Origin: Paenibacillus sp. 1781tsa1
GTDB taxonomy: Bacteria; Bacillota; Bacilli; Paenibacillales; Paenibacillaceae
Direction: 5' to 3'
DNA length: 64,000 nucleotides
NCBI RefSeq assembly: GCF_024159265.1
Contig: NZ_JAMYWY010000001.1
Span: forward strand, 6,634,001-6,698,000
Shown here: positions 1 through 64,000 of the stretch, piece by piece
Position numbering within the stretch: the first letter of the stretch is position 1
How the letters are laid out: every line of letters starts with the position of its first letter
Notes under the pieces: generated by a model
What the model was told of the DNA's origin: nothing
Seen by the model: the letters and a program-made list of their open reading frames with translations, nothing else
The model's database searches: none
Program-made: the position numbers and the translations under genes

Positions 1-32
1 GCAAGCAGTTGAATAATATGTGAATTGATCAT
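1..32 (-). CDS. Truncated 5' end of a leftward gene, product unknown
   Basis: Only the first ten codons are inside the window, reading MINSHIIQLL on the minus strand. The start is supported by a strong AGGAGG ribosome site at 38-43, seven bases upstream of the ATG. The gene is divergent from the sugar importer that begins at 356, so a regulator or sensor of that importer is a reasonable guess, but nothing in ten residues shows the function. Confidence 0.6.
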   Translation of the reverse strand, partial: MINSHIIQLL

Positions 33-355
33 TGTCGTTCCTCCTGTTTAGGCCAACTTGTCTGTTGATTGATTCGCATCCAGAGCGAAAATGGATCACT
101 CGGATATTATATAGTACGTATCTATATTATTCTCATCATCATTAGTTACTTTATGTAAGTTAGTTTAGAATAAAAATTATAATGTGTCAAGTAACTTTTA
201 TTTTTAAAGTAACTACCCAATTTATGTTACGCAATGGACACAAATATGTGTTTCATTTCAGGAATATTGGGTATGAGTTTATAAACTGCTCATACACTAA
301 AGTTGTAGTCCAAAGCACTTCATGCCTCGAACTTAACGATGAGGGGGTAATACAC
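33..355. promoter_or_regulatory. Divergent intergenic region upstream of sugar ABC importer
   Basis: This A+T-rich stretch separates the leftward partial gene from the binding-protein gene and must carry both promoters. Two direct copies of AAGTAACT lie near 190-215. I see no clear sigma-A promoter with good spacing and no good cre match. An open frame runs through its right part in phase with the binding protein, but it lacks a ribosome site and a signal peptide, so I treat it as non-coding. Confidence 0.4.
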
Positions 356-1630
356 ATGATCCGCCGGAAAAGAACATGCTGGACAGCCATACTGATGGTC
401 TGCGTCCTGCTCATAAGCGGATGCTCCATCTGGCCCGGACAGGACGATTCAGCGAACAACAAAAAGGTAACGCTTACATTATGGTACTGGAACCGTTCCA
501 TTGATGATAAGTTGATTGCCAGGGCTAAAGAAAAGTTCCCCAATATCGAACTGACAGCTCAGAAAATCGGCGGTGATTTCAAAGCAAAACTCAAAACAAC
601 ACTCGCTGCACGCTCAGGTGAGCCAGACATTGTGGCACTGAACGACTGGATCATGGAGCTATTCCCCAGTGAGGACCGTTTCTATAATCTGTATGATCTC
701 GGCGCAGGAGATATTGAAGACCAATATCTGCCGTGGAAATGGAAGCAAGGCGTTACGCCAAATGGACAGATGATCGGATTCCCCATGGATACGGGACCGA
801 CAGCCCTCTTCTACCGAGAAGATCTTTTCAAGGAGGCCGGATTGCCATCTGATCCTGAAGACGTTACACGTCAGATGAACAGCTGGGATGCCTATGCTGC
901 TGCCGGAGAAAAGATCAAGGAAAAATTCGGTGGAAAGGTGTTTCTGACCGACAATATTGCAACCGTTTACAATCAGGTCTTATCGCAGTCTGCGGAGCGT
1001 TATTTCCGCCCGGATGGGTCCTTTATCGGTATGGATTCCCCTACTGTGCGCAAGAGCTGGGATACGGCCGTTGCCTTTAAAGAGAAAGGCCTGCTTGCCA
1101 ATGCAGATGGCTGGACTCCGGGCTGGAACGCAGCGATGAATAACGGTGAAGTCGCCTCGTTCGTGGGTGCTGTCTGGATGAAGCAAGTCCTTCAGGAAGC
1201 TGCCCCGGATACATCCGGGAAGTGGCGGGTGGCTCGGGCTCCGGGAGGGGATGGCAACAACGGGGGATCATTCCTGTCTATCCTGAAGTCGAGTGAACAT
1301 CCTCAGGAAGCTTTTGAACTGGTTCGCTGGCTGCAAAGTCCCGAGAATCAGTTGGAGCAATATCAGACATTGAACCTGTTCCCTTCCGCACCAGGTGTAT
1401 TTGACGACCCTGCCATGAAAGAGAAGGAACCCTTCTTCGGCGGGCAGGCGACCGGTCCTGTATTTGCCGAATCGGCACAGCAAGTGCCGGATGCTTTTTT
1501 TGGTGAAAGATACCCCTCTGTACACAACATTATTACGCGAAGGCTGAATGATATCGCGAAGCAAAATGCCAATCCACAGCAGGTTTGGACGGATACGGTA
1601 CACCGCGTTGAGCGGGAATTGCAGCGGTGA
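356..1630 (+). CDS. Sugar ABC transporter substrate-binding lipoprotein
   Basis: This 424-residue protein is the extracellular sugar-binding component of an ABC importer, solute-binding protein family 1 (MalE/UgpB-like). The start at 356 is chosen because a GAGGGGGT ribosome site precedes it and the protein then opens with a lipoprotein signal: basic MIRRKR, a hydrophobic core, and lipobox LISGC with Cys at residue 23. A mature region typical of the family follows, with motifs such as TLWYWNRSIDD and PGGDGNNGG. Two permease genes follow directly, so it is the first gene of an importer operon. The transported sugar cannot be read from the sequence. The downstream FGGY kinase suggests a sugar or sugar acid. 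No ATPase gene is present, as is usual for such importers that share an MsmX-type ATPase. Confidence 0.9.
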   Translation: MIRRKRTCWTAILMVCVLLISGCSIWPGQDDSANNKKVTLTLWYWNRSIDDKLIARAKEKFPNIELTAQKIGGDFKAKLKTTLAARSGEPDIVALNDWIMELFPSEDRFYNLYDLGAGDIEDQYLPWKWKQGVTPNGQMIGFPMDTGPTALFYREDLFKEAGLPSDPEDVTRQMNSWDAYAAAGEKIKEKFGGKVFLTDNIATVYNQVLSQSAERYFRPDGSFIGMDSPTVRKSWDTAVAFKEKGLLANADGWTPGWNAAMNNGEVASFVGAVWMKQVLQEAAPDTSGKWRVARAPGGDGNNGGSFLSILKSSEHPQEAFELVRWLQSPENQLEQYQTLNLFPSAPGVFDDPAMKEKEPFFGGQATGPVFAESAQQVPDAFFGERYPSVHNIITRRLNDIAKQNANPQQVWTDTVHRVERELQR

Positions 1631-1705
1631 GTATAGATTACAGCGTTATCCTGATTACTGGTCCTGGTTTCATGTGGTCTCGTTATTCGCAAAGGAGGAA
1701 TTCAT

Positions 1706-2656
1706 ATGGCTGTAACTGAACCTCGTCTTACGCCCGATCCTGGCAATACCAGACCTGATCTGGATCGGCAGAAGTCACTCTGGTCCAGGATGTGGGAGCA
1801 TCGTGCAATCTATGTTGCGATATCGCCGTTTTATATTCTGTTTGCCGTTTTTGGCCTATTCCCTATCGGGTTCTCGCTCTATCTAGCTTTTCATAAATGG
1901 GATGGCATCGGGATCATGACGTACAACGGGTTTAACAATTTCAAATACATGCTGACCGATGCCGAGTTCTGGCAGGCCGTGGGCAACACCTTCATGATCT
2001 GGATCTATTCGACAATTCCAATGCTCTTCTTCGCATTGATTATTGCCTTTCTGCTACATGCACCATTTGTGAAGTTCCGTACATTATTTCGGGTCGGTTA
2101 TTTCCTGCCTAACGTCACGTCCATTGTGGCGGTAGCCATTATCTTCGGTGCCTTATTTGCCAACAATTATGGCTTTCTCAATTATCTGCTGCAGTCGGTC
2201 GGGCTACCTGTTGTGGAATGGATGAATGCACCATGGGGCATCAAAGTTGCGATCTCCTCCATGGTGGTCTGGCGCTGGACCGGATATAACGCCGTTATCT
2301 ATCTGGCCGGGCTACAGAGTATCCCGCAGACGTTATACGAAGCAGCCAAGATTGACGGGGCATCTGCGATACAGTCCTTTTTCCGCATCACAATCCCGAT
2401 GCTGCGTCCTGTCATCCTGTTCACGGTCATTACATCAACCATCGGCGGTATGCAGCTGTTCACCGAGCCGCAAGTATTGGTAGGCAATGATGGCGGCGCG
2501 GGTGCAGCAGGCATGACGATTGTACTGTACCTCTACCGTGAATCCTTCATTAACAATTACTTCGGATACGGCGCTGCTGTTGGCTGGGGTATGTTCCTCA
2601 TTATCGCCCTGTTCTCAATTGTGAACTGGAAGCTTGTTCAAGGCAAATCATCCTGA
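1706..2656 (+). CDS. Sugar ABC transporter permease, MalF/UgpA type
   Basis: This 316-residue inner-membrane protein has about six hydrophobic segments after a polar N-terminus of some 30 residues. The EAA loop that contacts the ATPase is visible near residues 212-235 as EAAKIDGASAIQSFF followed by PMLRP. An AAAGGAGG ribosome site lies at 1691-1698. It pairs with the next permease to form the membrane channel for the binding protein encoded upstream. Its closest functional class is the first permease of CUT1 carbohydrate importers. Confidence 0.93.
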   Translation: MAVTEPRLTPDPGNTRPDLDRQKSLWSRMWEHRAIYVAISPFYILFAVFGLFPIGFSLYLAFHKWDGIGIMTYNGFNNFKYMLTDAEFWQAVGNTFMIWIYSTIPMLFFALIIAFLLHAPFVKFRTLFRVGYFLPNVTSIVAVAIIFGALFANNYGFLNYLLQSVGLPVVEWMNAPWGIKVAISSMVVWRWTGYNAVIYLAGLQSIPQTLYEAAKIDGASAIQSFFRITIPMLRPVILFTVITSTIGGMQLFTEPQVLVGNDGGAGAAGMTIVLYLYRESFINNYFGYGAAVGWGMFLIIALFSIVNWKLVQGKSS

Positions 2657-2676
2657 TGTGATAAGGGGGAGCGCAC

Positions 2677-3504
2677 ATGGCGACCAAACACCTCAAATCG
2701 CTGGTGTTGTATACCGGTCTTATCGGGGGCATGCTCATATCCATGTTCCCGTTCTATTGGCTGATTGTAATGTCCACCCGGACAACGTCCGATATCTACA
2801 AGTTTCCACCGCAGCTCTGGTTCGGGGGCGAATTGTGGAATAATATTACGCGAGTGTTGCAGCAGATTGATTTTTGGGGCGCCTTTCTGAATACGCTGTT
2901 TGTGTCGGGCCTCGTGACCATTCTGGTACTGTTTTTTGACTCACTGGCAGGGTTTGCGTTTGCGAAGTTTGAATTTCCCGGCAAAAAGTGGCTCTTCGTC
3001 CTGCTGCTTGCCACCATGATGGTACCTTCCCAGCTGTCGCTGGTGCCCTCTTTCGTGCTGATGGCCACGTTCGGCTGGGTCGGTTCCTTCAAAGCCCTTA
3101 TTATTCCGGGCATGGTGAACGCCTTCGGGATCTTCTGGATTCGCCAATATGCTACGGAGTCTATTCCGAATGATCTGCTCGATGCAGGACGCATCGACGG
3201 CTGTAATTTCTTCCGGCTCTATTGGAACGTAGCGCTGCCGATTCTGCGACCTGCCTTTGCTTTCCTCGGCGCGTTCACCTTTATCGGCGTATGGAATGAT
3301 TATCTGTGGCCTTTGATCGTCCTGACGGATGAGCGTAAGTACACCTTGCAGATTGCATTGTCTCAATTAAACGGGCTGTATAACACAGACTACGCGATGG
3401 TGATCGCAGGTACGTTGCTTGCCGTCATTCCGCTGATCATCATGTTCCTGTTCATCAGCCGCCAGTTTATTTCGGATATTGCCGCAGGAGCGGTGAAGGA
3501 TTAA
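2677..3504 (+). CDS. Sugar ABC transporter permease, MalG/UgpE type
   Basis: This 275-residue protein is the second membrane subunit of the importer. It has about six membrane segments. The EAA-type loop near residue 168 reads DAGRIDGCNFFRLYW and is followed by LPILRP. The start is 20 bases after the preceding stop, with a GGGGGA ribosome site, so the two permeases are co-transcribed. The C-terminus FISRQFISDIAAGAVKD is typical of MalG-like proteins. Confidence 0.93.
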   Translation: MATKHLKSLVLYTGLIGGMLISMFPFYWLIVMSTRTTSDIYKFPPQLWFGGELWNNITRVLQQIDFWGAFLNTLFVSGLVTILVLFFDSLAGFAFAKFEFPGKKWLFVLLLATMMVPSQLSLVPSFVLMATFGWVGSFKALIIPGMVNAFGIFWIRQYATESIPNDLLDAGRIDGCNFFRLYWNVALPILRPAFAFLGAFTFIGVWNDYLWPLIVLTDERKYTLQIALSQLNGLYNTDYAMVIAGTLLAVIPLIIMFLFISRQFISDIAAGAVKD

Positions 3505-3651
3505 GGATGGTGTAATCGAGATCGACATAATCTGTTCCAATTTTGATCCATCCCTCAAGTCTGATATTCTTATCTATAGATGAAATAACAGATGCCATAT
3601 AAGTTGGATGAACAGCGCCACCTTATATATTCAAGAAAGAGGGATGACAAA

Positions 3652-5202
3652 ATGGCTTCTTCACCCTATATGATCGGCGTAGATATCGGCACAACCTCCA
3701 CCAAGGCCGTCTTGTTCGAGCAGAACGGCACCATTGTGGCTCAAGGCAGTGCCGATTATCCGCTGCACACCCCCACACCTGCGATTGCGGAGCAGGATGC
3801 GGAAGATATTTTCAAAGCAGTCATCCAATCGGTCAAACAGGCTACCTCCAAAGCAGGAGTTAAGCCGGACGAGATCCTATTTGTCTCGTTCAGTTCAGCC
3901 ATGCACAGCATTCTGCCAGTCGATAAACACGGTACACCGCTGATGCGGGCCATGACATGGGCAGATAATCGCAGTGCCGAGTGGACTGAAGTACTCAAAT
4001 CGGAGATGAATGGTCACGAAATCTATCTGAGAACAGGGACGCCGATTCATCCGATGTCCCCACTCACCAAGATTATGTGGCTCACTCGGGATCAACCTGA
4101 ACTGTTCCAGCAGACGCACAAATTCATATCCATGAAAGAATATGTGTTCTATAAATTATTTTCTGAATACGTCATTGACCACTCCATGGCCTCCGCCACC
4201 GGACTCATGAATCTGGAGAAACTCGACTGGGATGCAGAAGCACTCCATGTGGCGGGCATCACGCCGGAACACCTGTCCCGATTGGTACCGACCACCCATG
4301 TGCTGAAACATGGATTGCACCCGGAGTACGCCAAGGAGATGGGCATTGCGTTCACCACACCGTTTGTTATCGGGGCCAGTGATGGTGTGCTCTCCAATCT
4401 GGGCGTTAACGCCATTGATCCAGGCGTTGTTGCCGTGACCATTGGTACCAGTGGAGCGATTCGTACCGTCGTGGACAAACCGGTGACCGATCCGAAAGGA
4501 CGCTTCTTCTGTTATGCACTCACAGAGGATGCGTGGGTAATTGGCGGACCCGTGAACAACGGCGGTGTTATTTTTCGCTGGATTCGGGACGAGTTAGCGG
4601 CTTCCGAGGTAGAGACCGCGAAACGACTTGGCATTGATCCATATGAAGTGCTCACTCGTGTCGCCGAAAATGTACCTCCGGGTTCGGAAGGGCTCTTGTT
4701 CCATCCGTATATGACGGGTGAGCGGGCTCCGCTCTGGAATCCCAATGCACGTGGCTCGTTCTTCGGCCTGACGCTGCATCATAAGAAAGAACATATGATT
4801 CGCGCTGCGCTTGAGGGTGTATTGTTTAACCTGTACACAGTCATGCTGGCGATTGAAGAAAAGATCGGTCGGCCGAAAAAGATTCAGGCGACAGGCGGCT
4901 TCGCCCGCTCCGAGCTGTGGCGGCAAATGATGGCGGATATTTTCGATCAGGATGTCATCATTCCCGAAAGTATTGAAAGCTCCTGTCTCGGTGCAGCCGT
5001 ACTGGGCTTGTACGCCCTCGGACGAATCGATTCCCTGAGTGCCGTCTCCGGCATGATCGGATCAACGCACCGACACCAACCGGACCCGGACAGTGTCCGT
5101 GTCTATCGGGAACTGTTGCCGATCTTCATCCGCATCTCCCGCAAATTTGAAGAAGAGTATGCGGATATTGCTGCTTTTCAGAACAAGACGATGCAAGGAT
5201 AG
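3652..5202 (+). CDS. gntK: Gluconokinase-like FGGY carbohydrate kinase
   Basis: This 516-residue cytoplasmic kinase belongs to the FGGY family, close in length and motifs to gluconate kinases that make 6-phosphogluconate. The start at 3652 follows an AGAGGGATGACAAA stretch and begins directly before the ATP-binding loop IGVDIGTTSTKAVLF. Other family signatures are TWADNRSAEW, GASDGVLSNLG, TIGTSGAIR, the sugar-kinase motif GERAPLWNPNARG, and the adenosine motif ATGGFARSELW near residue 415. The frame extends 20 codons further upstream but without a ribosome site. The gene lies 147 bases after the importer permease on the same strand, so it may phosphorylate the imported compound or its oxidation product. 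Xylulokinase is an alternative within the same family, but gluconokinase fits better. Confidence 0.78.
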   Translation: MASSPYMIGVDIGTTSTKAVLFEQNGTIVAQGSADYPLHTPTPAIAEQDAEDIFKAVIQSVKQATSKAGVKPDEILFVSFSSAMHSILPVDKHGTPLMRAMTWADNRSAEWTEVLKSEMNGHEIYLRTGTPIHPMSPLTKIMWLTRDQPELFQQTHKFISMKEYVFYKLFSEYVIDHSMASATGLMNLEKLDWDAEALHVAGITPEHLSRLVPTTHVLKHGLHPEYAKEMGIAFTTPFVIGASDGVLSNLGVNAIDPGVVAVTIGTSGAIRTVVDKPVTDPKGRFFCYALTEDAWVIGGPVNNGGVIFRWIRDELAASEVETAKRLGIDPYEVLTRVAENVPPGSEGLLFHPYMTGERAPLWNPNARGSFFGLTLHHKKEHMIRAALEGVLFNLYTVMLAIEEKIGRPKKIQATGGFARSELWRQMMADIFDQDVIIPESIESSCLGAAVLGLYALGRIDSLSAVSGMIGSTHRHQPDPDSVRVYRELLPIFIRISRKFEEEYADIAAFQNKTMQG

Positions 5203-5273
5203 GGAAGGCGTGAAGATGACCGGAGAATTGGGCGGTTTAAGTTTCGAGGTTTTGGGGTGTGGGAGTTGAAGAT

Positions 5274-5305
5274 TTGGAGGGTTTGAGGCTTGGAGGGTTT
5301 GAGGG
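5274..5305. repeat. Two tandem 16 bp G-rich units
   Basis: Two adjacent units, TTGGAGGGTTTGAGGC and TTGGAGGGTTTGAGGG, differ at one base. They sit in a G-rich, purine-biased tract at about 5220-5320 just after the kinase gene. No coding or regulatory role is evident. Confidence 0.75.
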
Positions 5306-5369
5306 ATGGAGCGGGGTTAAAAGCCTCAATGTTACACGTTGGAGAGTCAAAACGTTGAACATGTAGCAG

Positions 5370-5563
5370 CTAACGAATCGTAGACGTCTTATTTGCAATT
5401 TTTAGCATGTTTTCAGATTCTAAAGAATCTGAGACATCTTATATCCGAGTTTAGTAGCGTAAAGTTGCCCCAAAGTGAGAATTCCCGGAAAATAACGCTT
5501 CTGCGATTCGTTAGAATCCGACTTATGCCGATATCCAGCCAATAGCGCGTCTCAGATTCGTTA
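5370..5563. repeat. Four-motif palindromic intergenic element, copy 1
   Basis: Four related ~23 bp motifs with core CTAACGAATCnnAGA and ending TTATT are present. Two are in plus orientation, at 5370-5393 and 5420-5442. Two are inverted, at 5491-5514 and 5541-5563. The spacing within each pair is exactly 50 bp. The second motif also forms a perfect hairpin with its flank (CAGATTCT/AGAATCTG, 5414-5431). The same arrangement occurs at 36667-36860, so this is a dispersed element. It has no coding capacity and could fold as a long paired RNA or be a MITE-like unit. Confidence 0.8.
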
Positions 5564-5664
5564 AATTTACAGACTATCGCTACCATGCAGTGAATCCCCC
5601 CCAGCTGCATCTGGCTCAAAATAACCTGCAGCTCTAGCGACCACATCTAAAGCACGTTCATAAT

Positions 5665-5705
5665 GACCGTCCCGCCATGTTTAGACATGCGGGAGGGTCT
5701 TTTTC
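5665..5705 (+). terminator. Rho-independent terminator
   Basis: A G+C-rich stem, GACCGTCCCGCCATGT pairing with ACATGCGGGAGGGTC around a four-base loop, is followed by TTTTT. The T-run is on the plus strand, so it would end transcripts entering from the gntK side. The rest of 5203-5914 holds the tandem unit, the four-motif element and the downstream terminator of the next gene. I see no gene in it. Confidence 0.8.
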
Positions 5706-5834
5706 ATCTACAAATTTTCAGGTACATATCTTCATGTAAAGTTTTTTGTATCCATTTACCTGTAGAAATTGTGGCTAATAGCGCAATGAAACCCTCTTCC
5801 CCATCAGCGTCTCTCCAATTAGTTATATAGGCCA

Positions 5835-5872
5835 ACAAAAAAAGCCCCACAGTATGATAGACTGTTGAGCTT
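5835..5872 (-). terminator. Terminator of the NTF2-like gene
   Basis: On the minus strand AGCTCAACAGT pairs with ACTGTGGGGCT and is followed by seven T residues. It lies about 40 bases past the stop of the NTF2-like gene. Confidence 0.75.
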
Positions 5873-5914
5873 CGTTTCCAACGCATTTTATTATTACTTA
5901 ATTATATTGCGCTA

Positions 5915-6304
5915 TTACTGATTATACTTGCTGAATGCATTCTGGTCGGCCTGTACGTTCTCCAGATACACAATCTGCCCCGCTTCGTTTACACGTGCGA
6001 TATCAATGCCTGCTTTGGCATATACTGTTCCGTCTGCCGCTTGTCCGCATACCGCCCAGTTGGTTTGGTAGCTGCCGTCAGGCTGTTGCACCCACGCGTC
6101 CCACATATGTTTTACGTCCTTATTGTACTCGTAGAAAGCTTTCATAAAACCATCGAACCCTGTTCGACTGGTACCGTTAAGTACAATTTCTGCGTCCGGT
6201 GTAAACAGGGACAATAAATCCTGCATGGCGCGCTCGTCTGTGCGTGAAGCATCAAATAAACGGAAATAGTTGTTCAACATGGTAACTGCACTTGTAGTAC
6301 TCAT
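5915..6304 (-). CDS. NTF2-like / SnoaL-fold small protein
   Basis: This 129-residue cytoplasmic protein has the look of the NTF2-like superfamily. An N-terminal helix (MLNNYFRLFDASRTDERA) is followed by LLSLFTPDAEIVLNG, an aromatic-rich middle and a C-terminal strand region ending VYLENVQADQNAF. Such proteins bind small hydrophobic ligands or act as isomerases or dehydratases, and the ligand here is unknown. An AGGAGG ribosome site lies at the correct distance. A perfect palindrome lies about 40 bases upstream and matches one next to the divergent ArsR-type gene, so it is probably controlled by that regulator. Confidence 0.75.
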   Translation of the reverse strand: MSTTSAVTMLNNYFRLFDASRTDERAMQDLLSLFTPDAEIVLNGTSRTGFDGFMKAFYEYNKDVKHMWDAWVQQPDGSYQTNWAVCGQAADGTVYAKAGIDIARVNEAGQIVYLENVQADQNAFSKYNQ

Positions 6305-6344
6305 TTATATTCCTCCTAGAATAAAAATCCGATTTCTAATTTAT

Positions 6345-6364
6345 AGTTCGAATATTTTCGAACT
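6345..6364. promoter_or_regulatory. Operator-like palindrome, NTF2-like promoter
   Basis: AGTTCGAATATTTTCGAACT is an inverted repeat with perfect 8-base arms around TATT. On the minus strand it abuts TATAAA, a likely -10 box of the NTF2-like gene. A close relative lies at 6602-6621 directly before the ArsR-type gene. The shared site makes binding by that regulator likely (inference). Confidence 0.6.
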
Positions 6365-6430
6365 AACTGAAAAGAAATGTATCATACTTCCTATACTACC
6401 CGCAAGAAATATATAAGTTGAGACCGACTT

Positions 6431-6580
6431 TTACACTAAAACGGAGAGTGCAGAACCAATCTGAAGAAGCGAAGCGTGCGCATTTATCACCGGATTTTTC
6501 CCTTGGACAAAGGGAATACAGAAAATCTGGGGATAAGAGCGATCGAAAGATGGTACTGCAATCGAAGTAAATAAGTGTAA
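6431..6580 (+). mobile_element. MITE-like element with inverted ends, copy 1
   Basis: The 150 bp unit begins TTACACT and ends AGTGTAA, a perfect 7-base terminal inverted repeat. The match extends imperfectly inward (GTGCAGAACCAATC versus TTGCAGTACCATC). Internal landmarks are CGGAGAGTGCAGAACCAATC, a hairpin CCCTT/AAGGG and ATCTGGGGATAA. The same landmarks in the same order occur inverted at 55445-55624. It has no open frame of note. It separates the divergent NTF2-like and ArsR-type genes. Confidence 0.75.
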
Positions 6581-6601
6581 TAGTTGCGGTTCAACTTCTA
6601 T

Positions 6602-6621
6602 AGTTCGAAATTTTTCAAACA
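6602..6621. promoter_or_regulatory. Operator-like half-palindrome before ArsR-type gene
   Basis: AGTTCGAAATTTTTCAAACA matches the palindrome at 6345-6364 at most positions and retains the AGTTCGAA left arm. Its position just before the regulator gene suggests autoregulation (inference). Confidence 0.5.
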
Positions 6622-6657
6622 TTGAAAGAGGAAGCCGAATATGCTAACGTCATAGAT

Positions 6658-6975
6658 ATGAGAACTCCAACGATACCTATGGCTTCGGAACTGAAACTGA
6701 CCACGGTCTGCAATGCATTGGGTGATCCGATCCGTATGAAAATTGCACACTGTTTGGCCAGCTCTGGCGAGAAAAATTGTTCCGCCTTCGAAGTAGACCA
6801 TATTTCCAAATCCACATTGTCCCATCACATCAAAATTTTACGTGAAGCCGGCGTGATCCAGCCACGCATTGAAGGTAAACAGCACTTTTATTCCCTACGA
6901 AAGGAAGAATTAGAGGTCCGTTTTCCAGGTCTTGTCGAGATGATTCTGAATACATGCGAGGAATACGCACATTAA
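6658..6975 (+). CDS. ArsR-type winged-helix transcriptional regulator
   Basis: This cytoplasmic DNA-binding protein of about 105 residues has an ArsR-like winged helix: ALGDPIRMKIAHCL, the recognition helix SKSTLSHHIKILREAGVI, and the wing EGKQHFYSLRKEEL. No metal-binding Cys cluster of the ArsR/SmtB type is evident, so it is more likely a non-metal member of the family. The start is uncertain. The frame is open from a TTG at 6622, but that lies directly on the operator-like site and has no ribosome site. A four-codon mini-frame with a good AGAGGA site (ATG at 6641, stop at 6653-6655) ends two bases before the ATG at 6658, which suggests coupled translation. The likely targets are its own promoter and that of the NTF2-like gene. 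Confidence 0.8.
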   Translation: MRTPTIPMASELKLTTVCNALGDPIRMKIAHCLASSGEKNCSAFEVDHISKSTLSHHIKILREAGVIQPRIEGKQHFYSLRKEELEVRFPGLVEMILNTCEEYAH

Positions 6976-7047
6976 AGTAAGCAAGTCAGGGATCGAATGA
7001 AGAACCACATTTATCATGATGGTATATCTATAAAGGAGGCTAACCAT

Positions 7048-7863
7048 ATGGACAAAAAAGCGGCAAAGATACTGCTGAGTACCTTCTGGGGAGGTGGCGG
7101 TTGGAAAACAGCTTCTATCCCGTTCTCCGGGGATGAATTTGAGTATGCCAAAAGCAAAGGCGTCATGTTCGACCCACTCACGATTACGCATGACGAGATT
7201 GTCCAGCGTCTTTACGACATCCATCAGGATGACTCGTTCAAGGAGCGGGTAATATCGGCCTTTCTACATAGTCTGTCCACCAAAAAAGTCTACCTGCGCA
7301 GCGCATTATCCAGCTGGGTTTTAACATCGAACATGCCTCTGCATACCTATGCGGAACGCCCTGCCCTTCACCCTAACACCAGTGCCTGCGGGGATTGTAA
7401 TTACCTGCGTTTGCAGTCAGACAAGGAATATTCCAACGTCGACTTAAACGTCCTGAACTTTGAACGGATCAAGTGGGGCGGCGTGCGTCATGGCTGGCTT
7501 CTCTATTGCCTCATGGATTTGGAATTACTGCGTAAGGACAACGATACAAGCTATGAAGTAACTCCTGAAGACCAAGCTATCCTGGTAAAGCTGCTTGAAG
7601 CAGCTCAGACGGAAGACCCCAAGGACAGTGCACGTTCATTGGAGAAAAAGTGGAAAGACATCTTGCCTTCCAGCAAACAGGAGCGGGATGCCCTGCTGGA
7701 AATCTGGGCGGCAGCCGGAATATTGGTTCCTGGAGATAACCCGAGAAAAGGCAAGGGGGGGTCCGGTGATTTCATCTTTGCAGCAACCTGGCAAGGTGAT
7801 GATGGATATCATGCAGAAGCTGTAAATCATTATTTCGGCTCCTATCTTCCTCAAATGCGATAA
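7048..7863 (+). CDS. Uncharacterised 271-residue protein
   Basis: I do not recognise this protein. The start is fixed by a strong AAAGGAGG site at 7034-7041. It begins MDKKAAKILLSTFWGGGGWK and has a central CGDCNYLR motif near residue 113 that could bind metal. A mixed helical region follows, then a C-terminal glycine-rich turn (RKGKGGSGDF) and a final HAEAVNHYFGSYLP. There is no signal peptide or membrane segment. It lies 72 bases after the ArsR-type gene on the same strand and may be co-transcribed with it. Confidence 0.7.
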   Translation: MDKKAAKILLSTFWGGGGWKTASIPFSGDEFEYAKSKGVMFDPLTITHDEIVQRLYDIHQDDSFKERVISAFLHSLSTKKVYLRSALSSWVLTSNMPLHTYAERPALHPNTSACGDCNYLRLQSDKEYSNVDLNVLNFERIKWGGVRHGWLLYCLMDLELLRKDNDTSYEVTPEDQAILVKLLEAAQTEDPKDSARSLEKKWKDILPSSKQERDALLEIWAAAGILVPGDNPRKGKGGSGDFIFAATWQGDDGYHAEAVNHYFGSYLPQMR

Positions 7864-7914
7864 AATCTGAACTTTGGCTCACCTTTTTTCGTACGTCTGG
7901 TTACAATAATGACA

Positions 7915-7944
7915 TCGACAGATTTCCTGTTTAACTCGTATAAT
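7915..7944 (+). promoter_or_regulatory. Likely sigma-A promoter of tagO-like gene
   Basis: TCGACA (7915-7920) and TATAAT (7939-7944) are separated by 18 bases. The predicted transcript start near 7950 lies after the first in-frame ATG at 7909 and so argues for the later start at 7984. A 15-codon out-of-frame leader frame (ATG 7961, stop ending 8008) with AAGGAG upstream overlaps that start. Confidence 0.6.
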
Positions 7945-7983
7945 AAGGAGAAATTGGTAGATGGGAGTGAAACAAGCGAGTTT

Positions 7984-8943
7984 ATGGTATACATACTGGC
8001 TTTTATAGTGTCTTTTGCTGTCGTGGTTCTGCTTATTCCGCCGCTTGGTCGACTGGCTCACCGGCTCGATTTTGTGGACAAGCCCCGGGAGGATGTGGAG
8101 CGTAAGCTGCACAGGCAACCGATCCCGCTCACGGCGAGTTACGCGATATTTACTGGATTTTTCCTGACATACATTGCTCTGACCAAAGAAATTACATGGG
8201 AAACGGCGGCTCTGGTCGCTGGTGGTATGCTTCTGCTAACGATTGGTACCGTCGATGACTGGTACAAAACAAAAGGCAAAGATTTTCCTGCCCTGCCCAA
8301 GATGCTCGTACAGGTCTCAGCAGCAGTACTCGTATTTGCTTCTGGCATTGCGTTCACCGGATTCGTGAATCCCTTCAATGCGGAATATGTCATGCTTCCG
8401 ATCTGGCTGCAATTCATTCTCACGATCCTCTGGATCTTCGGAGTGACAACTGTCATTAACTTCTCGGACGGCATGGACGGACTGGCTGGCGGTTTATCAG
8501 CTATCTCGGCGATCACCCTGTTCATCGTGGCCATTACCAAAGGTCAAACGGATTCCGCACTCATGTCGATCATTCTGGTCGGTGTGACGATTGGTTATCT
8601 GAAGTACAACAAAGCTCCTGCCAAAGTGTTCATGGGTGATGCAGGTGCTACGTTCCTTGGCTTCATTTTGGCGGTTATCGCTCTGGACGGTGCATTCAAA
8701 CAAGCAACCATGTTGTCCATTTTCATTCCGATTCTGGCGCTCGGTGTACCGATCTTCGACAACATCTTTGTCGTGATCAAACGTTTCATTCAAGGTAAAG
8801 CGATCTACCAGGCCGACGCGAGTCAAGCTCATTATCGACTGCTGCGTGCCGGATTGAATCATAAACAGGTTGTTGCTGTGCTCTATCTCGTAAGCACTTG
8901 TCTGTGCCTTTCCTCCATCATATTGATGTTGGTAGAGATGTAA
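7984..8943 (+). CDS. tagO: Undecaprenyl-phosphate GlcNAc-1-phosphate transferase-like protein
   Basis: This ~319-residue polytopic membrane enzyme is of the MraY/WecA/TagO family. These transfer a phospho-aminosugar from a UDP-sugar to undecaprenyl phosphate, the first step of teichoic acid or related wall polymer synthesis. Catalytic motifs are visible: DDWYKTKG near residue 91, NFSDGMDGLAGG near residue 159, MGDAGATFLGF near residue 217, and a C-terminal loop ADASQAHYRLL. The loop ends in a single His-Tyr-Arg-Leu rather than the double His of many relatives. The start is not certain. The ATG at 7984 begins directly before the first membrane segment and lies after the likely promoter, but its ribosome site is weak. 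Exact product specificity (TagO versus WecA) is by family only. Confidence 0.85.
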   Translation: MVYILAFIVSFAVVVLLIPPLGRLAHRLDFVDKPREDVERKLHRQPIPLTASYAIFTGFFLTYIALTKEITWETAALVAGGMLLLTIGTVDDWYKTKGKDFPALPKMLVQVSAAVLVFASGIAFTGFVNPFNAEYVMLPIWLQFILTILWIFGVTTVINFSDGMDGLAGGLSAISAITLFIVAITKGQTDSALMSIILVGVTIGYLKYNKAPAKVFMGDAGATFLGFILAVIALDGAFKQATMLSIFIPILALGVPIFDNIFVVIKRFIQGKAIYQADASQAHYRLLRAGLNHKQVVAVLYLVSTCLCLSSIILMLVEM

Positions 8944-8979
8944 GTATCCGCAACAAAAAGCGGTCATATCGGAATGTAA

Positions 8980-9020
8980 AAATAGACGAGTCCAAGATTT
9001 CTTGGCTCGTCTATTTTTTA
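8980..9020 (+). terminator. Terminator of tagO-like gene
   Basis: AATAGACGAGTCCAAG pairs with CTTGGCTCGTCTATT around a short loop and is followed by a T-run. The A-run before the stem could also make it work from the other strand, against the convergent cyd operon. Confidence 0.85.
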
Positions 9021-9167
9021 TGCTTATATGGTTAAGTGCTCATTCCGCACTTATTCAGTGTTATTCGCTAAATTGATAATTCATATATAGGTTCAGTTCA
9101 GCTCAATCATCTGGGCTGGTATGCAACATCCACACGTCTTGAGCCTCAGGCCCTCACAGGCTCACAC

Positions 9168-11105
9168 TTATTTCGAGGCTACCGGCGGCAACGGTTGTTC
9201 CCGTTGTTGCCGACTGGTCCATCCCGGCCGATCGAGTTCAATAAGACGGCGGTATCGCTCTTCCCCGGCCAGCAGTTGTTCGTGAGAACCCTGCATGGCA
9301 ATCTGTCCATTTTCCATAAAAATAAGTTCGTCCATCTGTTCTGCACTAATCAGGTGATGGGTAACCCAGATCATCGTTTTGCCTTGCAAGCTGTCCAGAA
9401 TGGTCCGCATCAGTTCACGCTCCGTCACTGGATCAAGCCCTACCGTTGGTTCATCGAATATAATAACAGGTGTTTCCCGGAGCAGTACTCGGGCCAGTGC
9501 AATCCGTTGCCTTTCCCCGCCAGAGAAACGCAGCCCTGTCTCCAGCATCGGTGTATCATATCCCTGCGGCAAGGATTCGATCAGACCGGATAAACCGACT
9601 TGGGCGGCCACCTGACGAATCTCCTCATCCGTTGCATGCGGACGTCCGATCCGCAGATTGTTCGCTACCGTGGTGTCAAATAGATGTGGGCTCTGATTCA
9701 GCACTGCGATGACATCAGGCACACTCTCTTCCAGCGTCTGCACAGGCAAATCATTGATCAGAACGTTCCCCGCAGACGGAAGCAAGGCCCCCTGAATGAG
9801 CTTCAACAAGGTCGATTTGCCGCCGCCACTTCGTCCAAGGATAGCTAATCGTTTACCTTGTGGCAGATGAAGAGATACATCCTGTAGGGCGTAGGAATCA
9901 TCCGCTGTATAACGGTAACTTAAGCGATTAATCTCGATGTCTGCTCTGAGTTTGGGTGGAATGCGAAGACGAATTCGTCTGTCCGGGATATCACTCGCAG
10001 CTGGCAAGGACTCGGATGGCTGTCCAGCCATCACGTTGCCGTTTTTTACTACAGAAGTCGATTCGCCCGTTCCATCCGCATCACCGGCTCCATTCTGCAA
10101 CGGAAGATAATCTTTCCCTTCGAGCTGCTTCAAGCGATCCAGTGATTCCCGGTACTGTGGAAGATGCTCCACCGCATCCCCTACAGGCAGAAGTGTTTCC
10201 GTGAGCGGAAATAACACCAGCACAAAAGCAGCAATCATCACAGCTGGCAATTGTCCGATAGCAGCGGCGTTTCCAGCCCATAACGTCACGGATATGACCA
10301 TTAAACCAATGACACACTGAGCCATCAGATCGCGCCAGCGTGTCCATCGCCGCAACTTGCGACGAATCGCATCGACCTGTTCTTCCGCCTCTTCCTGCTG
10401 CTGAACAAACTCGGTTGCTCGTCCACTTGCAAGCCAATCTCCCAGTCCAAGCACACCGTCAGTCAGACGGGTATACAACCTGCTGTTTTCCTTTTTCAGC
10501 CGTACACGCCATTTCCACGTCACTTTCAGGGAGATCGCAGGTAGCGCGGCAACAAGGAATAACATATACAAGCCCATCCACACCGCAAATCCCAGATCCA
10601 CACTGCCAAAAGCAATCACAGCCGCACCGTACATCACGAGCGCTGTAACCGAAGGGAAGACTGTACGCAGATAAATATCCTGCAACCGCTCCACATCATC
10701 GGCGAGTGCTCCAAGCACATCTCCGGTCTGCATGCGAGAGCGCAGGAACAGGGCCTGTGGCTCCAGAATGCGATATAACTTCACCCGTTGATCAGCCAAC
10801 ACACGCAGTACGGCATCATGTCCTGCCAAGCGCTCGATATATCGAAAGACGGCGCGAAATATTCCGAATGCACGTACCCCAACGATAGGTACATACACCA
10901 TCAGAATGTTTTCAGGACGCAGCGCAGACTTGGAGATCAGAAATCCGGAGGCAAACAGTAGCAGTACCGCACACAGTGCAGCACAAGTGCCTAGCGCAAT
11001 GACTGCGATGAATCTCCAGCGGTACTGTGCCACATACGGAGCAATCCAGCTATTTTTTTCTTTGCCGTTACGGACGGTCTCCATATGTTCATATCCGGAC
11101 TTCAT
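9168..11105 (-). CDS. cydC: Cysteine/glutathione ABC exporter subunit CydC
   Basis: This 645-residue half-transporter forms the CydDC heterodimer, which exports thiols and is needed to assemble cytochrome bd. An N-terminal six-helix exporter domain (about 25-320) precedes a nucleotide-binding domain with Walker A GRSGGGKST, signature FSGGERQRIALARVLL and Walker B PVIIFDEPTVGLD. Between the domains, about 340-385, is a hydrophilic linker rich in Gly, Asp and Ser that is longer than I would expect. The ribosome site GGAGGCGAT lies within the end of cydD and the genes nearly touch, so they are translationally linked. It is the last gene of cydABCD. Confidence 0.93.
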   Translation of the reverse strand: MKSGYEHMETVRNGKEKNSWIAPYVAQYRWRFIAVIALGTCAALCAVLLLFASGFLISKSALRPENILMVYVPIVGVRAFGIFRAVFRYIERLAGHDAVLRVLADQRVKLYRILEPQALFLRSRMQTGDVLGALADDVERLQDIYLRTVFPSVTALVMYGAAVIAFGSVDLGFAVWMGLYMLFLVAALPAISLKVTWKWRVRLKKENSRLYTRLTDGVLGLGDWLASGRATEFVQQQEEAEEQVDAIRRKLRRWTRWRDLMAQCVIGLMVISVTLWAGNAAAIGQLPAVMIAAFVLVLFPLTETLLPVGDAVEHLPQYRESLDRLKQLEGKDYLPLQNGAGDADGTGESTSVVKNGNVMAGQPSESLPAASDIPDRRIRLRIPPKLRADIEINRLSYRYTADDSYALQDVSLHLPQGKRLAILGRSGGGKSTLLKLIQGALLPSAGNVLINDLPVQTLEESVPDVIAVLNQSPHLFDTTVANNLRIGRPHATDEEIRQVAAQVGLSGLIESLPQGYDTPMLETGLRFSGGERQRIALARVLLRETPVIIFDEPTVGLDPVTERELMRTILDSLQGKTMIWVTHHLISAEQMDELIFMENGQIAMQGSHEQLLAGEERYRRLIELDRPGWTSRQQREQPLPPVASK

Positions 11106-11106
11106 G

Positions 11107-13014
11107 TTATATCGCCTCCATCTGGGCCTGAATCATCTGATAATATACACCTTGTCGTGCCAGTAATTCCTGATGTGTTCCCGTCTCTGCCACTGTGCCG
11201 CCATCCATGACAATAATCCGATCCATATGCGGCATCCAGTGCAGACGATGGGTAGCCAAAAATACAAGCTTGCCTTCAAACAGTGGTAGCATCGTCTGTT
11301 TCAGTTCATACTCTGTTTCCACATCCAGATGTGCTGTCGGTTCATCAAGCAGCAGGATGTTCCGTTTACTAAGCAAGGCCCTTGCCAGCGCCACCCGTTG
11401 CTCCTGCCCGCCACTCAGCTGTCTGCCGCCGGCACCAATGGGCTCATTCAGCCCTCCGGATAATGAGGACAGTAACTTGGTTAATCCAGCTGCACTAACG
11501 GCCTTGGCCACTTCCGCATCCGAAGCCTCCGGCATGTAGAAACGAACGTTATCGGCCAGACTTCCACTAAAGATATACGGATGCTGCGGGATCGCTGCCG
11601 TCTGTCTTCGCCAGGATTCGAGCATATCCGGTGTAACCGGCTGTCCGTTAGCCAGTACTTGACCCGAAGTAGGCAGCTGAAATCCAGCCAATACATCAAT
11701 TAACGTGGACTTGCCTGCTCCGCTGGCGCCAATAATACCGATTTTGCCGAGACCTGTGATCTGAAATGTGACATCCTTTAACGAATATGGACCTTCATCC
11801 TCATGCCGTACCTGTACATCCGTTAGTGCGAGTCTACTATTCTCATTCCAAGAGGACATGGAGGAAAAGGAAGAATCCAACTCAGGAATAGCATCGGGAT
11901 CAAGATCAGGATGCACCGCAGCCATGTTATCGCTCAACACGACGCGTATGGTCGAAGAGTTTGCTTTCCTTTTACCCGAAGATAATGATGGTGTAGATCC
12001 TGCTTCGTCCTCTGCCGTAACCGCATGTGCAACAACATTAGCATAGACTTCCTGCTGTTTCTGTTCAGCGGCTCTACCCCGTTCGATCACCTGATTAATG
12101 GCTGCTCCAGCTTCCTTGCCGTCCAATGTGGCATGATAATCAGCGCCGAGCATACGTACAGGCAGGAAATATTCGGGTGCCAGAATCAGTACCGTCAGTG
12201 CAGGGCCGAGCAGCATATGCCCTTCCGTCAGACGTAATCCCAGACCAACCGCCACGGAAGCAACGGACAGCATGGTGAAGAAATCGAGTGCAAATGAAGA
12301 AAGAAAGGCCATACGCAGGGTGGACATCGTCGCTTTCCGATACCGCTGACTGACCCGCCGAATGGAACCTTCGTGCGTTTTGCTCTGTCCCAATGTTTTT
12401 AGCGTCTCCAGCCCACGCAAGGTATCGACAAAATGGTTAGCGAGTGCTTTGTAGGATCGGAATTGTCCGTCTATCTTACGCTGGGCAGCGAGGCCAATCA
12501 GAATCATGAACACGATCAGGATCGGTAGTGTCAGCATCAGAATAACCCCGGACATCATATCCAGCTTGAACACATACAGCAAAATGACGATGGGTGTGAA
12601 TCCTATGCCCAGCATGCGAGGAATGAATAGTTCGAGATACGCCTTAAATTGAGCTGTGCCCTCACGTGCCAGTGTAACCAGATGGCCTGTGCCCTCGGTC
12701 TTGGCATAACGCGGCCCAAGTCTGAACCACTGCTCCACCATCTGTCTGCGCAGATCAGTCCCTGTCCTCTCCGCATATCGTGATGTCACGAGTTGTAACC
12801 AGAAGGATAGAGCGTATCGGGCGGCAAAAGCAGCCAGGAACAGCAGCAGTACCGGGTACTGCTCCGTTACGGATGAACCTTCAAACAATGCCGTGATGGC
12901 CTGTGCCAGCCATTTGGCTTGCATAATGATCGTCATCGCCTGTAGCAGTACCAGCGCTGATGCCAGCGCGAGTACTGGCCGGATGCCCGGCAGCTTCAGC
13001 AGCCCCCGTTCCAT
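11107..13014 (-). CDS. cydD: Cysteine/glutathione ABC exporter subunit CydD
   Basis: This 635-residue partner of CydC has an exporter membrane domain followed by an ATPase domain with Walker A GASGAGKST, signature LSGGQEQRVALARALL and Walker B NILLLDEPTAHLD. A low-complexity segment of about 70 residues, rich in Ser, Asp and Asn (roughly residues 325-395), separates the domains and resembles the insertion in CydC only in composition. The start codon is one base after the cydB stop, with the ribosome site inside cydB. It is needed for mature bd oxidase in organisms with this operon. Confidence 0.93.
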   Translation of the reverse strand: MERGLLKLPGIRPVLALASALVLLQAMTIIMQAKWLAQAITALFEGSSVTEQYPVLLLFLAAFAARYALSFWLQLVTSRYAERTGTDLRRQMVEQWFRLGPRYAKTEGTGHLVTLAREGTAQFKAYLELFIPRMLGIGFTPIVILLYVFKLDMMSGVILMLTLPILIVFMILIGLAAQRKIDGQFRSYKALANHFVDTLRGLETLKTLGQSKTHEGSIRRVSQRYRKATMSTLRMAFLSSFALDFFTMLSVASVAVGLGLRLTEGHMLLGPALTVLILAPEYFLPVRMLGADYHATLDGKEAGAAINQVIERGRAAEQKQQEVYANVVAHAVTAEDEAGSTPSLSSGKRKANSSTIRVVLSDNMAAVHPDLDPDAIPELDSSFSSMSSWNENSRLALTDVQVRHEDEGPYSLKDVTFQITGLGKIGIIGASGAGKSTLIDVLAGFQLPTSGQVLANGQPVTPDMLESWRRQTAAIPQHPYIFSGSLADNVRFYMPEASDAEVAKAVSAAGLTKLLSSLSGGLNEPIGAGGRQLSGGQEQRVALARALLSKRNILLLDEPTAHLDVETEYELKQTMLPLFEGKLVFLATHRLHWMPHMDRIIVMDGGTVAETGTHQELLARQGVYYQMIQAQMEAI

Positions 13015-13015
13015 A

Positions 13016-14029
13016 TCAGTACTCCAGGTGGTGCTGCTCGTTCAGGCGTTTGCGGAAGATATAATAACTCCAGATCTGATAACCAAGAACAAATGGCAGC
13101 AGTGTACAAGCCACAATCGTCATGACTTTTAATGAATACGCACCAGATGCCGCATTGTATACGGTCAGGTCAAATGCAGAACCAAACGAACTCACCATGA
13201 CTCTTGGGAACAGACCGATAAATACAGAGGCAAAGGCAATTGCAATCACAGCACCTGTCATACCAAAAGCCCAGCCTTCATGCTTCTGACGAACGAAGTA
13301 TGCCGCAAGTGCAAGCGCGACTGCGCCAAGTACAACCATGATCCACAGTGCCCAACCGCGAACGGCGAACACATCGGTCATGAAATACGTCAATATCGCA
13401 TACACGGCAAGCAGCGCAGCCAGCGGCAGCATCAATTTTTGCGCTGTATTCAAGGCACGCTCTCTGAGTTCCCCGACTGTTCGTAGTGAGGCAAACAGTA
13501 ATCCATGAACCAGACACAGCAGGGTTACACTCAAACCGCCAATCACGGTGTACGGATTAACAATATCGAAGAATCCTGCACGCAACTGCATCTCTCCATC
13601 AATAGGCAGACCCTTCATGAACGTAGCAAAGACTACGCCGAACAGGAAAGGAAGGAGCGCGCTGGATACCACAATGATGATATCCCATGTTTTGCGCCAG
13701 CGCTGCTGTTTCATTTTACTGCGGAATTCGAAGGCAACCCCGCGACCAATCAAGGCGAGTAACACGACCACAAGCGGCAGGTAGAAGCCACTGAACATCG
13801 TGGCATACCAGTGCGGGAAGGCGGCAAACATCGCGCCCCCTGCTGTAATCAGCCATACTTCGTTACCATCCCAGAAGGGACCAATCGAGTTGATCAGGGT
13901 CCGGCGTTCACGGTCCGTTTTGGCAATAATGCCTGTAGACATCCCTACACCAAAATCAAAACCTTCCAAAAAGAAGAAACCGACAAACAATACGGCAATC
14001 AGCAAAAACCACAACTCACTTAGTGACAA
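13016..14029 (-). CDS. cydB: Cytochrome bd oxidase subunit II, TTG start
   Basis: This 337-residue membrane subunit of cytochrome bd quinol oxidase has the usual length when started at the TTG at 14029. It then begins MSLSELWFLL, in line with the family. A GGAGGT site lies seven bases upstream, inside cydA, and the two genes overlap by 14 bases. Longer in-frame starts exist but lack a ribosome site. It has the characteristic FFFLEGFDFGVG motif early and about eight membrane helices. It works with CydA in high-affinity oxygen reduction. Confidence 0.93.
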   Translation of the reverse strand: MSLSELWFLLIAVLFVGFFFLEGFDFGVGMSTGIIAKTDRERRTLINSIGPFWDGNEVWLITAGGAMFAAFPHWYATMFSGFYLPLVVVLLALIGRGVAFEFRSKMKQQRWRKTWDIIIVVSSALLPFLFGVVFATFMKGLPIDGEMQLRAGFFDIVNPYTVIGGLSVTLLCLVHGLLFASLRTVGELRERALNTAQKLMLPLAALLAVYAILTYFMTDVFAVRGWALWIMVVLGAVALALAAYFVRQKHEGWAFGMTGAVIAIAFASVFIGLFPRVMVSSFGSAFDLTVYNAASGAYSLKVMTIVACTLLPFVLGYQIWSYYIFRKRLNEQHHLEY

Positions 14030-15431
14030 CGGAATAACCTCCATCCACGCCGAACGGATCGGCCGATTCATCGTGATCTTCCGGCTTATCGACCGCAAAT
14101 GGCCCAGCCTTGATCTCACGTACGAACAGGTATACCATCACGATTCCAAGCACCGTATACGCGGCGGTAAAAGCAATGGTAGAGAACAGAATCATTCCTG
14201 CGGATACGTTCGGTGAGACACCGGCTTCGGTCGTCATATAGCCAAACACCGTCCACGGCTGCCTGCCAACCTCGGTCATGATCCAACCAGATGTATTAGC
14301 GATAAATGGCAGAGAAATAGCAAATACCATCAGACGCATGAACCACTTTCCTGCAACCTCCAGCTTCTTGCGCATGGCCAGTAACGTACCATACAGGGAT
14401 AACAAAATCATTAAGCCACCTGCTGCGATCATAATGCGGAAACTCCAGAACGTTGTTCGTACCGGTGGGATGTAATTCCCCGGTCCATACGTCTGCTCAT
14501 ACTCGGCTTGAAGCTCCTTCATGCCTGTGACACTGCCGGAGAACTTGCTGTAGGACAGGTAACTGAGCAATCCAGGGATTTTGATCTCACCGGTATTCTC
14601 CTGTTTATCCGGATCGATAAAAGCAACCACCGTCCATGGTGCCGGATCTTCTGTCGTCGTCCATGTGCCTTCACTGGCTGCCATCTTCATCGGCTGTGTC
14701 TCCACCAGATATTGCGCCTGGAAATGCCCGGAGAAAGCTACACCCAATGAAGAAACAAGTCCAATGATGATCGCAATATTAAACGATTTACGGAAAATCT
14801 CCACATCCTGTTTCTTCATCAATTTGTAAGCACTTATCCCGGTTACGACGAAAGCCCCTGTCATCAATGCCCCGAAGATTGTATGTGGGAATTCGACGAG
14901 AAGCTGACCATTCGTGATCAGTGCCAGGAAATCATTCATCTCGGCTCGGCCGTTGTTGATCTCAAACCCGACGGGATGCTGCATAAATGAATTGGCTGCC
15001 AGAATCCACAGTGCGGACAGGAATGTCCCGACAAACACCAGCCAAATGCAGGCCAGATGCACTTTTTTGGACAAACGATCCCATCCGAATATCCACAAAC
15101 CAATAAATGTAGACTCCATAAAAAACGCGAGTAACGCTTCAACCGCCAGTGGCGCACCAAACACGTCCCCCACAAACCGAGAGTACTCGGACCAGTTCAT
15201 GCCGAACTGGAATTCTTGCAGAATACCTGTGACAACCCCAACGGCAAAGTTAATCAGGAACAGCTTGCCCCAGAACTTGGCCATCGTTTTGTAGATTTCC
15301 TTCCCCTTAACAACGTACAACGTCTCCATGATCGCAACCAACAGTACAAGACCGATGGATAGCGGGACAAAGAAGAAATGGAAGATCGTTGTAAGTGCAT
15401 ATTGGATACGCGATAACATAATCGGATCCAT
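14016..15431 (-). CDS. cydA: Cytochrome bd oxidase subunit I
   Basis: This 471-residue quinol oxidase subunit binds the hemes and the quinol. The N-terminal RIQYALTTIFHFFFVPLSIG holds the conserved His near residue 18, and the length matches Bacillus-type CydA, which has a short Q-loop. Other family motifs are GVVTGILQEFQFGMNWSEYS and GWIMTEVGRQPW. The start follows AAGGGGTAACGGT. It is the first gene of cydABCD. A Rex-like palindrome lies about 120 bases upstream, which fits control by the NADH/NAD ratio. Confidence 0.96.
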   Translation of the reverse strand: MDPIMLSRIQYALTTIFHFFFVPLSIGLVLLVAIMETLYVVKGKEIYKTMAKFWGKLFLINFAVGVVTGILQEFQFGMNWSEYSRFVGDVFGAPLAVEALLAFFMESTFIGLWIFGWDRLSKKVHLACIWLVFVGTFLSALWILAANSFMQHPVGFEINNGRAEMNDFLALITNGQLLVEFPHTIFGALMTGAFVVTGISAYKLMKKQDVEIFRKSFNIAIIIGLVSSLGVAFSGHFQAQYLVETQPMKMAASEGTWTTTEDPAPWTVVAFIDPDKQENTGEIKIPGLLSYLSYSKFSGSVTGMKELQAEYEQTYGPGNYIPPVRTTFWSFRIMIAAGGLMILLSLYGTLLAMRKKLEVAGKWFMRLMVFAISLPFIANTSGWIMTEVGRQPWTVFGYMTTEAGVSPNVSAGMILFSTIAFTAAYTVLGIVMVYLFVREIKAGPFAVDKPEDHDESADPFGVDGGYSVVTK

Positions 15432-15552
15432 ACCGTTACCCCTTCTTTCTGTTCACTTCGCAGTATGCGTATTTGGCATTGAAGCTGCACCTTCGCTGTC
15501 TGTCCGCCAAATACGTTGATGAACGTATTGTGCCAGATTCCCTATTTTATAC

Positions 15553-15570
15553 ATGTGAGAATTATCACAA
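15553..15570. promoter_or_regulatory. Rex-like operator upstream of cydA
   Basis: Read on the minus strand, TTGTGATAATTCTCACAT is an 18-base near-palindrome that fits the TTGTGA-n6-TCACAA form of Rex sites. It is followed at once by TATAAAAT, so it would overlap the cyd promoter. Rex control of cydABCD is established in other Firmicutes, and its application here is inference. Confidence 0.6.
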
Positions 15571-15594
15571 TCTTCGTCTCCAGAGCAAAAAAAA

Positions 15595-15608
15595 GTGACC
15601 TCGGTCAC
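15595..15608. promoter_or_regulatory. Second palindrome upstream of cydA
   Basis: GTGACCTCGGTCAC has perfect six-base arms around TC and lies 25 bases upstream of the Rex-like site. It resembles a CRP/FNR-family half-site pair more than a Rex site. The remainder of 15609-15937 shows nothing coding, only the upstream region of the next plus-strand gene. Confidence 0.4.
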
Positions 15609-15937
15609 ACAAAGGATAAAATTCAGCCTATTTGAAGCAATCTCATAATACTTTTAGCTGCTTTAGTGCAGATTCAAAAAATGAGGTTTTTAGTACCGAG
15701 ATCCGAGAAGGTGGAATGCAGTTGGAAATGGGGTAGCGGAGCGCAGGAAAACTCTATAAAAGCTTGCCTACTTCATCTATTCATGGAAGATACTCATGTT
15801 TGGGACGGAATGCCCATATGTTAGTCTCAGGCATATCATGCGAAGTGCCGTAATGGCTTTACATATGAAGTGGAAGCATGAAGCACATGCATAGCGAAAG
15901 ACGCTCCATATTACAGTCAAGGTGAGGTGAGCGATTC

Positions 15938-17230
15938 ATGGAAAAACCTGTGCCGTTACCAGGTGAAGAATCCGAAGCCAGCCCGGATAAGGCCAGCGCA
16001 GCACAGCCCCCTGTACGATATGTTCTCTTCCCTCGCAAAGGAGGATGGTCATCCTTTCCCTATCCCGATATTGCTGCACTGCTGTCGATCGAGGGCGAGG
16101 TCTACTATGTCAGCAGCCTGACGCAAACAGTGGATGTACCTGCGGTTATCACCGTGATCTCCCTATCTGAAGCCGAGCAGCTATTGCTGGAACCCCGCAC
16201 CGTGGCAGTGGTTACTCATCCCTACTGGCTCATGGCTGCAGCTTCGCTGGAACCAGAGCTATGTATTGCCCTGCTCCCTGAGCCTGCCGGAGACGAAGCA
16301 TCTTCCCCCCTGTGGGAGAGCAGTATTTCCAAACTGGTGGGCATCGCCGATCTGGTCGGTACATCCTCCGAAACACGATATATGAAGCTGTTATTCCAAG
16401 GCGTACGCGCCATCTGGCTAGGAGGCGAAGATCATTCACCCGCGGGTACGATGCAAAAGGATGATCTCGAAGTCCCTCTCCGGGACTACGAACTGTTCTT
16501 CCTGCATGCGCTGCGGCAGATCCTGTCAGGCACTCCGGATAGCGTCACCCTGCTTCAATGCAGTGTACGTGCCGACTTCTATCGCCAGCTTCGAGCCAAA
16601 GCAGGTGCACATGAGACCATATCCTTTTTGCTGGCAGCTTATGAGTACTTGCTTGAAGATCCTCGGGCCATCCATTCGTTACAAGAAGCATTCACCCATG
16701 CAGTCATGAATGGTCGTAGTGATTGTGTGCTCTCCCACTATCGCTTCCTGTCTGCCATCCATGCCCGGGCCGGGCAGTTGGAGGACGCCTTGCTGGTGTA
16801 CGGAATTAGTGCAGCCGACGAACAGGAACGACATCATTATGAACAGTTATGTCGCTGGTTGGAGGCAGGAGAAGATCAACTTGTACGAGCGGAATTATTG
16901 CGTATGAACGATGATTACGGAACCGCGCTGCGCATCCTGGACGAACTTGGCGGAGAAACCGCGAGACATTGGAAATTCCGCATTTATCAGGAGACAGGAC
17001 GCGTGGAAGAGGCACTGGCTCTGGTGCATGCAGTCGATATTCAGGATGATGCCAGTCGCCAAGATTATCAGCAATTATCCGGAATTGCCCTGGCTCTGCG
17101 AGGGGACAGACACGGGGCAGTCAGACATTTTCTCGAAACGGCACTGGAGGATGAAGATGCCCTCGCCCGGATTGTCGAGCTGGAGCTGTTGGATCATGCT
17201 GTACAGCAATTGCTTGGGGAGGTGCCATGA
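15938..17230 (+). CDS. TPR-rich protein with GT-like N-terminus
   Basis: This 430-residue soluble protein is not one I can name. The first 170 residues look like the N-terminal half of a GT-B glycosyltransferase. One stretch, IADLVGTSSETRYMKLLFQG followed by VRAIWLGG, resembles the inter-domain strand of such enzymes, but no donor-binding half follows. Residues about 195-430 are helical repeats of TPR type (AGQLEDALLVYGI, TGRVEEALALVHA, RGDRHGAVRHFLE). An AAGGTGAGG site precedes the ATG. The stop overlaps the start of the next glycosyltransferase by four bases, so it belongs to the glycosylation operon and may act as scaffold or acceptor-recognition partner (inference). Confidence 0.7.
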   Translation: MEKPVPLPGEESEASPDKASAAQPPVRYVLFPRKGGWSSFPYPDIAALLSIEGEVYYVSSLTQTVDVPAVITVISLSEAEQLLLEPRTVAVVTHPYWLMAAASLEPELCIALLPEPAGDEASSPLWESSISKLVGIADLVGTSSETRYMKLLFQGVRAIWLGGEDHSPAGTMQKDDLEVPLRDYELFFLHALRQILSGTPDSVTLLQCSVRADFYRQLRAKAGAHETISFLLAAYEYLLEDPRAIHSLQEAFTHAVMNGRSDCVLSHYRFLSAIHARAGQLEDALLVYGISAADEQERHHYEQLCRWLEAGEDQLVRAELLRMNDDYGTALRILDELGGETARHWKFRIYQETGRVEEALALVHAVDIQDDASRQDYQQLSGIALALRGDRHGAVRHFLETALEDEDALARIVELELLDHAVQQLLGEVP

Positions 17231-18219
17231 TGCTGGACCCGAAGAAGCGCAGACAACAGTTGAATGGGCCAATGGTGCACAGGGATATTCGAACCGAAAC
17301 CACTTACATGCCAACGGAAACAGTCGATCGGACACATACAGACGCATTGGGAAATGGCGATCACGCGCCGGATCATGCACCACAAACGCAGGATATCCGA
17401 AGCCAAGTGCATCACTGGGGCGATTCTAAAGGTCTCGGAGAAAAGGATACTGTAACCCAAGAAGAAACAAGTGTATTCAAAGAGCCCTTCTCCATTCGTC
17501 GGGTTCGCAAAAGCAAAGGCAACAAGCTGACCGCCATGCTCCAGGTTCGCAATGAACGCGGCCGATACCTTGAAGAAGTATTGCATGATCTGAGTGAGTT
17601 CGTGGATGAGATCGTGATTGTGGACGATGCCAGCACAGACGGAACCCCGGATCTATGCAAAGCCTATCCGAAGGTGGTGCGTCTGGAGGTATTGGAGAAA
17701 CCGTTGTTCGCCGAAGAATGGCGACTTCGCAACACCTTATGGCAAGCGGCGGCGGGAACGAGTCCCGACTGGTTGCTCTCGGTTGATGCGGATGAGCTGT
17801 ACAGCACAGAGGCCAAGAAAGCCATACGTACGCTGATTAATCAGGAGTATGCAGACTGGTTTGCATTCCGTTTCTACGATATGTGGGGTGGCCGGACCCA
17901 TTACCGGGAAGATGATCTCTGGTGCCTGCACAAGCGGCATACCGCTTCACTTGTACGTTATATGCCTGGATATCCTTATTTCTATCCACAACAGAATCAT
18001 CATGTCCCCCGTCTCCCCTTATCCTGCACCGTATTGCCTGGAGTCAGCACGGAACTGAAGGTTCAGCATCTCGGCTGGGCAGGCAGTCTGGAGGACCGGG
18101 TTCGTAAATATTTGCGTTACAAGCGCATTGATCCTAGCGGTGAGTGGGGCAATCTCGCACATTACGAGTCGATTCTCGATCCGGAACCTCGGCTGGTTCC
18201 CTGGAAGGAGGGACCGTGA
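17227..18219 (+). CDS. Family 2 glycosyltransferase
   Basis: This 330-residue cytoplasmic enzyme has a GT-A fold domain starting after a variable, Gln/His-rich first 95 residues. Motifs are LTAMLQVRNERGRYLEEVL, VDEIVIVDDASTDGTPDL, and the metal-binding VDADELYS near residue 185. The C-terminal part contains VQHLGWAGSLEDRVRKYLRY, typical of GT2 proteins that act on surface glycans. It overlaps the upstream gene by ATGA and lies one base before the next start. Donor and acceptor are unknown. The neighbours suggest the Thr-rich repeat protein. Confidence 0.87.
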   Translation: MMLDPKKRRQQLNGPMVHRDIRTETTYMPTETVDRTHTDALGNGDHAPDHAPQTQDIRSQVHHWGDSKGLGEKDTVTQEETSVFKEPFSIRRVRKSKGNKLTAMLQVRNERGRYLEEVLHDLSEFVDEIVIVDDASTDGTPDLCKAYPKVVRLEVLEKPLFAEEWRLRNTLWQAAAGTSPDWLLSVDADELYSTEAKKAIRTLINQEYADWFAFRFYDMWGGRTHYREDDLWCLHKRHTASLVRYMPGYPYFYPQQNHHVPRLPLSCTVLPGVSTELKVQHLGWAGSLEDRVRKYLRYKRIDPSGEWGNLAHYESILDPEPRLVPWKEGP

Positions 18220-18220
18220 G

Positions 18221-19762
18221 ATGGGCGTGGTGAGTATTCTGACGCATAGCTTCACCGACGGGTATAACCGGGAATTTGGTCGAGTATTTGGTGGTGGGCT
18301 GGAGCGATATATTCTGGATCTGTGCAGTGTCATCCGTGGACTCGGACATATTCCCGAGGTTCATCAACTGTCCTATTTTGAAGCATTCCAGACTCGGACG
18401 GAGCAGATTGACGTATTCGGTTATTCGTACGACATGGATAATGTACCGGAAGCCTTTGATCGAATGGCAGCAGCGGCGCGCGGCCCAGTGATCTATGCAA
18501 GCTGTCTGTGGCAACCCATCACCTACAAACCAGGCAGTCTTGGTATCTGTCACGGCATTAACTGGGATCGTCCCGGACTGCCACTGGAGACCAAACAACA
18601 AGTGGCGGAACATATTCAATTGGCTCTGGATGGACTCGTGCGCATTGTATCCGTGGATTCCCATTTCCAGACCTTTTGCCGGGCTGCGTGCACCTATACC
18701 GATCCAAGACAGGTCGTCCTGATTCCGAATGCAGTGGATACGTCCTATTTCATACCTGCCCCGCCAACACGAACCTTCGAGCAGGAACAGGAAGACGAAT
18801 GGCTTGCCGCATGGAAGACCGATCTGGCGAGTCATGAGGAGAATGCCGGTGCAGTTATATCAGGGATGAAAGCTGTGGAAAGCAAGGGTGGACCGAGTGG
18901 TGATGGAGCGTACAATGGGAAGGCTAACGGAGATGGTGGTGGGGATACAGATAGCGATCAAAAACGAGAGGAGAAGGGAGCGGTAGATCTCCATTTGGAG
19001 TTATCAAAACTGGAAAAAGCCGAGGTACATGGCGAATCGTACACGGTTGCTCGTAACCACCTGAATTCAACGGATTGGGCTACGGATATTGTAATAGCAG
19101 CAGATGCTGAATATCAGGTTAATGGTTCGTCTCAGGGACAGGTTGAACAGAAAACTATGGATGTCCGCTTGACCTCTCCCCGCCCAATTCGCATAATATA
19201 TCCGCGTCGAATCAGCATGGAACGGGGCATTATTCCAATGATGCTGGCAGCAGATAAACTGCTGGGGGCTTTTCCGGATCTGGAGATTGAATTTGCCGGG
19301 GAACTGGTTGAAGGAAGTACGATCGGGAGAGCCTTTCGTTATTGGCATCGTACTCATCCACATGCGGAGCGAATTAACCAGCGCACGTATGATTTCCGGG
19401 ATATTCGGGAGGCCTACCATCAGGCAGATATCGCCGTAATTCCAACCATATTTTCGGAGGGTACCTCCTATGCCTGTCTGGAAGCGATGAGCTGTGGACT
19501 TCCGGTGATTGCCTCCAATGTTGGCGGATTGAATGATCTGATTCAGGATGGTTTTAACGGGCTTTTGGTACCTCCCGGCGAGCAGGAACTAACCGCTGCT
19601 CTGGTTCGTCTCGTACAGGATCGGTCCGAGCGAGAACGACTGGGAATCTATGCGCGCGAGACTGCACTGTCCTATGATCTTGCCAGGTGGCGGAGCCGGT
19701 GGAGCACGGTGTTGGAATCTTTTTTGGCAGAGACAGGATTAAAGGAGGGAATTCGGGGATGA
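18221..19762 (+). CDS. GT-B (family 4/1) glycosyltransferase with insertion
   Basis: This 513-residue glycosyltransferase has the two halves of a GT-B enzyme. The N-terminal half begins MGVVSILTHSFTDGYNREFG and includes LGICHGINWDRPG. The C-terminal donor half carries IYPRRISMERGIIPMMLAAD and the E-x7-E site EGTSYACLEAMSCGLPVIAS. Between them, about residues 186-323, is a hydrophilic, Gly/Asp/Glu-rich insertion that interrupts the usual linker. The start at 18221 is set by AAGGAGGGACCGTGAG. A longer frame upstream overlaps the preceding gene and is rejected. It is in the same operon as the GT2 and methyltransferase genes. Confidence 0.87.
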   Translation: MGVVSILTHSFTDGYNREFGRVFGGGLERYILDLCSVIRGLGHIPEVHQLSYFEAFQTRTEQIDVFGYSYDMDNVPEAFDRMAAAARGPVIYASCLWQPITYKPGSLGICHGINWDRPGLPLETKQQVAEHIQLALDGLVRIVSVDSHFQTFCRAACTYTDPRQVVLIPNAVDTSYFIPAPPTRTFEQEQEDEWLAAWKTDLASHEENAGAVISGMKAVESKGGPSGDGAYNGKANGDGGGDTDSDQKREEKGAVDLHLELSKLEKAEVHGESYTVARNHLNSTDWATDIVIAADAEYQVNGSSQGQVEQKTMDVRLTSPRPIRIIYPRRISMERGIIPMMLAADKLLGAFPDLEIEFAGELVEGSTIGRAFRYWHRTHPHAERINQRTYDFRDIREAYHQADIAVIPTIFSEGTSYACLEAMSCGLPVIASNVGGLNDLIQDGFNGLLVPPGEQELTAALVRLVQDRSERERLGIYARETALSYDLARWRSRWSTVLESFLAETGLKEGIRG

Positions 19763-20430
19763 TGGATACGCCCAAGGCACCGGAATTCATGGAATCAAGA
19801 TACATTAGGCAAAGTGACCCTAAAACGGACACATTGGTCTTCCCCCTGCATCCGGCATGGTGGAGCCGTCCCTACGAATATGAATGGGCCCGGCGGTTTG
19901 CACGTTCAGACGATGTGGTCCTTGATGCAGCCTGCGGCATCTCCCATCCGTTCAAATTCTGGCTTGCCGAACACTGCCGCGAGGTTCACGCCTGCGATTG
20001 GGATGAACGCATTTTGTCTGAAGAGGCGATAAGACTGGATATTGCTTCTGATTTTGGCGAGCTTGCCGCTCAGGATCTGCCGGAATCCACTTTTGTCCGA
20101 TTGCACCGTGCAAAGGCTAATCTGGCCCAGCTTCCGTACGAGTCGGGTAAGTTTGATCGGGTGTTCTGTATCTCTGTACTGGAACATCTGGATACGGGCA
20201 CAATGCTGCGAGCTTTCCGTGAATTCGCCCGGGTGCTGAAGCCGAATGGACAGTTGATCGCTACCTTCGATGTACCCGAGATGCGCCCTGATCTGCTGGA
20301 AACGATCATGGCGGTTACCGGACTAACCATTAAGGATAAGCTGAATGTGGAAGAACCGGACGATGCCATCTGGTCTGACATGTACGGCACGCCGATTCGC
20401 TGTTTTCGAGCGGTGATATGCAAAGGTTGA
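19759..20430 (+). CDS. Class I SAM-dependent methyltransferase
   Basis: This 223-residue methyltransferase has motif I VLDAACGISHP at residues 54-64, an acidic post-I turn ACDWDE, and VLEHLDTGTMLRAFREFARVLKPNGQL, typical of Methyltransf_11/25 proteins. The start overlaps the stop of the preceding gene (ATGA) with AAAGGAGGG upstream. Its place after two glycosyltransferases suggests O-methylation of a glycan or carrier, as in methylated surface glycans of other Firmicutes (inference). Confidence 0.85.
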   Translation: MMDTPKAPEFMESRYIRQSDPKTDTLVFPLHPAWWSRPYEYEWARRFARSDDVVLDAACGISHPFKFWLAEHCREVHACDWDERILSEEAIRLDIASDFGELAAQDLPESTFVRLHRAKANLAQLPYESGKFDRVFCISVLEHLDTGTMLRAFREFARVLKPNGQLIATFDVPEMRPDLLETIMAVTGLTIKDKLNVEEPDDAIWSDMYGTPIRCFRAVICKG

Positions 20431-20496
20431 GACAAATTGGGTTACGTTGAGTTAAGTGCAGAGTGGAAAATTGAGGGCTTAAGGGCTCGACCCATT

Positions 20497-20556
20497 AGCA
20501 ACGGAACAATACACGGTTCGGGCAATGCTCCGATTACCGGTAGCTCCGTTGCTCTT
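20497..20556 (+). terminator. Probable terminator between convergent operons
   Basis: AGCAACGGA (20497-20505) pairs with TCCGTTGCT (20545-20553) and is followed by CTTTTG. The enclosed 39 bases contain a further short self-complement (TACCGGTA). The loop is long, so the call is moderate. It lies between the plus-strand operon and the convergent glycosyltransferase genes. Confidence 0.5.
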
Positions 20557-20642
20557 TTGCAATTTCAATCGGAGATCAATTGAGAAACAGTTGGGGATTA
20601 CAGGGATTGGGGAATTAGGAATAAGATTAGAGATAAGATAAA

Positions 20643-22685
20643 TTATAGGTGTACCAGTAACATGTTGCACTGGTTGGTGTACTCTTTGGCAGAGGCTGCG
20701 CCGGGTGCTGTCAGGCGCAGCAGGATGTGCAGGCCCGGCGGAATTGTCGTCGCCGGGCGACCTGTGGCGGCAGATTGCCGCGCAGTGAGTTGGGCCGATT
20801 CAGCCCATTCACGTGCCAGGTTCTGCCGCCCAGCGAGCAGCGCGAGCATGCCCGCCAGGAGCGCGTGAGTGACGCGCTCCGGGGTGGGCACCGCGTCCGC
20901 GTGGGGCTGCTGCGAGCCGGCAGGCGTGCCGCATAGCGCAAGCAGCCCTTCGCGGACGCTCGCGGGTGCGCGCAGCAGCCCGCAGCGTGCCGCAGGCGGA
21001 AGCGCTGCGAGCAACGCCAGCGCGCCGCGGGGCGGCAGGGCTTGCAGCAGGCGCAGCCAAGCGGCCCAGGCGCCCACGCCGGCGAGCGCTTGCGCAGCTG
21101 CGAGCACGTCGCCAGCCGCAGGCGCGGCAGAGACGCCGGGCGTTGCGCCGCCGAGCGGGCCAGGCGCCCTGCCGCTGCTGCGAGCCCTGGCCCCGCGCTG
21201 CAGCAGCGCCTCGGCGGCGTGGGCCGCTGCGGGCAGCGCTGCCTGCCGGCGAGCCGCCGCTCGGGCGTTGCGCCCGCCGGGCTGCTTGTGGCCCAGCGCC
21301 CACAGCGCCAGGGCCGCCTCTGGCCCGTGCTGCGCATGCACCGCCCAGGGCTGCAAAGCCGCCCGGGCCGCGGCGTCCTCGCCCAGCTGGGCCAGCGCAA
21401 GCCCGGCGGCTAGCGGCTGTGCCCGCAGCGGGGCAGCGAGCGCCGCGGCGTGGCGCAGCAGCCACTCCGGCCGATGCGTAGCCAGCGCGGCCGGGATCAG
21501 CACTTGCCATGCCACAGGCGGCAAGCATACGCGGGTGGCTGCGCCGGCAATGGCATGCGGCCGCCCTGTGGCTGCGGCCAGCAACAACAGCCGCTGCCAT
21601 GCAGGCAAGCTGCCGGGTTGCACCCCCAGCGCCGCCGTGTATGCCGCTTCTGCCTCTGCCCAGCGACCAGCCCGCTCATGTGCCATGCCTTCCAGCGTCA
21701 GGCTGCGGTAGGTTCCAGCGCCAGAGACTGATGTATACCTGCTGGCTGTGGAAGCAGCCGTTTTAGCCAGTTTTAACCAGTCCAAGGCCATGTCCTCTCT
21801 CCCTTGATCCAGTTCAAGTACAGCACCAAGCTCCAACAAATCCGGAAAATCCTCATACACCGGCGCCCACGCTTCCACCACAGCAAGCGCCCGTTCCGGG
21901 CTGCCAATCTCTCGCCAGGCATAAGCCGTTTTCAGCACCAGATCCGAGTGATATCCACAATCCGGCATAAGCTGCGCCAATAATGGCTGCAACAACCGGA
22001 GTGCTTCATCATACTTCGCTTGCTGAAACCATTCGGCAGCCAGAGCATATAACAGCTCCGGTTGATTCCCCTCCGGATTCAACGCGGAACGGATCAACTG
22101 CATGTTGCGTGCACCTTTATTTTTGGCGGTAATCACCTGCTCCAGATATCCGTAATGAATGACCTCAAGTTCAGAATGAAGCACGCCTTGCGGAATCAGT
22201 GCCATGATGGAAGAAGCAATCTCTTCATGAATTCTGCCCTGAAAGGCAATTCGGGGATCATTGCGGAACAATCGACATACCGCATCCGTCACACGCTCTT
22301 CACCAGACACACCCAGCAGACTCGTGACCTGTATCCAGTATCCCCATACATCGTCTCTGCTTGCCGCTAACAACTGCACGAGTTCTGCCTTCATCGGTGG
22401 GGTCTGTACCCATACTTCATCCGCATCAAGCACCAGAATCCACGGTTTCGTAGCAACGGCCAGCGACAGATTACGGGCTTTACTGAAATCTCCGTTCCAT
22501 TCCGCGCGGATGACAACGGCACCATGAAGACGCGCAATTTCAGGTGTATCGTCTACCGAACCTGTGTCCACAACGATGATCTCATCCACAACATCTCTGA
22601 CTGCATTCAAGCACCGCTGGAGTGACCCTGATTCATCCTTCACGATCATGCACAAGCTAATCTCTGGCTCCACATTCACCACCAT
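20643..22685 (-). CDS. GT2 glycosyltransferase with Ala-rich TPR tail
   Basis: This 680-residue protein starts with a GT2 domain: ISLCMIVKDESGSLQRCL, IIVVDTGSVDDTPEIARLHG and the DXD motif VLDADEVW. TPR-like helices run from about residue 195 to 340. From about residue 318 to 665 the protein becomes extremely Ala/Leu/Arg-rich (for example HAAALAAPLRAQPLAAGLAL), and the DNA over 20690-21730 is strikingly G+C-rich compared with both flanks. The last 15 residues return to normal composition. The start follows GGTGAGGG. It shares its N-terminal design with the next two minus-strand genes, so all three are paralogs. The role is inferred to be glycosylation of the local repeat protein. Confidence 0.82.
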   Translation of the reverse strand: MVVNVEPEISLCMIVKDESGSLQRCLNAVRDVVDEIIVVDTGSVDDTPEIARLHGAVVIRAEWNGDFSKARNLSLAVATKPWILVLDADEVWVQTPPMKAELVQLLAASRDDVWGYWIQVTSLLGVSGEERVTDAVCRLFRNDPRIAFQGRIHEEIASSIMALIPQGVLHSELEVIHYGYLEQVITAKNKGARNMQLIRSALNPEGNQPELLYALAAEWFQQAKYDEALRLLQPLLAQLMPDCGYHSDLVLKTAYAWREIGSPERALAVVEAWAPVYEDFPDLLELGAVLELDQGREDMALDWLKLAKTAASTASRYTSVSGAGTYRSLTLEGMAHERAGRWAEAEAAYTAALGVQPGSLPAWQRLLLLAAATGRPHAIAGAATRVCLPPVAWQVLIPAALATHRPEWLLRHAAALAAPLRAQPLAAGLALAQLGEDAAARAALQPWAVHAQHGPEAALALWALGHKQPGGRNARAAARRQAALPAAAHAAEALLQRGARARSSGRAPGPLGGATPGVSAAPAAGDVLAAAQALAGVGAWAAWLRLLQALPPRGALALLAALPPAARCGLLRAPASVREGLLALCGTPAGSQQPHADAVPTPERVTHALLAGMLALLAGRQNLAREWAESAQLTARQSAATGRPATTIPPGLHILLRLTAPGAASAKEYTNQCNMLLVHL
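20690..21730. other. G+C-rich island inside glycosyltransferase gene
   Basis: Base composition jumps abruptly. In 21121-21180, 50 of 60 bases are G or C, whereas the flanks are close to 50-55%. The reading frame of the minus-strand glycosyltransferase stays open throughout, and so do long frames on the other strand, as expected of G+C-rich Ala codon runs. The edges are sharp on both sides. Confidence 0.85.
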
Positions 22686-22762
22686 CCCTCACCAACGGAG
22701 TTCGCCCCCATTCAGTACCCAGAACTGTGTTCACTTTAACTCCCTCACCTACCTGATCCCTC

Positions 22763-24751
22763 TCAGCTCTCAAACCCGTCCGCTCCCGGTAACTCCAGAC
22801 GAATATGCTGAACGACAGGCCAACAACGATGCCGCTGTCCATCTGTATGCTGAGCGAAAAACTCCAGATGATGATCCGCAGCACTGACCAATCCTTTTAC
22901 CAACCAGCTGGTTCCCACCAGCGTATCCAAAGATCCAGGGAATGACCCTATATCTTCTCCTTTTTCCCTATCCATATCCTTATCCTTCTCGCTCCTCTTC
23001 CCTTCCTCTTTCTCTCCTACACAAGCGCTCTCTTCTGGCGATAACCCTTCTCCAGACAATTGCTGTCGACACATCTGAATCAGGCTATGCAGCTCTTTCC
23101 ATCTCCCTGACTGTACACACCCTTCCATCATCAGACCCAGGGCCTGCCAGCCATCATACTCTGCTCCTGCAACCGTTCCGTCCATGCTGGAGTCCATGTC
23201 CTTCTTTGTTGTCGCTCTCAGACCCAACGTTCGCCCTGTCTGTGCAGCAATTTCTTCATTCTTAGTTACTGCTTCACCCACCTGCGAACTACGCTTCAAC
23301 CATAACGTCAATGGGTCATCTCCGCTAACTTCCTTCCCCTCGATCCACTCCAAACGTTCGAGCCATCGGGCAGATGAGGTTGCGAGCAACCCTTTTTTGC
23401 GTTGTACAGGTTCCAGTTTCAGGCGAGCCTTGTTCCATCTGCCTTGCTGGATATGGAGCATCGCCTCCGCCACGGATAAACGCTCCCTCATCTCTCCGTT
23501 GGGTTGTGACGATACACCCGGTAACAATCGCAGAGCCGCATCATAACAACGGGATTGCTCCAGAATGCCCAATACTTTGTGTGTAGCCTCTTCCGAACTG
23601 AGTGCAAAACGCTCCCTCACCAGCTCTGGAATCTGATGTTCCTGACCAGAAACTCGCATAATACGGAATATCCGATAAAGTGGCGGCAGCAGACTGGATT
23701 TGGCGCGAACCGCTTCCACGTAAGCATCCACTGCACCCTCCAGATCAGCCCTTCCTTCCAGTAATCGCCCTAACGTATACCACGTCTGATAGGTTCCGAT
23801 ACCTTCTTCCGTATGGTATATGGGCGGAGGTGGCCCCATGCGAACAGCTTCACGTAGCGACAGTTCGGCCCGATCTGCATCACCCAATGCGTCTGCACAT
23901 ACCCCGCGATGGTGCATCAGATCCGTGTACTCTGGAAAGAGTTCAAGCGCAGCATCAATGCGCTCCAATGCCTCCTGCCAGCGATTCAGATGCTGGAGAC
24001 AACGAACTTCATATTTGAACAGCAGATGCGCGTAACTGGTCACCGCAGGATCAATCCCCAACCGAGCCACACCAAACGTCTCCAATGCCCGCTCCGCTTC
24101 CCCTACACGCAGATACTCGACCCCCAGATTATAGTGATGGAACGGCTGATCCGGTTCTTCCTCCACTGCCTGTTCCAGCAGGCGAACATTGCGGTTCACC
24201 TTATCTTTGCGCTCCACAATTGCCGTCTGATACCCATAATGATGGATGATCATGTCCGTTACATGAAATGCAGCTTCTGGGTTATTCCGACAGATCGCCG
24301 CTGCAATCTGCTCATGAATTCGACCTTCAAACCGATGACCCGGAGCATTGCGGAAGAGACGTAACACCGGATTCACCGTAGCCCCCTGCTGACCCGTACC
24401 TGTATAGTTATGAATGTTTAAAAACAATCCGTCACATCCGCTGACCGCCGTCCAGCTTCTGATCTGCTCCCGCGCAGCCCTATCGAGCGCCTCGTCCGCA
24501 TCAAGAAAAAGAATCCAGTCGCCGGAAGCCTGCTCCAGGCCAGCATTCCGTGCTGCGGCAAAATCATCGCACCACTCAAATGGCACCACCATCGCGCCAT
24601 GCTGACGAGCAATCTCTGCGCTACGATCCGACGAACCGGTGTCCACGACAATCATTTCGTCCACCGCTCCCTGGACACTGGCAAGACAACGGGGCAGTAA
24701 CTCTTCCTCATCCTTCACGATCATGCATAGGGAAATTCGTTCCGCTCGCAA
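22763..24751 (-). CDS. GT2 glycosyltransferase with TPR repeats, TTG start
   Basis: This 662-residue protein has a GT2 domain: ISLCMIVKDEEELLPRCL, MIVVDTGSSDRSAEIARQHG and FLDADEALD. Helical TPR-like repeats follow, such as HHYNLGVEYLRVGEAERALE and DLMHHRGVCADALGDADRAE. A charged segment near residues 590-610 is rich in Lys, Glu and Asp. The TTG at 24751 is chosen because AAAGGAGG lies seven bases upstream. This gives a 44-base overlap with the upstream glycosyltransferase gene and hence tight coupling. A longer start is possible but has no ribosome site. Glycan and acceptor are unknown. Confidence 0.83.
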   Translation of the reverse strand: MRAERISLCMIVKDEEELLPRCLASVQGAVDEMIVVDTGSSDRSAEIARQHGAMVVPFEWCDDFAAARNAGLEQASGDWILFLDADEALDRAAREQIRSWTAVSGCDGLFLNIHNYTGTGQQGATVNPVLRLFRNAPGHRFEGRIHEQIAAAICRNNPEAAFHVTDMIIHHYGYQTAIVERKDKVNRNVRLLEQAVEEEPDQPFHHYNLGVEYLRVGEAERALETFGVARLGIDPAVTSYAHLLFKYEVRCLQHLNRWQEALERIDAALELFPEYTDLMHHRGVCADALGDADRAELSLREAVRMGPPPPIYHTEEGIGTYQTWYTLGRLLEGRADLEGAVDAYVEAVRAKSSLLPPLYRIFRIMRVSGQEHQIPELVRERFALSSEEATHKVLGILEQSRCYDAALRLLPGVSSQPNGEMRERLSVAEAMLHIQQGRWNKARLKLEPVQRKKGLLATSSARWLERLEWIEGKEVSGDDPLTLWLKRSSQVGEAVTKNEEIAAQTGRTLGLRATTKKDMDSSMDGTVAGAEYDGWQALGLMMEGCVQSGRWKELHSLIQMCRQQLSGEGLSPEESACVGEKEEGKRSEKDKDMDREKGEDIGSFPGSLDTLVGTSWLVKGLVSAADHHLEFFAQHTDGQRHRCWPVVQHIRLELPGADGFES

Positions 24752-26990
24752 GCTGATTCCTCCTTTCCCTCGCATGGAAAATCGTACGCCAGGGAATGCC
24801 CTCGGCCGTACGTAATCTTTGTTCCAACGCAGTATGCTGTGCAATGAGCCACTCGGCAGATGGGGAACGAACCCATTCCTGCTGAATTGCCTTCAAGGCC
24901 AATCGCATGTAACATACAGCTGCTCCAGCCCGGGCCTGTCGGTGAGCAGGTTCCTGCTCCAGTGCCTGTTCGAACAGAGACAACGCCTGTTCGTCGTATC
25001 CTTTGGCATACAGCGTTTCACCTAGCCAAAATAACCCTTCGGCATCGAGTTCACTCTCGGTCATACACTGTATCAGGAGGTTCGCGGCTATTATGGTATA
25101 CCCCTGACGATATAACAGGCTCGCAAACTCCCTTCGTAAAGTTACAGTTGTTCCCCAATGGTCACACATCATCATGGCCCGCAGCTCATGCAGTTGCTCA
25201 GCAAGTGTAAGCTGTCCTGTCTTTACGGCTTGCTGCACAACCTTTTCTGCTACCATCTCTGCCTGCGGACCCCATTGCATAAGCTTTTGTTCTTGTGAAG
25301 CAGGTTTTATGCTTCGCGGCTCTTTGGTTAACTGATTCAGCAGTCGATCCATGACCTTCCATACGTTCTTTTCTTGTGGAAGCGTAGTTGCGAGGAACGC
25401 CTCGGATAATCGTAATCCGTTGGTCCAACAAGCCAGTGCCCAATCTATTCTGTGCTCAGCCGGCAGATTAACTTCATTTACACAACCCACGCTCCAGTGT
25501 TCTTCTGCCAGTTGTAGTGCTTCGGAAACCCTATTCGCACATAACATCCAATGTATTCGATCCGCTACATGGATACGAGCAGTACACGCATCTGTATCCA
25601 GCATTTTCAATGCCTGTTCATATGCTCCACAGCCTGCTAGAACATAGATCACATACACCAGATGATCCTCATTCTTCACTGCATATGAATGTGGCATTTC
25701 ACCACGAATCGAATCACCGCGGCCCGATTCCTTGATTCCTTGGCATCTGGCGAGTAATGTTTCTGCTATGTTCTTATCGGTTTCACCGGATTGTTGCAGC
25801 ACATCTGCCAACCCTGCCCATGCCGGAGCATATGTGAACATGCTGTCCAATGCCAATTCATACAGATGTACGGACTCCTTTAGAAATCCCCGTTTCTGTG
25901 CAATTCTTGCCATCGCGGTATAAGCTCTGTAACTGTTAGAACCTGTTTCGGTTACATATGACACGCCTAACGTGCTGCCGCCATCACTCTGCACATCACG
26001 ATCTGATACCTCCCGGCAATCGGCCGCTCGGGCATAGGATTGGTATGCACGCTCCTCCAAACCCTGCTGTTCCAGCGCCTCCCCGTACAACAAGTGCAGA
26101 TCAGCATAGGATGGATACCGTTGTCGTTCCACAGCCAGAATTGCATGCGCCTCGTCATAGCGTTCCGATCCTACAAGGGTCTTTGCATAATCTCTAACCA
26201 GTGTTGGACGATATGGCGCAAGCAGCTCTATGAGACGTAATGATTCCCGGAACGCTTCAATTGCCTGTTCGATCTGACCAAGCTGGCAATACGTTACTCC
26301 CAGATTGTACAGGTGAAAAGGCTGTGCAGGCTCATCTGCGAGTTCCCGCTCAATCAGCTTCAGGTTACGTCTTGGTTTATGTTCCTTCGCAATCGTGGAG
26401 GCCAGATATCCATCATGAATCAGACATAATGGCGCAAGCGGTTCAGTCTCGATCAATAAATCTTCTTCATCTATATCGGTGTCGCTGTTATTCATATCAG
26501 CAACCTCACCCTGGGCAAGCTTGCATGGGCTACTACGAACCAACTGCTCATGGACGCGTCCCGCATATCGATATCCCTGATGAGCACGGAATAGTCTGAC
26601 AGGCTGGGATATCACCCGCTCTTCAGACCCTTCACCGTATCGATTCTCTATGGTAATTCGTAACCTTGAAATGCTTTTATGGACTTTAGGTAAATATTTC
26701 AGCAGTTCTTCCAATCCCTGCGCGACGTACTCATCGGCGTCCAGACACAGGACCCATTCTGTACCTGCCAGAGGCAGACTGATATTTCGTGCATGGGCAA
26801 AATCATCTTGCCAACGGGCATGCAACACCGTTGCTCCGTACGTTTTGGCGATCTCGGGTGTGTGGTCAGAGGAACCCGTATCCGTGATAAAACATTCCAT
26901 GCCGATAGGCTTCAAGCTGTCGAGACAGCGGGGCAGGTGATGTTCTTCATTTTGAACAATCATATGGATTCCAAGTAAACGGTTCTTCAA
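24708..26990 (-). CDS. GT2 glycosyltransferase with TPR repeats, TTG start
   Basis: This 760-residue protein is the largest of the three GT2-TPR paralogs. The N-terminus after the TTG start at 26990 is MKNRLLGIHMIVQNEEHHLP, then ITDTGSSDHTPEIAKTYG and the DXD motif CLDADEYVAQG. Several TPR units follow (FHLYNLGVTYCQLGQIEQAI, then ADLHLLYGEALEQQGLEERA, and a C-terminal GETLYAKGYDEQALSLFEQA). GGAGG lies nine bases before the TTG. A strong terminator ends only 20 bases upstream, so expression depends on readthrough from the repeat-protein gene or on a promoter hidden in the hairpin region. Confidence 0.83.
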   Translation of the reverse strand: MKNRLLGIHMIVQNEEHHLPRCLDSLKPIGMECFITDTGSSDHTPEIAKTYGATVLHARWQDDFAHARNISLPLAGTEWVLCLDADEYVAQGLEELLKYLPKVHKSISRLRITIENRYGEGSEERVISQPVRLFRAHQGYRYAGRVHEQLVRSSPCKLAQGEVADMNNSDTDIDEEDLLIETEPLAPLCLIHDGYLASTIAKEHKPRRNLKLIERELADEPAQPFHLYNLGVTYCQLGQIEQAIEAFRESLRLIELLAPYRPTLVRDYAKTLVGSERYDEAHAILAVERQRYPSYADLHLLYGEALEQQGLEERAYQSYARAADCREVSDRDVQSDGGSTLGVSYVTETGSNSYRAYTAMARIAQKRGFLKESVHLYELALDSMFTYAPAWAGLADVLQQSGETDKNIAETLLARCQGIKESGRGDSIRGEMPHSYAVKNEDHLVYVIYVLAGCGAYEQALKMLDTDACTARIHVADRIHWMLCANRVSEALQLAEEHWSVGCVNEVNLPAEHRIDWALACWTNGLRLSEAFLATTLPQEKNVWKVMDRLLNQLTKEPRSIKPASQEQKLMQWGPQAEMVAEKVVQQAVKTGQLTLAEQLHELRAMMMCDHWGTTVTLRREFASLLYRQGYTIIAANLLIQCMTESELDAEGLFWLGETLYAKGYDEQALSLFEQALEQEPAHRQARAGAAVCYMRLALKAIQQEWVRSPSAEWLIAQHTALEQRLRTAEGIPWRTIFHARERRNQLASGTNFPMHDREG

Positions 26991-27009
26991 ATGCAAACAC
27001 CTCCAATAC

Positions 27010-27048
27010 AAAAAAAATACATGAAGTCCATCAAAGGAACTCCATGTA
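27010..27048 (-). terminator. Terminator between repeat protein and GT genes
   Basis: On the minus strand TACATGGAGTTCC pairs with GGACTTCATGTA around TTTGAT and is followed by at least eight T residues. It lies just past the repeat-protein stop and directly before the ribosome site of the next glycosyltransferase gene, an arrangement that lets a highly expressed structural gene be followed by weakly expressed enzymes. Confidence 0.85.
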
Positions 27049-27069
27049 CCTATATGAAAAATAAATGGG

Positions 27070-28515
27070 TTATGTGCCTTGTCCATTGAAGAACACATCA
27101 ATCGTGCTTGGTGCACCAATTAGGCTGGAGCGGTAGGAAAGACGTGTATATTTGAGGAAACGCTGCGGCACGAGTACATCCACTGATCCGGACAAAATAC
27201 CAGTCACAGTGGCCACATCCGTGTACCAGTTCGTTCCGTTGGCACTGATCTCAACCTGAGCATCTACCCGGTTTATACCTGGGCCCCGGTTATATACAAA
27301 GAAAGAATACGTGCCAAACACACTGGTCGTAACCGCTGGAAGCGCAGTGAAGGTGTTTGCGGTCGGGGTGCTTATGAGCTGTGATTCCTGAAAACTCTTC
27401 TGTGAAATGGACGTCACGCTGCTAAGTGTTCCCGCTGTAATTGTAGCACCAAGCACACTCGTGATCGTTCCGTTTAACAAATTCGTCAAGGTCCCAGCCG
27501 TGATCGTTGCTCCGAGTACACTCGTGATTGTACCATTCAACAGGTTCGTCAATGTTCCTGCAGTTACGGTGGCTCCGAGCACACTCGTGATCGTTCCGGC
27601 AGTAATCGTCGCTCCCAATACACTTGTGATCGTACCATTTAGCAGATTCGTTAATGTTCCTGCGGTTACGGTGGCTCCAAGCACACTTGTAATCGTTCCG
27701 GCAGTAATCGTTGCTCCCAATACGCTTGTAATCGTACCATTCAGCAAGTTCGTCAACGTACCCGCTGTTACCGTTGCTCCGAGTACACTCGTGATCGTTC
27801 CGTTCAATAAGTTCGTTAGTGTTCCTGCGGTGATGGTTGCTCCGAGTATACCTGTAATGGTCCCCGCTGTAATCGTCGCTCCAAGCACACTCGTGATTGT
27901 TCCAGCAGTAATCGTTGCTCCCAATACACTTGTGATCGTACCATTTAGCAGATTCGTCAATGTTCCTGCGGTTACGGTGGCTCCAAGCACACTCGTGATC
28001 GTTCCGGCGGTAATTGTCGCTCCCAATACACTTGTGATCGTACCATTCAACAGATTCGTCAATGTTCCTGCTGTTACGGTGGCTCCCAGCACACTCGTGA
28101 TCGTACCATTCAGAAGGTTTGTCAATGTTCCGGCAGTTACAGTGGCTCCCAGCACACTCGTAATCGTTCCGGCAGTAATCGTCGCTCCCAATACACTTGT
28201 GATTGTACCATTTAGCAAATTCGTTAATGTACCTGCGGTTACGGTGGCTCCCAGCACACTATTAATCGTACCTGCCGTGATGGTCGCTCCAAGTACACTC
28301 GTAATGGTTCCGTTCAGAATGTTGGTAATGGTTCCTGCGTTAATTGTAACGGTAGTCAGACCTGAGATATTACTAATGGTCCCGTCCAAAATAATGCCAA
28401 CCACATTCCCGCTTGTATCGGTTCTGATAGGCTGGGCTGTCCCTGTACTATCCTGGCCGAAAATCAACGTTCTCAGATTATCCGGATTCGTATTAAACGT
28501 CGTAAAGTTAGGCAT
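27070..28515 (-). CDS. Thr-rich repeat surface protein with DUF6385-like end
   Basis: This 481-residue protein has three parts. Residues 1-60 start MPNFTTFNTNPDNLRTLIFG. Residues 61-361 are repeats of two units: a 13-residue unit (GTITSVLGATITA and variants, 17 copies) and an 8-residue unit (GTLTNLLN, 10 copies). Residues 362-481 form a globular end with YSFFVYNRGPGINRVDAQVE and LVPQRFLKYTRLSYRSS, which I take to be a DUF6385-like domain. There is no signal peptide, as for many spore-coat or exosporium proteins. The TxT pattern suggests a beta-solenoid with Thr ladders, and the many Thr are likely O-glycosylation sites for the adjacent enzymes (inference). Ribosome site GGGAGGAGG. Confidence 0.8.
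   Translation of the reverse strand: MPNFTTFNTNPDNLRTLIFGQDSTGTAQPIRTDTSGNVVGIILDGTISNISGLTTVTINAGTITNILNGTITSVLGATITAGTINSVLGATVTAGTLTNLLNGTITSVLGATITAGTITSVLGATVTAGTLTNLLNGTITSVLGATVTAGTLTNLLNGTITSVLGATITAGTITSVLGATVTAGTLTNLLNGTITSVLGATITAGTITSVLGATITAGTITGILGATITAGTLTNLLNGTITSVLGATVTAGTLTNLLNGTITSVLGATITAGTITSVLGATVTAGTLTNLLNGTITSVLGATITAGTITSVLGATVTAGTLTNLLNGTITSVLGATITAGTLTNLLNGTITSVLGATITAGTLSSVTSISQKSFQESQLISTPTANTFTALPAVTTSVFGTYSFFVYNRGPGINRVDAQVEISANGTNWYTDVATVTGILSGSVDVLVPQRFLKYTRLSYRSSLIGAPSTIDVFFNGQGT
27433..28335 (-). repeat. Coding repeat array of 39 bp and 24 bp units
   Basis: This DNA encodes residues 61-361 of the repeat protein. After an initial 8-residue unit, 13-residue units occur in runs of two, two, one, two, three, one, two, two, one and one, each run except the last closed by an 8-residue unit. 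Codons differ freely between copies while the protein is nearly invariant, so selection acts on the protein. The array may vary in length between strains. Confidence 0.9.
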
Positions 28516-28559
28516 GTGCCTCGTCCTCCTCCCTGGTCAAATCTGTATATTCCTACTCC

Positions 28560-29057
28560 CTACGGCATACGCTGCGCCTGAAAGTAAACATCAAGCCGGG
28601 TCGGTTGATCCGGTTCAACGGATCGAATTGCAAGCCGGGTATAATGCAAAAATCGCAAAGGTACCAGCGCTTTGGTCTGTCCTCCCGCGACCACCTCCTG
28701 GCTGTCCACGGCATAGTCTGAGGCATTGGGACTGATCTGGATCTGTACAAGAGCCGGATGTTTCCCGCGATTCACAACGCCATAGGTGTACATGCTGAGT
28801 GATGAGGTGTCTTGTGCCGGGAGGGAATTCATGCTGCTGCTGGTTTCGGCCCCGACATACGTATGCTCTGTAAAACAATGAATAGCACCAGGGAGTTTCG
28901 TACGTGAGGAAGTACCCTGCTTGAACCGGGGACGAGTAATCCGGGAACAAGGGGGTTTCAGCAATTTAGCGCGGCAGGAATGACGTGAGCGACGACGGCT
29001 TACATATTTGGTTGGTTGCTTCGTTCTCTTCTTGCTTCGCTTCGCTGTTCGACTCAT
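28560..29057 (-). CDS. Basic small protein with DUF6385-like C-terminus
   Basis: This 165-residue protein has a very basic first 55 residues (Lys, Arg and Ser rich, SKKRTKQPTKYVSRRRSRHS) followed by a domain similar to the end of the repeat protein. VPLRFLHYTRLAIRSVEPDQ and LDVYFQAQ align with VPQRFLKYTRLSYRSS and IDVFFNGQ there. No signal peptide is seen. An AAGGGGAAATCGAG stretch precedes the ATG. It sits 44 bases upstream of the repeat-protein gene on the same strand, so the two are probably co-transcribed. The shared domain may mediate assembly with the repeat protein, while the basic tail could bind wall polymer or another coat protein (inference). Confidence 0.78.
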   Translation of the reverse strand: MSRTAKRSKKRTKQPTKYVSRRRSRHSCRAKLLKPPCSRITRPRFKQGTSSRTKLPGAIHCFTEHTYVGAETSSSMNSLPAQDTSSLSMYTYGVVNRGKHPALVQIQISPNASDYAVDSQEVVAGGQTKALVPLRFLHYTRLAIRSVEPDQPTRLDVYFQAQRMP

Positions 29058-29158
29058 CTCGATTTCCCCTTAAAAAATGTGCTTACGCATCGTATGCCCG
29101 GATCGGATATACGGGCACGGCATCTGCCGTTATTTTGGAATTTGCAGTCCGTTCCCAA

Positions 29159-29186
29159 ACGCTTTCTCTTGTTCTTACATACAATG
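29159..29186 (+). promoter_or_regulatory. Possible mother-cell sporulation promoter
   Basis: AC at 29159-29160 and CATACAATG at 29178-29186 are 17 bases apart, which fits the loose sigma-K pattern (AC, then CATAnnnTA). The -10 part also fits sigma-E, CATACANT. It lies 69 bases upstream of the small-paralog start at 29256. The consensus is weak and the call is tentative. Confidence 0.3.
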
Positions 29187-29255
29187 CAAGTAATGAGGAC
29201 ATGCGAAACAAATAGTATCGCGAGACCATTTCCATCTATTCAGAGGGGGGACAAG

Positions 29256-29789
29256 ATGACAAACTCTAATGTATTCAACCAGTCTAATGGGCCCCTGTTC
29301 ACTCAACTGACCAACACTTATGCAGCCCCGGGTATTGAAGCTTCAGTAGATACCGGTGCGGCTGCGGCAGGCAGTTTTTTTGCCCTGACGACCAATACTA
29401 CAGCGATCCCTTCCAGCCAAAACCTTCTTCTTCAAATCCTGAATGCGAGTGGAAGTGGCAGAACATTACGTATTGCCAGCCTTTCGGGAGGTACAACTTC
29501 TGCAGCTACACTGGTCGTTTATTCCGGAGGCACGGTGACGGCAGGAAGCACACCTACACCCGTCAATACGTTGCTCGGCAACGCCAATACCAGCATCGTT
29601 ACCACAAGGCAAAATACGGGCACGCTTGGGGGTACTTTCACTAGTTTGCTCAGCATACCTCTCACTGCGGGAATGTACTCTTTGGATTTAAACGGTTCCA
29701 TTCTTGTTCCACCGGGACAATCACTATCCATTAGTTTAGGAACTGGCAGTCAGACTGCAGCCATTAATCTCTTCTGGTGGGAATTCTGA
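29256..29789 (+). CDS. Small Ser/Thr-rich structural protein, paralog 1
   Basis: This 177-residue protein of unknown function begins NVFNQSNGPLFTQLTNTYAA after the initiator and is rich in Ser, Thr, Gly, Ala and Leu, with almost no charged residues. It contains LLLQILNASGSGRTLRIASL and SGGTTSAATLVVYSGG and ends AAINLFWWEF. The sequence suggests an all-beta, surface-exposed fold. GAGGGGGGACAAG precedes the ATG. The next gene encodes a paralog with the same start, glycine turn and Trp-Trp-Glu end. It is divergent from the repeat-protein operon and probably part of the same surface structure. Confidence 0.75.
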   Translation: MTNSNVFNQSNGPLFTQLTNTYAAPGIEASVDTGAAAAGSFFALTTNTTAIPSSQNLLLQILNASGSGRTLRIASLSGGTTSAATLVVYSGGTVTAGSTPTPVNTLLGNANTSIVTTRQNTGTLGGTFTSLLSIPLTAGMYSLDLNGSILVPPGQSLSISLGTGSQTAAINLFWWEF

Positions 29790-29819
29790 ACATGATCCTG
29801 ATAAAAGGAGGTGCACACT

Positions 29820-30401
29820 GTGCCGAACCACAATGTATTTAATCCATTAAATCTGCCCGTCTATACGTCCAACACGAACACATATATTTCTCCCGGCATT
29901 GTTGCTCCTCCGGAGAATAATGCTGGCAGCACAGGCAATCTGTACAATGCAGGTTCCACCAACTCCACAACACTGGGATTGCTGGGAGGAACGGTTATCG
30001 CCACCGTACAATTGGCCAATCCCGCAGGGAGTGGGAGAACACTATACGTATCACGGCTCTCTGGTGGAATCACCGTTGCACTGAATCTGTTGTCATCCTT
30101 CAGCGGTTCCATGAGTCTGACCGCAAATGGAACGCTAAGCTCTCCCAGTACACTCACGGCGGTCAACAGCAACCTTTCCAGCAGCAATACCAGTGCAGCC
30201 ATCGTACGATTCTCTTCTGCTGCGCCTTCAGGAGCGACCTCATTGATGGCAATGCCCCTTCAAGCGGGGCCTTTTCTATCCAATGAATTTGGCCGTTATG
30301 TGGTTCCTCCAGGTCAAGCCATTAACCTCTCTGTCAGCGGATCACTTTCGGTTGGTGGACTGTTGGCCTCTACTGCTTATTTCGCTTGGTGGGAGGTCTA
30401 A
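29820..30401 (+). CDS. Small Ser/Thr-rich structural protein, paralog 2
   Basis: This 193-residue paralog of the preceding protein has NVFNPLNLPVYTSNTNTYIS near the start and ends STAYFAWWEV. The middle has QLANPAGSGRTLYVSRLSGG, which lines up with the SGSGRTLRIASLSGG of paralog 1. A late VPPGQ motif is also shared. The GTG at 29820 is chosen because AAAGGAGGTG lies six bases upstream. An earlier GTG at 29811 overlaps that site. The two genes are 30 bases apart on one strand. Function is unknown. A structural role on the spore or cell surface is inferred. Confidence 0.75.
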   Translation: MPNHNVFNPLNLPVYTSNTNTYISPGIVAPPENNAGSTGNLYNAGSTNSTTLGLLGGTVIATVQLANPAGSGRTLYVSRLSGGITVALNLLSSFSGSMSLTANGTLSSPSTLTAVNSNLSSSNTSAAIVRFSSAAPSGATSLMAMPLQAGPFLSNEFGRYVVPPGQAINLSVSGSLSVGGLLASTAYFAWWEV

Positions 30402-30432
30402 TTTGTTATGCGATGCACAACAATTACAACGT

Positions 30433-30480
30433 GCAAACAACCGCCTTCGGATGAATACGGAAGCGGCTGTTCGTTTTATT
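30433..30480. terminator. Probable bidirectional terminator
   Basis: ACAACCGCCTTCGG pairs imperfectly with CGGAAGCGGCTGT and is followed by TCGTTTTATT. It lies between two convergent genes, paralog 2 and the MFS exporter. The T-run is poor, so confidence is moderate. Confidence 0.5.
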
Positions 30481-30522
30481 GCAGATGGAACGTGGATATA
30501 CAATGTTGACCGAACGAGGCTG

Positions 30523-31869
30523 TCAGACCGATTCCTGCGGAATGGTCTCTTTTGCTTCCGATAGGAGAGGCTGCTTCCCTTCCCATAGGATGCGCTGTAG
30601 CAGTATGCCGGCAAGACCAATCACCAGCGTAGCGAGACCGATATATTGGAAGGTGGGGCTCGGCCCTGCAACTCGAATGAGCGCTCCACCTGCAAGTGGA
30701 GCTACGACAAGTACAACACTGGATAGTGAATTTTGAATGCCAAAGACGCGTCCTACATAGGCAGGAGGGGTTTCCTTTTGCAACAAATAATTCAGCGTCA
30801 CCATAAAGAGCCCATTGCCAACTCCAATGCATAGCCCCCAGATAATGATCCATATTTCAGGTGTTTCTGGGCCAATCCACCCTAATGCAGCAATTCCGGC
30901 CCCGACGAACAGATATCCTCCACCAAGCCCCCACCCATACCCTATTCTCGGCAGACGATTTAACAACAAAATGATGACTACGGCTCCGGCACCTGCCGAT
31001 GAACCCAGCCAACCTAGCAGCGATTCATTCCCCGGCTTGATCTCCCGAAACAGGGTCGTAAATTGATAATCGATCATCAGGATAGCCATGAGTCCAAAAC
31101 AGCCGAACAGAATCGTACTCAGCACGGTACGACTGCTCTGTATAAAACGCCAGCCTTGCTTCCACTGGGAGAACAAAGATTCCGATCCATCCTTTTCACT
31201 ATAAGCACTTCCGTCTGATTCAGCAGACTCCGACTTCTCCACCAAATGCCGCAAGGGCCACAATACCGCACCTGATAACAGGCGGGTACAGGCATTAATG
31301 ACAATACAGATTTGTGGTGAAAAGAAGGCCAAAATGACTGCACCTAGAAGTGGTCCCGCCACTTTAGAACACTGGCTCACAAAACCGTTTAGAGACGATG
31401 CCTGAAACAGATGCTCTTCTGCCACTACCTGGCGGGTTAGCGCCTGCTGGGCGGGGACATGGAACACTCCCATCATCGCTCGCAGGGCGAGAAGTGGAAG
31501 CAGCCATACCGGACTTGGTGCGAATAAAATAGCAACGGTTAATCCCACGGTGATTACATCACACAGGATCATGATTTTCACTTTGTGCAGTCGATCTGCC
31601 AGGGCACCTGCAAAGGAGCCCAACAGTATACCTGGAACAGCCATACATACAGGAATAAGGGCAATGATCAGCGGATCGGCACCCCATCGGTAGGCCACCA
31701 TTACCTGGATGGCGAGTGCATCGAACCAGTCTCCAAACGTAGCCAGCGAATATGCGATAAACATGCGGACAAACCGGAGATTGGTCCATAAACTTCCGGA
31801 GGATTCCGCAGATGAAGCGGAGGGTTCGGTGGATTCATTGGATGTGGGTTCATTTGAAATGACGGTCAT
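30523..31869 (-). CDS. MFS transporter, EntS-like
   Basis: This 448-residue integral membrane protein has about twelve hydrophobic segments and belongs to the major facilitator superfamily. Its early part, FVRMFIAYSLATFGDWFDAL, and the loop GALADRLHKVKIMILCDV match the enterobactin-exporter-like MFS_3 group found in Firmicutes. The first 26 residues are polar and rich in Ser, Glu and Asn. GGAGG lies upstream of the ATG. Substrate is unknown, likely an exported small molecule. The next upstream gene encodes a winged-helix regulator, possibly controlling it. Confidence 0.85.
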   Translation of the reverse strand: MTVISNEPTSNESTEPSASSAESSGSLWTNLRFVRMFIAYSLATFGDWFDALAIQVMVAYRWGADPLIIALIPVCMAVPGILLGSFAGALADRLHKVKIMILCDVITVGLTVAILFAPSPVWLLPLLALRAMMGVFHVPAQQALTRQVVAEEHLFQASSLNGFVSQCSKVAGPLLGAVILAFFSPQICIVINACTRLLSGAVLWPLRHLVEKSESAESDGSAYSEKDGSESLFSQWKQGWRFIQSSRTVLSTILFGCFGLMAILMIDYQFTTLFREIKPGNESLLGWLGSSAGAGAVVIILLLNRLPRIGYGWGLGGGYLFVGAGIAALGWIGPETPEIWIIIWGLCIGVGNGLFMVTLNYLLQKETPPAYVGRVFGIQNSLSSVVLVVAPLAGGALIRVAGPSPTFQYIGLATLVIGLAGILLQRILWEGKQPLLSEAKETIPQESV

Positions 31870-31938
31870 ACGTGTACTTCCTCCCTTGATTACAGCCGTG
31901 TGCGGTCTGTATGTTCCTTGGCTGTAATCATAAGAGGG

Positions 31939-33117
31939 TTATATCAGAGGAAGATCAGAGGACGGGGAGATAGGGGATAAAAATTTACGTATTTCATCTA
32001 CAATTCGTTGTTTATATGTGGGAACACCATAATTTTTACCGATCTCTGCATACACTTGACGATATTTACTGCGCAGTCTGCCTTCAATTCGATGTTGATC
32101 CATGAACAGGAGAATCTGATATGCAGCATTCAGATATAGCGGTGCATTCAGCGACATTTTCAATACGTCCAGACCGTCATCCATTCTAAGTTCCGCTTCA
32201 CGCACTCGCCCTTGCCGAAGCAACCACAACCCCTCCATCACCTGAAAACGTCCGATCTCCCGCAGATAGGGGGCATCCTTCAATCCTGACCGCAGGACTG
32301 ACATCTGAGCTTCAATCGCTTCACCACTGCCACCCCAAAGTTCCACATACAACGCTGCAAGTGCTACAGGAAGTCTGAAGTTCTTCAGCTCGTCAGTCTC
32401 TATTACACGATACGTTTCTTCAAGCTGCGTTTTGGCACGTTGATACTGGCCCGCCTCTACATAGACTTCAACGATGTTCAGAATGCGAAGTTCCCGAAGC
32501 TGATCGGCAGATAAAGCAGATGAACTCAATGCCTGCTCATACAAGGGTAAGCTTTCTGATGGTTCAATTAGCGAGTGGACAAAAATTAATAACCAGTATA
32601 AGCGTTCTTCAAAAGCAATTTCTTTCGTTGTAATCAGCCACTCCAGATTCCCCTGTATAAAACGGATATACAACTGATAATACGGGACAATCTGAATGCC
32701 AAGCGCTTCTTGCTGTTGAACCAAGGTCTGTATGGCATTTCCCTGCCCAAACAAGTGATATTTACGAAGTAATCCGTGAATGACTTCCTGCATTTCTGGG
32801 TCCTGAACAGAAGGGCTGGCGGGTAGAGCGGACTTGTTCTCTTGCACCGTAAGCCGATATCCGTATCCCCGTACCGTATCCAGACTAATCTCATCCCAAC
32901 GTTTTAATTTCTTGCGCAGCCGATAGATATGATCGTCCACCGTGCGTTCAACGGGATACTCCAGCGGCCATACCCGGTCCAACAGTTGGCTGCGCGTGAA
33001 GACTTTATCCTTGTTCTCATATAAAAAATGAAAAAGTGCAAATTCCTTTGCCAGCAGGCGAATGGAATCCGTACGCCGGGTTACGGTGTATGTCCCTTCA
33101 TCCAATTGTAAAGACAT
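31939..33117 (-). CDS. Winged-helix regulator with TPR-like C-terminus
   Basis: This 392-residue regulator begins with an OmpR/PhoB-type DNA-binding domain (residues 1-95: LLAKEFALFHFLYENKDKVF, then RTVDDHIYRLRKKLKRWDEI and VRGYGYRLTV). A helical region of about 290 residues of TPR character follows, with no receiver domain. Such proteins may bind a peptide or partner protein through the repeats, as in SARP/AfsR-like and related regulators. GGAGGAACCAGGC precedes the ATG. It lies 69 bases upstream of the MFS gene on the same strand, so the two may be co-transcribed. Ligand unknown. Confidence 0.8.
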   Translation of the reverse strand: MSLQLDEGTYTVTRRTDSIRLLAKEFALFHFLYENKDKVFTRSQLLDRVWPLEYPVERTVDDHIYRLRKKLKRWDEISLDTVRGYGYRLTVQENKSALPASPSVQDPEMQEVIHGLLRKYHLFGQGNAIQTLVQQQEALGIQIVPYYQLYIRFIQGNLEWLITTKEIAFEERLYWLLIFVHSLIEPSESLPLYEQALSSSALSADQLRELRILNIVEVYVEAGQYQRAKTQLEETYRVIETDELKNFRLPVALAALYVELWGGSGEAIEAQMSVLRSGLKDAPYLREIGRFQVMEGLWLLRQGRVREAELRMDDGLDVLKMSLNAPLYLNAAYQILLFMDQHRIEGRLRSKYRQVYAEIGKNYGVPTYKQRIVDEIRKFLSPISPSSDLPLI

Positions 33118-33164
33118 GCCTGGTTCCTCCCATGTATTCTTCTCATCGTGTTTTCAACATACCA

Positions 33165-33196
33165 CAAAAAACCTTTGCGAGAACGCAAAAGGTTTC
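33165..33196 (-). terminator. Terminator of TrpXYZ-like operon
   Basis: AAACCTTTTGCG pairs with CGCAAAGGTTT around TTCT on the minus strand and runs into six T residues. It lies about 60 bases after the ATPase stop. Confidence 0.85.
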
Positions 33197-33258
33197 TGTA
33201 ATAAAGAGCTTGTTATAGTACGAAACGCTTATTCTTGGAACAAAGTTATTCCTTTGTT

Positions 33259-34053
33259 TTAACCGAGTACAACCCGGTCATCTGCCATTTTTTTGCCGCT
33301 AATGCGCTCGAATTCACCGAGCAACTCCGGCACGGTCAACGTACGCTTGCGCTCTTCGCTGACATCCAGAATAATGCGGCCTTTATCCATCATGATTAAA
33401 CGATTGCCCAGACGAATGGCCTGCTCCATATTGTGCGTCACCATCAGGGTGGTCAGTCTCATCTCACGCACAAGGGTCTCCGTCAGTTCCGTGATCAGTT
33501 CGGCACGTGAAGGGTCAAGGGCGGCCGTATGTTCATCCAGTAGCAAAATCTGCGGCTGGGTAAACGTAGCCATCAACAGGCTGAGTGCCTGCCGCTCCCC
33601 GCCTGATAAGAGACCCACCTTCGCGTTAGGCCGCTTCTCCAGTCCGATTCCCAACTTCTCCAGTTGCGTGTTAAAAATCTCACGTCTGGTACGGGTAACG
33701 CCGAAGCCCAGTCCACGTCCTTTGCCCCGTTTGTATGCCATCGCCATATTTTCTTCAATGGACATATGTGGTGCTGTTCCTGCCATCGGGTCCTGAAACA
33801 CCCGGCCAATCCAGCTGCTGCGCTTATGCTCCGGCAGGTTTTTGATGGAACGATCATTGATCAGCACATCACCCATATCCGGCTTCATCACACCCGAGAT
33901 GATGTTCATCAACGTGGATTTACCGGCCCCGTTACTACCAATCACCGTCACAAAATCTCCCGGATTCATCGTCAGATTCACACCAACGAGCGCAGTTTTC
34001 TCATCCGTTGTGCCTGGGTTAAACAGCTTGGTCACTTGTGTAATTTCCAGCAT
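33259..34053 (-). CDS. ABC transporter ATPase, TrpZ-like
   Basis: This 264-residue ATPase has Walker A GSNGAGKST, signature LSGGERQALSLLMA and Walker B ILLLDEHTAALD. The His-for-Pro change in DEHTAALD is characteristic of this subfamily, which pairs with PF04392-type binding proteins (tryptophan/tyrosine-type uptake). The ATG at 34053 has GGGAGG nine bases upstream. A GTG six bases earlier lies too close to it. It is the third gene of a binding protein, permease and ATPase operon. Substrate in this organism is not known. Confidence 0.88.
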   Translation of the reverse strand: MLEITQVTKLFNPGTTDEKTALVGVNLTMNPGDFVTVIGSNGAGKSTLMNIISGVMKPDMGDVLINDRSIKNLPEHKRSSWIGRVFQDPMAGTAPHMSIEENMAMAYKRGKGRGLGFGVTRTRREIFNTQLEKLGIGLEKRPNAKVGLLSGGERQALSLLMATFTQPQILLLDEHTAALDPSRAELITELTETLVREMRLTTLMVTHNMEQAIRLGNRLIMMDKGRIILDVSEERKRTLTVPELLGEFERISGKKMADDRVVLG

Positions 34054-34055
34054 GA

Positions 34056-34976
34056 TCACATACCTCCCTTCGCCTGATGACCTCCGGATCGCATCAACTC
34101 TTCTGTTCGTTTGCGAGCCAGACTTCGCTGCTTCATGGAGCGCTGCATCGTTGGGAATACAAGGGCAATGATGACAATCACTGCTGTAATCAACTTCAGA
34201 TCGGATGTGTCAAACCACTCCACCTGAAGGGCCAAGGCCACCACGATTCGGTATATGATCGAACCAACGATCGCTGCAAGTGTAGCCCAGAACACTGTTC
34301 TTGCACCAAGGATGGCTTCACCAATGATGACGGAAGCCAGTCCAATGACGATCATGCCGATCCCCATCGTGATGTCCGCAAAGCCGGATTGCTGGGCAAT
34401 AAATGCGCCAGACAGGGCTACCAGTCCATTGGACAGGCTGACACCTACAATCGTAGTCACATCCGTATTTGCACCAAAACTGCGAATCATGCGTTTGTTA
34501 TCCCCTGTGGCGCGGAGCGCCAGTCCAACATCTGTTTTCATGAACAGATCGAGCATTATTTTGAACACGAGTACCACGATAATAATCAGTACCATGACAT
34601 GCTCACCTGAGAATGGATTATCCATACCCATAATGGATTTATTCGGTGCGCCAAGAATACGCATATTAATGGAGTAGAGCGCGATCATCATCAAGATCCC
34701 GGATAACAATCCATTAATCTTGCCTTTGGTATGAAGCAGGCCCGTACAAGCCCCGGCTACCATACCGCCAGCCATTGCCGCCAGACAGGCGAGCCAAGGA
34801 GAGAAGTCATTGGAGATCATCACCGCCGCGATTGCGCCCCCTGTTGTAAAACTTCCGTCTACGGTAAGGTCAGGAAAATCGAGTATGCGGAACGTAATAT
34901 ATACACCAAGTGCCATCAGTGCATATAAAAGCCCCAGCTCGATTGCTCCTTCAATTGAATTCCAGCTTATACTCAC
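34056..34976 (-). CDS. ABC transporter permease, TrpY-like
   Basis: This 306-residue membrane protein has eight or more hydrophobic segments and belongs to the branched-chain-type permease family. FRILDFPDLTVDGSFTTGGA and LRATGDNKRMIRSFGANTD are typical. The GTG at 34976 follows AGGGAGGAAGTAGC and begins MSISWNSIEGAIELGLL. A longer frame upstream lacks a ribosome site. The stop lies two bases before the ATPase start, so the two are coupled. Confidence 0.87.
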   Translation of the reverse strand: MSISWNSIEGAIELGLLYALMALGVYITFRILDFPDLTVDGSFTTGGAIAAVMISNDFSPWLACLAAMAGGMVAGACTGLLHTKGKINGLLSGILMMIALYSINMRILGAPNKSIMGMDNPFSGEHVMVLIIIVVLVFKIMLDLFMKTDVGLALRATGDNKRMIRSFGANTDVTTIVGVSLSNGLVALSGAFIAQQSGFADITMGIGMIVIGLASVIIGEAILGARTVFWATLAAIVGSIIYRIVVALALQVEWFDTSDLKLITAVIVIIALVFPTMQRSMKQRSLARKRTEELMRSGGHQAKGGM

Positions 34977-35071
34977 GCTACTTCCTCCCTGTCTATCGAA
35001 AAGAATGAGGCGAACCCGTTGCACGTTCGCCTCGCATCCATACTGCCGGATTACACTCCGGTCAGTTTATT

Positions 35072-35101
35072 GAATCAATTTCATAACTTATGAATTGATT
35101 C
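35072..35101 (-). repeat. Stable hairpin at binding-protein stop
   Basis: GAATCAATTTCATAA pairs with TTATGAATTGATTC with a single bulge and overlaps the stop codon of the binding-protein gene. There is no T-run, so it is more likely an mRNA-stabilising structure that favours the binding protein over the membrane components than a terminator. Confidence 0.6.
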
Positions 35102-36150
35102 TATTGAATAATGTTGTTTTCCTGGTCTTTTACTTCCGCCTTCATCTCATCCGTAACCGTGATGCCTTGGGCTTCCGCTGCTTTCAGGTTCAGGATCAGA
35201 TCCAGTTTGTCTGGAACCGTGACTTTCATATCACCAGGTTTTGTACCATTCTTCAGAATGTCCGCAGCTATCTCACCCACCTGATATCCATGGTCATAAT
35301 ATTTGAAGCCTACCGTTGCGAAAGCTCCTTTTTCAACGGTATCCCGATCACTGGAGAAGAACGGAATTTTATTACTGTTCGCCGTTTGAATGATCGTATC
35401 AACCGCACTCACGACAGAATTATCGAGTGTGATGTAGAAGGCGTCTACTTTGCCAACAAGAGAATCCGTTGCCTGTTTTACTTCAGATGTATTCGTAACC
35501 GGTGCTTTCACCAGCTTGATATTATGTGTTGCGAGCGCTTTTTCTGCGTTATCTGCCATAACCACCGCATTTGGTTCACCTTCGTTAATGACCAATCCTA
35601 CCGTTTTTACATCCGGCAGATTTTTGGCGATAAAGTCAGCCAGTTGTACGATGGCCTCCGGGTTCGTGTCAGATGCACCTGTAACATTTCCGCCCGGCTT
35701 GTCCATATCGGTTACCAGTTTGGCACCCAGTGGGTCTGTTACCGCCGCGAACAGCAATGGCTTGTCCTTCACTTGCTGAGCCAGAGCTAACGCAGATGGT
35801 GTTGCGATTCCTAGAACGAGATCATTTTTGGAATCACCCGAGATTTTCTGTGCAATGGACAGGTTGTTCGTCGAATCACCTTGCGCGTTATTGTAATCGA
35901 TTTTGAGGTTCTTGTTCTCTTCAATACCCGCATCCTTCAGGGCTGCGATGAAACCTTCGCGTGTAGCATCCAGGGATGGATGTTCAACAATCTGGGAGAT
36001 GGCAATCTGATATGATTTTTCCTCGCTGCCTCCACCTGTTGTACTGCCCGATCCTTCGGATTCAGAGCTTGTACCGCTGTTATTTCCGCAACCTGCCGCA
36101 ACGATCATTGAAGCAACCATCATCAGTGACATCCAAAATTTCTTTTTCAT
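35101..36150 (-). CDS. ABC substrate-binding lipoprotein, TrpX-like
   Basis: This 349-residue exported lipoprotein has lipobox VAAGC with Cys at residue 21 and a Ser/Gly-rich linker. A PF04392-type domain follows (YQIAISQIVEHPSLDATREG, then PLLFAAVTDPLGAKLVTD and VTGASDTNPEAIVQLADF). Relatives bind tryptophan, tyrosine or other small molecules. It is first in the operon, ahead of the permease and ATPase genes. The ribosome site GGAGAGGGG is present. I see no T-box or other known riboswitch upstream. Confidence 0.88.
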   Translation of the reverse strand: MKKKFWMSLMMVASMIVAAGCGNNSGTSSESEGSGSTTGGGSEEKSYQIAISQIVEHPSLDATREGFIAALKDAGIEENKNLKIDYNNAQGDSTNNLSIAQKISGDSKNDLVLGIATPSALALAQQVKDKPLLFAAVTDPLGAKLVTDMDKPGGNVTGASDTNPEAIVQLADFIAKNLPDVKTVGLVINEGEPNAVVMADNAEKALATHNIKLVKAPVTNTSEVKQATDSLVGKVDAFYITLDNSVVSAVDTIIQTANSNKIPFFSSDRDTVEKGAFATVGFKYYDHGYQVGEIAADILKNGTKPGDMKVTVPDKLDLILNLKAAEAQGITVTDEMKAEVKDQENNIIQ

Positions 36151-36666
36151 GTGTGAGAACCCCTCTCCATCTTATAAAATGTGGTTACCCTTATCGATTT
36201 CTATTGACACGATAGGGTGGGACAAAACGAACGCTTCAACGCATTGTTGCTTTGATCGACAAAAGCAGACAAATATAGACTTTTGTCATGCGACTGAAGT
36301 CCATGAACCGTGTTGGTGTTATATTGTTCCCCTAATATTAAGGGGCGTCCCGATATACGTCAATGGTTGAACCGCTTCCAATTTACTCTCATCGGTTGGT
36401 TGTGATAGAAAACATTACATAAGATCAAAAAAGAACTGAAAATCGGACGAGGTAGTTGGACAAAGTACGTTAACCGAACAGTATCCTCAGGTGCCTTGGA
36501 ATCAGAACCTATACATTCCACCTTAACTGATATATTTCCGCTGAAAGTCGAAGTATAACTTACTGTTCTGACAAACGTAACCCTGAAATGTCGATTTCAA
36601 ACTTATAGTTACTGTGAACTATGCGCAATTTTGTATTAAGAGAGGGCCTCCCCATTCTATTAAGCG

Positions 36667-36860
36667 CTAACGAACCCGAAACACCTTATTATGCAATTAA
36701 TTGCAACATAAAAACTCTAACGAATCTGAGAGCCGTTATCTCTACTAAAATTAGCTTCTAACCCCAAAAATGAGCTAAATCAGATGAATTAGCACCTCTA
36801 CGATTCGTTACATTTCAGCAATGACCATATAGCTCCAAATAGCATCTGCTGGTTTCGTTA
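36667..36860. repeat. Four-motif palindromic intergenic element, copy 2
   Basis: Motifs related to CTAACGAATC lie at 36667-36690 and 36717-36740 in plus orientation and at 36787-36810 and 36837-36860 inverted. The spacing is exactly 50 bp in each pair, as in copy 1 at 5370-5563. The spacers (ATGCAATTAATTGCAACAT compared with TTGCAATTTTTAGCATGTT) and the central segment (CCCCAAAAATGAG compared with CCCCAAAGTGAG) also align. So the whole ~195 bp unit, not only the motifs, is conserved. Confidence 0.82.
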
Positions 36861-36906
36861 GAGCAATTCGTCCTCAACCATTTCAAACTGTTAAGGTAAA
36901 ATCGAC

Positions 36907-36948
36907 AAAAAAAGGGACAGCTTCGACTAAACGTCGAAACCATCCCTT
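36907..36948 (-). terminator. Terminator of Cys-rich regulator gene
   Basis: AAGGGATGGTTTCGACG pairs with GTCGAAGCTGTCCCTT around TTTA on the minus strand, followed by seven T residues. Confidence 0.85.
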
Positions 36949-37043
36949 GCTCCTCTGGCAGACTCATCAGACAGCTGGTACTGTCGATTGCCTTTCACTT
37001 TATGTTATCTTACTTCAGCTTTGGTCCCCAAACGTCCCCCCAG

Positions 37044-37691
37044 TCAGTTTCCCGACGCTTCGCGAATCTCATACTTGCACCTTTTACCGCCATCGGCGTA
37101 ACATTCGGTACGCTCTACCTCAGCTTGAAGCAGCGAGCGGAACAATTCCAGTTCACAGCGGCAAGCCTGCTTGTAGACACTCGCAACTTGCACAATCGGG
37201 CAGTTCATTTCCGTAATGACGTAAGTTCCATCGTCTTCTCTGGACGCATCCGCCATATATCCGTTGGCATTCTGGATTCGCGCGAGTTCCTCCACCCGTC
37301 CGGCCAGATCCTGGCCTTCCATCTGGGGCAATCCGCTGCGAAGCAGCTTGTCCCGGCGACTCTCGAACAATGCATCCACCACACCGCTCCCGGCTGAGTC
37401 AGACAATTCTTCAAGCAGTTCCAGCGTAAGGGACGAATATGATTTTGGGAAAAAGCTGTCCCCGCGTACCGTCAATTGGTACACCGAGGATGGACGTCCG
37501 GCCGTTGCCCGGGCCTCCCGAACCTCGATCCAGCCGTCCTGCTCCAGTGCCGTCAGATGACGACGAATGGCCATGCCGGTCAGACCCAGATCAGCTGTCA
37601 TTTCCCTCGCGGTCAATGTACCTTGCTGCTTCAGCATGAACAAAATCCGTTCACGCGTCGTTCGTTCCTCTTCGCGCTTCACGATCAGCAC
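37044..37691 (-). CDS. Helix-turn-helix regulator with SufR-like Cys cluster
   Basis: This 215-residue protein has an N-terminal winged helix (TARERILF-type first helix, LTAREMTADLGLTGMAIRRH, wing ATAGRPSSVYQLT). The C-terminal half carries Cys164, Cys177, Cys179, Cys197 and Cys205. The domain order and the Cys164-x12-Cys177 spacing recall COG2345/SufR-type regulators that sense iron-sulfur clusters, but the later spacing differs from cyanobacterial SufR. The start is a GTG at 37691 with AGGAG five bases upstream. It lies 12 bases after the stop of trhO on the same strand, so the two are likely an operon. The regulated genes are unknown. Confidence 0.8.
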   Translation of the reverse strand: MLIVKREEERTTRERILFMLKQQGTLTAREMTADLGLTGMAIRRHLTALEQDGWIEVREARATAGRPSSVYQLTVRGDSFFPKSYSSLTLELLEELSDSAGSGVVDALFESRRDKLLRSGLPQMEGQDLAGRVEELARIQNANGYMADASREDDGTYVITEMNCPIVQVASVYKQACRCELELFRSLLQAEVERTECYADGGKRCKYEIREASGN

Positions 37692-37703
37692 CTGCTCTCC
37701 TGC

Positions 37704-38591
37704 TTATGCGTGTACCGGTGCTGCCTCCCGGCAGGCATCCGAGCAAAAGCGGTTATGCGTCTCTTCGCAATCCTCGCAGCTTACGTGCTGCAGGTTGCAG
37801 GTTGGACAATTAATATATCGGTCATGTGTCGTTCCACAGTGATAACAGCTGGCAATGACAATATCCTCCTCTGTCCGGTTAATCGGTACAGAGATTCGCT
37901 CGTCAAATACATAACATTTACCATCGAATAGATGGCCTTGTACTTCAGGGTCTTTACCGTACGTGACAATACCGCCGTCCAGTTGAGCCACGTCCTGGAA
38001 TCCTTCATTGATCATGAACCCGGTCAGCTTCTCGCAGCGAATGCCGCCAGTGCAGTACGTAATAATCGTTTTGTCCTTCATGTCACCCAGGTTCTCCCGA
38101 ATCCACTCCGGAAACTCACGGAACGACTCAACATCTGGACGGATGGCGCCGCGGAAATGGCCAATTTCGTATTCGTAATCATTGCGACCATCGATAACGA
38201 TGACATCATCACGTTGCAGATGCTCATGGAACTCTTTCGGAGAAAGGCGTTTGCCACTAATCACATTTGGATCCAGATCTTCGTCCACGCGGAACGTAAC
38301 CAGCTCTGCTTTGTGACGAACAAAGATTTTTTTGAACGCATGCTCTTCCACATCATCAATCTTGAACACCATATCACTGAACAGCGGGTTCGCATGCATG
38401 TCTTTCATATACTGTTCCGTCTGTTCTGGCGTTCCGGATACCGTGCCGTTAATGCCTTCGGATGCGATCAGGATACGTCCTTTCACACCGAGGTCTTTGC
38501 AGTATTGCAGATGCTCTTGTGTAAACGTTTCGGGGTCTTCAATCTTCACGAACTTATAATATAAAAGCACGCGATACGCGCTGTTACACAT
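37704..38591 (-). CDS. trhO: tRNA uridine(34) hydroxylase, rhodanese family
   Basis: This 295-residue enzyme is of the TrhO/YbfQ type, which hydroxylates uridine 34 of tRNA in an oxygen-dependent way. N-terminal [18 protein letters not shown] and [18 protein letters not shown] are hallmarks. The rhodanese domain has active-site Cys180 in [11 protein letters not shown]. The C-terminal region has two Cys pairs ([17 protein letters not shown] and [12 protein letters not shown]) that probably bind zinc. The ATG at 38591 has AGGTGA five bases upstream and fits the family start. A GTG nine bases earlier is less likely. Confidence 0.92.
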
Positions 38592-38670
38592 GTATATCAC
38601 CTGTTCCTATTCCATGTTGTTATGAGCCGGATCATCCGGCAAGACGACTACGTTGCACCCTTACTTGTAA

Positions 38671-38714
38671 AAAGAAAAGAAACAGCCGCCCGAAACTTCG
38701 TCTCGAACTGCTGT
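38671..38714 (-). terminator. Terminator of propeller lipoprotein gene
   Basis: CAGCAGTTCGAGAC pairs with GTTTCGGGCGGCTG around GAA, followed by a T-rich run (TTTCTTTTC). It ends the two-component operon before trhO. Confidence 0.65.
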
Positions 38715-38830
38715 CTGACATTCGACTTTTATTCCTGCATTCTAGTTTATCGGAAGCGGAATAGCTTAGTCAATATAAATGTATAGAAAGGGATGAAAGA
38801 TATGGAACATATCTTTCATCAACAATCATC

Positions 38831-39940
38831 CTATTCCGAGATCGTAATGACCGAGGTCACAAAGTGATACGACTCGTTCTCCAATACCGCCTGCGATAAC
38901 AGGATCTTATTGCCTTCCGGACTCCAGGCAAGCGGGTCAGAGGCGTTGTCCATATCCGCCGAGATCTGGAACTGCTCAGCCGACTCTGTGTTGGAGACGA
39001 ACAGCCCTTTCTCATTGTCATTCTCGGAGTTGATCGTATATGCAATCTTGGAATCATCACCCGACCAGCTGGTGCCGAAGATCTGCGTGCCTCTGGCGAG
39101 TGTGGCCTTCTCATTACCTTCCAGATCGGTGAGCACGAGCGCCCGTTTGGTATCCGCCGTTCTTTTCACAATCGCAAGCCTTGTTCCATCATTAGAAGGG
39201 ATGACCCATTCCACACTTTTCAGCACCTGTTTCACGTCACCCGTCTTCACGTCGTATGCATTCAACTGGCCGTCTTCGCCCGTAATATAATAGAGCATAT
39301 TGCCTGAGACCTTGATACTCCGCACATTGAAATTGCCTGTCTCAACCAGCACTTTCGTTGTACCATCCACACTTGCCGAGATCAGATCACCCTTCATATT
39401 GGGAAAAACGACATGTTCATTATCCAGCCATGCGCCCTCTTGGATGAAGCCATCCTCCTTACCAGCGGGGATTACCTCCCCGTTATGCAGGTTCAGAATG
39501 TAACCTTTACCCGTATTTTCCTCCGGCTCCCGGTAGAACAAGTACTGACTATCTGGTGATACCAGCGGTGCACCCAGGCTGACTTCACTTTCCTTGAGCG
39601 GTGTGTCTGTACCTTTGGTTAGATCATACATATATAAGTTATGCGGATATCTTTCCTGGCCTTCAACGGTGACGGGTTTCAAGGACTTGTTCTCCTTGTC
39701 GGATACAATCCAGTCGTCACTTAGCCATGCGATTCCGCGCATATTCGGCAATTTATCAATTTTCTCCAACTTGAAGCTCTGATACACGGACGTGTTGGTA
39801 TTATCTTTCACTATAATATCAGTGCCTGTTTTCCCGCCTTGTTCGTTGCCCCCCGGCTCTGTTGTTCCCCCGCATGCTGCTGTTGTTAACAGGGCAATGG
39901 CCCCAAACGTCCCCAAAGCTGCTTGTTTCCAATTCATCAT
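38831..39940 (-). CDS. Lipoprotein with beta-propeller-like repeats
   Basis: This 369-residue exported lipoprotein has an N-terminal signal ending TTAACG with Cys near residue 23. Several TolB/WD40-like blades follow (GIAWLSDDWIVSDKE, LGAPLVSPDSQYLFYRE, FGTSWSGDDSKIAYTIN, DPLAWSPEGNKILLSQ). Such proteins can act as sensors, scaffolds or regulators on the outer face of the membrane. It lies 59 bases after the histidine kinase stop on the same strand, so it is probably part of the signalling operon and may modulate the kinase (inference). GGGGGG precedes a double ATG, and the second ATG is also a possible start. Confidence 0.8.
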   Translation of the reverse strand: MMNWKQAALGTFGAIALLTTAACGGTTEPGGNEQGGKTGTDIIVKDNTNTSVYQSFKLEKIDKLPNMRGIAWLSDDWIVSDKENKSLKPVTVEGQERYPHNLYMYDLTKGTDTPLKESEVSLGAPLVSPDSQYLFYREPEENTGKGYILNLHNGEVIPAGKEDGFIQEGAWLDNEHVVFPNMKGDLISASVDGTTKVLVETGNFNVRSIKVSGNMLYYITGEDGQLNAYDVKTGDVKQVLKSVEWVIPSNDGTRLAIVKRTADTKRALVLTDLEGNEKATLARGTQIFGTSWSGDDSKIAYTINSENDNEKGLFVSNTESAEQFQISADMDNASDPLAWSPEGNKILLSQAVLENESYHFVTSVITISE

Positions 39941-39998
39941 GGTCCCCCCTGGTTTCTCTTGCTATAAGACCAAGCATACACACGGCATACTTCCAAAG

Positions 39999-41513
39999 TT
40001 ATTCAGACTTGTTTCGAACTTGTAAACTTGAATCAGCCAAAGGGAAAATGAGCTGGAAAGTCACACCTTCCCCATTCTGAGAATCGCTCTTACTGCTTGG
40101 AAGTAAGGTGATTGTACCGCCTTGCTTTTCAACAAATTGCTTTACGAGAGATAATCCCAGCCCGGTTCCGCCGGTTTTTCTGGCCCTGTCTTTGTTCACG
40201 GTGTAAAAGGGTTCAAAAATCTTCTCCCGCGCCTCTGCCGGAATCGGCGTACCCGAGTTATAGATGCGAATGACCGCTTGACGCTCCTGCATCTGTAATT
40301 CGCTCTTCACCCGGATCACACCATCCGGAATGTTATATTTGATGGCGTTATCCAGCATATTGATGAAGATATGCATAAGACTCTCCCGATCACTGCGGAT
40401 CACCGCCGGTTCAAGATCCAGTTCCATGTTCAGCGCGAACTTCTCCGCTTTCCCACGCATCCGGCCACAGGCATCCTCCAGCAGAGCACTGACCTCTACA
40501 TCTTCGGCCTGGTTCTCGAAGTCATACTTCTCCAGAGCAGATAAATGCAGTACTTTCTCCACCATCTCGTATAGCCGCTCCGTTTCTTTGCCAATGTTAC
40601 TCGTCGCATCATCAAGCAGTTGCGGATCATCCTTATACATGTCGAGCAGCTCCACATAAGCTTTGATCGAGGTCAGCGGAGTCTTGAACTCATGACTGAT
40701 GTTACCGATATATTGTTTCTGCTGCTGTTCCAGCGCCTGAAGCTTCTCTATCGCCAGTTGCAGCTTCTGCTGCTCCGCATGCATGGCTGTGATATTTTGC
40801 TGAATGGATGTACTCATATAATAGATGCCTTGCCCCAGCTCTCCCAATTCATCCTTACGCCTTACAGGAGACTCCGTAATGTAGTTCCCTTCCCGAATGG
40901 AATCTGCGGACCTCTTCAGCCGGGTAATCGCAACGGCAAACCGATTGTAGAACAGATAACCTAATATGAAGCTCAGCGCAACCACGGTAATTCCTGCCCA
41001 TATGAACAGTTGAAGGATGCGAGTATAGAACTCATGGTAGCTCTGGACAGGATATTGTATCCATACAGCGCCCATCTGTCCATCCGGGCCATCCAGTGGT
41101 GCGGCATAGAGCAGGGTCTCGCCCTGCTCATGATAAGCTATTTTATTTTGCAGCGCATAGTCCAACGTTTCCTGTACGAGTTCACTCTCGCCAGAGGCGA
41201 AGGATGCTCCCACCTGCTGGCCTGTCATGTTATAGAGTGCAATTGGCAATCCGGTAGAGTTGGCCAGTTCCTGTGCCAGCCTGCGCCCATTTCGCTGTAA
41301 AAAAACGTCCTGCTCCAGATGAACGGACTCTGTGTAGTAGGACTGTCGCACATTCAAATTGACCAGACGCATCTGTTGCGATAAAATCCCCTCGATCTGT
41401 GACTGCTGATTCCGTTCAATACCGCGCAGAACCAGTGAACTAAGCACAACCACGGTCAGGATTAGCAAGGCTGCCAGAAAAACACTGAACTTCAGCTTGA
41501 TGCTGACTCTCAT
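39999..41513 (-). CDS. Sensor histidine kinase
   Basis: This 504-residue membrane sensor kinase has an N-terminal membrane segment (about 8-30), an extracytoplasmic domain of about 135 residues and a second membrane segment near 166-190. A HAMP region, an HisKA dimerisation domain with the phosphorylated His274 in GNISHEFKTPL, and an ATPase domain (NMLDNAIKYNIPDG, GTGLGLSLVKQFVEKQGG) follow. It overlaps the response-regulator gene by ATGA. The signal is unknown. Architecture resembles envelope-stress or nutrient kinases of Firmicutes. Confidence 0.92.
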   Translation of the reverse strand: MRVSIKLKFSVFLAALLILTVVVLSSLVLRGIERNQQSQIEGILSQQMRLVNLNVRQSYYTESVHLEQDVFLQRNGRRLAQELANSTGLPIALYNMTGQQVGASFASGESELVQETLDYALQNKIAYHEQGETLLYAAPLDGPDGQMGAVWIQYPVQSYHEFYTRILQLFIWAGITVVALSFILGYLFYNRFAVAITRLKRSADSIREGNYITESPVRRKDELGELGQGIYYMSTSIQQNITAMHAEQQKLQLAIEKLQALEQQQKQYIGNISHEFKTPLTSIKAYVELLDMYKDDPQLLDDATSNIGKETERLYEMVEKVLHLSALEKYDFENQAEDVEVSALLEDACGRMRGKAEKFALNMELDLEPAVIRSDRESLMHIFINMLDNAIKYNIPDGVIRVKSELQMQERQAVIRIYNSGTPIPAEAREKIFEPFYTVNKDRARKTGGTGLGLSLVKQFVEKQGGTITLLPSSKSDSQNGEGVTFQLIFPLADSSLQVRNKSE

Positions 41514-42220
41514 ATGGCCCCGCCTGGTTCAGGTGCAGATGCTTTGTAGCCAATCCCGTATACGGTCTGCAATTTCTGCTGATCCGCATCTCCGATTTTT
41601 TTGCGCAAACGCTGGATGTGAATGTCCACGGTACGTGTCCCACCCGCATATTCCATGCCCCAGACCCGATCCAGCAGATCGTCTCGTGTGTACACACGTT
41701 CAGGATTGGACATGAGAATGGTCAGCAGATCGAACTCTTTCGGTGTCAGATCCAGCTTCTCCTCATTCATGGTCACCGTGCGGTGAGCAACATGAATACG
41801 GAGTGTGCCATTCACGATGGGCTGATTCTTCGCATCATCCGGTGGTGGAGTGCTCTTCTCGACACGGCGCATGAGCGCTTTCACCCTTGCGAGCAGTTCA
41901 CGGATCTCAAATGGTTTGGTCATGTAATCATCGGCACCCATTTCCAGGCCGACGATCTTGTCTACGATATCATTTTTGACGGTCAGCAAAATAATGCCGA
42001 TATCCTCCCGGTCCTCCAGCCTGCGGCACACACCGTATCCATCAAGCCTTGGCATCATGACGTCCAGAATCATGACTTGCGGGTGAAACGATGCAACCTT
42101 AACCAAGGCCTCTTCGCCGTCACTTGCGGTCTCAACTTCATATCCTTCGCGCCGCAGCGCGTAAGCAATGGCACTGACGATGCTTGATTCGTCATCTACC
42201 ACAAGCACTTTTTTATTCAT
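41510..42220 (-). CDS. OmpR-family response regulator
   Basis: This 236-residue regulator has a receiver domain with the phospho-acceptor Asp53 in VMILDVMMPRLDGYGVC and an OmpR/PhoB winged helix (LTPKEFDLLTILMSNPERVY, RTVDIHIQRLRKKIGDADQQ). The ATG at 42220 is preferred: an earlier in-frame ATG sits inside the AGAGG ribosome site. It overlaps the kinase gene by four bases and is the first gene of the three-gene operon. Confidence 0.93.
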   Translation of the reverse strand: MNKKVLVVDDESSIVSAIAYALRREGYEVETASDGEEALVKVASFHPQVMILDVMMPRLDGYGVCRRLEDREDIGIILLTVKNDIVDKIVGLEMGADDYMTKPFEIRELLARVKALMRRVEKSTPPPDDAKNQPIVNGTLRIHVAHRTVTMNEEKLDLTPKEFDLLTILMSNPERVYTRDDLLDRVWGMEYAGGTRTVDIHIQRLRKKIGDADQQKLQTVYGIGYKASAPEPGGAI

Positions 42221-42375
42221 GGGATTCATCCTCTTATTTATGTCATGAGTTGGTTTATGGGTCTATGTTAGCAAGGTCTATGTTAATTAGCTACGGATGA
42301 ATTGAAATTTGTATGAGAGACTTGCATCCTCTCAGCTTGGACTTCGCTTTACTTTCTTTATACCCCAAAGGCAAC

Positions 42376-42407
42376 AAAAAGAGCCAACCCGTGATTGGAT
42401 CAGCCCT
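42376..42407 (-). terminator. Terminator of Rpn-family gene
   Basis: CCAATCACGGGTTGG forms a short stem on the minus strand, flanked by partially pairing bases and followed by CTCTTTTTG. It lies between the Rpn-family stop and the response-regulator start. Confidence 0.6.
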
Positions 42408-42431
42408 TGATCTATAGATTCCCAATTCATG

Positions 42432-43271
42432 TTACTGATTAGGCAACAACTTGTTGATTTCATCTTCGGAGAGCCCTGATGCTTTCACTATAGCAGACAT
42501 GTCTACACCCAGTGTAAGTAACTCACGCGCCATTTCTCGCTTTCCTTCAGCCGCTCCTTCAGCTCGTGCGCCTTCAATCATTGATTTTTCGTCACTCAAT
42601 GCTTTCATTCGAGCATCGTAGGCCATTCTGGTGGACGCATCCTGACTCAGAAATTCCAGCGTATCCATCGCCTTTTTCAACATCGGTTCATTCATGGCCA
42701 GCACCTCCCAGTTTGATGTATCTATTCCTTTCAGGAATAATAACCAGTTCACGAGTCCGCCTTTTTCCATCGGAACAGAATACTGATCCAATTTGGTTAG
42801 TTCCATCACATGTATTTCGATATCATCCGTCAAACCAATACCTGTATGATCTTCTCGTAAATGAAAAACATTGTGATACCGCTCATTATCCAGACAGGAG
42901 TAATTGAGAATATTAATAGTCACGCATTTTTTTAGTAGACTGTAGTTTTCACCCTTTTTTATCTGATGAAAGTACATCTCACTCCAATAAAACAACGTCC
43001 TTTTCTCCATGTTATACGGGTTAAACAGCTGCATTTCAATGTTAATCAGTTTGCCTTCTACCGTCTTTGCTTTAATATCCAGAATGGATTGTTTATCCTC
43101 TGGACTATCCTTATCTGTATACGTGTTAACCACAGTGATCTCCGTAAGAGGAGATTCGCCGGTCTCTATAAACGTGCTGTTCAGAAAAGCTAACAAAACA
43201 TCTTTGTTTTGCTCACTTCCAAAAATGCGCTTGAACACAAAATCTACTCGTGGATCGAGTAATTCCGTCAC
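42432..43271 (-). CDS. Rpn-family PD-(D/E)XK nuclease/transposase-like protein
   Basis: This 279-residue protein of the Rpn/YhgA-like group begins LLDPRVDFVFKRIFGSEQNK and has the nuclease core ILDIKAKTVEGKLINIEMQL near residues 62-83, with the Asp, Glu and Gln of the PD-(D/E)XK fold. Other motifs are YWSEMYFHQIKKGE and a C-terminal repeat-like Ala/Glu tract, EGARAEGAAEGKREM, usual for this family. Members promote RecA-independent recombination. The start is a GTG with GGAG upstream. It is a single gene without visible inverted ends, so it is not itself an insertion sequence. Confidence 0.85.
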   Translation of the reverse strand: MTELLDPRVDFVFKRIFGSEQNKDVLLAFLNSTFIETGESPLTEITVVNTYTDKDSPEDKQSILDIKAKTVEGKLINIEMQLFNPYNMEKRTLFYWSEMYFHQIKKGENYSLLKKCVTINILNYSCLDNERYHNVFHLREDHTGIGLTDDIEIHVMELTKLDQYSVPMEKGGLVNWLLFLKGIDTSNWEVLAMNEPMLKKAMDTLEFLSQDASTRMAYDARMKALSDEKSMIEGARAEGAAEGKREMARELLTLGVDMSAIVKASGLSEDEINKLLPNQ

Positions 43272-43356
43272 TCAGCATCAGCTCCATTCTCACCAGCATT
43301 ATATCATAATTCCCATATAACCTCAGCTTGATAATGGATCTACACATATATTGCAT

Positions 43357-44253
43357 TTACTCCTCAAATGACAGATTGAGCGGCTCGTCCGACATTTCGT
43401 ACTCTGTCTCCATATGTGTCAGCGGCGTGTTCAGATCAACCTCCTCGAAGCGGAAGCTGTCAACCCACACTTTTCCTTTACCGTTCAAAATAACCCCGAA
43501 CGAAATGACCGCGCTGCCCTCCGGCACATCAAGCACAATACTGTACTGATTCCATGGCTGTGTACCCGTAATTGGCCGATCATGCATGTTATCAAATTGA
43601 AGTACATCATGGACATGATTATCCACACGCATCCATAATCCGCAGAACGCGTCCACACGCTCGGTCTTCACGAATCCCGATAATTTCATCCGCTTGCCTA
43701 TATACTTGTCCGCTCTGAACTGTTGCATCATTGTTGCGAATTCGTTAGGCTCCATCGGCGTAACTGCCTTCAAATACCCTGAAGCTTTCCCCTGATGCAC
43801 TTCGGCAGGGTCAATGCCCATCTCATAATTTTGCGGATGACTTCCGGTTAACATCCAGCCTGTAATCCTTGACGTCTGATTCATCGGTACTTCTCCTCCT
43901 CTGGTTCTTCCTTCGAATAATTTCAGATCGAACAATTTGCGAAAACGTCCTGGTGGCATGCCATATAATTTGCGGAATGCGCGGGTGAAGGCTTCCTGAC
44001 TTTCAAATCCACATGCCAGGGAAATGTCCAGAATGCCTGCATCTGTGGATCGCAGGGCTGTGGATGCCAGACTCATCCGGCGATTACGGATATAATCCAC
44101 CACAGTCATACCCACCTCATTACGGAAAACCCGATGATAATGATAGGGCGACAACAACGCCTCGGATGCCACTTCTTCCAGCCCGATCTCCTCATGCAGA
44201 TGGGTTTCAATATAGAACAAACTTTGCTGAATCATTGCACGATATCGGCTCAA
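43357..44253 (-). CDS. AraC-family regulator with C-terminal ligand domain
   Basis: This ~298-residue protein has an AraC helix-turn-helix pair at the N-terminus (IQQSLFYIETHLHEEIGLEE, SPYHYHRVFRNEVGMTVVDY, then CGFESQEAFTRAFRKLYGMP). A C-terminal half of about 150 residues is of beta-rich, carbohydrate-binding-like character (LKLSGFV-like turn, MRVDNHVHDVLQFDNMHDRP, WVDSFRFEEVD). The start is not certain. The TTG at 44253 has GAAGGGGG upstream and gives a family-like beginning, MSRYRAMIQQ. The frame is open to an ATG at 44316, which lacks a ribosome site. Confidence 0.83.
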   Translation of the reverse strand: MSRYRAMIQQSLFYIETHLHEEIGLEEVASEALLSPYHYHRVFRNEVGMTVVDYIRNRRMSLASTALRSTDAGILDISLACGFESQEAFTRAFRKLYGMPPGRFRKLFDLKLFEGRTRGGEVPMNQTSRITGWMLTGSHPQNYEMGIDPAEVHQGKASGYLKAVTPMEPNEFATMMQQFRADKYIGKRMKLSGFVKTERVDAFCGLWMRVDNHVHDVLQFDNMHDRPITGTQPWNQYSIVLDVPEGSAVISFGVILNGKGKVWVDSFRFEEVDLNTPLTHMETEYEMSDEPLNLSFEE

Positions 44254-44420
44254 CTGTGGTAAATCCCCCTTCCATATCCTTACTATACGTGCTTCAGCAT
44301 AAGGCGTTTTGATCATTTCTGCTACATATCGAGATAACCGTAATCGGAGCTTCTTCTGTCATCGGAGTTGGTGTAACTAAGCGTTGGTTACAAGGGTATA
44401 TATACGCCTCACAAAAACAA

Positions 44421-44464
44421 AAAAAGAGCCGATCCAGGGACAACATTGCCCTTGACCGACTCTA
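44421..44464 (-). terminator. Terminator of MATE exporter gene
   Basis: AGAGTCGGTCAAGGG pairs with CCCTGGATCGGCTCT on the minus strand, followed by seven T residues. Confidence 0.85.
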
Positions 44465-44480
44465 TACGAAAACTCAACAA

Positions 44481-45890
44481 TCAGACAGCCGGTACCGGCT
44501 GTGCACCAACCTCTTCGTCATCATGCTCCACCAGTTCATGTTTCTCCCAAGCTCTGCTCTTCCAGCGGAAGTACATAATAACCGCGCGGGTCCACTCATC
44601 CGCCGCAATGGCAAGCCATACACCAGCAAGCCCCAGATGAAGCTGGAATATGAGCAGGTACCCCAGTGGCAGACTCATGCAGACCATGGAGATCAGACCC
44701 ATGTATACCGGGAACTTCGCATCCCCTGCCGCACGCAGGGAACCAATGATTACAATATTGCAGGTACGTCCGGTTTCGAGCAACAGACTAAGCAGAATCA
44801 CCTGAGCACCCAGCTTGATAATTTCCGGATTATCCGTAAATATGCTCATCAGCGGCACACGGAAAAAAATGATGATTACATCAATGATGACTGTGGCCAG
44901 AAGCGCCCATTTTACACTGTCAAAAACACGTTTGTACGCATCGTCTTTGCGCCGCGCACCGACAAGCCGGCCTACAATGATCGATGTCCCCATACCAATC
45001 GCCATGCTGAACAAGTAGATATAGCTGGAGATATTGCCCGCATACTGCTTGGTTGCCATGGCTTCTGCGCCCAGATAGGTCACATACAGCGTGAACACGA
45101 GCTGGCAGGAATGATATACCATGGACTCCATCGCAGACGGAATACCAATCCGCAGAATTTTGCCAATGAAATGTTTGGACAATTTAATGTAGTATTCGAA
45201 ATCCACCCGCACCTCGCTCACACGATACAACAACCAGAAGAAAATCAGCAGGCAGATAAACCGACTTCCTACCGTGGAGATGGCTGCCCCTTCCACCCCA
45301 AGCTTCGGCAGGCCGAAGTGACCAAAGATCAATGCATAGTTACCAACAACGTGAATGACATTCATGAATACAGCGACATACATCGTTTCTTTGGTGTAAC
45401 CATGTGTACGAATCGTCGCAGCCAGCGCGTTAATGAGTGCCTGGAGGAAGATCCCGCCACCGACAATATTTATATACGAACGGGCAAAATCATAAATTTC
45501 GCCTTGAATATTCAAGAGTGATAGCAAATGTCCTCCGAACAGAAGAAAGATTCCGCTCAGGACCAGCCCCACGATAAGATTCAGCGTAATCGCATTACCT
45601 GTCACTTGTGCTGCTTCACTTAACTTTTTCGATCCAATATATTGTGCTACTACAATCGCAGCACCATGTCCAATGACTTCCAATACAAGGATAGCGATAG
45701 AAATAATCTGATTGGCTGCTCCAACGCCGGAGACCGCATTATCGGATACCGAGCTGAGCATGAGCGTATCCACGCTCCCCATCAACATAAATAAGAAGAG
45801 TTCCAGGAAAATAGGCCATGTCAGTCGAATCAGATTCAGATCCTTGGCATCAGAACGAAGGGACTCTTTGGTTGAGGATATTGCTGTCAT
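44481..45890 (-). CDS. MATE family efflux transporter
   Basis: This 469-residue membrane protein has two similar halves of six helices, typical of MATE cation- or drug-proton antiporters. Family motifs include LTWPIFLELFLFMLMGSVDT and MATKQYAGNISSYIYLFSMA, and the loop GRLVGARRKDDAYKRVFDS. Its substrate is unknown. It is a single gene with its own terminator. AGGTGAGAAA precedes the ATG. Confidence 0.9.
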   Translation of the reverse strand: MTAISSTKESLRSDAKDLNLIRLTWPIFLELFLFMLMGSVDTLMLSSVSDNAVSGVGAANQIISIAILVLEVIGHGAAIVVAQYIGSKKLSEAAQVTGNAITLNLIVGLVLSGIFLLFGGHLLSLLNIQGEIYDFARSYINIVGGGIFLQALINALAATIRTHGYTKETMYVAVFMNVIHVVGNYALIFGHFGLPKLGVEGAAISTVGSRFICLLIFFWLLYRVSEVRVDFEYYIKLSKHFIGKILRIGIPSAMESMVYHSCQLVFTLYVTYLGAEAMATKQYAGNISSYIYLFSMAIGMGTSIIVGRLVGARRKDDAYKRVFDSVKWALLATVIIDVIIIFFRVPLMSIFTDNPEIIKLGAQVILLSLLLETGRTCNIVIIGSLRAAGDAKFPVYMGLISMVCMSLPLGYLLIFQLHLGLAGVWLAIAADEWTRAVIMYFRWKSRAWEKHELVEHDDEEVGAQPVPAV

Positions 45891-46063
45891 TTTCTCACCT
45901 TTCCCATGTGGGCTTTAATTCTTAGGGTATGTTAGCACAGGTAGTTTGAAAATGCAGTAGTTTTGCGAAAATAGTTGAAAGTTTTTTGTAATACCATAAA
46001 TAGGAATTTTCAACGTTTTCATTAAGCCTCGCTTCCATACAACTGCCAGAGGTTTTAGAAGAC

Positions 46064-46112
46064 AAAAAAGGCCCCTCCCCACTCGCTTTTAAGCAAGTAA
46101 TGGAAGGACCTT
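46064..46112 (-). terminator. Terminator of sugar importer operon
   Basis: GGTCCTTCCATTACTTGCTT pairs with AGCGAGTGGGGAGGGGCC around AAA on the minus strand, followed by six T residues. It ends the binding protein and two-permease operon. A 76-codon frame over it is not believed to be a gene. Confidence 0.85.
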
Positions 46113-46126
46113 GGGTCCTCGACTTT

Positions 46127-47014
46127 TTAACCTTTAACAGAACCCGCAGCAATTCCCTCCACGATTCGATTACTCAGGATGAGAAAAGCAATCAGGATCG
46201 GCATAATGCTGATCATCAGCGTCGCACCAATGGCTCCCCAATCCGTTGTATATTGACCGATAAAGTTCTGTACCCCCACGGTCAGGGTCTTGTATGAATC
46301 CGTACTGATGAACGTGTTAACAAAGATGAACTCATTCCAGTTATAGATCATGTTGATGATTGCCGTTGTGGAGATAACCGAAGCTGTCATCGGCAAGATA
46401 ATCCGAAAGAAAATCCGATGCACGGAGCAACCATCCATCACGGCGGCCTCTTCCACTTCACGGGGAAGCGCGTAGTAGAATCCCAGTAGAATCATAATGG
46501 TAATTGGCATATTAAAGGCAATGTAAGACAAGATGACTGACAAAGGATGATCTGTGAGATGAAGCTTCAGGAACAAGCTGAACAGTGGGATCAACGTGGA
46601 GTGCACAGGGATCATGAGACCCACCATGAATAGCCCCAATACCAATGAACGACCCTTCCAGCGCATACGTGTGATGGCAAAGGTCACCAGACTGGCAAAC
46701 AGCACTGTGAACACCACCGAAACCACCGTAATCCATACACTATTGAAGAAGTATAAGCTGATGTTTCCCTCTGTCCATACCTTGACATAGTTTTCCCAAC
46801 GCGGAGTAGCAGGAAGGGAAAAAGGCGCCATGTCGAATACTTCCTGATTATTCTTAAGCGAGAACAACAGCAGCCATACCAAGGGCAAAATTTGCAGCAA
46901 AGCGACCAGGGACAAGAGGAAATATAGTAGAACATAGCCGAATCTTCTCAACCATGCCGAACCTCGGTCTGTCCCCGGGTAAGTTGGCAATCTAACGGCC
47001 GTATCCGTCTTCAC
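46127..47014 (-). CDS. Sugar ABC transporter permease, MalG type
   Basis: This 295-residue membrane protein has about six helices and the EAA loop EEAAVMDGCSVHRIFF followed by RIILPM. The GTG at 47014 follows AAAGGAGG by nine bases. It is the second permease of a CUT1 sugar importer whose other genes lie upstream. A MITE-like insertion of about 160 bp separates it from the first permease, so co-expression now depends on transcription through the element. Confidence 0.9.
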   Translation of the reverse strand: MKTDTAVRLPTYPGTDRGSAWLRRFGYVLLYFLLSLVALLQILPLVWLLLFSLKNNQEVFDMAPFSLPATPRWENYVKVWTEGNISLYFFNSVWITVVSVVFTVLFASLVTFAITRMRWKGRSLVLGLFMVGLMIPVHSTLIPLFSLFLKLHLTDHPLSVILSYIAFNMPITIMILLGFYYALPREVEEAAVMDGCSVHRIFFRIILPMTASVISTTAIINMIYNWNEFIFVNTFISTDSYKTLTVGVQNFIGQYTTDWGAIGATLMISIMPILIAFLILSNRIVEGIAAGSVKG

Positions 47015-47037
47015 CGGGATGGACCTCCTTTCATTTC

Positions 47038-47205
47038 ACTAGGGCGTGTCTGGAAACTCCGAAGGTGGCAGATTTTGCCGAATTTTCGTTCCAAGCAAGG
47101 AAATTTTCCGCAGGCGTGCCGGGGGCACGTCAAGGGAAAGTGACGCAGCAGGGGGCGAAAAGGCGGTAAAAGATGCACTTCAGCGAGTTTTCAGACACGA
47201 ACTAG
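47038..47205. mobile_element. MITE-like insertion between permease genes
   Basis: Imperfect terminal inverted repeats, CGTGTCTGGAAACTCCGAAG (47045-47064) and the complement of CTTCAGCGAGTTTTCAGACACG (47178-47199), enclose about 113 bp. A 5-base direct repeat ACTAG flanks the element at 47038-47042 and 47201-47205, as expected for a target-site duplication. The interior has a hairpin CGTGCC/GGCACG. It lies two bases after the stop of the first permease and ends just before the ribosome site of the second. It encodes no transposase. Confidence 0.8.
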
Positions 47206-47207
47206 CG

Positions 47208-48089
47208 TCAGGAATACTGGATCGTATCTTTGGATGCTGTCGCTTTACGAAGCAGCCAGGTAACGAGCAGACAGATCAAGAGCAGGAAGAACCCTACAGC
47301 ACTGCCGTAACCAAAGTCGAAGCTACGGAACGCCTGACGATACATATAGGAGGCCATCACTTCGCTGGAGCCATTCGGTCCGCCATCGGTCATCACGTAG
47401 ATAAGATCGAAATACTTGAGTGAGCCTACCACAGCCAGTACAATGGTCACTTTGATAACCTCAGTAATAAGCGGCAGCTTGATTCGAAAAGCGATCTGCC
47501 AAGGGCTTGCCCCATCAATCCGGGCTGCTTCCACTAGGGATTCCGGGATATTTTTGAGGGCCGCATAATAGATCAAAATATAGAAGCCTGCATACTGCCA
47601 CAGAATCGGTACGAACAGTGCATATAGTACCAGGGATGGCTCCGCCAGCCAGGCTGGCGGATTACTGAAACCGATCGCTTCCAGAAAGGTGTTCAGCACA
47701 CCATTGCTGGGATGATAGATCTTCAGCCATAACTGGGCGATCGCGACCGAAGACAGCAGCATCGGGATCAAATATATTTTGCGGAACAGATTGGCACCCT
47801 TGATCTTGCCTGACAGCACCAAAGCAATCATCAGATAACCGATCAGACTCAGCGCGGAGAACAAAGCAAGCAAAAAAGTATGATTCGCACTCTGCCAGAA
47901 TGTTCCGTCCTGAAGCAGTCTGGCGTAATTATCCAATCCTATAAAGGTCATTGCACCGATCCCATCCCATTGCATCAAACCATAATACCCGGTGAGCACG
48001 ATCGGGATGTAAACCAAGACCAGCAGCAGAAGCAGTGCAGGAAGCACGTACATCGCAGCAACGAGACGGTTGGACATGACTTTGTCCAT
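47208..48089 (-). CDS. Sugar ABC transporter permease, MalF type
   Basis: This ~293-residue membrane protein has about six helices and the EAA loop ESLVEAARIDGASPWQIAFR followed by LPLI. The family motif YVMTDGGPNGSSEVMASYMY is also present. A GTG three bases before the chosen ATG is possible. GGGAGG lies eight bases before the ATG. Together with the second permease it forms the channel for the binding protein encoded directly upstream. Confidence 0.9.
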   Translation of the reverse strand: MDKVMSNRLVAAMYVLPALLLLLVLVYIPIVLTGYYGLMQWDGIGAMTFIGLDNYARLLQDGTFWQSANHTFLLALFSALSLIGYLMIALVLSGKIKGANLFRKIYLIPMLLSSVAIAQLWLKIYHPSNGVLNTFLEAIGFSNPPAWLAEPSLVLYALFVPILWQYAGFYILIYYAALKNIPESLVEAARIDGASPWQIAFRIKLPLITEVIKVTIVLAVVGSLKYFDLIYVMTDGGPNGSSEVMASYMYRQAFRSFDFGYGSAVGFFLLLICLLVTWLLRKATASKDTIQYS

Positions 48090-48127
48090 CACATTATCCT
48101 CCCTTCAAGCGTTCAAGCACGTGTACG

Positions 48128-49447
48128 TCAATTGCCTTTATCAATCGCTGCCTGATGATTCTTCACAAAGTCCTCCGGTGTTACCGCTTTGCCAAACAAT
48201 GCCTGAATCATGTCCAGATGTGCCTGAGCGGCTGCCGGTTTCATCTGCACGTCTGCAAAGAGTGTGAGACTGCTGGCCTGATTCAATTCGTTCAGCAGGT
48301 CGATGTAGAGCTGTGGCAGCTGTACTGCCGCCGTATCCACTTTGGTTGCCGGGATGACGCCTGCTTCCGTCACCGAGCTCTCACCCCATTTTTCCACAAA
48401 GTATTGCACGAACTTCTGCGCTTCTTCCTTCACTTTGGAATTCTGGGCCACGAACAGCCCTACGCCTGGACCACCTACCCAGCTGTTAATATCGCTCTTG
48501 CCATCTTCCATCGTTGGGAATTTGAAAAATCCGATCTTGTCCTTGAATTCCTGCGGGATATCCGGGTTGGTCGTGAAGTTTGGCAGTTCCCAGGTGCCCA
48601 TCAGGTACATGGCAGCTTTTTCGTTCATGAATTCCGATTTACCCTCATCGTTGGACAACCCATTGAAGCCTTTGTTGAAGGCATTCATATCCACCAGCTT
48701 TTGTACCTCGGCAGCAGCTTGAGTCAGCGCAGGATCGTCAAACTTGCCGGAGCCATTGATCGCTTTTTCCAGTGCATCTCCACCTAACCGATTCGCCAGA
48801 TACATATACCAGAGTGAGCCAGTCCAGCGGTCTTTATTACCGAGTGCGATCGGCACCTCACCGTTCTCTGTCAGTGTCTTCAGCACACTCAGGAATTCAT
48901 CGTACGTTGCTGGCGGCTGCAAGTTATATTTCGCAAAAATGGCTTTGTTATAATAAATGGGGGAGATATTTAACTCGATAGGCAGGGCATATGTTTTGCC
49001 ATCTATCGCATAAGCTTCGGTTGTTCCAGCGATAAATTTCTCACCCAGCGAGTCGCCGAGCAGATCATCGAGAGGTGCGAACAGATTGCCCTTTACATAA
49101 GGCTCTAGAAATCCGGCAGCCCAAGTTACACCCACATCAGGAAGTTCATTTGATGCGGACAGGATTTTCAATTTGTTCTTGTATTGTTCATTCTCCAGCA
49201 CTTCCTGCTTAATGGTCACATTCGGATGATCCGTCTGATACTGCTTGATGATATCGTTGACCAATTTATTTTGCTGTGCAGAACTGCCTGCTGGCCAGAG
49301 GTGCATAAATTTGAGGGTTACTTTCCCATCTGTGCCGTTGCTGCCCGTTTCACCCTCTTGATCCGAACTTGAACTGTTACATCCGGATAAAATTACGGCG
49401 AGAACCAGCGTCCATGACAGAAGTATGGCCATCGTCTTTTTGCTCAT
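48128..49447 (-). CDS. Sugar ABC transporter substrate-binding lipoprotein
   Basis: This 439-residue exported lipoprotein has a signal with lipobox VILSGC (Cys23) and a Ser/Asp/Gly-rich linker. A family 1 solute-binding fold follows (VTLKFMHLWPAGSSAQQNKL, then YALPIELNISPIYYNKAIFA and YLMGTWELPNF). The ATG at 49447 has AAGGGGGTTGGG upstream. A longer frame would delay the signal peptide. A cre-like site lies 30 bases upstream of the start and suggests catabolite control. The response regulator just upstream probably activates it. Confidence 0.92.
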   Translation of the reverse strand: MSKKTMAILLSWTLVLAVILSGCNSSSSDQEGETGSNGTDGKVTLKFMHLWPAGSSAQQNKLVNDIIKQYQTDHPNVTIKQEVLENEQYKNKLKILSASNELPDVGVTWAAGFLEPYVKGNLFAPLDDLLGDSLGEKFIAGTTEAYAIDGKTYALPIELNISPIYYNKAIFAKYNLQPPATYDEFLSVLKTLTENGEVPIALGNKDRWTGSLWYMYLANRLGGDALEKAINGSGKFDDPALTQAAAEVQKLVDMNAFNKGFNGLSNDEGKSEFMNEKAAMYLMGTWELPNFTTNPDIPQEFKDKIGFFKFPTMEDGKSDINSWVGGPGVGLFVAQNSKVKEEAQKFVQYFVEKWGESSVTEAGVIPATKVDTAAVQLPQLYIDLLNELNQASSLTLFADVQMKPAAAQAHLDMIQALFGKAVTPEDFVKNHQAAIDKGN

Positions 49448-49471
49448 AATCCCAACCCCCTTGGTTTTTTC

Positions 49472-49493
49472 GGTTAATGTAACCGCTTTAACC
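49472..49493. promoter_or_regulatory. cre-like site upstream of binding-protein gene
   Basis: TGTAACCGCTTTAA (49478-49491) fits the CcpA consensus TGWAANCGNTNWCA at all but one position. It is nested in a larger inverted repeat, GGTTAA to TTAACC, which could bind a second regulator such as the adjacent AraC-type response regulator. CcpA control is inference. Confidence 0.55.
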
Positions 49494-49561
49494 AAATTGT
49501 AGCACGGGCCTATCGCCCCTATAAGACCAGAATAATTTGGAAAAACTCCACTTTTTTGAGG

Positions 49562-50356
49562 TTATTTGTTATCTCGTTCAGATAGGGAATGCCGATATTT
49601 GCTTGGACTAATCCCCTCAAGACTTTTAAATACCGTAATAAAATACTTATCCGTCTGATACCCCACCTGTTCGGCAATTTCCGAGATCGGCAGGGTCGTC
49701 TGCACAAGCAACTCCTTTGCCCGCTGAATGCGTTTGCGAGTAAGGTATTCACTAAAATTGATGCCAATCTGTTCCTTAAACAATACGCTGAAGTAACTGG
49801 AGTTGAGATGCAGTAAATCAGCGATTTCACGCATGGTCACATGTTCACCCAGATGAGTATCCACATAGGCCAATGCTTCACTGATCTGGCTATTGAGTCT
49901 CTGTTCCCCGCGCTCCTTAACATCCAGCAGCTTGGGGTCAACCATTTCTTGCATCGTTTGAATACGTCGCTGTTGTTCGCTAAACTTCAAGGCCTTTTCG
50001 ACGGTCTGCAGCAATTGTTCCTTATCAATTGGTTTCAACATATACTCCACGACACCCAGCTTAATGGCCTGTTGGGCGTACTGAAAATCGGCATGTCCTG
50101 ACATAATCAGGACGACAGGTTTATTTGTAAAATGCTGAATGGCTTCAATGAGGGACAAGCCGGAGAATTCCGGCATGCGAACGTCCGTGATTAACAGATC
50201 TGTTGGCTGTTTTCGGAGACACTCCACGGCCTGGGTGCCACTCTCCGCAGTCAGGATGTGATTTCGTCCTGCCGACCATCCTTCCAGTGTCTTGCGAATA
50301 CCCTCTCTTGTACGCGGCTCATCATCAACGATAAGGATTGTTTTGTCATGAATCAT
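49562..50356 (-). CDS. YesN-type AraC response regulator
   Basis: This 264-residue regulator has a receiver domain with Asp58 in LLITDVRMPEFSG and an AraC-type C-terminal domain (LLHLNSSYFSVLFKEQIGIN, then EIAEQVGYQTDKYFITVFKS). The ATG at 50356 has CGGAGGGTGAAT upstream and overlaps the kinase gene by 11 bases. YesM/YesN-like pairs commonly control adjacent sugar importers, and here importer operons flank the pair on both sides. Confidence 0.92.
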   Translation of the reverse strand: MIHDKTILIVDDEPRTREGIRKTLEGWSAGRNHILTAESGTQAVECLRKQPTDLLITDVRMPEFSGLSLIEAIQHFTNKPVVLIMSGHADFQYAQQAIKLGVVEYMLKPIDKEQLLQTVEKALKFSEQQRRIQTMQEMVDPKLLDVKERGEQRLNSQISEALAYVDTHLGEHVTMREIADLLHLNSSYFSVLFKEQIGINFSEYLTRKRIQRAKELLVQTTLPISEIAEQVGYQTDKYFITVFKSLEGISPSKYRHSLSERDNK

Positions 50357-52118
50357 ATTCACCCTCCGTTCCCTTGGGAATCTCAAAGCAAATGACGGCC
50401 CCTTCCCCAACCTGACTTGTTATGGAGAGCTTGCAACGTTCACCAAGTTGGCTGCCAAAGTAAAGCTTCAGTCGCTGATGTACGTTGATTAGACCTACAC
50501 CTGTCCCCTTCTTGGACACAGCCGGCCCGCCATGTAAAGCATGAATAACAGATTGAAGTCGTGATTCATCCATACCCGGGCCGTCATCCCGAACCTCAAT
50601 GCGAATCAGATTCTTGTCGGTCGAAACATCCACATGGATGGTTATCTTTCCCGGTCCCAGTTTACTTTCAATGCCATGGAGGATCGCATTTTCCACCAAG
50701 GGCTGTATAAGCAGTTTTGGAATGGGGACCTTACGAACCCCATCGCTCAATTGAATCTCCCATTGCATTCGATCCCCCAACCGCATCTGCATAATGCGAA
50801 GATACCGCTCTGCGTGTTCCAGCTCGTCAGCAATCGTGACCCACTCATCCTGCTGAGAGCTGGAGATCGTGTAGCGGAATAATCGGGACATCGCCACAAC
50901 CATCCGTGCCATCTCCTCGTCTCCCTTTTCCTCAAGGGACCAATAGAATGCCTCCAGCGTGTTAAATAGAAAATGGGGGTTAATCTGAGACTGCAACGCC
51001 TTTAACTCCGCCCGTGACTGCATGACTTCCTTCTCATGAACTACACGGGTCAATTCATTCTGTCTGTAGACCATCTGGTTATACACGTTGTTAAGTTCAT
51101 TAATCTCCATCGTAGCGCTGACCATTAGATTGGGCCTCATGGCTCCCGGTTGTGCACTACGCATGGCCCGCATCAGGCGTATGAGCGGACGTGTAATCAT
51201 CGTGGAGAGAAAGAAGGACATGATCAGGAACAGAACAACACCAATGATTCCCGAAACGAGAAGCGCCGTCCTCAAGATGGATACCCCTTCCGTTGTCTCC
51301 CGCAGCGGAGTCAGCACAGCAAGTGTCCATCCCGTTAATTCAGACTTTTGCCGGACGACGATATAGGATTCCTCTCCGTCCTGCACGACTGATCCGCTGT
51401 CCAATATGGATTTTGGATCGAGATTAATCTCCAGATCGGAAGTCACCACTTCGCCTGCCCCATCCAAGAGCATGATCGAGTCCTGCGAACCATCTGCCCC
51501 ATTCGAATCATTGAGTTGAAAAAAACTGCGCTGCATCCGCACCACCACATATCCCCCATGTTCGAAAGAATGATCCAGCAGGTTAATCCGCCGGATAGCC
51601 AGAAGCACACCCGGATCTTCAGGGTCAGCGCCTGCCCATACCAGTCTGCCTTTGCCTTCATCCGCCAGGTTGATCCAGTTGCGCTCCACTCTGAGATCGA
51701 GAGATCGGTCATCCATCGGAAAGATGCGGTTATAACCCGTAGTGTATATCTCCATACTTTGCGCTCCATTGATGAAAGACTGATAGCTGCCTGCAATCTG
51801 CAAGAGGGCTTGGCGCTGATTAAAGGTGGCCGGGTTGCCTTGCTTCTCATCGCTGAGCAGACGCTGCACATAGGAATCATCCGCCACCTGGGCGGTCAGT
51901 GAATTCACTTGTGCAATGAGTGCATCCAATCTGCCGCTGGCTTGGACGGCCGTTTGATGAATATGTTTCTCCGCATTGCTTTTCAACAAAGCAGCTACCC
52001 GATCATAAGCCGATATGCCTGCGAGCAGCAGAACAACAAGCATCACCATAACGAAACCAATGAAGATCTGATTGCGGAGTGAGTTGAAATGTCCTTTTTT
52101 CCTATGCAACTTCCCCAT
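50346..52118 (-). CDS. YesM-type sensor histidine kinase
   Basis: This 590-residue kinase has an N-terminal membrane helix, a large extracytoplasmic sensing region of about 240 residues (Cache-like), a second membrane helix and a HAMP segment. The His_kinase family motif LKALQSQINPHFLFNTLEAF carries His382, and an HATPase domain ends in KKGTGVGLINVHQRLKLYFG. The ATG at 52118 sits close to GAGAGGAG. The ligand is probably a sugar or glycan fragment, as for other family members near CUT1 importers. The gene overlaps its response regulator. Confidence 0.92.
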   Translation of the reverse strand: MGKLHRKKGHFNSLRNQIFIGFVMVMLVVLLLAGISAYDRVAALLKSNAEKHIHQTAVQASGRLDALIAQVNSLTAQVADDSYVQRLLSDEKQGNPATFNQRQALLQIAGSYQSFINGAQSMEIYTTGYNRIFPMDDRSLDLRVERNWINLADEGKGRLVWAGADPEDPGVLLAIRRINLLDHSFEHGGYVVVRMQRSFFQLNDSNGADGSQDSIMLLDGAGEVVTSDLEINLDPKSILDSGSVVQDGEESYIVVRQKSELTGWTLAVLTPLRETTEGVSILRTALLVSGIIGVVLFLIMSFFLSTMITRPLIRLMRAMRSAQPGAMRPNLMVSATMEINELNNVYNQMVYRQNELTRVVHEKEVMQSRAELKALQSQINPHFLFNTLEAFYWSLEEKGDEEMARMVVAMSRLFRYTISSSQQDEWVTIADELEHAERYLRIMQMRLGDRMQWEIQLSDGVRKVPIPKLLIQPLVENAILHGIESKLGPGKITIHVDVSTDKNLIRIEVRDDGPGMDESRLQSVIHALHGGPAVSKKGTGVGLINVHQRLKLYFGSQLGERCKLSITSQVGEGAVICFEIPKGTEGEYDS

Positions 52119-52223
52119 TCTCCTCTCTTTTCTGCATGTAAAAGAACCCACCACTTTACGCCCGTGCTCTTGAAGACTGGGTACTAACGATGCCGGATTT
52201 ATCTACGTATTCAGTTTTTCTCG

Positions 52224-52237
52224 TTAAAGCGCTTGCA
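52224..52237. promoter_or_regulatory. cre-like site upstream of sensor kinase
   Basis: Read on the minus strand, TGCAAGCGCTTTAA keeps the AAGCGCTT core of CcpA sites and deviates at two consensus positions. It lies about 110 bases before the kinase start. The remaining 52155-52361 shows no gene. Confidence 0.5.
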
Positions 52238-52361
52238 TAATAAATCTCAATCTTCTTCTCTTCTAGTCTTTGTTTATCGATTAAACTAACGACTAAAAAA
52301 TAGCATAGTTTTACAGGTTAATCAATCCTTCTGACAGTTCCCAAACGTTAAATGACAAAGA

Positions 52362-52400
52362 TCAAAAAAAGAGAGGGGACTCTTAGAGTCCACCTCTCTT
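52362..52400 (-). terminator. Terminator of second sugar importer operon
   Basis: AAGAGAGGTGGACT pairs with AGTCCCCTCTCTT around CTAAG on the minus strand, followed by seven T residues. Confidence 0.87.
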
Positions 52401-52447
52401 GGTTCATATCCCATTCACACCTATTCTTTTCTTTAGCACAACTTCAG

Positions 52448-53275
52448 TTATTTTACAGACCCTTGTGTAACCCCATTGATAATCCACTTCTGTGCGAACA
52501 GGTAGATGATAATCATCGGCAGCAACGCGAGCAGGTAGGATGCAAATGCAAGGTTAAACTCGGTATTAAACTGCCCTTGGAATACATACTGTACAAGCGG
52601 CAACGTGTACTGCCCCGGATCACTGATAATAATGAGTGGCAGCAGGAAGTCGTTGTACGTCGACAGACAGGTCAGAATACCAACCGTGGCACTGATGGGA
52701 GCCATGAGCGGGAATATGATTTTCCAGAACGTGCCCCAGGTTGTTGCCCCATCCACAAAAGCCGCTTCCTCTAGCGCTACCGGAATGGACCGGATATATC
52801 CCACGTACACAAAGACGTTGAATGCCAGACCGTAGACCGTGTGCAGCAGGATCAGACCTACCAGGTTTGTCATCTCCAGCGATGCGGTCAGCTTAACAAT
52901 CGGCAGCATGATGATCGGGAACGGAATGAACATCGCACTGACGAAGTAATAATAGAGTCCTTTGAAAAACTTGCGCTTCTCCATATTTCTCGCAATCGCA
53001 TAGGCCACCATAGAGTTACTAAGTAACGTCAAAAGCACGGTTGAGGCGGTAACGATTGCACTGTTACGGAACGATTGGAAGAAGTTCGTCATGTCGATGG
53101 CTCTTGCGAAATTCTCCCAGTGAAGCGTTGTCGGAAGGGCAAAGACCGATTGGGCCATCTGCTCCGGATTTTTCAAAGCAATCGTAACGGTCATATACAA
53201 GGGGAACAGGATAAACAGGGTACCCAGTACAACGAGCAGCATAACGAGCCAATTGATTCGTGTACGGCTTCTCAT
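52448..53275 (-). CDS. Sugar ABC transporter permease, MalG type
   Basis: This 275-residue membrane protein has about six helices and the EAA loop LEEAAFVDGATTWGTFWK followed by IIFPLMAP. The ATG overlaps the preceding stop (TAATG), so translation is coupled. It is the last gene of the operon and has a terminator directly after it. Sugar specificity unknown. Confidence 0.92.
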   Translation of the reverse strand: MRSRTRINWLVMLLVVLGTLFILFPLYMTVTIALKNPEQMAQSVFALPTTLHWENFARAIDMTNFFQSFRNSAIVTASTVLLTLLSNSMVAYAIARNMEKRKFFKGLYYYFVSAMFIPFPIIMLPIVKLTASLEMTNLVGLILLHTVYGLAFNVFVYVGYIRSIPVALEEAAFVDGATTWGTFWKIIFPLMAPISATVGILTCLSTYNDFLLPLIIISDPGQYTLPLVQYVFQGQFNTEFNLAFASYLLALLPMIIIYLFAQKWIINGVTQGSVK

Positions 53276-54141
53276 TACAGATCCATCTCCCTTCTTTGCA
53301 GGAACCGGATTTGCAGAATTGAAATCACCGCAATAACGATGAAGTAAATAACCGAGTTCGCAGATTGATATGCATATTCGCCGCCTTCAAATCCTCCGGT
53401 GTAGATCAGATGGGAGATGGACTGCGTCGCCCGTCCGGGACCACCGTTGGTCAAGGCTACGATTTGGTCGAAGACCATAAGTGAGTTTTTCATTGCCAGC
53501 ACCATATTAATGGTGAAGAACGGGGCAATAAGCGGGAATGTTATGCTCCAGAATTCACGCCATTTGCCTGCACCGTCGAGGTTGGATGCCTCGTACAGTG
53601 TCGTTGGTATCGTTTGCAGACCCGCCAAATATAGAATCGTATTCAGAGCCACGGATTGCCATACGGCGACAATGACGATACCGATCCAGGCCAGACTTTC
53701 GCTACCAAGTATGTTCGTAGATAGCGCGTTAATGCCCAAATTTTGTCCCCAGATCGGGAATACGTTGGAGAACAGGTAGTTAAATATGTAACCTACGATC
53801 AGCACACTCAGGATATTAGGCAGGAAATAGATGCCGCGGAAAAAGTTACGGAACTTGATCTTGGCATTCAGCCCAAGTGCAATGAGCAGGCTCAGGATAT
53901 TGGTCAGGATCGTTACCACGATCGCAAATTTGAACGTAAACCAGTAGGCGTTACCTACATTGTCGTCCTGGAACAAGTTGAAATAGTTTTTGAAGCCAAC
54001 AAAATCATACTCTTTCCCGAATCCGTTATAATTCGTAAATGAATAATAGATGCCCTGGAGGGCCGGCAGTGTCATAAATACAAAGAACAATACTACCGCC
54101 GGAACCGTCATCCAGTAATAAGGTGCGATACGCTTGTTCAT
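53275..54141 (-). CDS. Sugar ABC transporter permease, MalF type
   Basis: This 288-residue permease has about six helices, the family motif VALTNGGPGRATQSISHLIY, and the EAA loop LYEASNLDGAGKWREFWS followed by ITFPLIAP. The ATG at 54141 has AAGGAGGATGGAGT upstream. A frame seven codons longer overlaps the ribosome site and is rejected. It sits between the binding-protein gene and the second permease. Confidence 0.92.
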   Translation of the reverse strand: MNKRIAPYYWMTVPAVVLFFVFMTLPALQGIYYSFTNYNGFGKEYDFVGFKNYFNLFQDDNVGNAYWFTFKFAIVVTILTNILSLLIALGLNAKIKFRNFFRGIYFLPNILSVLIVGYIFNYLFSNVFPIWGQNLGINALSTNILGSESLAWIGIVIVAVWQSVALNTILYLAGLQTIPTTLYEASNLDGAGKWREFWSITFPLIAPFFTINMVLAMKNSLMVFDQIVALTNGGPGRATQSISHLIYTGGFEGGEYAYQSANSVIYFIVIAVISILQIRFLQRREMDL

Positions 54142-54165
54142 ACTCCATCCTCCTTCAGACAAGGC

Positions 54166-55404
54166 TTAGCGTCGATTGGCAACCTTGTCCCATTCTTTGT
54201 CGAGTGTATCTAGATAGTTGTCGATGTTTTGGTTCTGCAAAAAGGACTGTACGATGGAATTCAGCTGCACCGCAGCCGGAATATAGTGATCGGCAAAGTC
54301 TACAACCTTGCCCTGCTCAATATAAGGCATCAGTTCCTGCACGGCAGGATCATCTTGCTTCACATCTTCGACCGCAGAGAACAGCGTCTGTTCGTCAATG
54401 TATCTTCCGATATTTTCAGGCTTTAACAAAAATGCAATAAACGTCTCTGCCTGCTCGCGATTAGGCGTGTCTGCCGCAATGGTAAACAGAGAGTCGATCC
54501 CGTTCACCAGCTTAATCTCGCTTGCATCGTTGCCCGTTGGGAATGGGAAGAAACCGATGTCTACATTTGGGTTCGCTTTACGAATCTCTGAGATGGCCCA
54601 GGTTCCCTGGATGTACATGAAGGCTTCACCGTTAGCAAAAGCGCGGTTACCGTCCGAATAAGCTTTACCAAAGTTATCGCCGTGACCGTACTTCATGAGC
54701 TCCAGCTGTTTCTCAGCAACCTCTCCGTATTTCTCTTTGAACGTTACCTTGTTATCACGCCGCTCTTGGTAGAAATCAATACCGACCAGATTGGAAGCCA
54801 GTGCATTGAACGGCAGACTTGTCTGCCAGTCATCCTTGTATGTGAAGTAAAATGGAATCTCACCTGCATCTTTAATCTTTTGGGCGGTCGCGATAAGTTC
54901 ATCCCACGTCTTGGGCACGTCCAATCCCATTTCCTTAAACAACGTTTTGTTGTACATGATGCCGTTTGCATTCGTCGCGTAAGGAATACCCGTCACTTCG
55001 TCCATACCTGTGAGATCATTAAGCATTTGTATGTAGTTCGGATCAATCGTCTGGAGTAAGGAGCTGTCCGTCAGATCGGTGAAAATATCACTCTGGGCCA
55101 GGATTGAATACGTATCCGTTGCCCCCATGGCCATAATGTCCGGAATATCGTTTTTGACGACACGGGTCTTCAATACGGTCTCCGCATCTGGCGGATTCAC
55201 CTGTGTCACCTGAATATCGTCATGCTCCGCATTAAACGTTTTGATCAATTCGTCAAAGGTTGTTTTGGCTTCAGGCTTGTTCTGGAAAAATTCAATCTGC
55301 ACTTTGCCATTCGCGCTATCCCCACTGGTACAGGAAGATAGAAGTACAGCCATCATTCCGCATAGCAACATTGTCCCGAGAGCCTTGGTAAGCGTTGTTC
55401 TCAT
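54166..55404 (-). CDS. Sugar ABC transporter substrate-binding lipoprotein
   Basis: This 412-residue lipoprotein has lipobox LLSSC (Cys25) and a family 1 solute-binding fold (VQIEFFQNKPEAKTTFDELI, then TGIPYATNANGIMYNKTLFK and FMYIQGTWAISEIRKANPNV). GGGAGGTACAAC precedes the ATG. It is first in its importer operon. It differs clearly in sequence from the binding protein at 48128-49447, so the two importers carry different sugars. Confidence 0.92.
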   Translation of the reverse strand: MRTTLTKALGTMLLCGMMAVLLSSCTSGDSANGKVQIEFFQNKPEAKTTFDELIKTFNAEHDDIQVTQVNPPDAETVLKTRVVKNDIPDIMAMGATDTYSILAQSDIFTDLTDSSLLQTIDPNYIQMLNDLTGMDEVTGIPYATNANGIMYNKTLFKEMGLDVPKTWDELIATAQKIKDAGEIPFYFTYKDDWQTSLPFNALASNLVGIDFYQERRDNKVTFKEKYGEVAEKQLELMKYGHGDNFGKAYSDGNRAFANGEAFMYIQGTWAISEIRKANPNVDIGFFPFPTGNDASEIKLVNGIDSLFTIAADTPNREQAETFIAFLLKPENIGRYIDEQTLFSAVEDVKQDDPAVQELMPYIEQGKVVDFADHYIPAAVQLNSIVQSFLQNQNIDNYLDTLDKEWDKVANRR

Positions 55405-55444
55405 GTTGTACCTCCCTCAGCTTTAAAAATTGAACTAATGTGAT

Positions 55445-55624
55445 TTACACGGTGTCACTCCGATTGCAGTACCATCTTCCGATCGTTGTTATCCCCAGAT
55501 TTTTTTGATTCCCTTCCTCAAAGGGAAAATCCGGTTTTAGCGTATGCTTTCGAAGCAGCTTTCTTTCAGAAAGCTTTTAGCTTCGCTTCTTCAGATTGGT
55601 TCTGCACTCTCCGTGTTCGTGTAT
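55445..55624 (-). mobile_element. MITE-like element with inverted ends, copy 2
   Basis: This 180 bp unit is the inverted counterpart of 6431-6580. The ends are TTACAC and GTGTAT, and it shares CGGAGAGTGCAGAACCAATC, CTGAAGAAGCGAAGC, the CCCTT/AAGGG hairpin, ATCTGGGGATAA and AGATGGTACTGCAATCG. It carries about 30 extra bases forming a hairpin (AGCTTTCT/AGAAAGCT) that copy 1 lacks. It lies just upstream of the sugar-binding-protein gene and could influence its promoter. Confidence 0.75.
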
Positions 55625-55804
55625 ATCTTAGTTTCACTTTATATACGTAAGAATTTACCCATTCAAATGGTGAAATAACCATTTGGTTAATCCTTCCAAA
55701 CTAACTTCAATCTGAATGGATGATATAAGTCTTTATTATTTCTAAAACGATTTCGGTAAAAATGAATCAAGGCATTTCTTCCCATGACTCGAATTGGGCA
55801 TAAC

Positions 55805-55834
55805 AAAAAGGACACTGGATGATATCCAATGTCC
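55805..55834 (-). terminator. Terminator of lspA
   Basis: GGACATTGGAT pairs with ATCCAGTGTCC around ATC on the minus strand, followed by five T residues. Confidence 0.8.
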
Positions 55835-55880
55835 CTCATTTAATAAGCTTATATTCAGCACTGTAACGCTTTTATCCACG

Positions 55881-56372
55881 TTACGAACGTTCTGCTTTCG
55901 GCAAAGCATTACGTAAACGCTTGGCTCGATAACTCTGATATGCACGAATCAACATGCCGATGATGATCATGACCACACCGATGTTAATTGCAACATCAGC
56001 GAGATTCAAGATACCGCGTCCGGACGGAAATACGAGGAAATCCGTTACCCGAGCATAGATAAATCGATCGATCGCATTTCCTAAAGCCCCGCCGACCATA
56101 AAACCCGCGCCAGCTTGCATCCAGAAACCACGAATCTCACCTTTACTCCGGTAATACAGCATTCCCGCTATGAACAGAACAGCAATCACACCAAACAAAC
56201 GTGCATTTCCCTGAAACATGCTGCCCGCCATTCCACTGTTCTCATAATGCTGTAACTGCATGCCGGAGTCACCCAGTCTCATGACGTCGCCAACCTCCAT
56301 ATACATCCTCACTGCAATCTTGGTCCCCTGATCCACCAAAGTCACCAGCAGTGCTACAAAATAAAACAGCAT
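55881..56372 (-). CDS. lspA: Lipoprotein signal peptidase II
   Basis: This 163-residue membrane aspartyl protease removes signal peptides from prolipoproteins after lipid attachment. It has four hydrophobic segments. The two catalytic aspartates are Asp102 in LGNAIDRFIYARVTDF and Asp126 in ILNLADVAINIGV. A basic C-terminal tail follows (YRAKRLRNALPKAERS). The gene is alone, without the usual RluD neighbour. Many lipoproteins in this window would be its substrates. Confidence 0.92.
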   Translation of the reverse strand: MLFYFVALLVTLVDQGTKIAVRMYMEVGDVMRLGDSGMQLQHYENSGMAGSMFQGNARLFGVIAVLFIAGMLYYRSKGEIRGFWMQAGAGFMVGGALGNAIDRFIYARVTDFLVFPSGRGILNLADVAINIGVVMIIIGMLIRAYQSYRAKRLRNALPKAERS

Positions 56373-56612
56373 CGTGCTTCTCCTCCTGCCTACTTAGCGA
56401 TAACTTATTTTAACTTTAAGAGTTTTGAGTATATTAGGTTCCCTTCACTTTAACACAGCCTATATACGGTCTCCAAATGAGCCATCTTCAGCCACACCCA
56501 TAACGTCCACTAACATCGTCCAGTCAGCACTCGGAAGGTACTATACCCATTCATGTCGAATGTAGACATCAATCATATATGTAAAGGAGCTGCCTGTAAT
56601 TTGAACCTGACC

Positions 56613-57080
56613 ATGACAGAAAAATTAAAGGAAATGCAACAGGAAGAAATGGACTTGGTATTTGGCACATTTGATTCTCAAACAGCGCTTAACCTTGGCC
56701 TGCATCTGGTTGAAGAAGCGAAGCGTCGTTCACAGGCCGTGACGATCGACATTACCCTGAAGGGACATCGTCTCTTTTTGCATGCGATGGAAGGCACTCA
56801 TCCCGACAATGAAGACTGGATTCGACGCAAAAACAACGTGGTGAATCATTTCTCCTCTAGCTCTTGGCATACGGCCCTACGCCTTAGAAACGAGGGCCAG
56901 ACCCTTGAGCAAGACTTCAATCTGCCAACATCGGACTATGTACTGGCTGGCGGCGCTTTCCCGCTGATTCTGGAAAATGAGGGACCGGTCGGCACCATTA
57001 CAGTATCGGGTCTGCCTGATGAGGAAGACCATGATCTGGTCACGACAGGAATTCGCTCGTTTTTGTTGCAGCAAGAATAG
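56613..57080 (+). CDS. HbpS-like / UPF0303 family protein
   Basis: This ~155-residue protein resembles the HbpS-like heme-degrading/UPF0303 group: TFDSQTALNLGLHLVEEAKR, ITLKGHRLFLHAMEG, a central Trp/Arg-rich stretch WIRRKNNVVNHFSSSSWHTA, and the C-terminal GAFPLILENEGPVGTITVSG followed by GLPDEEDHDLV. The start is not certain: the ATG at 56613 fits the family, but the good AAAGGAG site lies 25 bases upstream and a TTG at 56601 is closer. Function by family may be heme or small-molecule binding. It stands between lspA and the convergent membrane-protein gene. Confidence 0.78.
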   Translation: MTEKLKEMQQEEMDLVFGTFDSQTALNLGLHLVEEAKRRSQAVTIDITLKGHRLFLHAMEGTHPDNEDWIRRKNNVVNHFSSSSWHTALRLRNEGQTLEQDFNLPTSDYVLAGGAFPLILENEGPVGTITVSGLPDEEDHDLVTTGIRSFLLQQE

Positions 57081-57089
57081 ATTAAACGT

Positions 57090-57136
57090 GTAAAAAGGCC
57101 CACCCTGATCTATATAGTAGATCTGGGTGGGCCTTA
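57090..57136 (-). terminator. Bidirectional terminator
   Basis: AAGGCCCACCCAGATCT pairs with AGATCAGGGTGGGCCTT around ACTATAT, with TTTTTAC following on the minus strand. It separates the convergent HbpS-like and HAAS-like genes. Confidence 0.75.
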
Positions 57137-57154
57137 CTATCCAAAGCAGCATGC

Positions 57155-58132
57155 TCAGGACGGATTTTTGCTTTTCATAATATGGTACACATTGCTAAAG
57201 CTACCGGAGAGAATACCGGTAATCGGAAATATGGCCCAATTGATATCCCACCGTTGATATACAAAGCCTGTGAACAAGAAGATGGCTGTCGCCAGCGGCC
57301 ATACAATCGCTTCCACGGCTCTCACAACCTTGACTTCTTGCTTCTTCTCTGCCGTCAACTGGTGCTTCTCCAGCAAGTTCGTGTAAGCCCCCTGAATATT
57401 TCCGTAATATACAAACAAGAATACTCCTACTCCAGCCATGACCATAAAGGCAGATACACCATAAGAGGCGTAGTTATCATTGATAGAGGAGGCTGCGAAA
57501 ATAAACACAGGAGACAGAATGCACAGGCACACACCCGTAATGATGGCTATACGGTAAGTCAGAGCGAAGCTCTCCCGACTATGCTGAATACTCATTTTAA
57601 GTGTATAAGGAAGTTGGAAGCCCTTCTCCATATAATTGAAGCGTTCCAGCTTCATGCCACTGTGAATGAACATGCCTACCGCAATGGCAATCAGCACGAA
57701 CATGCCGATCAGGCCCAGTACAGCCCCCGTTTCCACCGAACGGTTGGCAGCTGAAGTGGCATAGTTCTCAAATAAAGTATCCATGAAAATCAGAAACGCC
57801 ACACCCAACGCGCACAATAAAACACCCAGCCCGATCCAAAATCCGGCATTTCTTTTGGCAGTGGTATATGCGTAGGCTTCTTCTTCCGTCAGCACAGGTA
57901 CTGCCTCTTCCGAACTGACTGGCTCAATACCGAGTTCCGCAGTTAACTCCTCGATATTACCAAATTCCGAGATCACAATGCCGATGGCTTCATTCTCCGA
58001 CTTGCCTTCCCGCTTCAATTCCAGGTACTTATCTTCCATTCCCGAAAGTAGCTCTTGCTTCAGATGCTCCACCTCGGGTGTCTTCGGCAGACCAGCAAAC
58101 ATGTTCTCCAGATACACCATAATTGTCTCCAT
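57155..58132 (-). CDS. HAAS-like polytopic membrane protein
   Basis: This 325-residue protein begins with a cytosolic helical region of about 85 residues (METIMVYLENMFAGLPKTPE, then EFGNIEELTAELGIEP) of the HAAS/permease-prefix type, then six or so membrane helices in two groups. It lies six bases after the PadR gene stop, a pairing common in Firmicutes in which the PadR regulator and the membrane protein work together. Biochemical function is unknown. Confidence 0.82.
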   Translation of the reverse strand: METIMVYLENMFAGLPKTPEVEHLKQELLSGMEDKYLELKREGKSENEAIGIVISEFGNIEELTAELGIEPVSSEEAVPVLTEEEAYAYTTAKRNAGFWIGLGVLLCALGVAFLIFMDTLFENYATSAANRSVETGAVLGLIGMFVLIAIAVGMFIHSGMKLERFNYMEKGFQLPYTLKMSIQHSRESFALTYRIAIITGVCLCILSPVFIFAASSINDNYASYGVSAFMVMAGVGVFLFVYYGNIQGAYTNLLEKHQLTAEKKQEVKVVRAVEAIVWPLATAIFLFTGFVYQRWDINWAIFPITGILSGSFSNVYHIMKSKNPS

Positions 58133-58138
58133 GTTCCG

Positions 58139-58468
58139 TCACAACTCCCTGATAAATAGATTAACAACCTCCTGCGTAACCTTCCATTCCTCACACTTTT
58201 CTCTGTAATAGTCGAGGCCGGGCGGCGTAATCCGGTAATAAGTACGACGCTTCCCCAGGCTGTTCTCATCCAGATAAAACGATTCAATATAACCGTTCTT
58301 CTCCAATCGGGTGAAGGCCGAGTATAATGTCGTTTCCTTCATGACGTACTTTTCCTCTGTCAGCTGTCTGATGTTCTTGGAAATCTCGTAGCCGTACGAC
58401 TCCCCTTCGAGCAGCATGTAGAGGATCAGCGTATCATTGTAGCCACGTATAACGTCACTGCTGATCAC
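58139..58468 (-). CDS. PadR-family transcriptional regulator
   Basis: This 109-residue winged-helix repressor has the PadR signature: LILYMLLEGESYGYEISKNI, then KETTLYSAFTRLEKNGYIES and a wing, RRTYYRITPPGLDYY. A perfect-looking inverted repeat with 18-base arms overlaps its promoter, so it probably represses its own operon. The effector is unknown. The operon ends with the membrane-protein gene. Confidence 0.92.
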   Translation of the reverse strand: MISSDVIRGYNDTLILYMLLEGESYGYEISKNIRQLTEEKYVMKETTLYSAFTRLEKNGYIESFYLDENSLGKRRTYYRITPPGLDYYREKCEEWKVTQEVVNLFIREL

Positions 58469-58488
58469 AAAAGATACTCCTCCTCGTT

Positions 58489-58543
58489 ACTTCATCTGTC
58501 GTAGTAGTTGAAGTATAGCACAATTTACTACGACAGGTGAAGT
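58489..58543. promoter_or_regulatory. PadR operon promoter with long inverted repeat
   Basis: ACTTCATCTGTCGTAGTA (58489-58506) and the complement of TACTACGACAGGTGAAGT (58526-58543) match at 17 of 18 positions, with a 19-base spacer. On the minus strand TTCACC (58536-58541) and TATACT (58512-58517) form a promoter with 18-base spacing. The upstream arm covers the -35 box and the downstream arm lies just past the -10 box, fitting repression by the PadR protein. Confidence 0.75.
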
Positions 58544-58565
58544 AGTTATTCAGAAAATGGGCAAT

Positions 58566-58597
58566 AAAAAATCCGTACCTGGGATAGGCACGGATTT
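58566..58597. terminator. Terminator between PadR promoter and nucleoside hydrolase
   Basis: AAAATCCGTGCCT pairs with GGTACGGATTTT around ATCCCA, with T-runs on both strands. It ends the nucleoside hydrolase transcript on the minus strand. Confidence 0.8.
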
Positions 58598-58628
58598 TCT
58601 TCTTTTTCCTGCATTTAAATTCCTGCGT

Positions 58629-59576
58629 TTATTGGATCGCTGAGAGAACATCCAGCAACATGGATTTGAACTTCGGCCGATCAATGGCCTCACAGACGCG
58701 TACATTCGGCTCTTTGCCAAAACGTCCGTTAATATCAACCACACTGTATCCCCGTGTCAGCTCTCCTGCCGCTTCGACATCCACATAATACTGACCCGAC
58801 TTGGTCATGATGGATTCATCTGCTGCAGCAGCCATCAGCAACGTATCGGGATGAGTGGTGCCATTCAGCTTATGTACCGACTTGTTGAACTGCATAACCA
58901 CTTTGTTGATAGCGGTGAAGAAATTGGCACCCGATGTACCCAGAGCCGCAATCTCTGCATGATCGTCATCGTCCATCACTGAGTATTGGGTACACATCTC
59001 CCAACCAACCATTGTGATCGGAATGCCCGCATGCAGTACAATTTTCGCTGCTTCCGGGTCTACGTAGAAGTTATACTCCGCCGCCGGGGTGATATTGCCC
59101 AGTGCATTATTCGTTCCGCCCATGATGTACAGGTGAGCAATCTCTGGAATAATCGTTGGGTCTTTCTGGATCGCCATGGCAATATTGGTCAGCGGGGCAA
59201 TTGCCAGCAGTTCAATTTCACCTGGATGTGCATGCACCTTCTCAATGATAAAATCAACCGCATGCCCGCTCTCGGGACGCTGATCAGCCTTCGGGAAATG
59301 CGCGCCGCCCATGCCGTCATCGCCATGCACGTCTTCCACTGTACGGTGCTGAGCTTTACCGTAGGCCATTAGCGGTCGCTCGCATCCTTTATACACAGGC
59401 ACCTTGCCGCCATGTCCAGCAACCTGGACCGTGTACAGGGCATTTTCAACCTCTTGGTCGAATTGTACGTTACCGCCCGTAATGGTGATACCTTCCACCT
59501 GAAAGTGATGCAATGCCGTCAGGATCGCAATCGTATCGTCTCCTGCTGTATCTGTATCGATGATGACTCTTCTCAT
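58629..59576 (-). CDS. Nucleoside hydrolase, IUNH family
   Basis: This 315-residue enzyme splits the glycosidic bond of purine or pyrimidine nucleosides. The calcium- and ribose-binding motif at residues 7-14 reads DTDTAGDD, a variant of the common DTDPGxDD. ALLAIAPLTNIAMAI-like and MGGTNNALGNITPAAEYNFY segments complete the active site. AAGGAGCGCGGCATC precedes the ATG. It lies 58 bases downstream of the YjfL-like gene on the same strand and may be transcribed with it. Substrate unknown. Confidence 0.9.
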   Translation of the reverse strand: MRRVIIDTDTAGDDTIAILTALHHFQVEGITITGGNVQFDQEVENALYTVQVAGHGGKVPVYKGCERPLMAYGKAQHRTVEDVHGDDGMGGAHFPKADQRPESGHAVDFIIEKVHAHPGEIELLAIAPLTNIAMAIQKDPTIIPEIAHLYIMGGTNNALGNITPAAEYNFYVDPEAAKIVLHAGIPITMVGWEMCTQYSVMDDDDHAEIAALGTSGANFFTAINKVVMQFNKSVHKLNGTTHPDTLLMAAAADESIMTKSGQYYVDVEAAGELTRGYSVVDINGRFGKEPNVRVCEAIDRPKFKSMLLDVLSAIQ

Positions 59577-59634
59577 GATGCCGCGCTCCTTCTTCCGTTT
59601 ATATAGTACATTCTATAAAACACTATGTCTTATT

Positions 59635-60039
59635 TTACATCAAAAATGTACCGATGACGATGGAAACGCCGATGATAATCGAGCGCAGCAGCTGTGCTAC
59701 CGCCATATTTCCTCGTGCAATTTCGTCACATACCCGCATTTTCGGAATCAGGAAATCAAATATAATATAGACCAGGCACAACACAATAATTCCAAGCGCC
59801 GACCACAGCAGCATATCCAGCCACGAATGCGTCGAGAAAGACACCATGCCTACGATAATACACAGTCCCAGCAATTTGCTACCCATATACATGCCTGCCG
59901 CCTCGTTCCCTTTGGCGATTTCCTCACTATCGTTATACCGGGTCAATTTGCTAAAAGCGAAATATCCACACACCAATACCACCAGCAGAATGCCTACACC
60001 CACCGCAACATTCAGCAAGTTCAATCCCAAGTTCTCCAT
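59635..60039 (-). CDS. DUF350 membrane protein, YjfL-like
   Basis: This 134-residue protein has about four membrane helices in two repeats: LNVAVGVGILLVVLVCGYFA and LLGLCIIVGMVSFSTHSWLD, then LWSALGIIVLCLVYIIFDFL and a final helix. The pattern is that of DUF350 proteins such as E. coli YjfL. It overlaps the end of the glutathionylspermidine synthase-like gene by 19 bases, as the same pair is linked in the E. coli yjf locus. Function is unknown. Confidence 0.85.
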   Translation of the reverse strand: MENLGLNLLNVAVGVGILLVVLVCGYFAFSKLTRYNDSEEIAKGNEAAGMYMGSKLLGLCIIVGMVSFSTHSWLDMLLWSALGIIVLCLVYIIFDFLIPKMRVCDEIARGNMAVAQLLRSIIIGVSIVIGTFLM

Positions 60040-61421
60040 TCCTTCTCCTCCTCATCATTCATCCGTTCACGAACTGTAGCCGCGCAATAATAGGCCATAT
60101 CTCCGGTTACTTTCTCCCCGACCCGTGGTAACAACCCCGCCAAACGCCCACCGATAACAAACACCCCTGTAAGCAGATAACCGCTGTATGCGCCATCTTC
60201 CGTTTCGATCACGGCCTGCTCCATCGGAACCAGCTGCTGATAGATCTTGGGCTGATTTTCGTAATAAGCTGTAATCTCTTCATCCTCTTCTGTCGCTCCA
60301 GTTGCAAGATCGGATTCCAGTTTCTCGTTAAAGGAATACTCTATATTCTGCTTTCCAAAGGCATTGTCCGTTCCTCCATCCAGCAAAAGAGTTCCTCTGC
60401 CTTCGCGCCCCCAATAACTCTTGGCTACATATGGCATGGCGTTCAGCTCGAAGGGTTCAGCCGAAAAATAGGTTGGAAGCAGATATCGGGAAATCACGTC
60501 CATCTCTGTATCATCAAAGAGGGTAAACCCGCAATATTCCGGGGTTTGCTCATTACGCTCGTAGAGCGACCAGATCGCCGCCATGAAACCTTTGCTCTGC
60601 ATGAGCACATGCTGAACGGGATTCATCAGGCCCAATCGTCCCTCCCGTACAAGATCAAGAAGCGCAGCCCCAATGTCCACCCCTGTTGTCTCATCCCGAT
60701 CATCAACCAGATATTCCAGTGGATAGAGGCGGTAGAGCAGATTAATCTCCCGACCTTTATGGTAAAGCGCCTCTCCCGGAACAATCTCCAGTTCCTCCAG
60801 CGGGGCATAACAGGCTTCGTATCCAGCTTCCTGACAACGTCTCATCAGGTACTCGGTATTCGTTCGATCTTCGACATGTTCCCCAAAAGAAGTGAACGTC
60901 ACGGGGCCCTGTAACCCCTGCGCTGCATAGAATTCCAGCCACATTCTGAAGCATTCCCGAATACACGTATCCATCTCCGCAGATGGTGCAGTCAACGCAG
61001 CATTTCCTGCAAGGCCGACCAGGATACCTTCCAGTGCAGCTACCTCTGGGATACCCGTAGGGGTGTCCGTATTATTTTCAATACACTTCGGTCCAGTCTC
61101 TCCAATAATCCAGTCCTGGCGGGTAATCCCTCCAGTCACCATCTCCATACGCGCCGCCGGAATAAGCCCGGGATGGATACCCAATTGATGCTCCAAAAAA
61201 GAATCCGGCATATATTGCTGGATAAATCGCATCACTTTACAGTAAATGCCGTCTAGCGCCTCGGCTGCGGCACGCAGCTCTTGTACCTCCGAGGGAGAAT
61301 AGACCGTCAATGCAGGCACACAATACTGCTTCCCATACATTCGATGATATGGAATCTGTTGTTCCGTTTCGCCCTGAAATACTTCTTCGTGACTAAACGG
61401 TAGTTGAACCAATTGCCTCAT
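60021..61421 (-). CDS. Glutathionylspermidine synthase-like ATP-grasp, YjfC-like
   Basis: This 466-residue protein has the C-terminal ATP-grasp fold of glutathionylspermidine synthase without the amidase half. Motifs include WIIGETGPKCIENNTDTPTG, LVDDRDETTGVDIGAALLDL, YVAKSYWGREGRGTLLLDGG and GYLLTGVFVIGGRLAGLLPR. The ATG at 61421 has GGGAGGATAACCGG upstream, four bases after the lipoprotein stop. An earlier frame would run back through that gene. Whether it ligates glutathione-like peptides to a polyamine is not known, because glutathione is rare in this group. Confidence 0.85.
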   Translation of the reverse strand: MRQLVQLPFSHEEVFQGETEQQIPYHRMYGKQYCVPALTVYSPSEVQELRAAAEALDGIYCKVMRFIQQYMPDSFLEHQLGIHPGLIPAARMEMVTGGITRQDWIIGETGPKCIENNTDTPTGIPEVAALEGILVGLAGNAALTAPSAEMDTCIRECFRMWLEFYAAQGLQGPVTFTSFGEHVEDRTNTEYLMRRCQEAGYEACYAPLEELEIVPGEALYHKGREINLLYRLYPLEYLVDDRDETTGVDIGAALLDLVREGRLGLMNPVQHVLMQSKGFMAAIWSLYERNEQTPEYCGFTLFDDTEMDVISRYLLPTYFSAEPFELNAMPYVAKSYWGREGRGTLLLDGGTDNAFGKQNIEYSFNEKLESDLATGATEEDEEITAYYENQPKIYQQLVPMEQAVIETEDGAYSGYLLTGVFVIGGRLAGLLPRVGEKVTGDMAYYCAATVRERMNDEEEKEWRTWD

Positions 61422-61425
61422 CCGG

Positions 61426-61710
61426 TTATCCTCCCGAACTGCGGAAGAAGCTACCAAAGCCGCTTGATTTAGACTTGGATTTGCTATAGGAGCTGTTACT
61501 GTCCTTATTGCTTCGATACGATGACCCGCCATAGTAGTAGTGCCCACTGCTGGAATCATATTCACATCCGGTATCATACTCCGGGTCACATTCATCATTG
61601 TTGCTGCCGCAACCGGATAACACAGCAGGAACCGCCAGCATCAGGGAGAAAGCAACCAGCTTCGCTTTTGATCCGGGTTTCGATGCTTGCCCCCGCTCTT
61701 GCTCACTCAT
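61426..61710 (-). CDS. Small Tyr/Ser-rich lipoprotein, YjfM-like
   Basis: This 94-residue exported lipoprotein has lipobox VLSGC with Cys34 after an unusually long, positively charged N-region. The mature part is short and starts with acidic CDPEYDTGCEYDSSSGHY, then YYGGSSYRS and a Ser/Lys-rich end. It plays the role of DUF1190-like YjfM in the yjf-type operon. The start overlaps the preceding stop by one base (TGATG). Function unknown. Confidence 0.78.
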   Translation of the reverse strand: MSEQERGQASKPGSKAKLVAFSLMLAVPAVLSGCGSNNDECDPEYDTGCEYDSSSGHYYYGGSSYRSNKDSNSSYSKSKSKSSGFGSFFRSSGG

Positions 61711-62177
61711 CACAGATCCACCTCTTTCATATAAAACAACACTTTCTTGCGATCCGCATCCAGCACGGAATACAGGAACTCATACGTCTTGCCATCCCGA
61801 ACCATGTAATGGTCGAGCAGTTGCTCGGCAAGCTCCATCGTATAGGTGGATGACGCTGTGAGTTCCAACTCCTGAAATGAACTTCCATTCCACAACATAT
61901 ACTCTGCACTGTACATGGAGGACATTTTGCACATCGCCAGCGCAGCACCCGCAATGGCTGCACCGTACTCGTCCGGCATCTGTTGCTCATACGCCGTCAC
62001 GTATACTGCATGTTCCCGCCCATCCTGGCATTCATTGGACAGATGCGCCCAGAGTTTGTTTTTCACCAAGGTGGCATCCACCAGTTTGCGCATGAACAGT
62101 TCATCTCGTGTGACTGAAGTCTGTTCCAGCACCCCCGTCTCCGCCTGTCGATCATCCGACCAACTCCGATACGTCAA
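61710..62177 (-). CDS. Unrecognised first gene of YjfLMC-like operon
   Basis: This 155-residue soluble protein has no motif I recognise. It contains LFMRKLVDATLVKNKLWAHL, ANSEC-like Asn/Cys pairs, a central GAAIAGAALAMCKMSSMYSA and a C-terminal YEFLYSVLDADRKKVLFYMK. By position it corresponds to the upstream genes of yjf-type operons. The start is uncertain. A TTG at 62177 gives MTYRSWSDDR, but the good GGGAGG site is 21 bases away and would better serve an in-frame ATC at 62189, a non-canonical start. Confidence 0.7.
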   Translation of the reverse strand: MTYRSWSDDRQAETGVLEQTSVTRDELFMRKLVDATLVKNKLWAHLSNECQDGREHAVYVTAYEQQMPDEYGAAIAGAALAMCKMSSMYSAEYMLWNGSSFQELELTASSTYTMELAEQLLDHYMVRDGKTYEFLYSVLDADRKKVLFYMKEVDL

Positions 62178-62389
62178 TGAATAATAGATACCGATAACCT
62201 CCCTTTTTGCGAGCTCTTAGGTGAGCCGTTTCAATTCATACAAACGTATTTAACGCATGTAGAGGTAAAAAGTTCCACTAGTGAATCAATTTCACAATAC
62301 CTTTAGCTGCTTCAATCAAGTTGACGATGCTACATTCGTGCTTTAACGCTCTCTTGGCTAACACAAGGCGTATGGTATTTAACCCCGGT

Positions 62390-62418
62390 CAAAAAGGCCG
62401 GAAATGATTCTCCGACCT
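62390..62418 (-). terminator. Terminator of ABC-F gene
   Basis: GGTCGGA pairs with TTCCGGCC around GAATCA on the minus strand, followed by five T residues. The preceding 62190-62389 shows only a short inverted repeat (GTGAA/TTCAC near 62281) and no gene. Confidence 0.75.
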
Positions 62419-62452
62419 CGCTTGTTCCATCTTATGCTCATGCCATTCTGAC

Positions 62453-64000
62453 TTATAACTCAGCCCACTGGGCCAATATATCATTGTATTCAGTGGACAA
62501 TTGCTCCCGATCATTCCAGATTTGTTCCAGTTCAACCGGATTGTTCTGTACGGTTTCCAACTGTTGGTCCAGTACCTGAATCTGTGCCTCAAGACGAGCC
62601 AACGTCTGTTCCAGCTTCTCCGCAGACTGTTGGTTGCCATTGCCACTTCTATAGTTCGATGCATTTGCTGCCGAAGGAGTCAACGCCTTACCTGATTCAG
62701 TAGAAGCTTTATAATCTCGACTTCCATCGGTAGCCGCAACAGTGGAACCGTTCATTGTCGAGGTTGTTTCTGGTTTCTTCCCTGATGTATGCTGACTCGC
62801 TGCCGCCGCACGAGCTTGCAGTTCAAGCTTCTTCTCCCGATATTCCTCATAGTCTCCCAGATAAGAAGTCATCTGACCGTCCTCCAGTTCCCAGACACGG
62901 GAAGCGAGGCGATTAACGAAGTACCGATCATGTGAGATGGCAAGTACGGTTCCTTCAAAATCAACCAGCGACTCTTCCAGCGCTTCTCTGGATGCGATAT
63001 CCAGATGGTTGGTCGGCTCATCGAGCAGCAGTACATTGGGTTTGCGTTGCACCAATAGAGCCAAACGCAGGCGCGTCCATTCCCCGCCGGATAACTGTCC
63101 CACAGAGCGGAATACATCCGCTCCATAGAACAGGTATCGAGCCAGTATTCCGCGAGCCTCTCCCTCTTCCACGCCTGCTTCCAGACGGAAGTATTCGAGC
63201 ACGTTCAGCTTCGGATTCGTGGGTTCCTCCTGTTGAGCCAGATACCCCACATCCACACGCGCCCCCCACTCCAGCCTGCCCGCATTGGGTTGCTCGTCTC
63301 CAAGCAACAACTTGAACAGGGTCGTCTTACCGGAACCGTTCCGACCAATAAGAGCAATCTTGTCGCCATATTCCAGCAGACCCGAGATCCCGCGTAGAAT
63401 TGCACGCTCGCCATAACTCTTCTCCACTTGTTCCAGGACCACGACCCGTTTACCTGTTCGATCCGTAGGACGCACATCGAAATCGGCATTGCGCCGCTCC
63501 AATATGGGACGCTTCACCTGTTCCATCCGTTCCAGTGCTTTGAGCATGGAAGCGGCCCGCCGAAAGAACTTTTCATTGCCACCAACTCGGCCCCACTCCT
63601 CCAGCTGGCGGATCGTTTCCTTCATTTTTTTGATCACCTTCTGCTGCTCCTTGAACTCCTCGAATTGCTGCAACAGCCGCTGTTCTTTCACTGCCATATA
63701 TTCCGTATAGCCCCCCGCTGCCGTTAGCGCCTCACCATCCTCCAGCTCCAGCGTTCGATTCACTACCCGATCCAGAAAGTAGCGATCATGCGAGATCAGG
63801 ACAATGGTACCGGAGTATTCTCGTAAAAATCCTTCCAGCCACTCCACCCGCTCCAGATCGAGATGGTTCGTGGGTTCATCCAGCAATAACAGATCGGGTT
63901 TTACGATCAGCTGCGAGGCCAGCACCACCCGGGTCTGTTCCCCACCGGACAGTGAACCGAAGCGCCATTCATAATGCGCCTTGGCGATATCCAGACCGTC
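62453..64000 (-). CDS. ABC-F family ATPase, 5' end truncated by window
   Basis: This gene runs off the right edge, so its N-terminus is missing. The visible part holds the end of the first ABC domain (signature LSGGEQTRVVLASQL, Walker B LLLLDEPTNHLD), the interdomain linker of about 80 residues and the full second domain (Walker A GRNGSGKTT, signature LSGGEWTRLRLALL, Walker B NVLLLDEPTNHLD). A charged C-terminal coiled coil follows after a Ser/Thr-rich stretch, as in ribosome-acting ABC-F proteins. There are no membrane segments. It could be a translation factor or an antibiotic resistance protein, and the subclass cannot be told here. The reading frame is open to the window end. Confidence 0.88.
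   Translation of the reverse strand, partial: DGLDIAKAHYEWRFGSLSGGEQTRVVLASQLIVKPDLLLLDEPTNHLDLERVEWLEGFLREYSGTIVLISHDRYFLDRVVNRTLELEDGEALTAAGGYTEYMAVKEQRLLQQFEEFKEQQKVIKKMKETIRQLEEWGRVGGNEKFFRRAASMLKALERMEQVKRPILERRNADFDVRPTDRTGKRVVVLEQVEKSYGERAILRGISGLLEYGDKIALIGRNGSGKTTLFKLLLGDEQPNAGRLEWGARVDVGYLAQQEEPTNPKLNVLEYFRLEAGVEEGEARGILARYLFYGADVFRSVGQLSGGEWTRLRLALLVQRKPNVLLLDEPTNHLDIASREALEESLVDFEGTVLAISHDRYFVNRLASRVWELEDGQMTSYLGDYEEYREKKLELQARAAAASQHTSGKKPETTSTMNGSTVAATDGSRDYKASTESGKALTPSAANASNYRSGNGNQQSAEKLEQTLARLEAQIQVLDQQLETVQNNPVELEQIWNDREQLSTEYNDILAQWAEL

Follow-up and report, generated by a model that had tools for sequence, protein, structure and literature searches.

A Paenibacillus gene island predicted to O-glycosylate a non-collagen stalk of the spore surface

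An island of eleven genes in Paenibacillus sp. 1781tsa1 is likely to let the mother cell O-glycosylate a non-collagen stalk on the spore surface. It occupies positions 15938-30401 of the 64,000-nucleotide stretch of DNA analysed (the window), with genes A-D on the plus strand, E-I on the minus strand and J and K on the plus strand. Gene content, domains, conservation and genomic linkage were observed; the functional steps, including the sugar, the timing, the location and the assembly, are what we infer from them. Adhesion, clumping and recognition are decided by the spore surface, and to our knowledge few glycosylated spore-surface structures have been characterised apart from those of the Bacillus cereus group and C. 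difficile.

The open reading frames, strands and coordinates of the original prediction agreed with ours on re-check. The plus-strand operon A-D starts with gene A (15938..17230), coding for a 430-residue TPR-like protein, and continues with B (17227..18219), a GT2 glycosyltransferase without TPR (PF00535, E 4.2e-11), C (18128..19762), a GT4/GT-B glycosyltransferase (PF00534, E 1.1e-22), and D (19687..20430), a methyltransferase and candidate sugar O-methyltransferase (PF08241, E 2.2e-14). The minus strand encodes three GT2-TPR glycosyltransferases, E (20643..22685; PF00535, E 6.6e-18; TPRs below the cut-off), F (22763..24844; PF00535, E 3.9e-20) and G (24708..27119; PF00535, E 4.2e-16), the Thr-rich repeat stalk protein H (27070..28515), which carries a C-terminal DUF6385 domain at residues 397-479, and protein I (28560..29057), in which a basic N-terminus (21 K/R in 60 residues) precedes DUF6385. 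Gene J (29256..29789, plus strand) codes for 177 amino acids with a flexible conserved N-terminus and a predicted jelly roll, and its paralog K (29820..30401, plus strand) has a GTG start after AAAGGAGG. Judging from the sequence, the true starts of three genes are probably downstream of the listed ORF starts, at about 18221 (ATG) for C, about 19759 for D and at the GTG at 29820 for K. The order I, H, G, F, E, J, K was kept in 20/20 named Paenibacillus loci, all fetched via their I gene. This constancy, together with the adjacency of DUF6385 and GT2-TPR genes outside the genus (below), indicated that the island is more than a chance assembly.

The Thr-rich repeats foreseen in H were confirmed as tandem 13-residue (GTITSVLGATITA-like) and 8-residue (GTLTNLLN-like) units, and 93 of the 329 residues of the repeat part are Thr. 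TIT/TLT motifs are regularly spaced in H. Insect antifreeze proteins have TxT repeats, and the resemblance raises the idea that H uses its Thr ladder to bind ice or a surface, in which case the glycosyltransferases would act on something else. This is very improbable, because the alternating 13- and 8-residue units give no constant coil and the DUF6385/GT2-TPR linkage spans the phylum. The C-terminal domain that H and I had been said to have in common proved to be PF19912 DUF6385 (92.3 bits, E 1.9e-26 in H; 104 bits, E 4.3e-30 in I; Pfam cut-off 26.8 bits). No paper found in the literature searched names DUF6385 or PF19912. Pfam searches detected no SLH-like cell-wall-binding domain in H, I, J or K; the repeats of H are not of the collagen-like GXY kind, and Pfam gave neither a collagen profile match nor a BclA domain. 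A connection with mobile elements was rejected: protein I had no match among phage records and one among plasmid records (E<=0.001).

In the structural model of H the repeat region has a pLDDT of about 40. Phage tailspikes, the top rows in Foldseek, were set aside since they matched via these low-confidence repeats. When the DUF6385 fold was compared with solved structures, XepA (6i56) ranked first (Z 11.4), and the ENA subunits Ena1B (7a02; Z 10.5, rmsd 4.8, 102 residues aligned), Ena2A (9i0y; Z 9.1) and Ena3A (8pdz; Z 9.0) also aligned; the C-terminal domain of F-BclA (9h38; Z 8.2) was level with many jelly rolls. These alignments bear on the possibility that H and I form an ENA-type fibre, in which DUF6385 polymerises and glycosylation is decoration. 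Such a fibre would have a parallel in F-Anchor/F-ENA, likewise a stalk and a small protein with one C-terminal domain according to PMC11952670. We nevertheless regard it as unlikely: no DUF3992 or DUF4183 match was found in H, I, J or K by Pfam up to E 10, the genome has a DUF4183 pair of its own that lies separately, and the Z values tie with those of unrelated jelly rolls, XepA leading. The same holds for J, whose score against Ena1B 7a02 (Z 7.8) was level with unrelated jelly rolls. Since these values are no better than those of unrelated folds, we do not claim that J or DUF6385 is homologous to the ENA subunits.

J and K are 42% identical and thus paralogs of each other, as the "two further small paralogs" of the original prediction, but their relationship to H and I was rejected at the sequence level by a profile comparison of J/K with DUF6385 alignments (0.2% probability). 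Neither protein has a Pfam match above the cut-off, and the J model gave no Foldseek match at E<=0.001.

The predicted inventory of modifying enzymes was recovered by Pfam: B, E, F and G have GT2 domains, with TPRs besides in the last three, C has a GT4 (GT-B) domain and D a methyltransferase domain. The TPRs are clear in F and G, and weak, below the Pfam cut-offs, in E, whose C-terminal half is Ala-rich with 75% GC. An invariant DAD motif is present in each of E, F and G. GmaR and SunS are among the solved structures most closely related to F (22ao GmaR, E 3.7e-39; 7msp, 7msn), and none of the three enzymes reached the 350-bit cut-off of the SunS equivalog TIGR04195 (88.8 bits for E, 80.8 for F and 71.9 for G). 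On sequence criteria F and G are GT2 enzymes with DxD and TPRs of the GmaR/SunS kind, and E has GT2 and DAD with sub-cut-off TPRs.

Co-occurrence across Paenibacillus, proposed earlier as a check, was found: DUF6385, close G orthologs and J/K-type genes were present in an identical set of 43/75 genus genomes, which are related and hence not independent, and J/K remnants were detected in 2 more. A close G ortholog was found in 0/32 of the genus genomes lacking DUF6385, five of which gave weak matches (1e-31 to 1e-39). In the sampled Bacillota DUF6385 was present in 56/398 genomes, the match being below the Pfam cut-off in two of the 56 (G078 and G238). Outside the genus 81/106 GT2-TPR genes (counted at E<=1e-40) were located within 10 kb of DUF6385 in the 53 DUF6385 genomes, against about 0.8 expected (0.83, with a size of 3.0 Mb assumed for every genome except two). 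The adjacency was seen in 35/53 distant genomes, a count of neighbourhood to DUF6385 and not of the Thr content of the distant proteins; of the remaining 18, 15 had no GT2-TPR gene at E<=1e-40 and 3 had one only elsewhere. Both gene types were found together in 15/20 distant loci fetched.

The link to sporulation was examined through spoIVA, which was present in 54/56 DUF6385 genomes compared with 335/398 overall (p 0.0026, Fisher, relatedness ignored), or in 52/54 when G078 and G238 were left out. The two DUF6385 genomes without spoIVA were 80% and 75% complete. When the set was restricted to completeness of at least 90% and contamination of at most 5%, spoIVA accompanied DUF6385 in 47/47 cases (p 0.0005, relatedness ignored). 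The link is modest, because spoIVA is common in the sample.

Promoter-like elements were found upstream of all three transcription units. A putative sigma-E-type promoter of A-D (15794..15823, plus strand) reads TCATGTT-N14-CATATGTTA. Its elements TCATGTT and CATATGYTA had equal spacing in 19/19 aligned genomes, it was the only strict sigma-E pattern match in the window (0.28 expected), and its layout is that found upstream of L138, the spoIVA gene of this genome. The operon I-H-G-F-E is preceded by a putative -10-like element (29088..29096, minus strand; CATACGATG) conserved in 21/21 aligned intergenic regions, and no recognisable sigma-E or sigma-K -35 was found upstream of I. The putative sigma-K-like promoter of J-K (29158..29186, plus strand) has the form AAC-N17-CATACAATG; CATANNNTG occurred in 21/21 aligned regions, and the -35-like element was AAC in 15/21 and ATC in 6/21. 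Since the sigma-K pattern was no commoner in the window than by chance (3 found, 3.65 expected), conservation rather than the pattern count was used as evidence. The sigma-K pattern preceded 10/36 distant DUF6385 genes, compared with 13/174 other ORFs, not verified as genes, of the same loci (p 0.0015, uncorrected, two patterns tried) and with 0.86 in shuffles; 26/36 distant genes were without it, and the sigma-E pattern preceded 0/36. The J site in the window, with TG at its end, would fall outside the pattern used for the distant genes.

Vegetative envelopes also have glycosyltransferases beside repetitive surface proteins. The island could accordingly glycosylate a vegetative-envelope protein, S-layer-like or a biofilm fibre, instead of a spore protein, and the modest spoIVA link leaves room for this. 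We consider it a poor prospect in view of the near-complete association of DUF6385 with spoIVA, the two exceptions being incomplete genomes, the sigma-E/K-like elements and, in keeping with the original prediction, a crude hydropathy scan of H, I, J and K in which no N-terminal hydrophobic segment resembling a signal peptide was seen.

Operon A-D has a wider distribution than the rest of the island. Its first gene had been credited with a GT-like N-terminus; this was not borne out, as Pfam gave weak TPR matches only and a phmmer search against solved structures found nothing up to E 10. Matches to A came from each of the 43 genus genomes with DUF6385 and from 9 others of the 75, so that A is retained in 9/32 genus genomes without DUF6385. 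Thus the case named earlier as refuting, glycosyltransferases without the repeat protein, occurs for A-D and not for G. Complete A-D without E-K was seen at 7/11 sites inspected; among nine relatives without E-K, A-D was whole in seven and partly lost in two. E-K was apparently removed from these nine by repeated deletion; the count of E-K changes came from one flanking gene (cydA) in 30/75 genomes, on whose tree a change may be a gain or a loss. The "self-contained" system of the original prediction therefore has to be qualified and is correct in part.

Pairwise dN/dS, calculated for A, B and D, was 0.07-0.32 between E-K losers and keepers and 0.09-0.17 between whole-island genomes; D, truncated by the stretch ends, was compared in 4/7 loser-keeper pairs. 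The values in the losers resemble those of the whole islands and suggest that A-D may serve another purpose. Together with the retention of A and the seven sites with full A-D, they give an appreciable, though less than even, chance that H-K assemble into a spore structure in which E-G alone glycosylate H, A-D being an independent glycan pathway whose substrate lies elsewhere. On the other hand, in another family (L105) genes resembling A, B and C adjoin those for DUF6385 and GT2-TPR proteins, in another genus those resembling A and B do so (L104), and a D-like gene is present at a further locus (L113); this points to a functional connection of long standing. Decay may also have had too little time since the losses, and 2/9 losers are without parts of A-D.

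In the spore-stalk reading, which we favour, the whole island would build one structure. In the sporulating mother cell the sigma-E-like promoter would drive A-D, and promoters whose -10 elements look sigma-K-like would drive I-H-G-F-E and J-K. In the mother-cell cytosol E, F and G would grip the repeat protein via their TPRs and attach a sugar, probably GlcNAc, directly onto H threonines alternating with aliphatic residues (TIT/TLT). The glycan may then be lengthened and methylated by B, C and D, for which A may act as a TPR scaffold. H combines a conserved N-terminus with a repeat stalk, which varies in length, and a C-terminal DUF6385 jelly roll; I, with DUF6385 on a basic tether, may anchor the structure, and J and K, whose flexible N-terminus is conserved, would join as jelly-roll partners. 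The core of the original prediction, glycosylation of a spore repeat protein in the mother cell, is supported by the 81/106 linkage, by spoIVA in 54/56, by the sigma-E/K-like elements and by the SgtA-like layout described below.

On balance we lean towards a broader view, that DUF6385 proteins are phylum-wide non-collagen spore stalks glycosylated in the mother cell, mostly with dedicated GT2-TPR O-glycosyltransferases, and that in Paenibacillus the block of stalk and initiating enzymes was repeatedly deleted as a unit while the glycan-finishing operon survived under selection, creating natural on/off variation of spore-surface glycosylation. If this is true, DUF6385 gains a testable role, the GT2-TPR enzymes gain matched substrates, and the block losses are natural mutants for comparison. 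The enzyme-substrate pairs are possible tools to glycosylate repeat proteins.

Titles and abstract beginnings of papers on Paenibacillus endospore appendages, spore-surface glycoproteins, appendage glycosylation and exosporium proteomes contained nothing on this locus, and the literature searched yielded no paper combining BclA3, sgtA and sigma K. According to PMC9638930, GmaR of Listeria has a GT domain followed by TPRs. This flagellin GlcNAc transferase and SunS are among the nearest solved relatives of F, whereas a MogR-type antirepressor role would not be expected for the island enzymes. F-ENA/F-Anchor, described from Paenibacillaceae and Clostridia in PMC11952670, resembles H and I in pairing a stalk with a small protein through a common C-terminal domain; the island differs in having DUF6385 instead of DUF4183, no collagen and linked GT2-TPR genes. 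A parallel in layout is C. difficile SgtA, which, according to PMC7157674, has a GT domain and four TPRs, is encoded beside bclA3 and puts beta-O-GlcNAc on threonines of the BclA3 repeats. In both systems a GT enzyme with TPRs is encoded beside the gene of a Thr-rich repetitive stalk, a likeness of layout and not of compared sequences. In contrast to BclA3, the island stalk is non-collagen and ends in DUF6385, and the island has three GT2-TPR genes, a second operon and extra jelly-roll proteins. By this analogy, the best reading is that the island would work like SgtA/BclA3 yet is no BclA.

The closest named relatives of the source genome (7.08 Mb; the window lies at G000:C1:6634001-6698000), judged by gene I, are Paenibacillus, e.g. 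P. xylanexedens and P. amylolyticus. Eleven genes (A-D on the + strand, E-I on the - strand, J-K on the + strand) lie between a gene at 14016-15431, which from its sequence we take to be cydA (cytochrome bd subunit I-like), and a gene at 30523-31869, from its sequence presumably MFS-like. E, F and G encode GT2-TPR proteins (the TPRs of E were under the cut-off), B a GT2 and C a GT4 glycosyltransferase, and D a methyltransferase. The Thr-rich repeat protein H and protein I share DUF6385, and these are its only two occurrences in the source genome. The original prediction was correct regarding the genes, their strands and the domain common to H and I; the small proteins J and K, which it had counted as relatives of H and I, resemble each other but not H or I. 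Gene C contains a Gly/Ser/Glu-rich stretch of ~100 residues (about 18885-19185), seemingly shorter or different in relatives (split tblastn matches).

DUF6385 was present in 43 of 75 genus genomes, with at least two matches in 36 and one match in seven. Close G orthologs (E<=1e-75) were found in exactly those 43 genomes, and J/K-type matches in these and in two more, G022 and G071, both of which carry K remnants. Weak G matches were detected in five of the 32 genomes without DUF6385. The gene order I, H, G, F, E, J, K was kept in all 20 named Paenibacillus loci, which were fetched by gene I (in L043, L047 and L059 the stretch ends within E). The C-terminal half of E (20643-21635) is Ala-rich and has 75% GC vs 53% in the N-terminal part, a split also seen in all 15 orthologs at these 20 loci whose match reached that far (0.70-0.77 vs 0.49-0.54). 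A match to protein I was found on a 2.7-Mb plasmid record of Paenibacillus cellulosilyticus (NZ_CP054613.1).

The cydA site was inspected in 11 of the 32 genus genomes without DUF6385. In G010 and G011 the MFS gene directly adjoins cydA. At nine sites (L158-L166) E-J is absent and K is wholly or partly missing; A-D is whole in seven of them and partial in two (G029, G042). E survives as fragments in G050 and G020, and K in G029, G071, G066 and G022; the breakpoints differ, and in G033 the gap extends through the MFS gene into the one that follows. The nine genomes lacking E-K were scattered over a cydA tree of 30 rows; the best tree had eight state changes, at least six of them forced by well-supported branches. 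On the tree alone regains would be possible, but because of the scattered positions and the gene remnants we read the absences as repeated deletions. Protein A was found in nine of the 32 genomes without DUF6385, and pairwise dN/dS of A, B and D was 0.07-0.32 for losers vs keepers of E-K and 0.09-0.17 between keepers. Taken with the loss pattern, these data show that E-K behaves as one unit and that A-D is separable. Either E-K was lost recently, or A-D serves another function as well. Glycosyltransferases without the repeat protein, named in the original prediction as evidence against it, thus occur as regards A-D, but not as regards close G orthologs.

Among 398 sampled Bacillota genomes DUF6385 was detected in 56 (54 above cut-off), representing 42 of 266 genera. 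Stretches around DUF6385, some of them short, were fetched from 20 of the 53 DUF6385 genomes outside the genus. GT2-TPR genes at E<1e-30 were present in 15 of the 20 stretches and not found in L101, L102, L106, L114 and L116. In L105, from another family, DUF6385 stands with three GT2-TPR genes and genes resembling A, B and C. L104, from a different genus within the same family, carries J, K, two DUF6385 genes, three GT2-TPR genes, B and A. Across all 53 genomes, 81 of 106 GT2-TPR genes (E<=1e-40) lie within 10 kb of DUF6385, vs ~0.8 for random placement. Such adjacency was found in 35 genomes; in three genomes GT2-TPR genes occur only elsewhere, and in 15 none was detected at E<=1e-40. The pairing is also present in a Halothermothrix MAG.

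The sporulation gene spoIVA was found in 335 of the 398 genomes. Of the 56 DUF6385 genomes, 54 carried it (p 0.0026 in a test that ignores relatedness); the two exceptions are 80% and 75% complete. Among DUF6385 genomes >=90% complete and <=5% contaminated, 47 of 47 had spoIVA (p 0.0005, relatedness ignored). Promoter patterns were based on what we take to be the sigma-E and sigma-K consensus sequences. All 19 aligned genomes have TCATGTT-N14-CATATGYTA upstream of A; its layout is that of TCATATT-N14-CATAAGAT upstream of spoIVA in the source genome. In the I-J intergenic region CATACGATG (I) and CATANNNTG (J) were kept in all 21 sequences, the -35-like element of J being AAC in 15 and ATC in six. 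This region, otherwise ~200 bases, has a ~220-base insertion in L043. AC-N(15-18)-CATANNNTA was found upstream of 10 of 36 distant DUF6385 genes (8 of 20 loci; shuffles 0.86) vs 13 of 174 other ORFs of the same loci (p 0.0015); the sigma-E pattern preceded none of the 36.

By the pattern used, H comprises 17 units of 13 residues and 10 of 8, with threonine at 93 of 329 repeat residues. Its length (421-510 residues; n=15, window and 14 orthologs) varies with unit number, as expected of a variable-length stalk. In a strand, the T-(I/L)-T motif would point threonines to one side and aliphatics to the opposite one; we infer this, as the repeats were modelled at a pLDDT of only about 40. The DUF6385 domain of H (residues about 381-480) gave a good model, with pLDDT 84-91 in ten-residue steps. 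It matched jelly rolls in structure comparison, as did the beta sandwich that follows a 37-residue low-confidence N-terminus in the J model. Across 26 J and K sequences, ten of the 27 N-terminal residues do not vary, and this N-terminus looks like a targeting peptide. In G054 (C1:262822-263351) J is divided between two frames (residues 1-126 and 124-177), and in L040 its match ends at residue 125; the gene may be broken in both. In the small gene of G005 (C1:1439679-1439917) the DUF6385 domain lies partly in one frame and partly in another.

Of the solved structures, GmaR (22ao), a GT2-like protein (7msk) and SunS (7msp, 7msn) are the closest relatives of F. According to PMC9638930, GmaR transfers GlcNAc onto flagellin and has its TPRs C-terminal to the GT domain. 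According to PMC7157674, the C. difficile gene directly preceding bclA3 encodes SgtA, which combines a GT domain with four TPRs and places beta-O-GlcNAc on threonines of the BclA3 repeats. By the SgtA/BclA3 precedent, E-G would initiate O-glycans on H; from their domains, B, C and D might extend and methylate them. The predicted repeat-protein glycosylation system, perhaps of the spore, appears largely supported. ENA has DUF3992/DUF4183 subunits, whereas the island has neither. A separate DUF4183 (F-ENA-like) pair, one member with collagen-like repeats, lies elsewhere in the source genome (C1:1115500-1116103), with AC-N17-CATATACTA upstream of its small gene. Unlike BclA, the island is without collagen repeats; in its way of working it would be similar to SgtA/BclA3.
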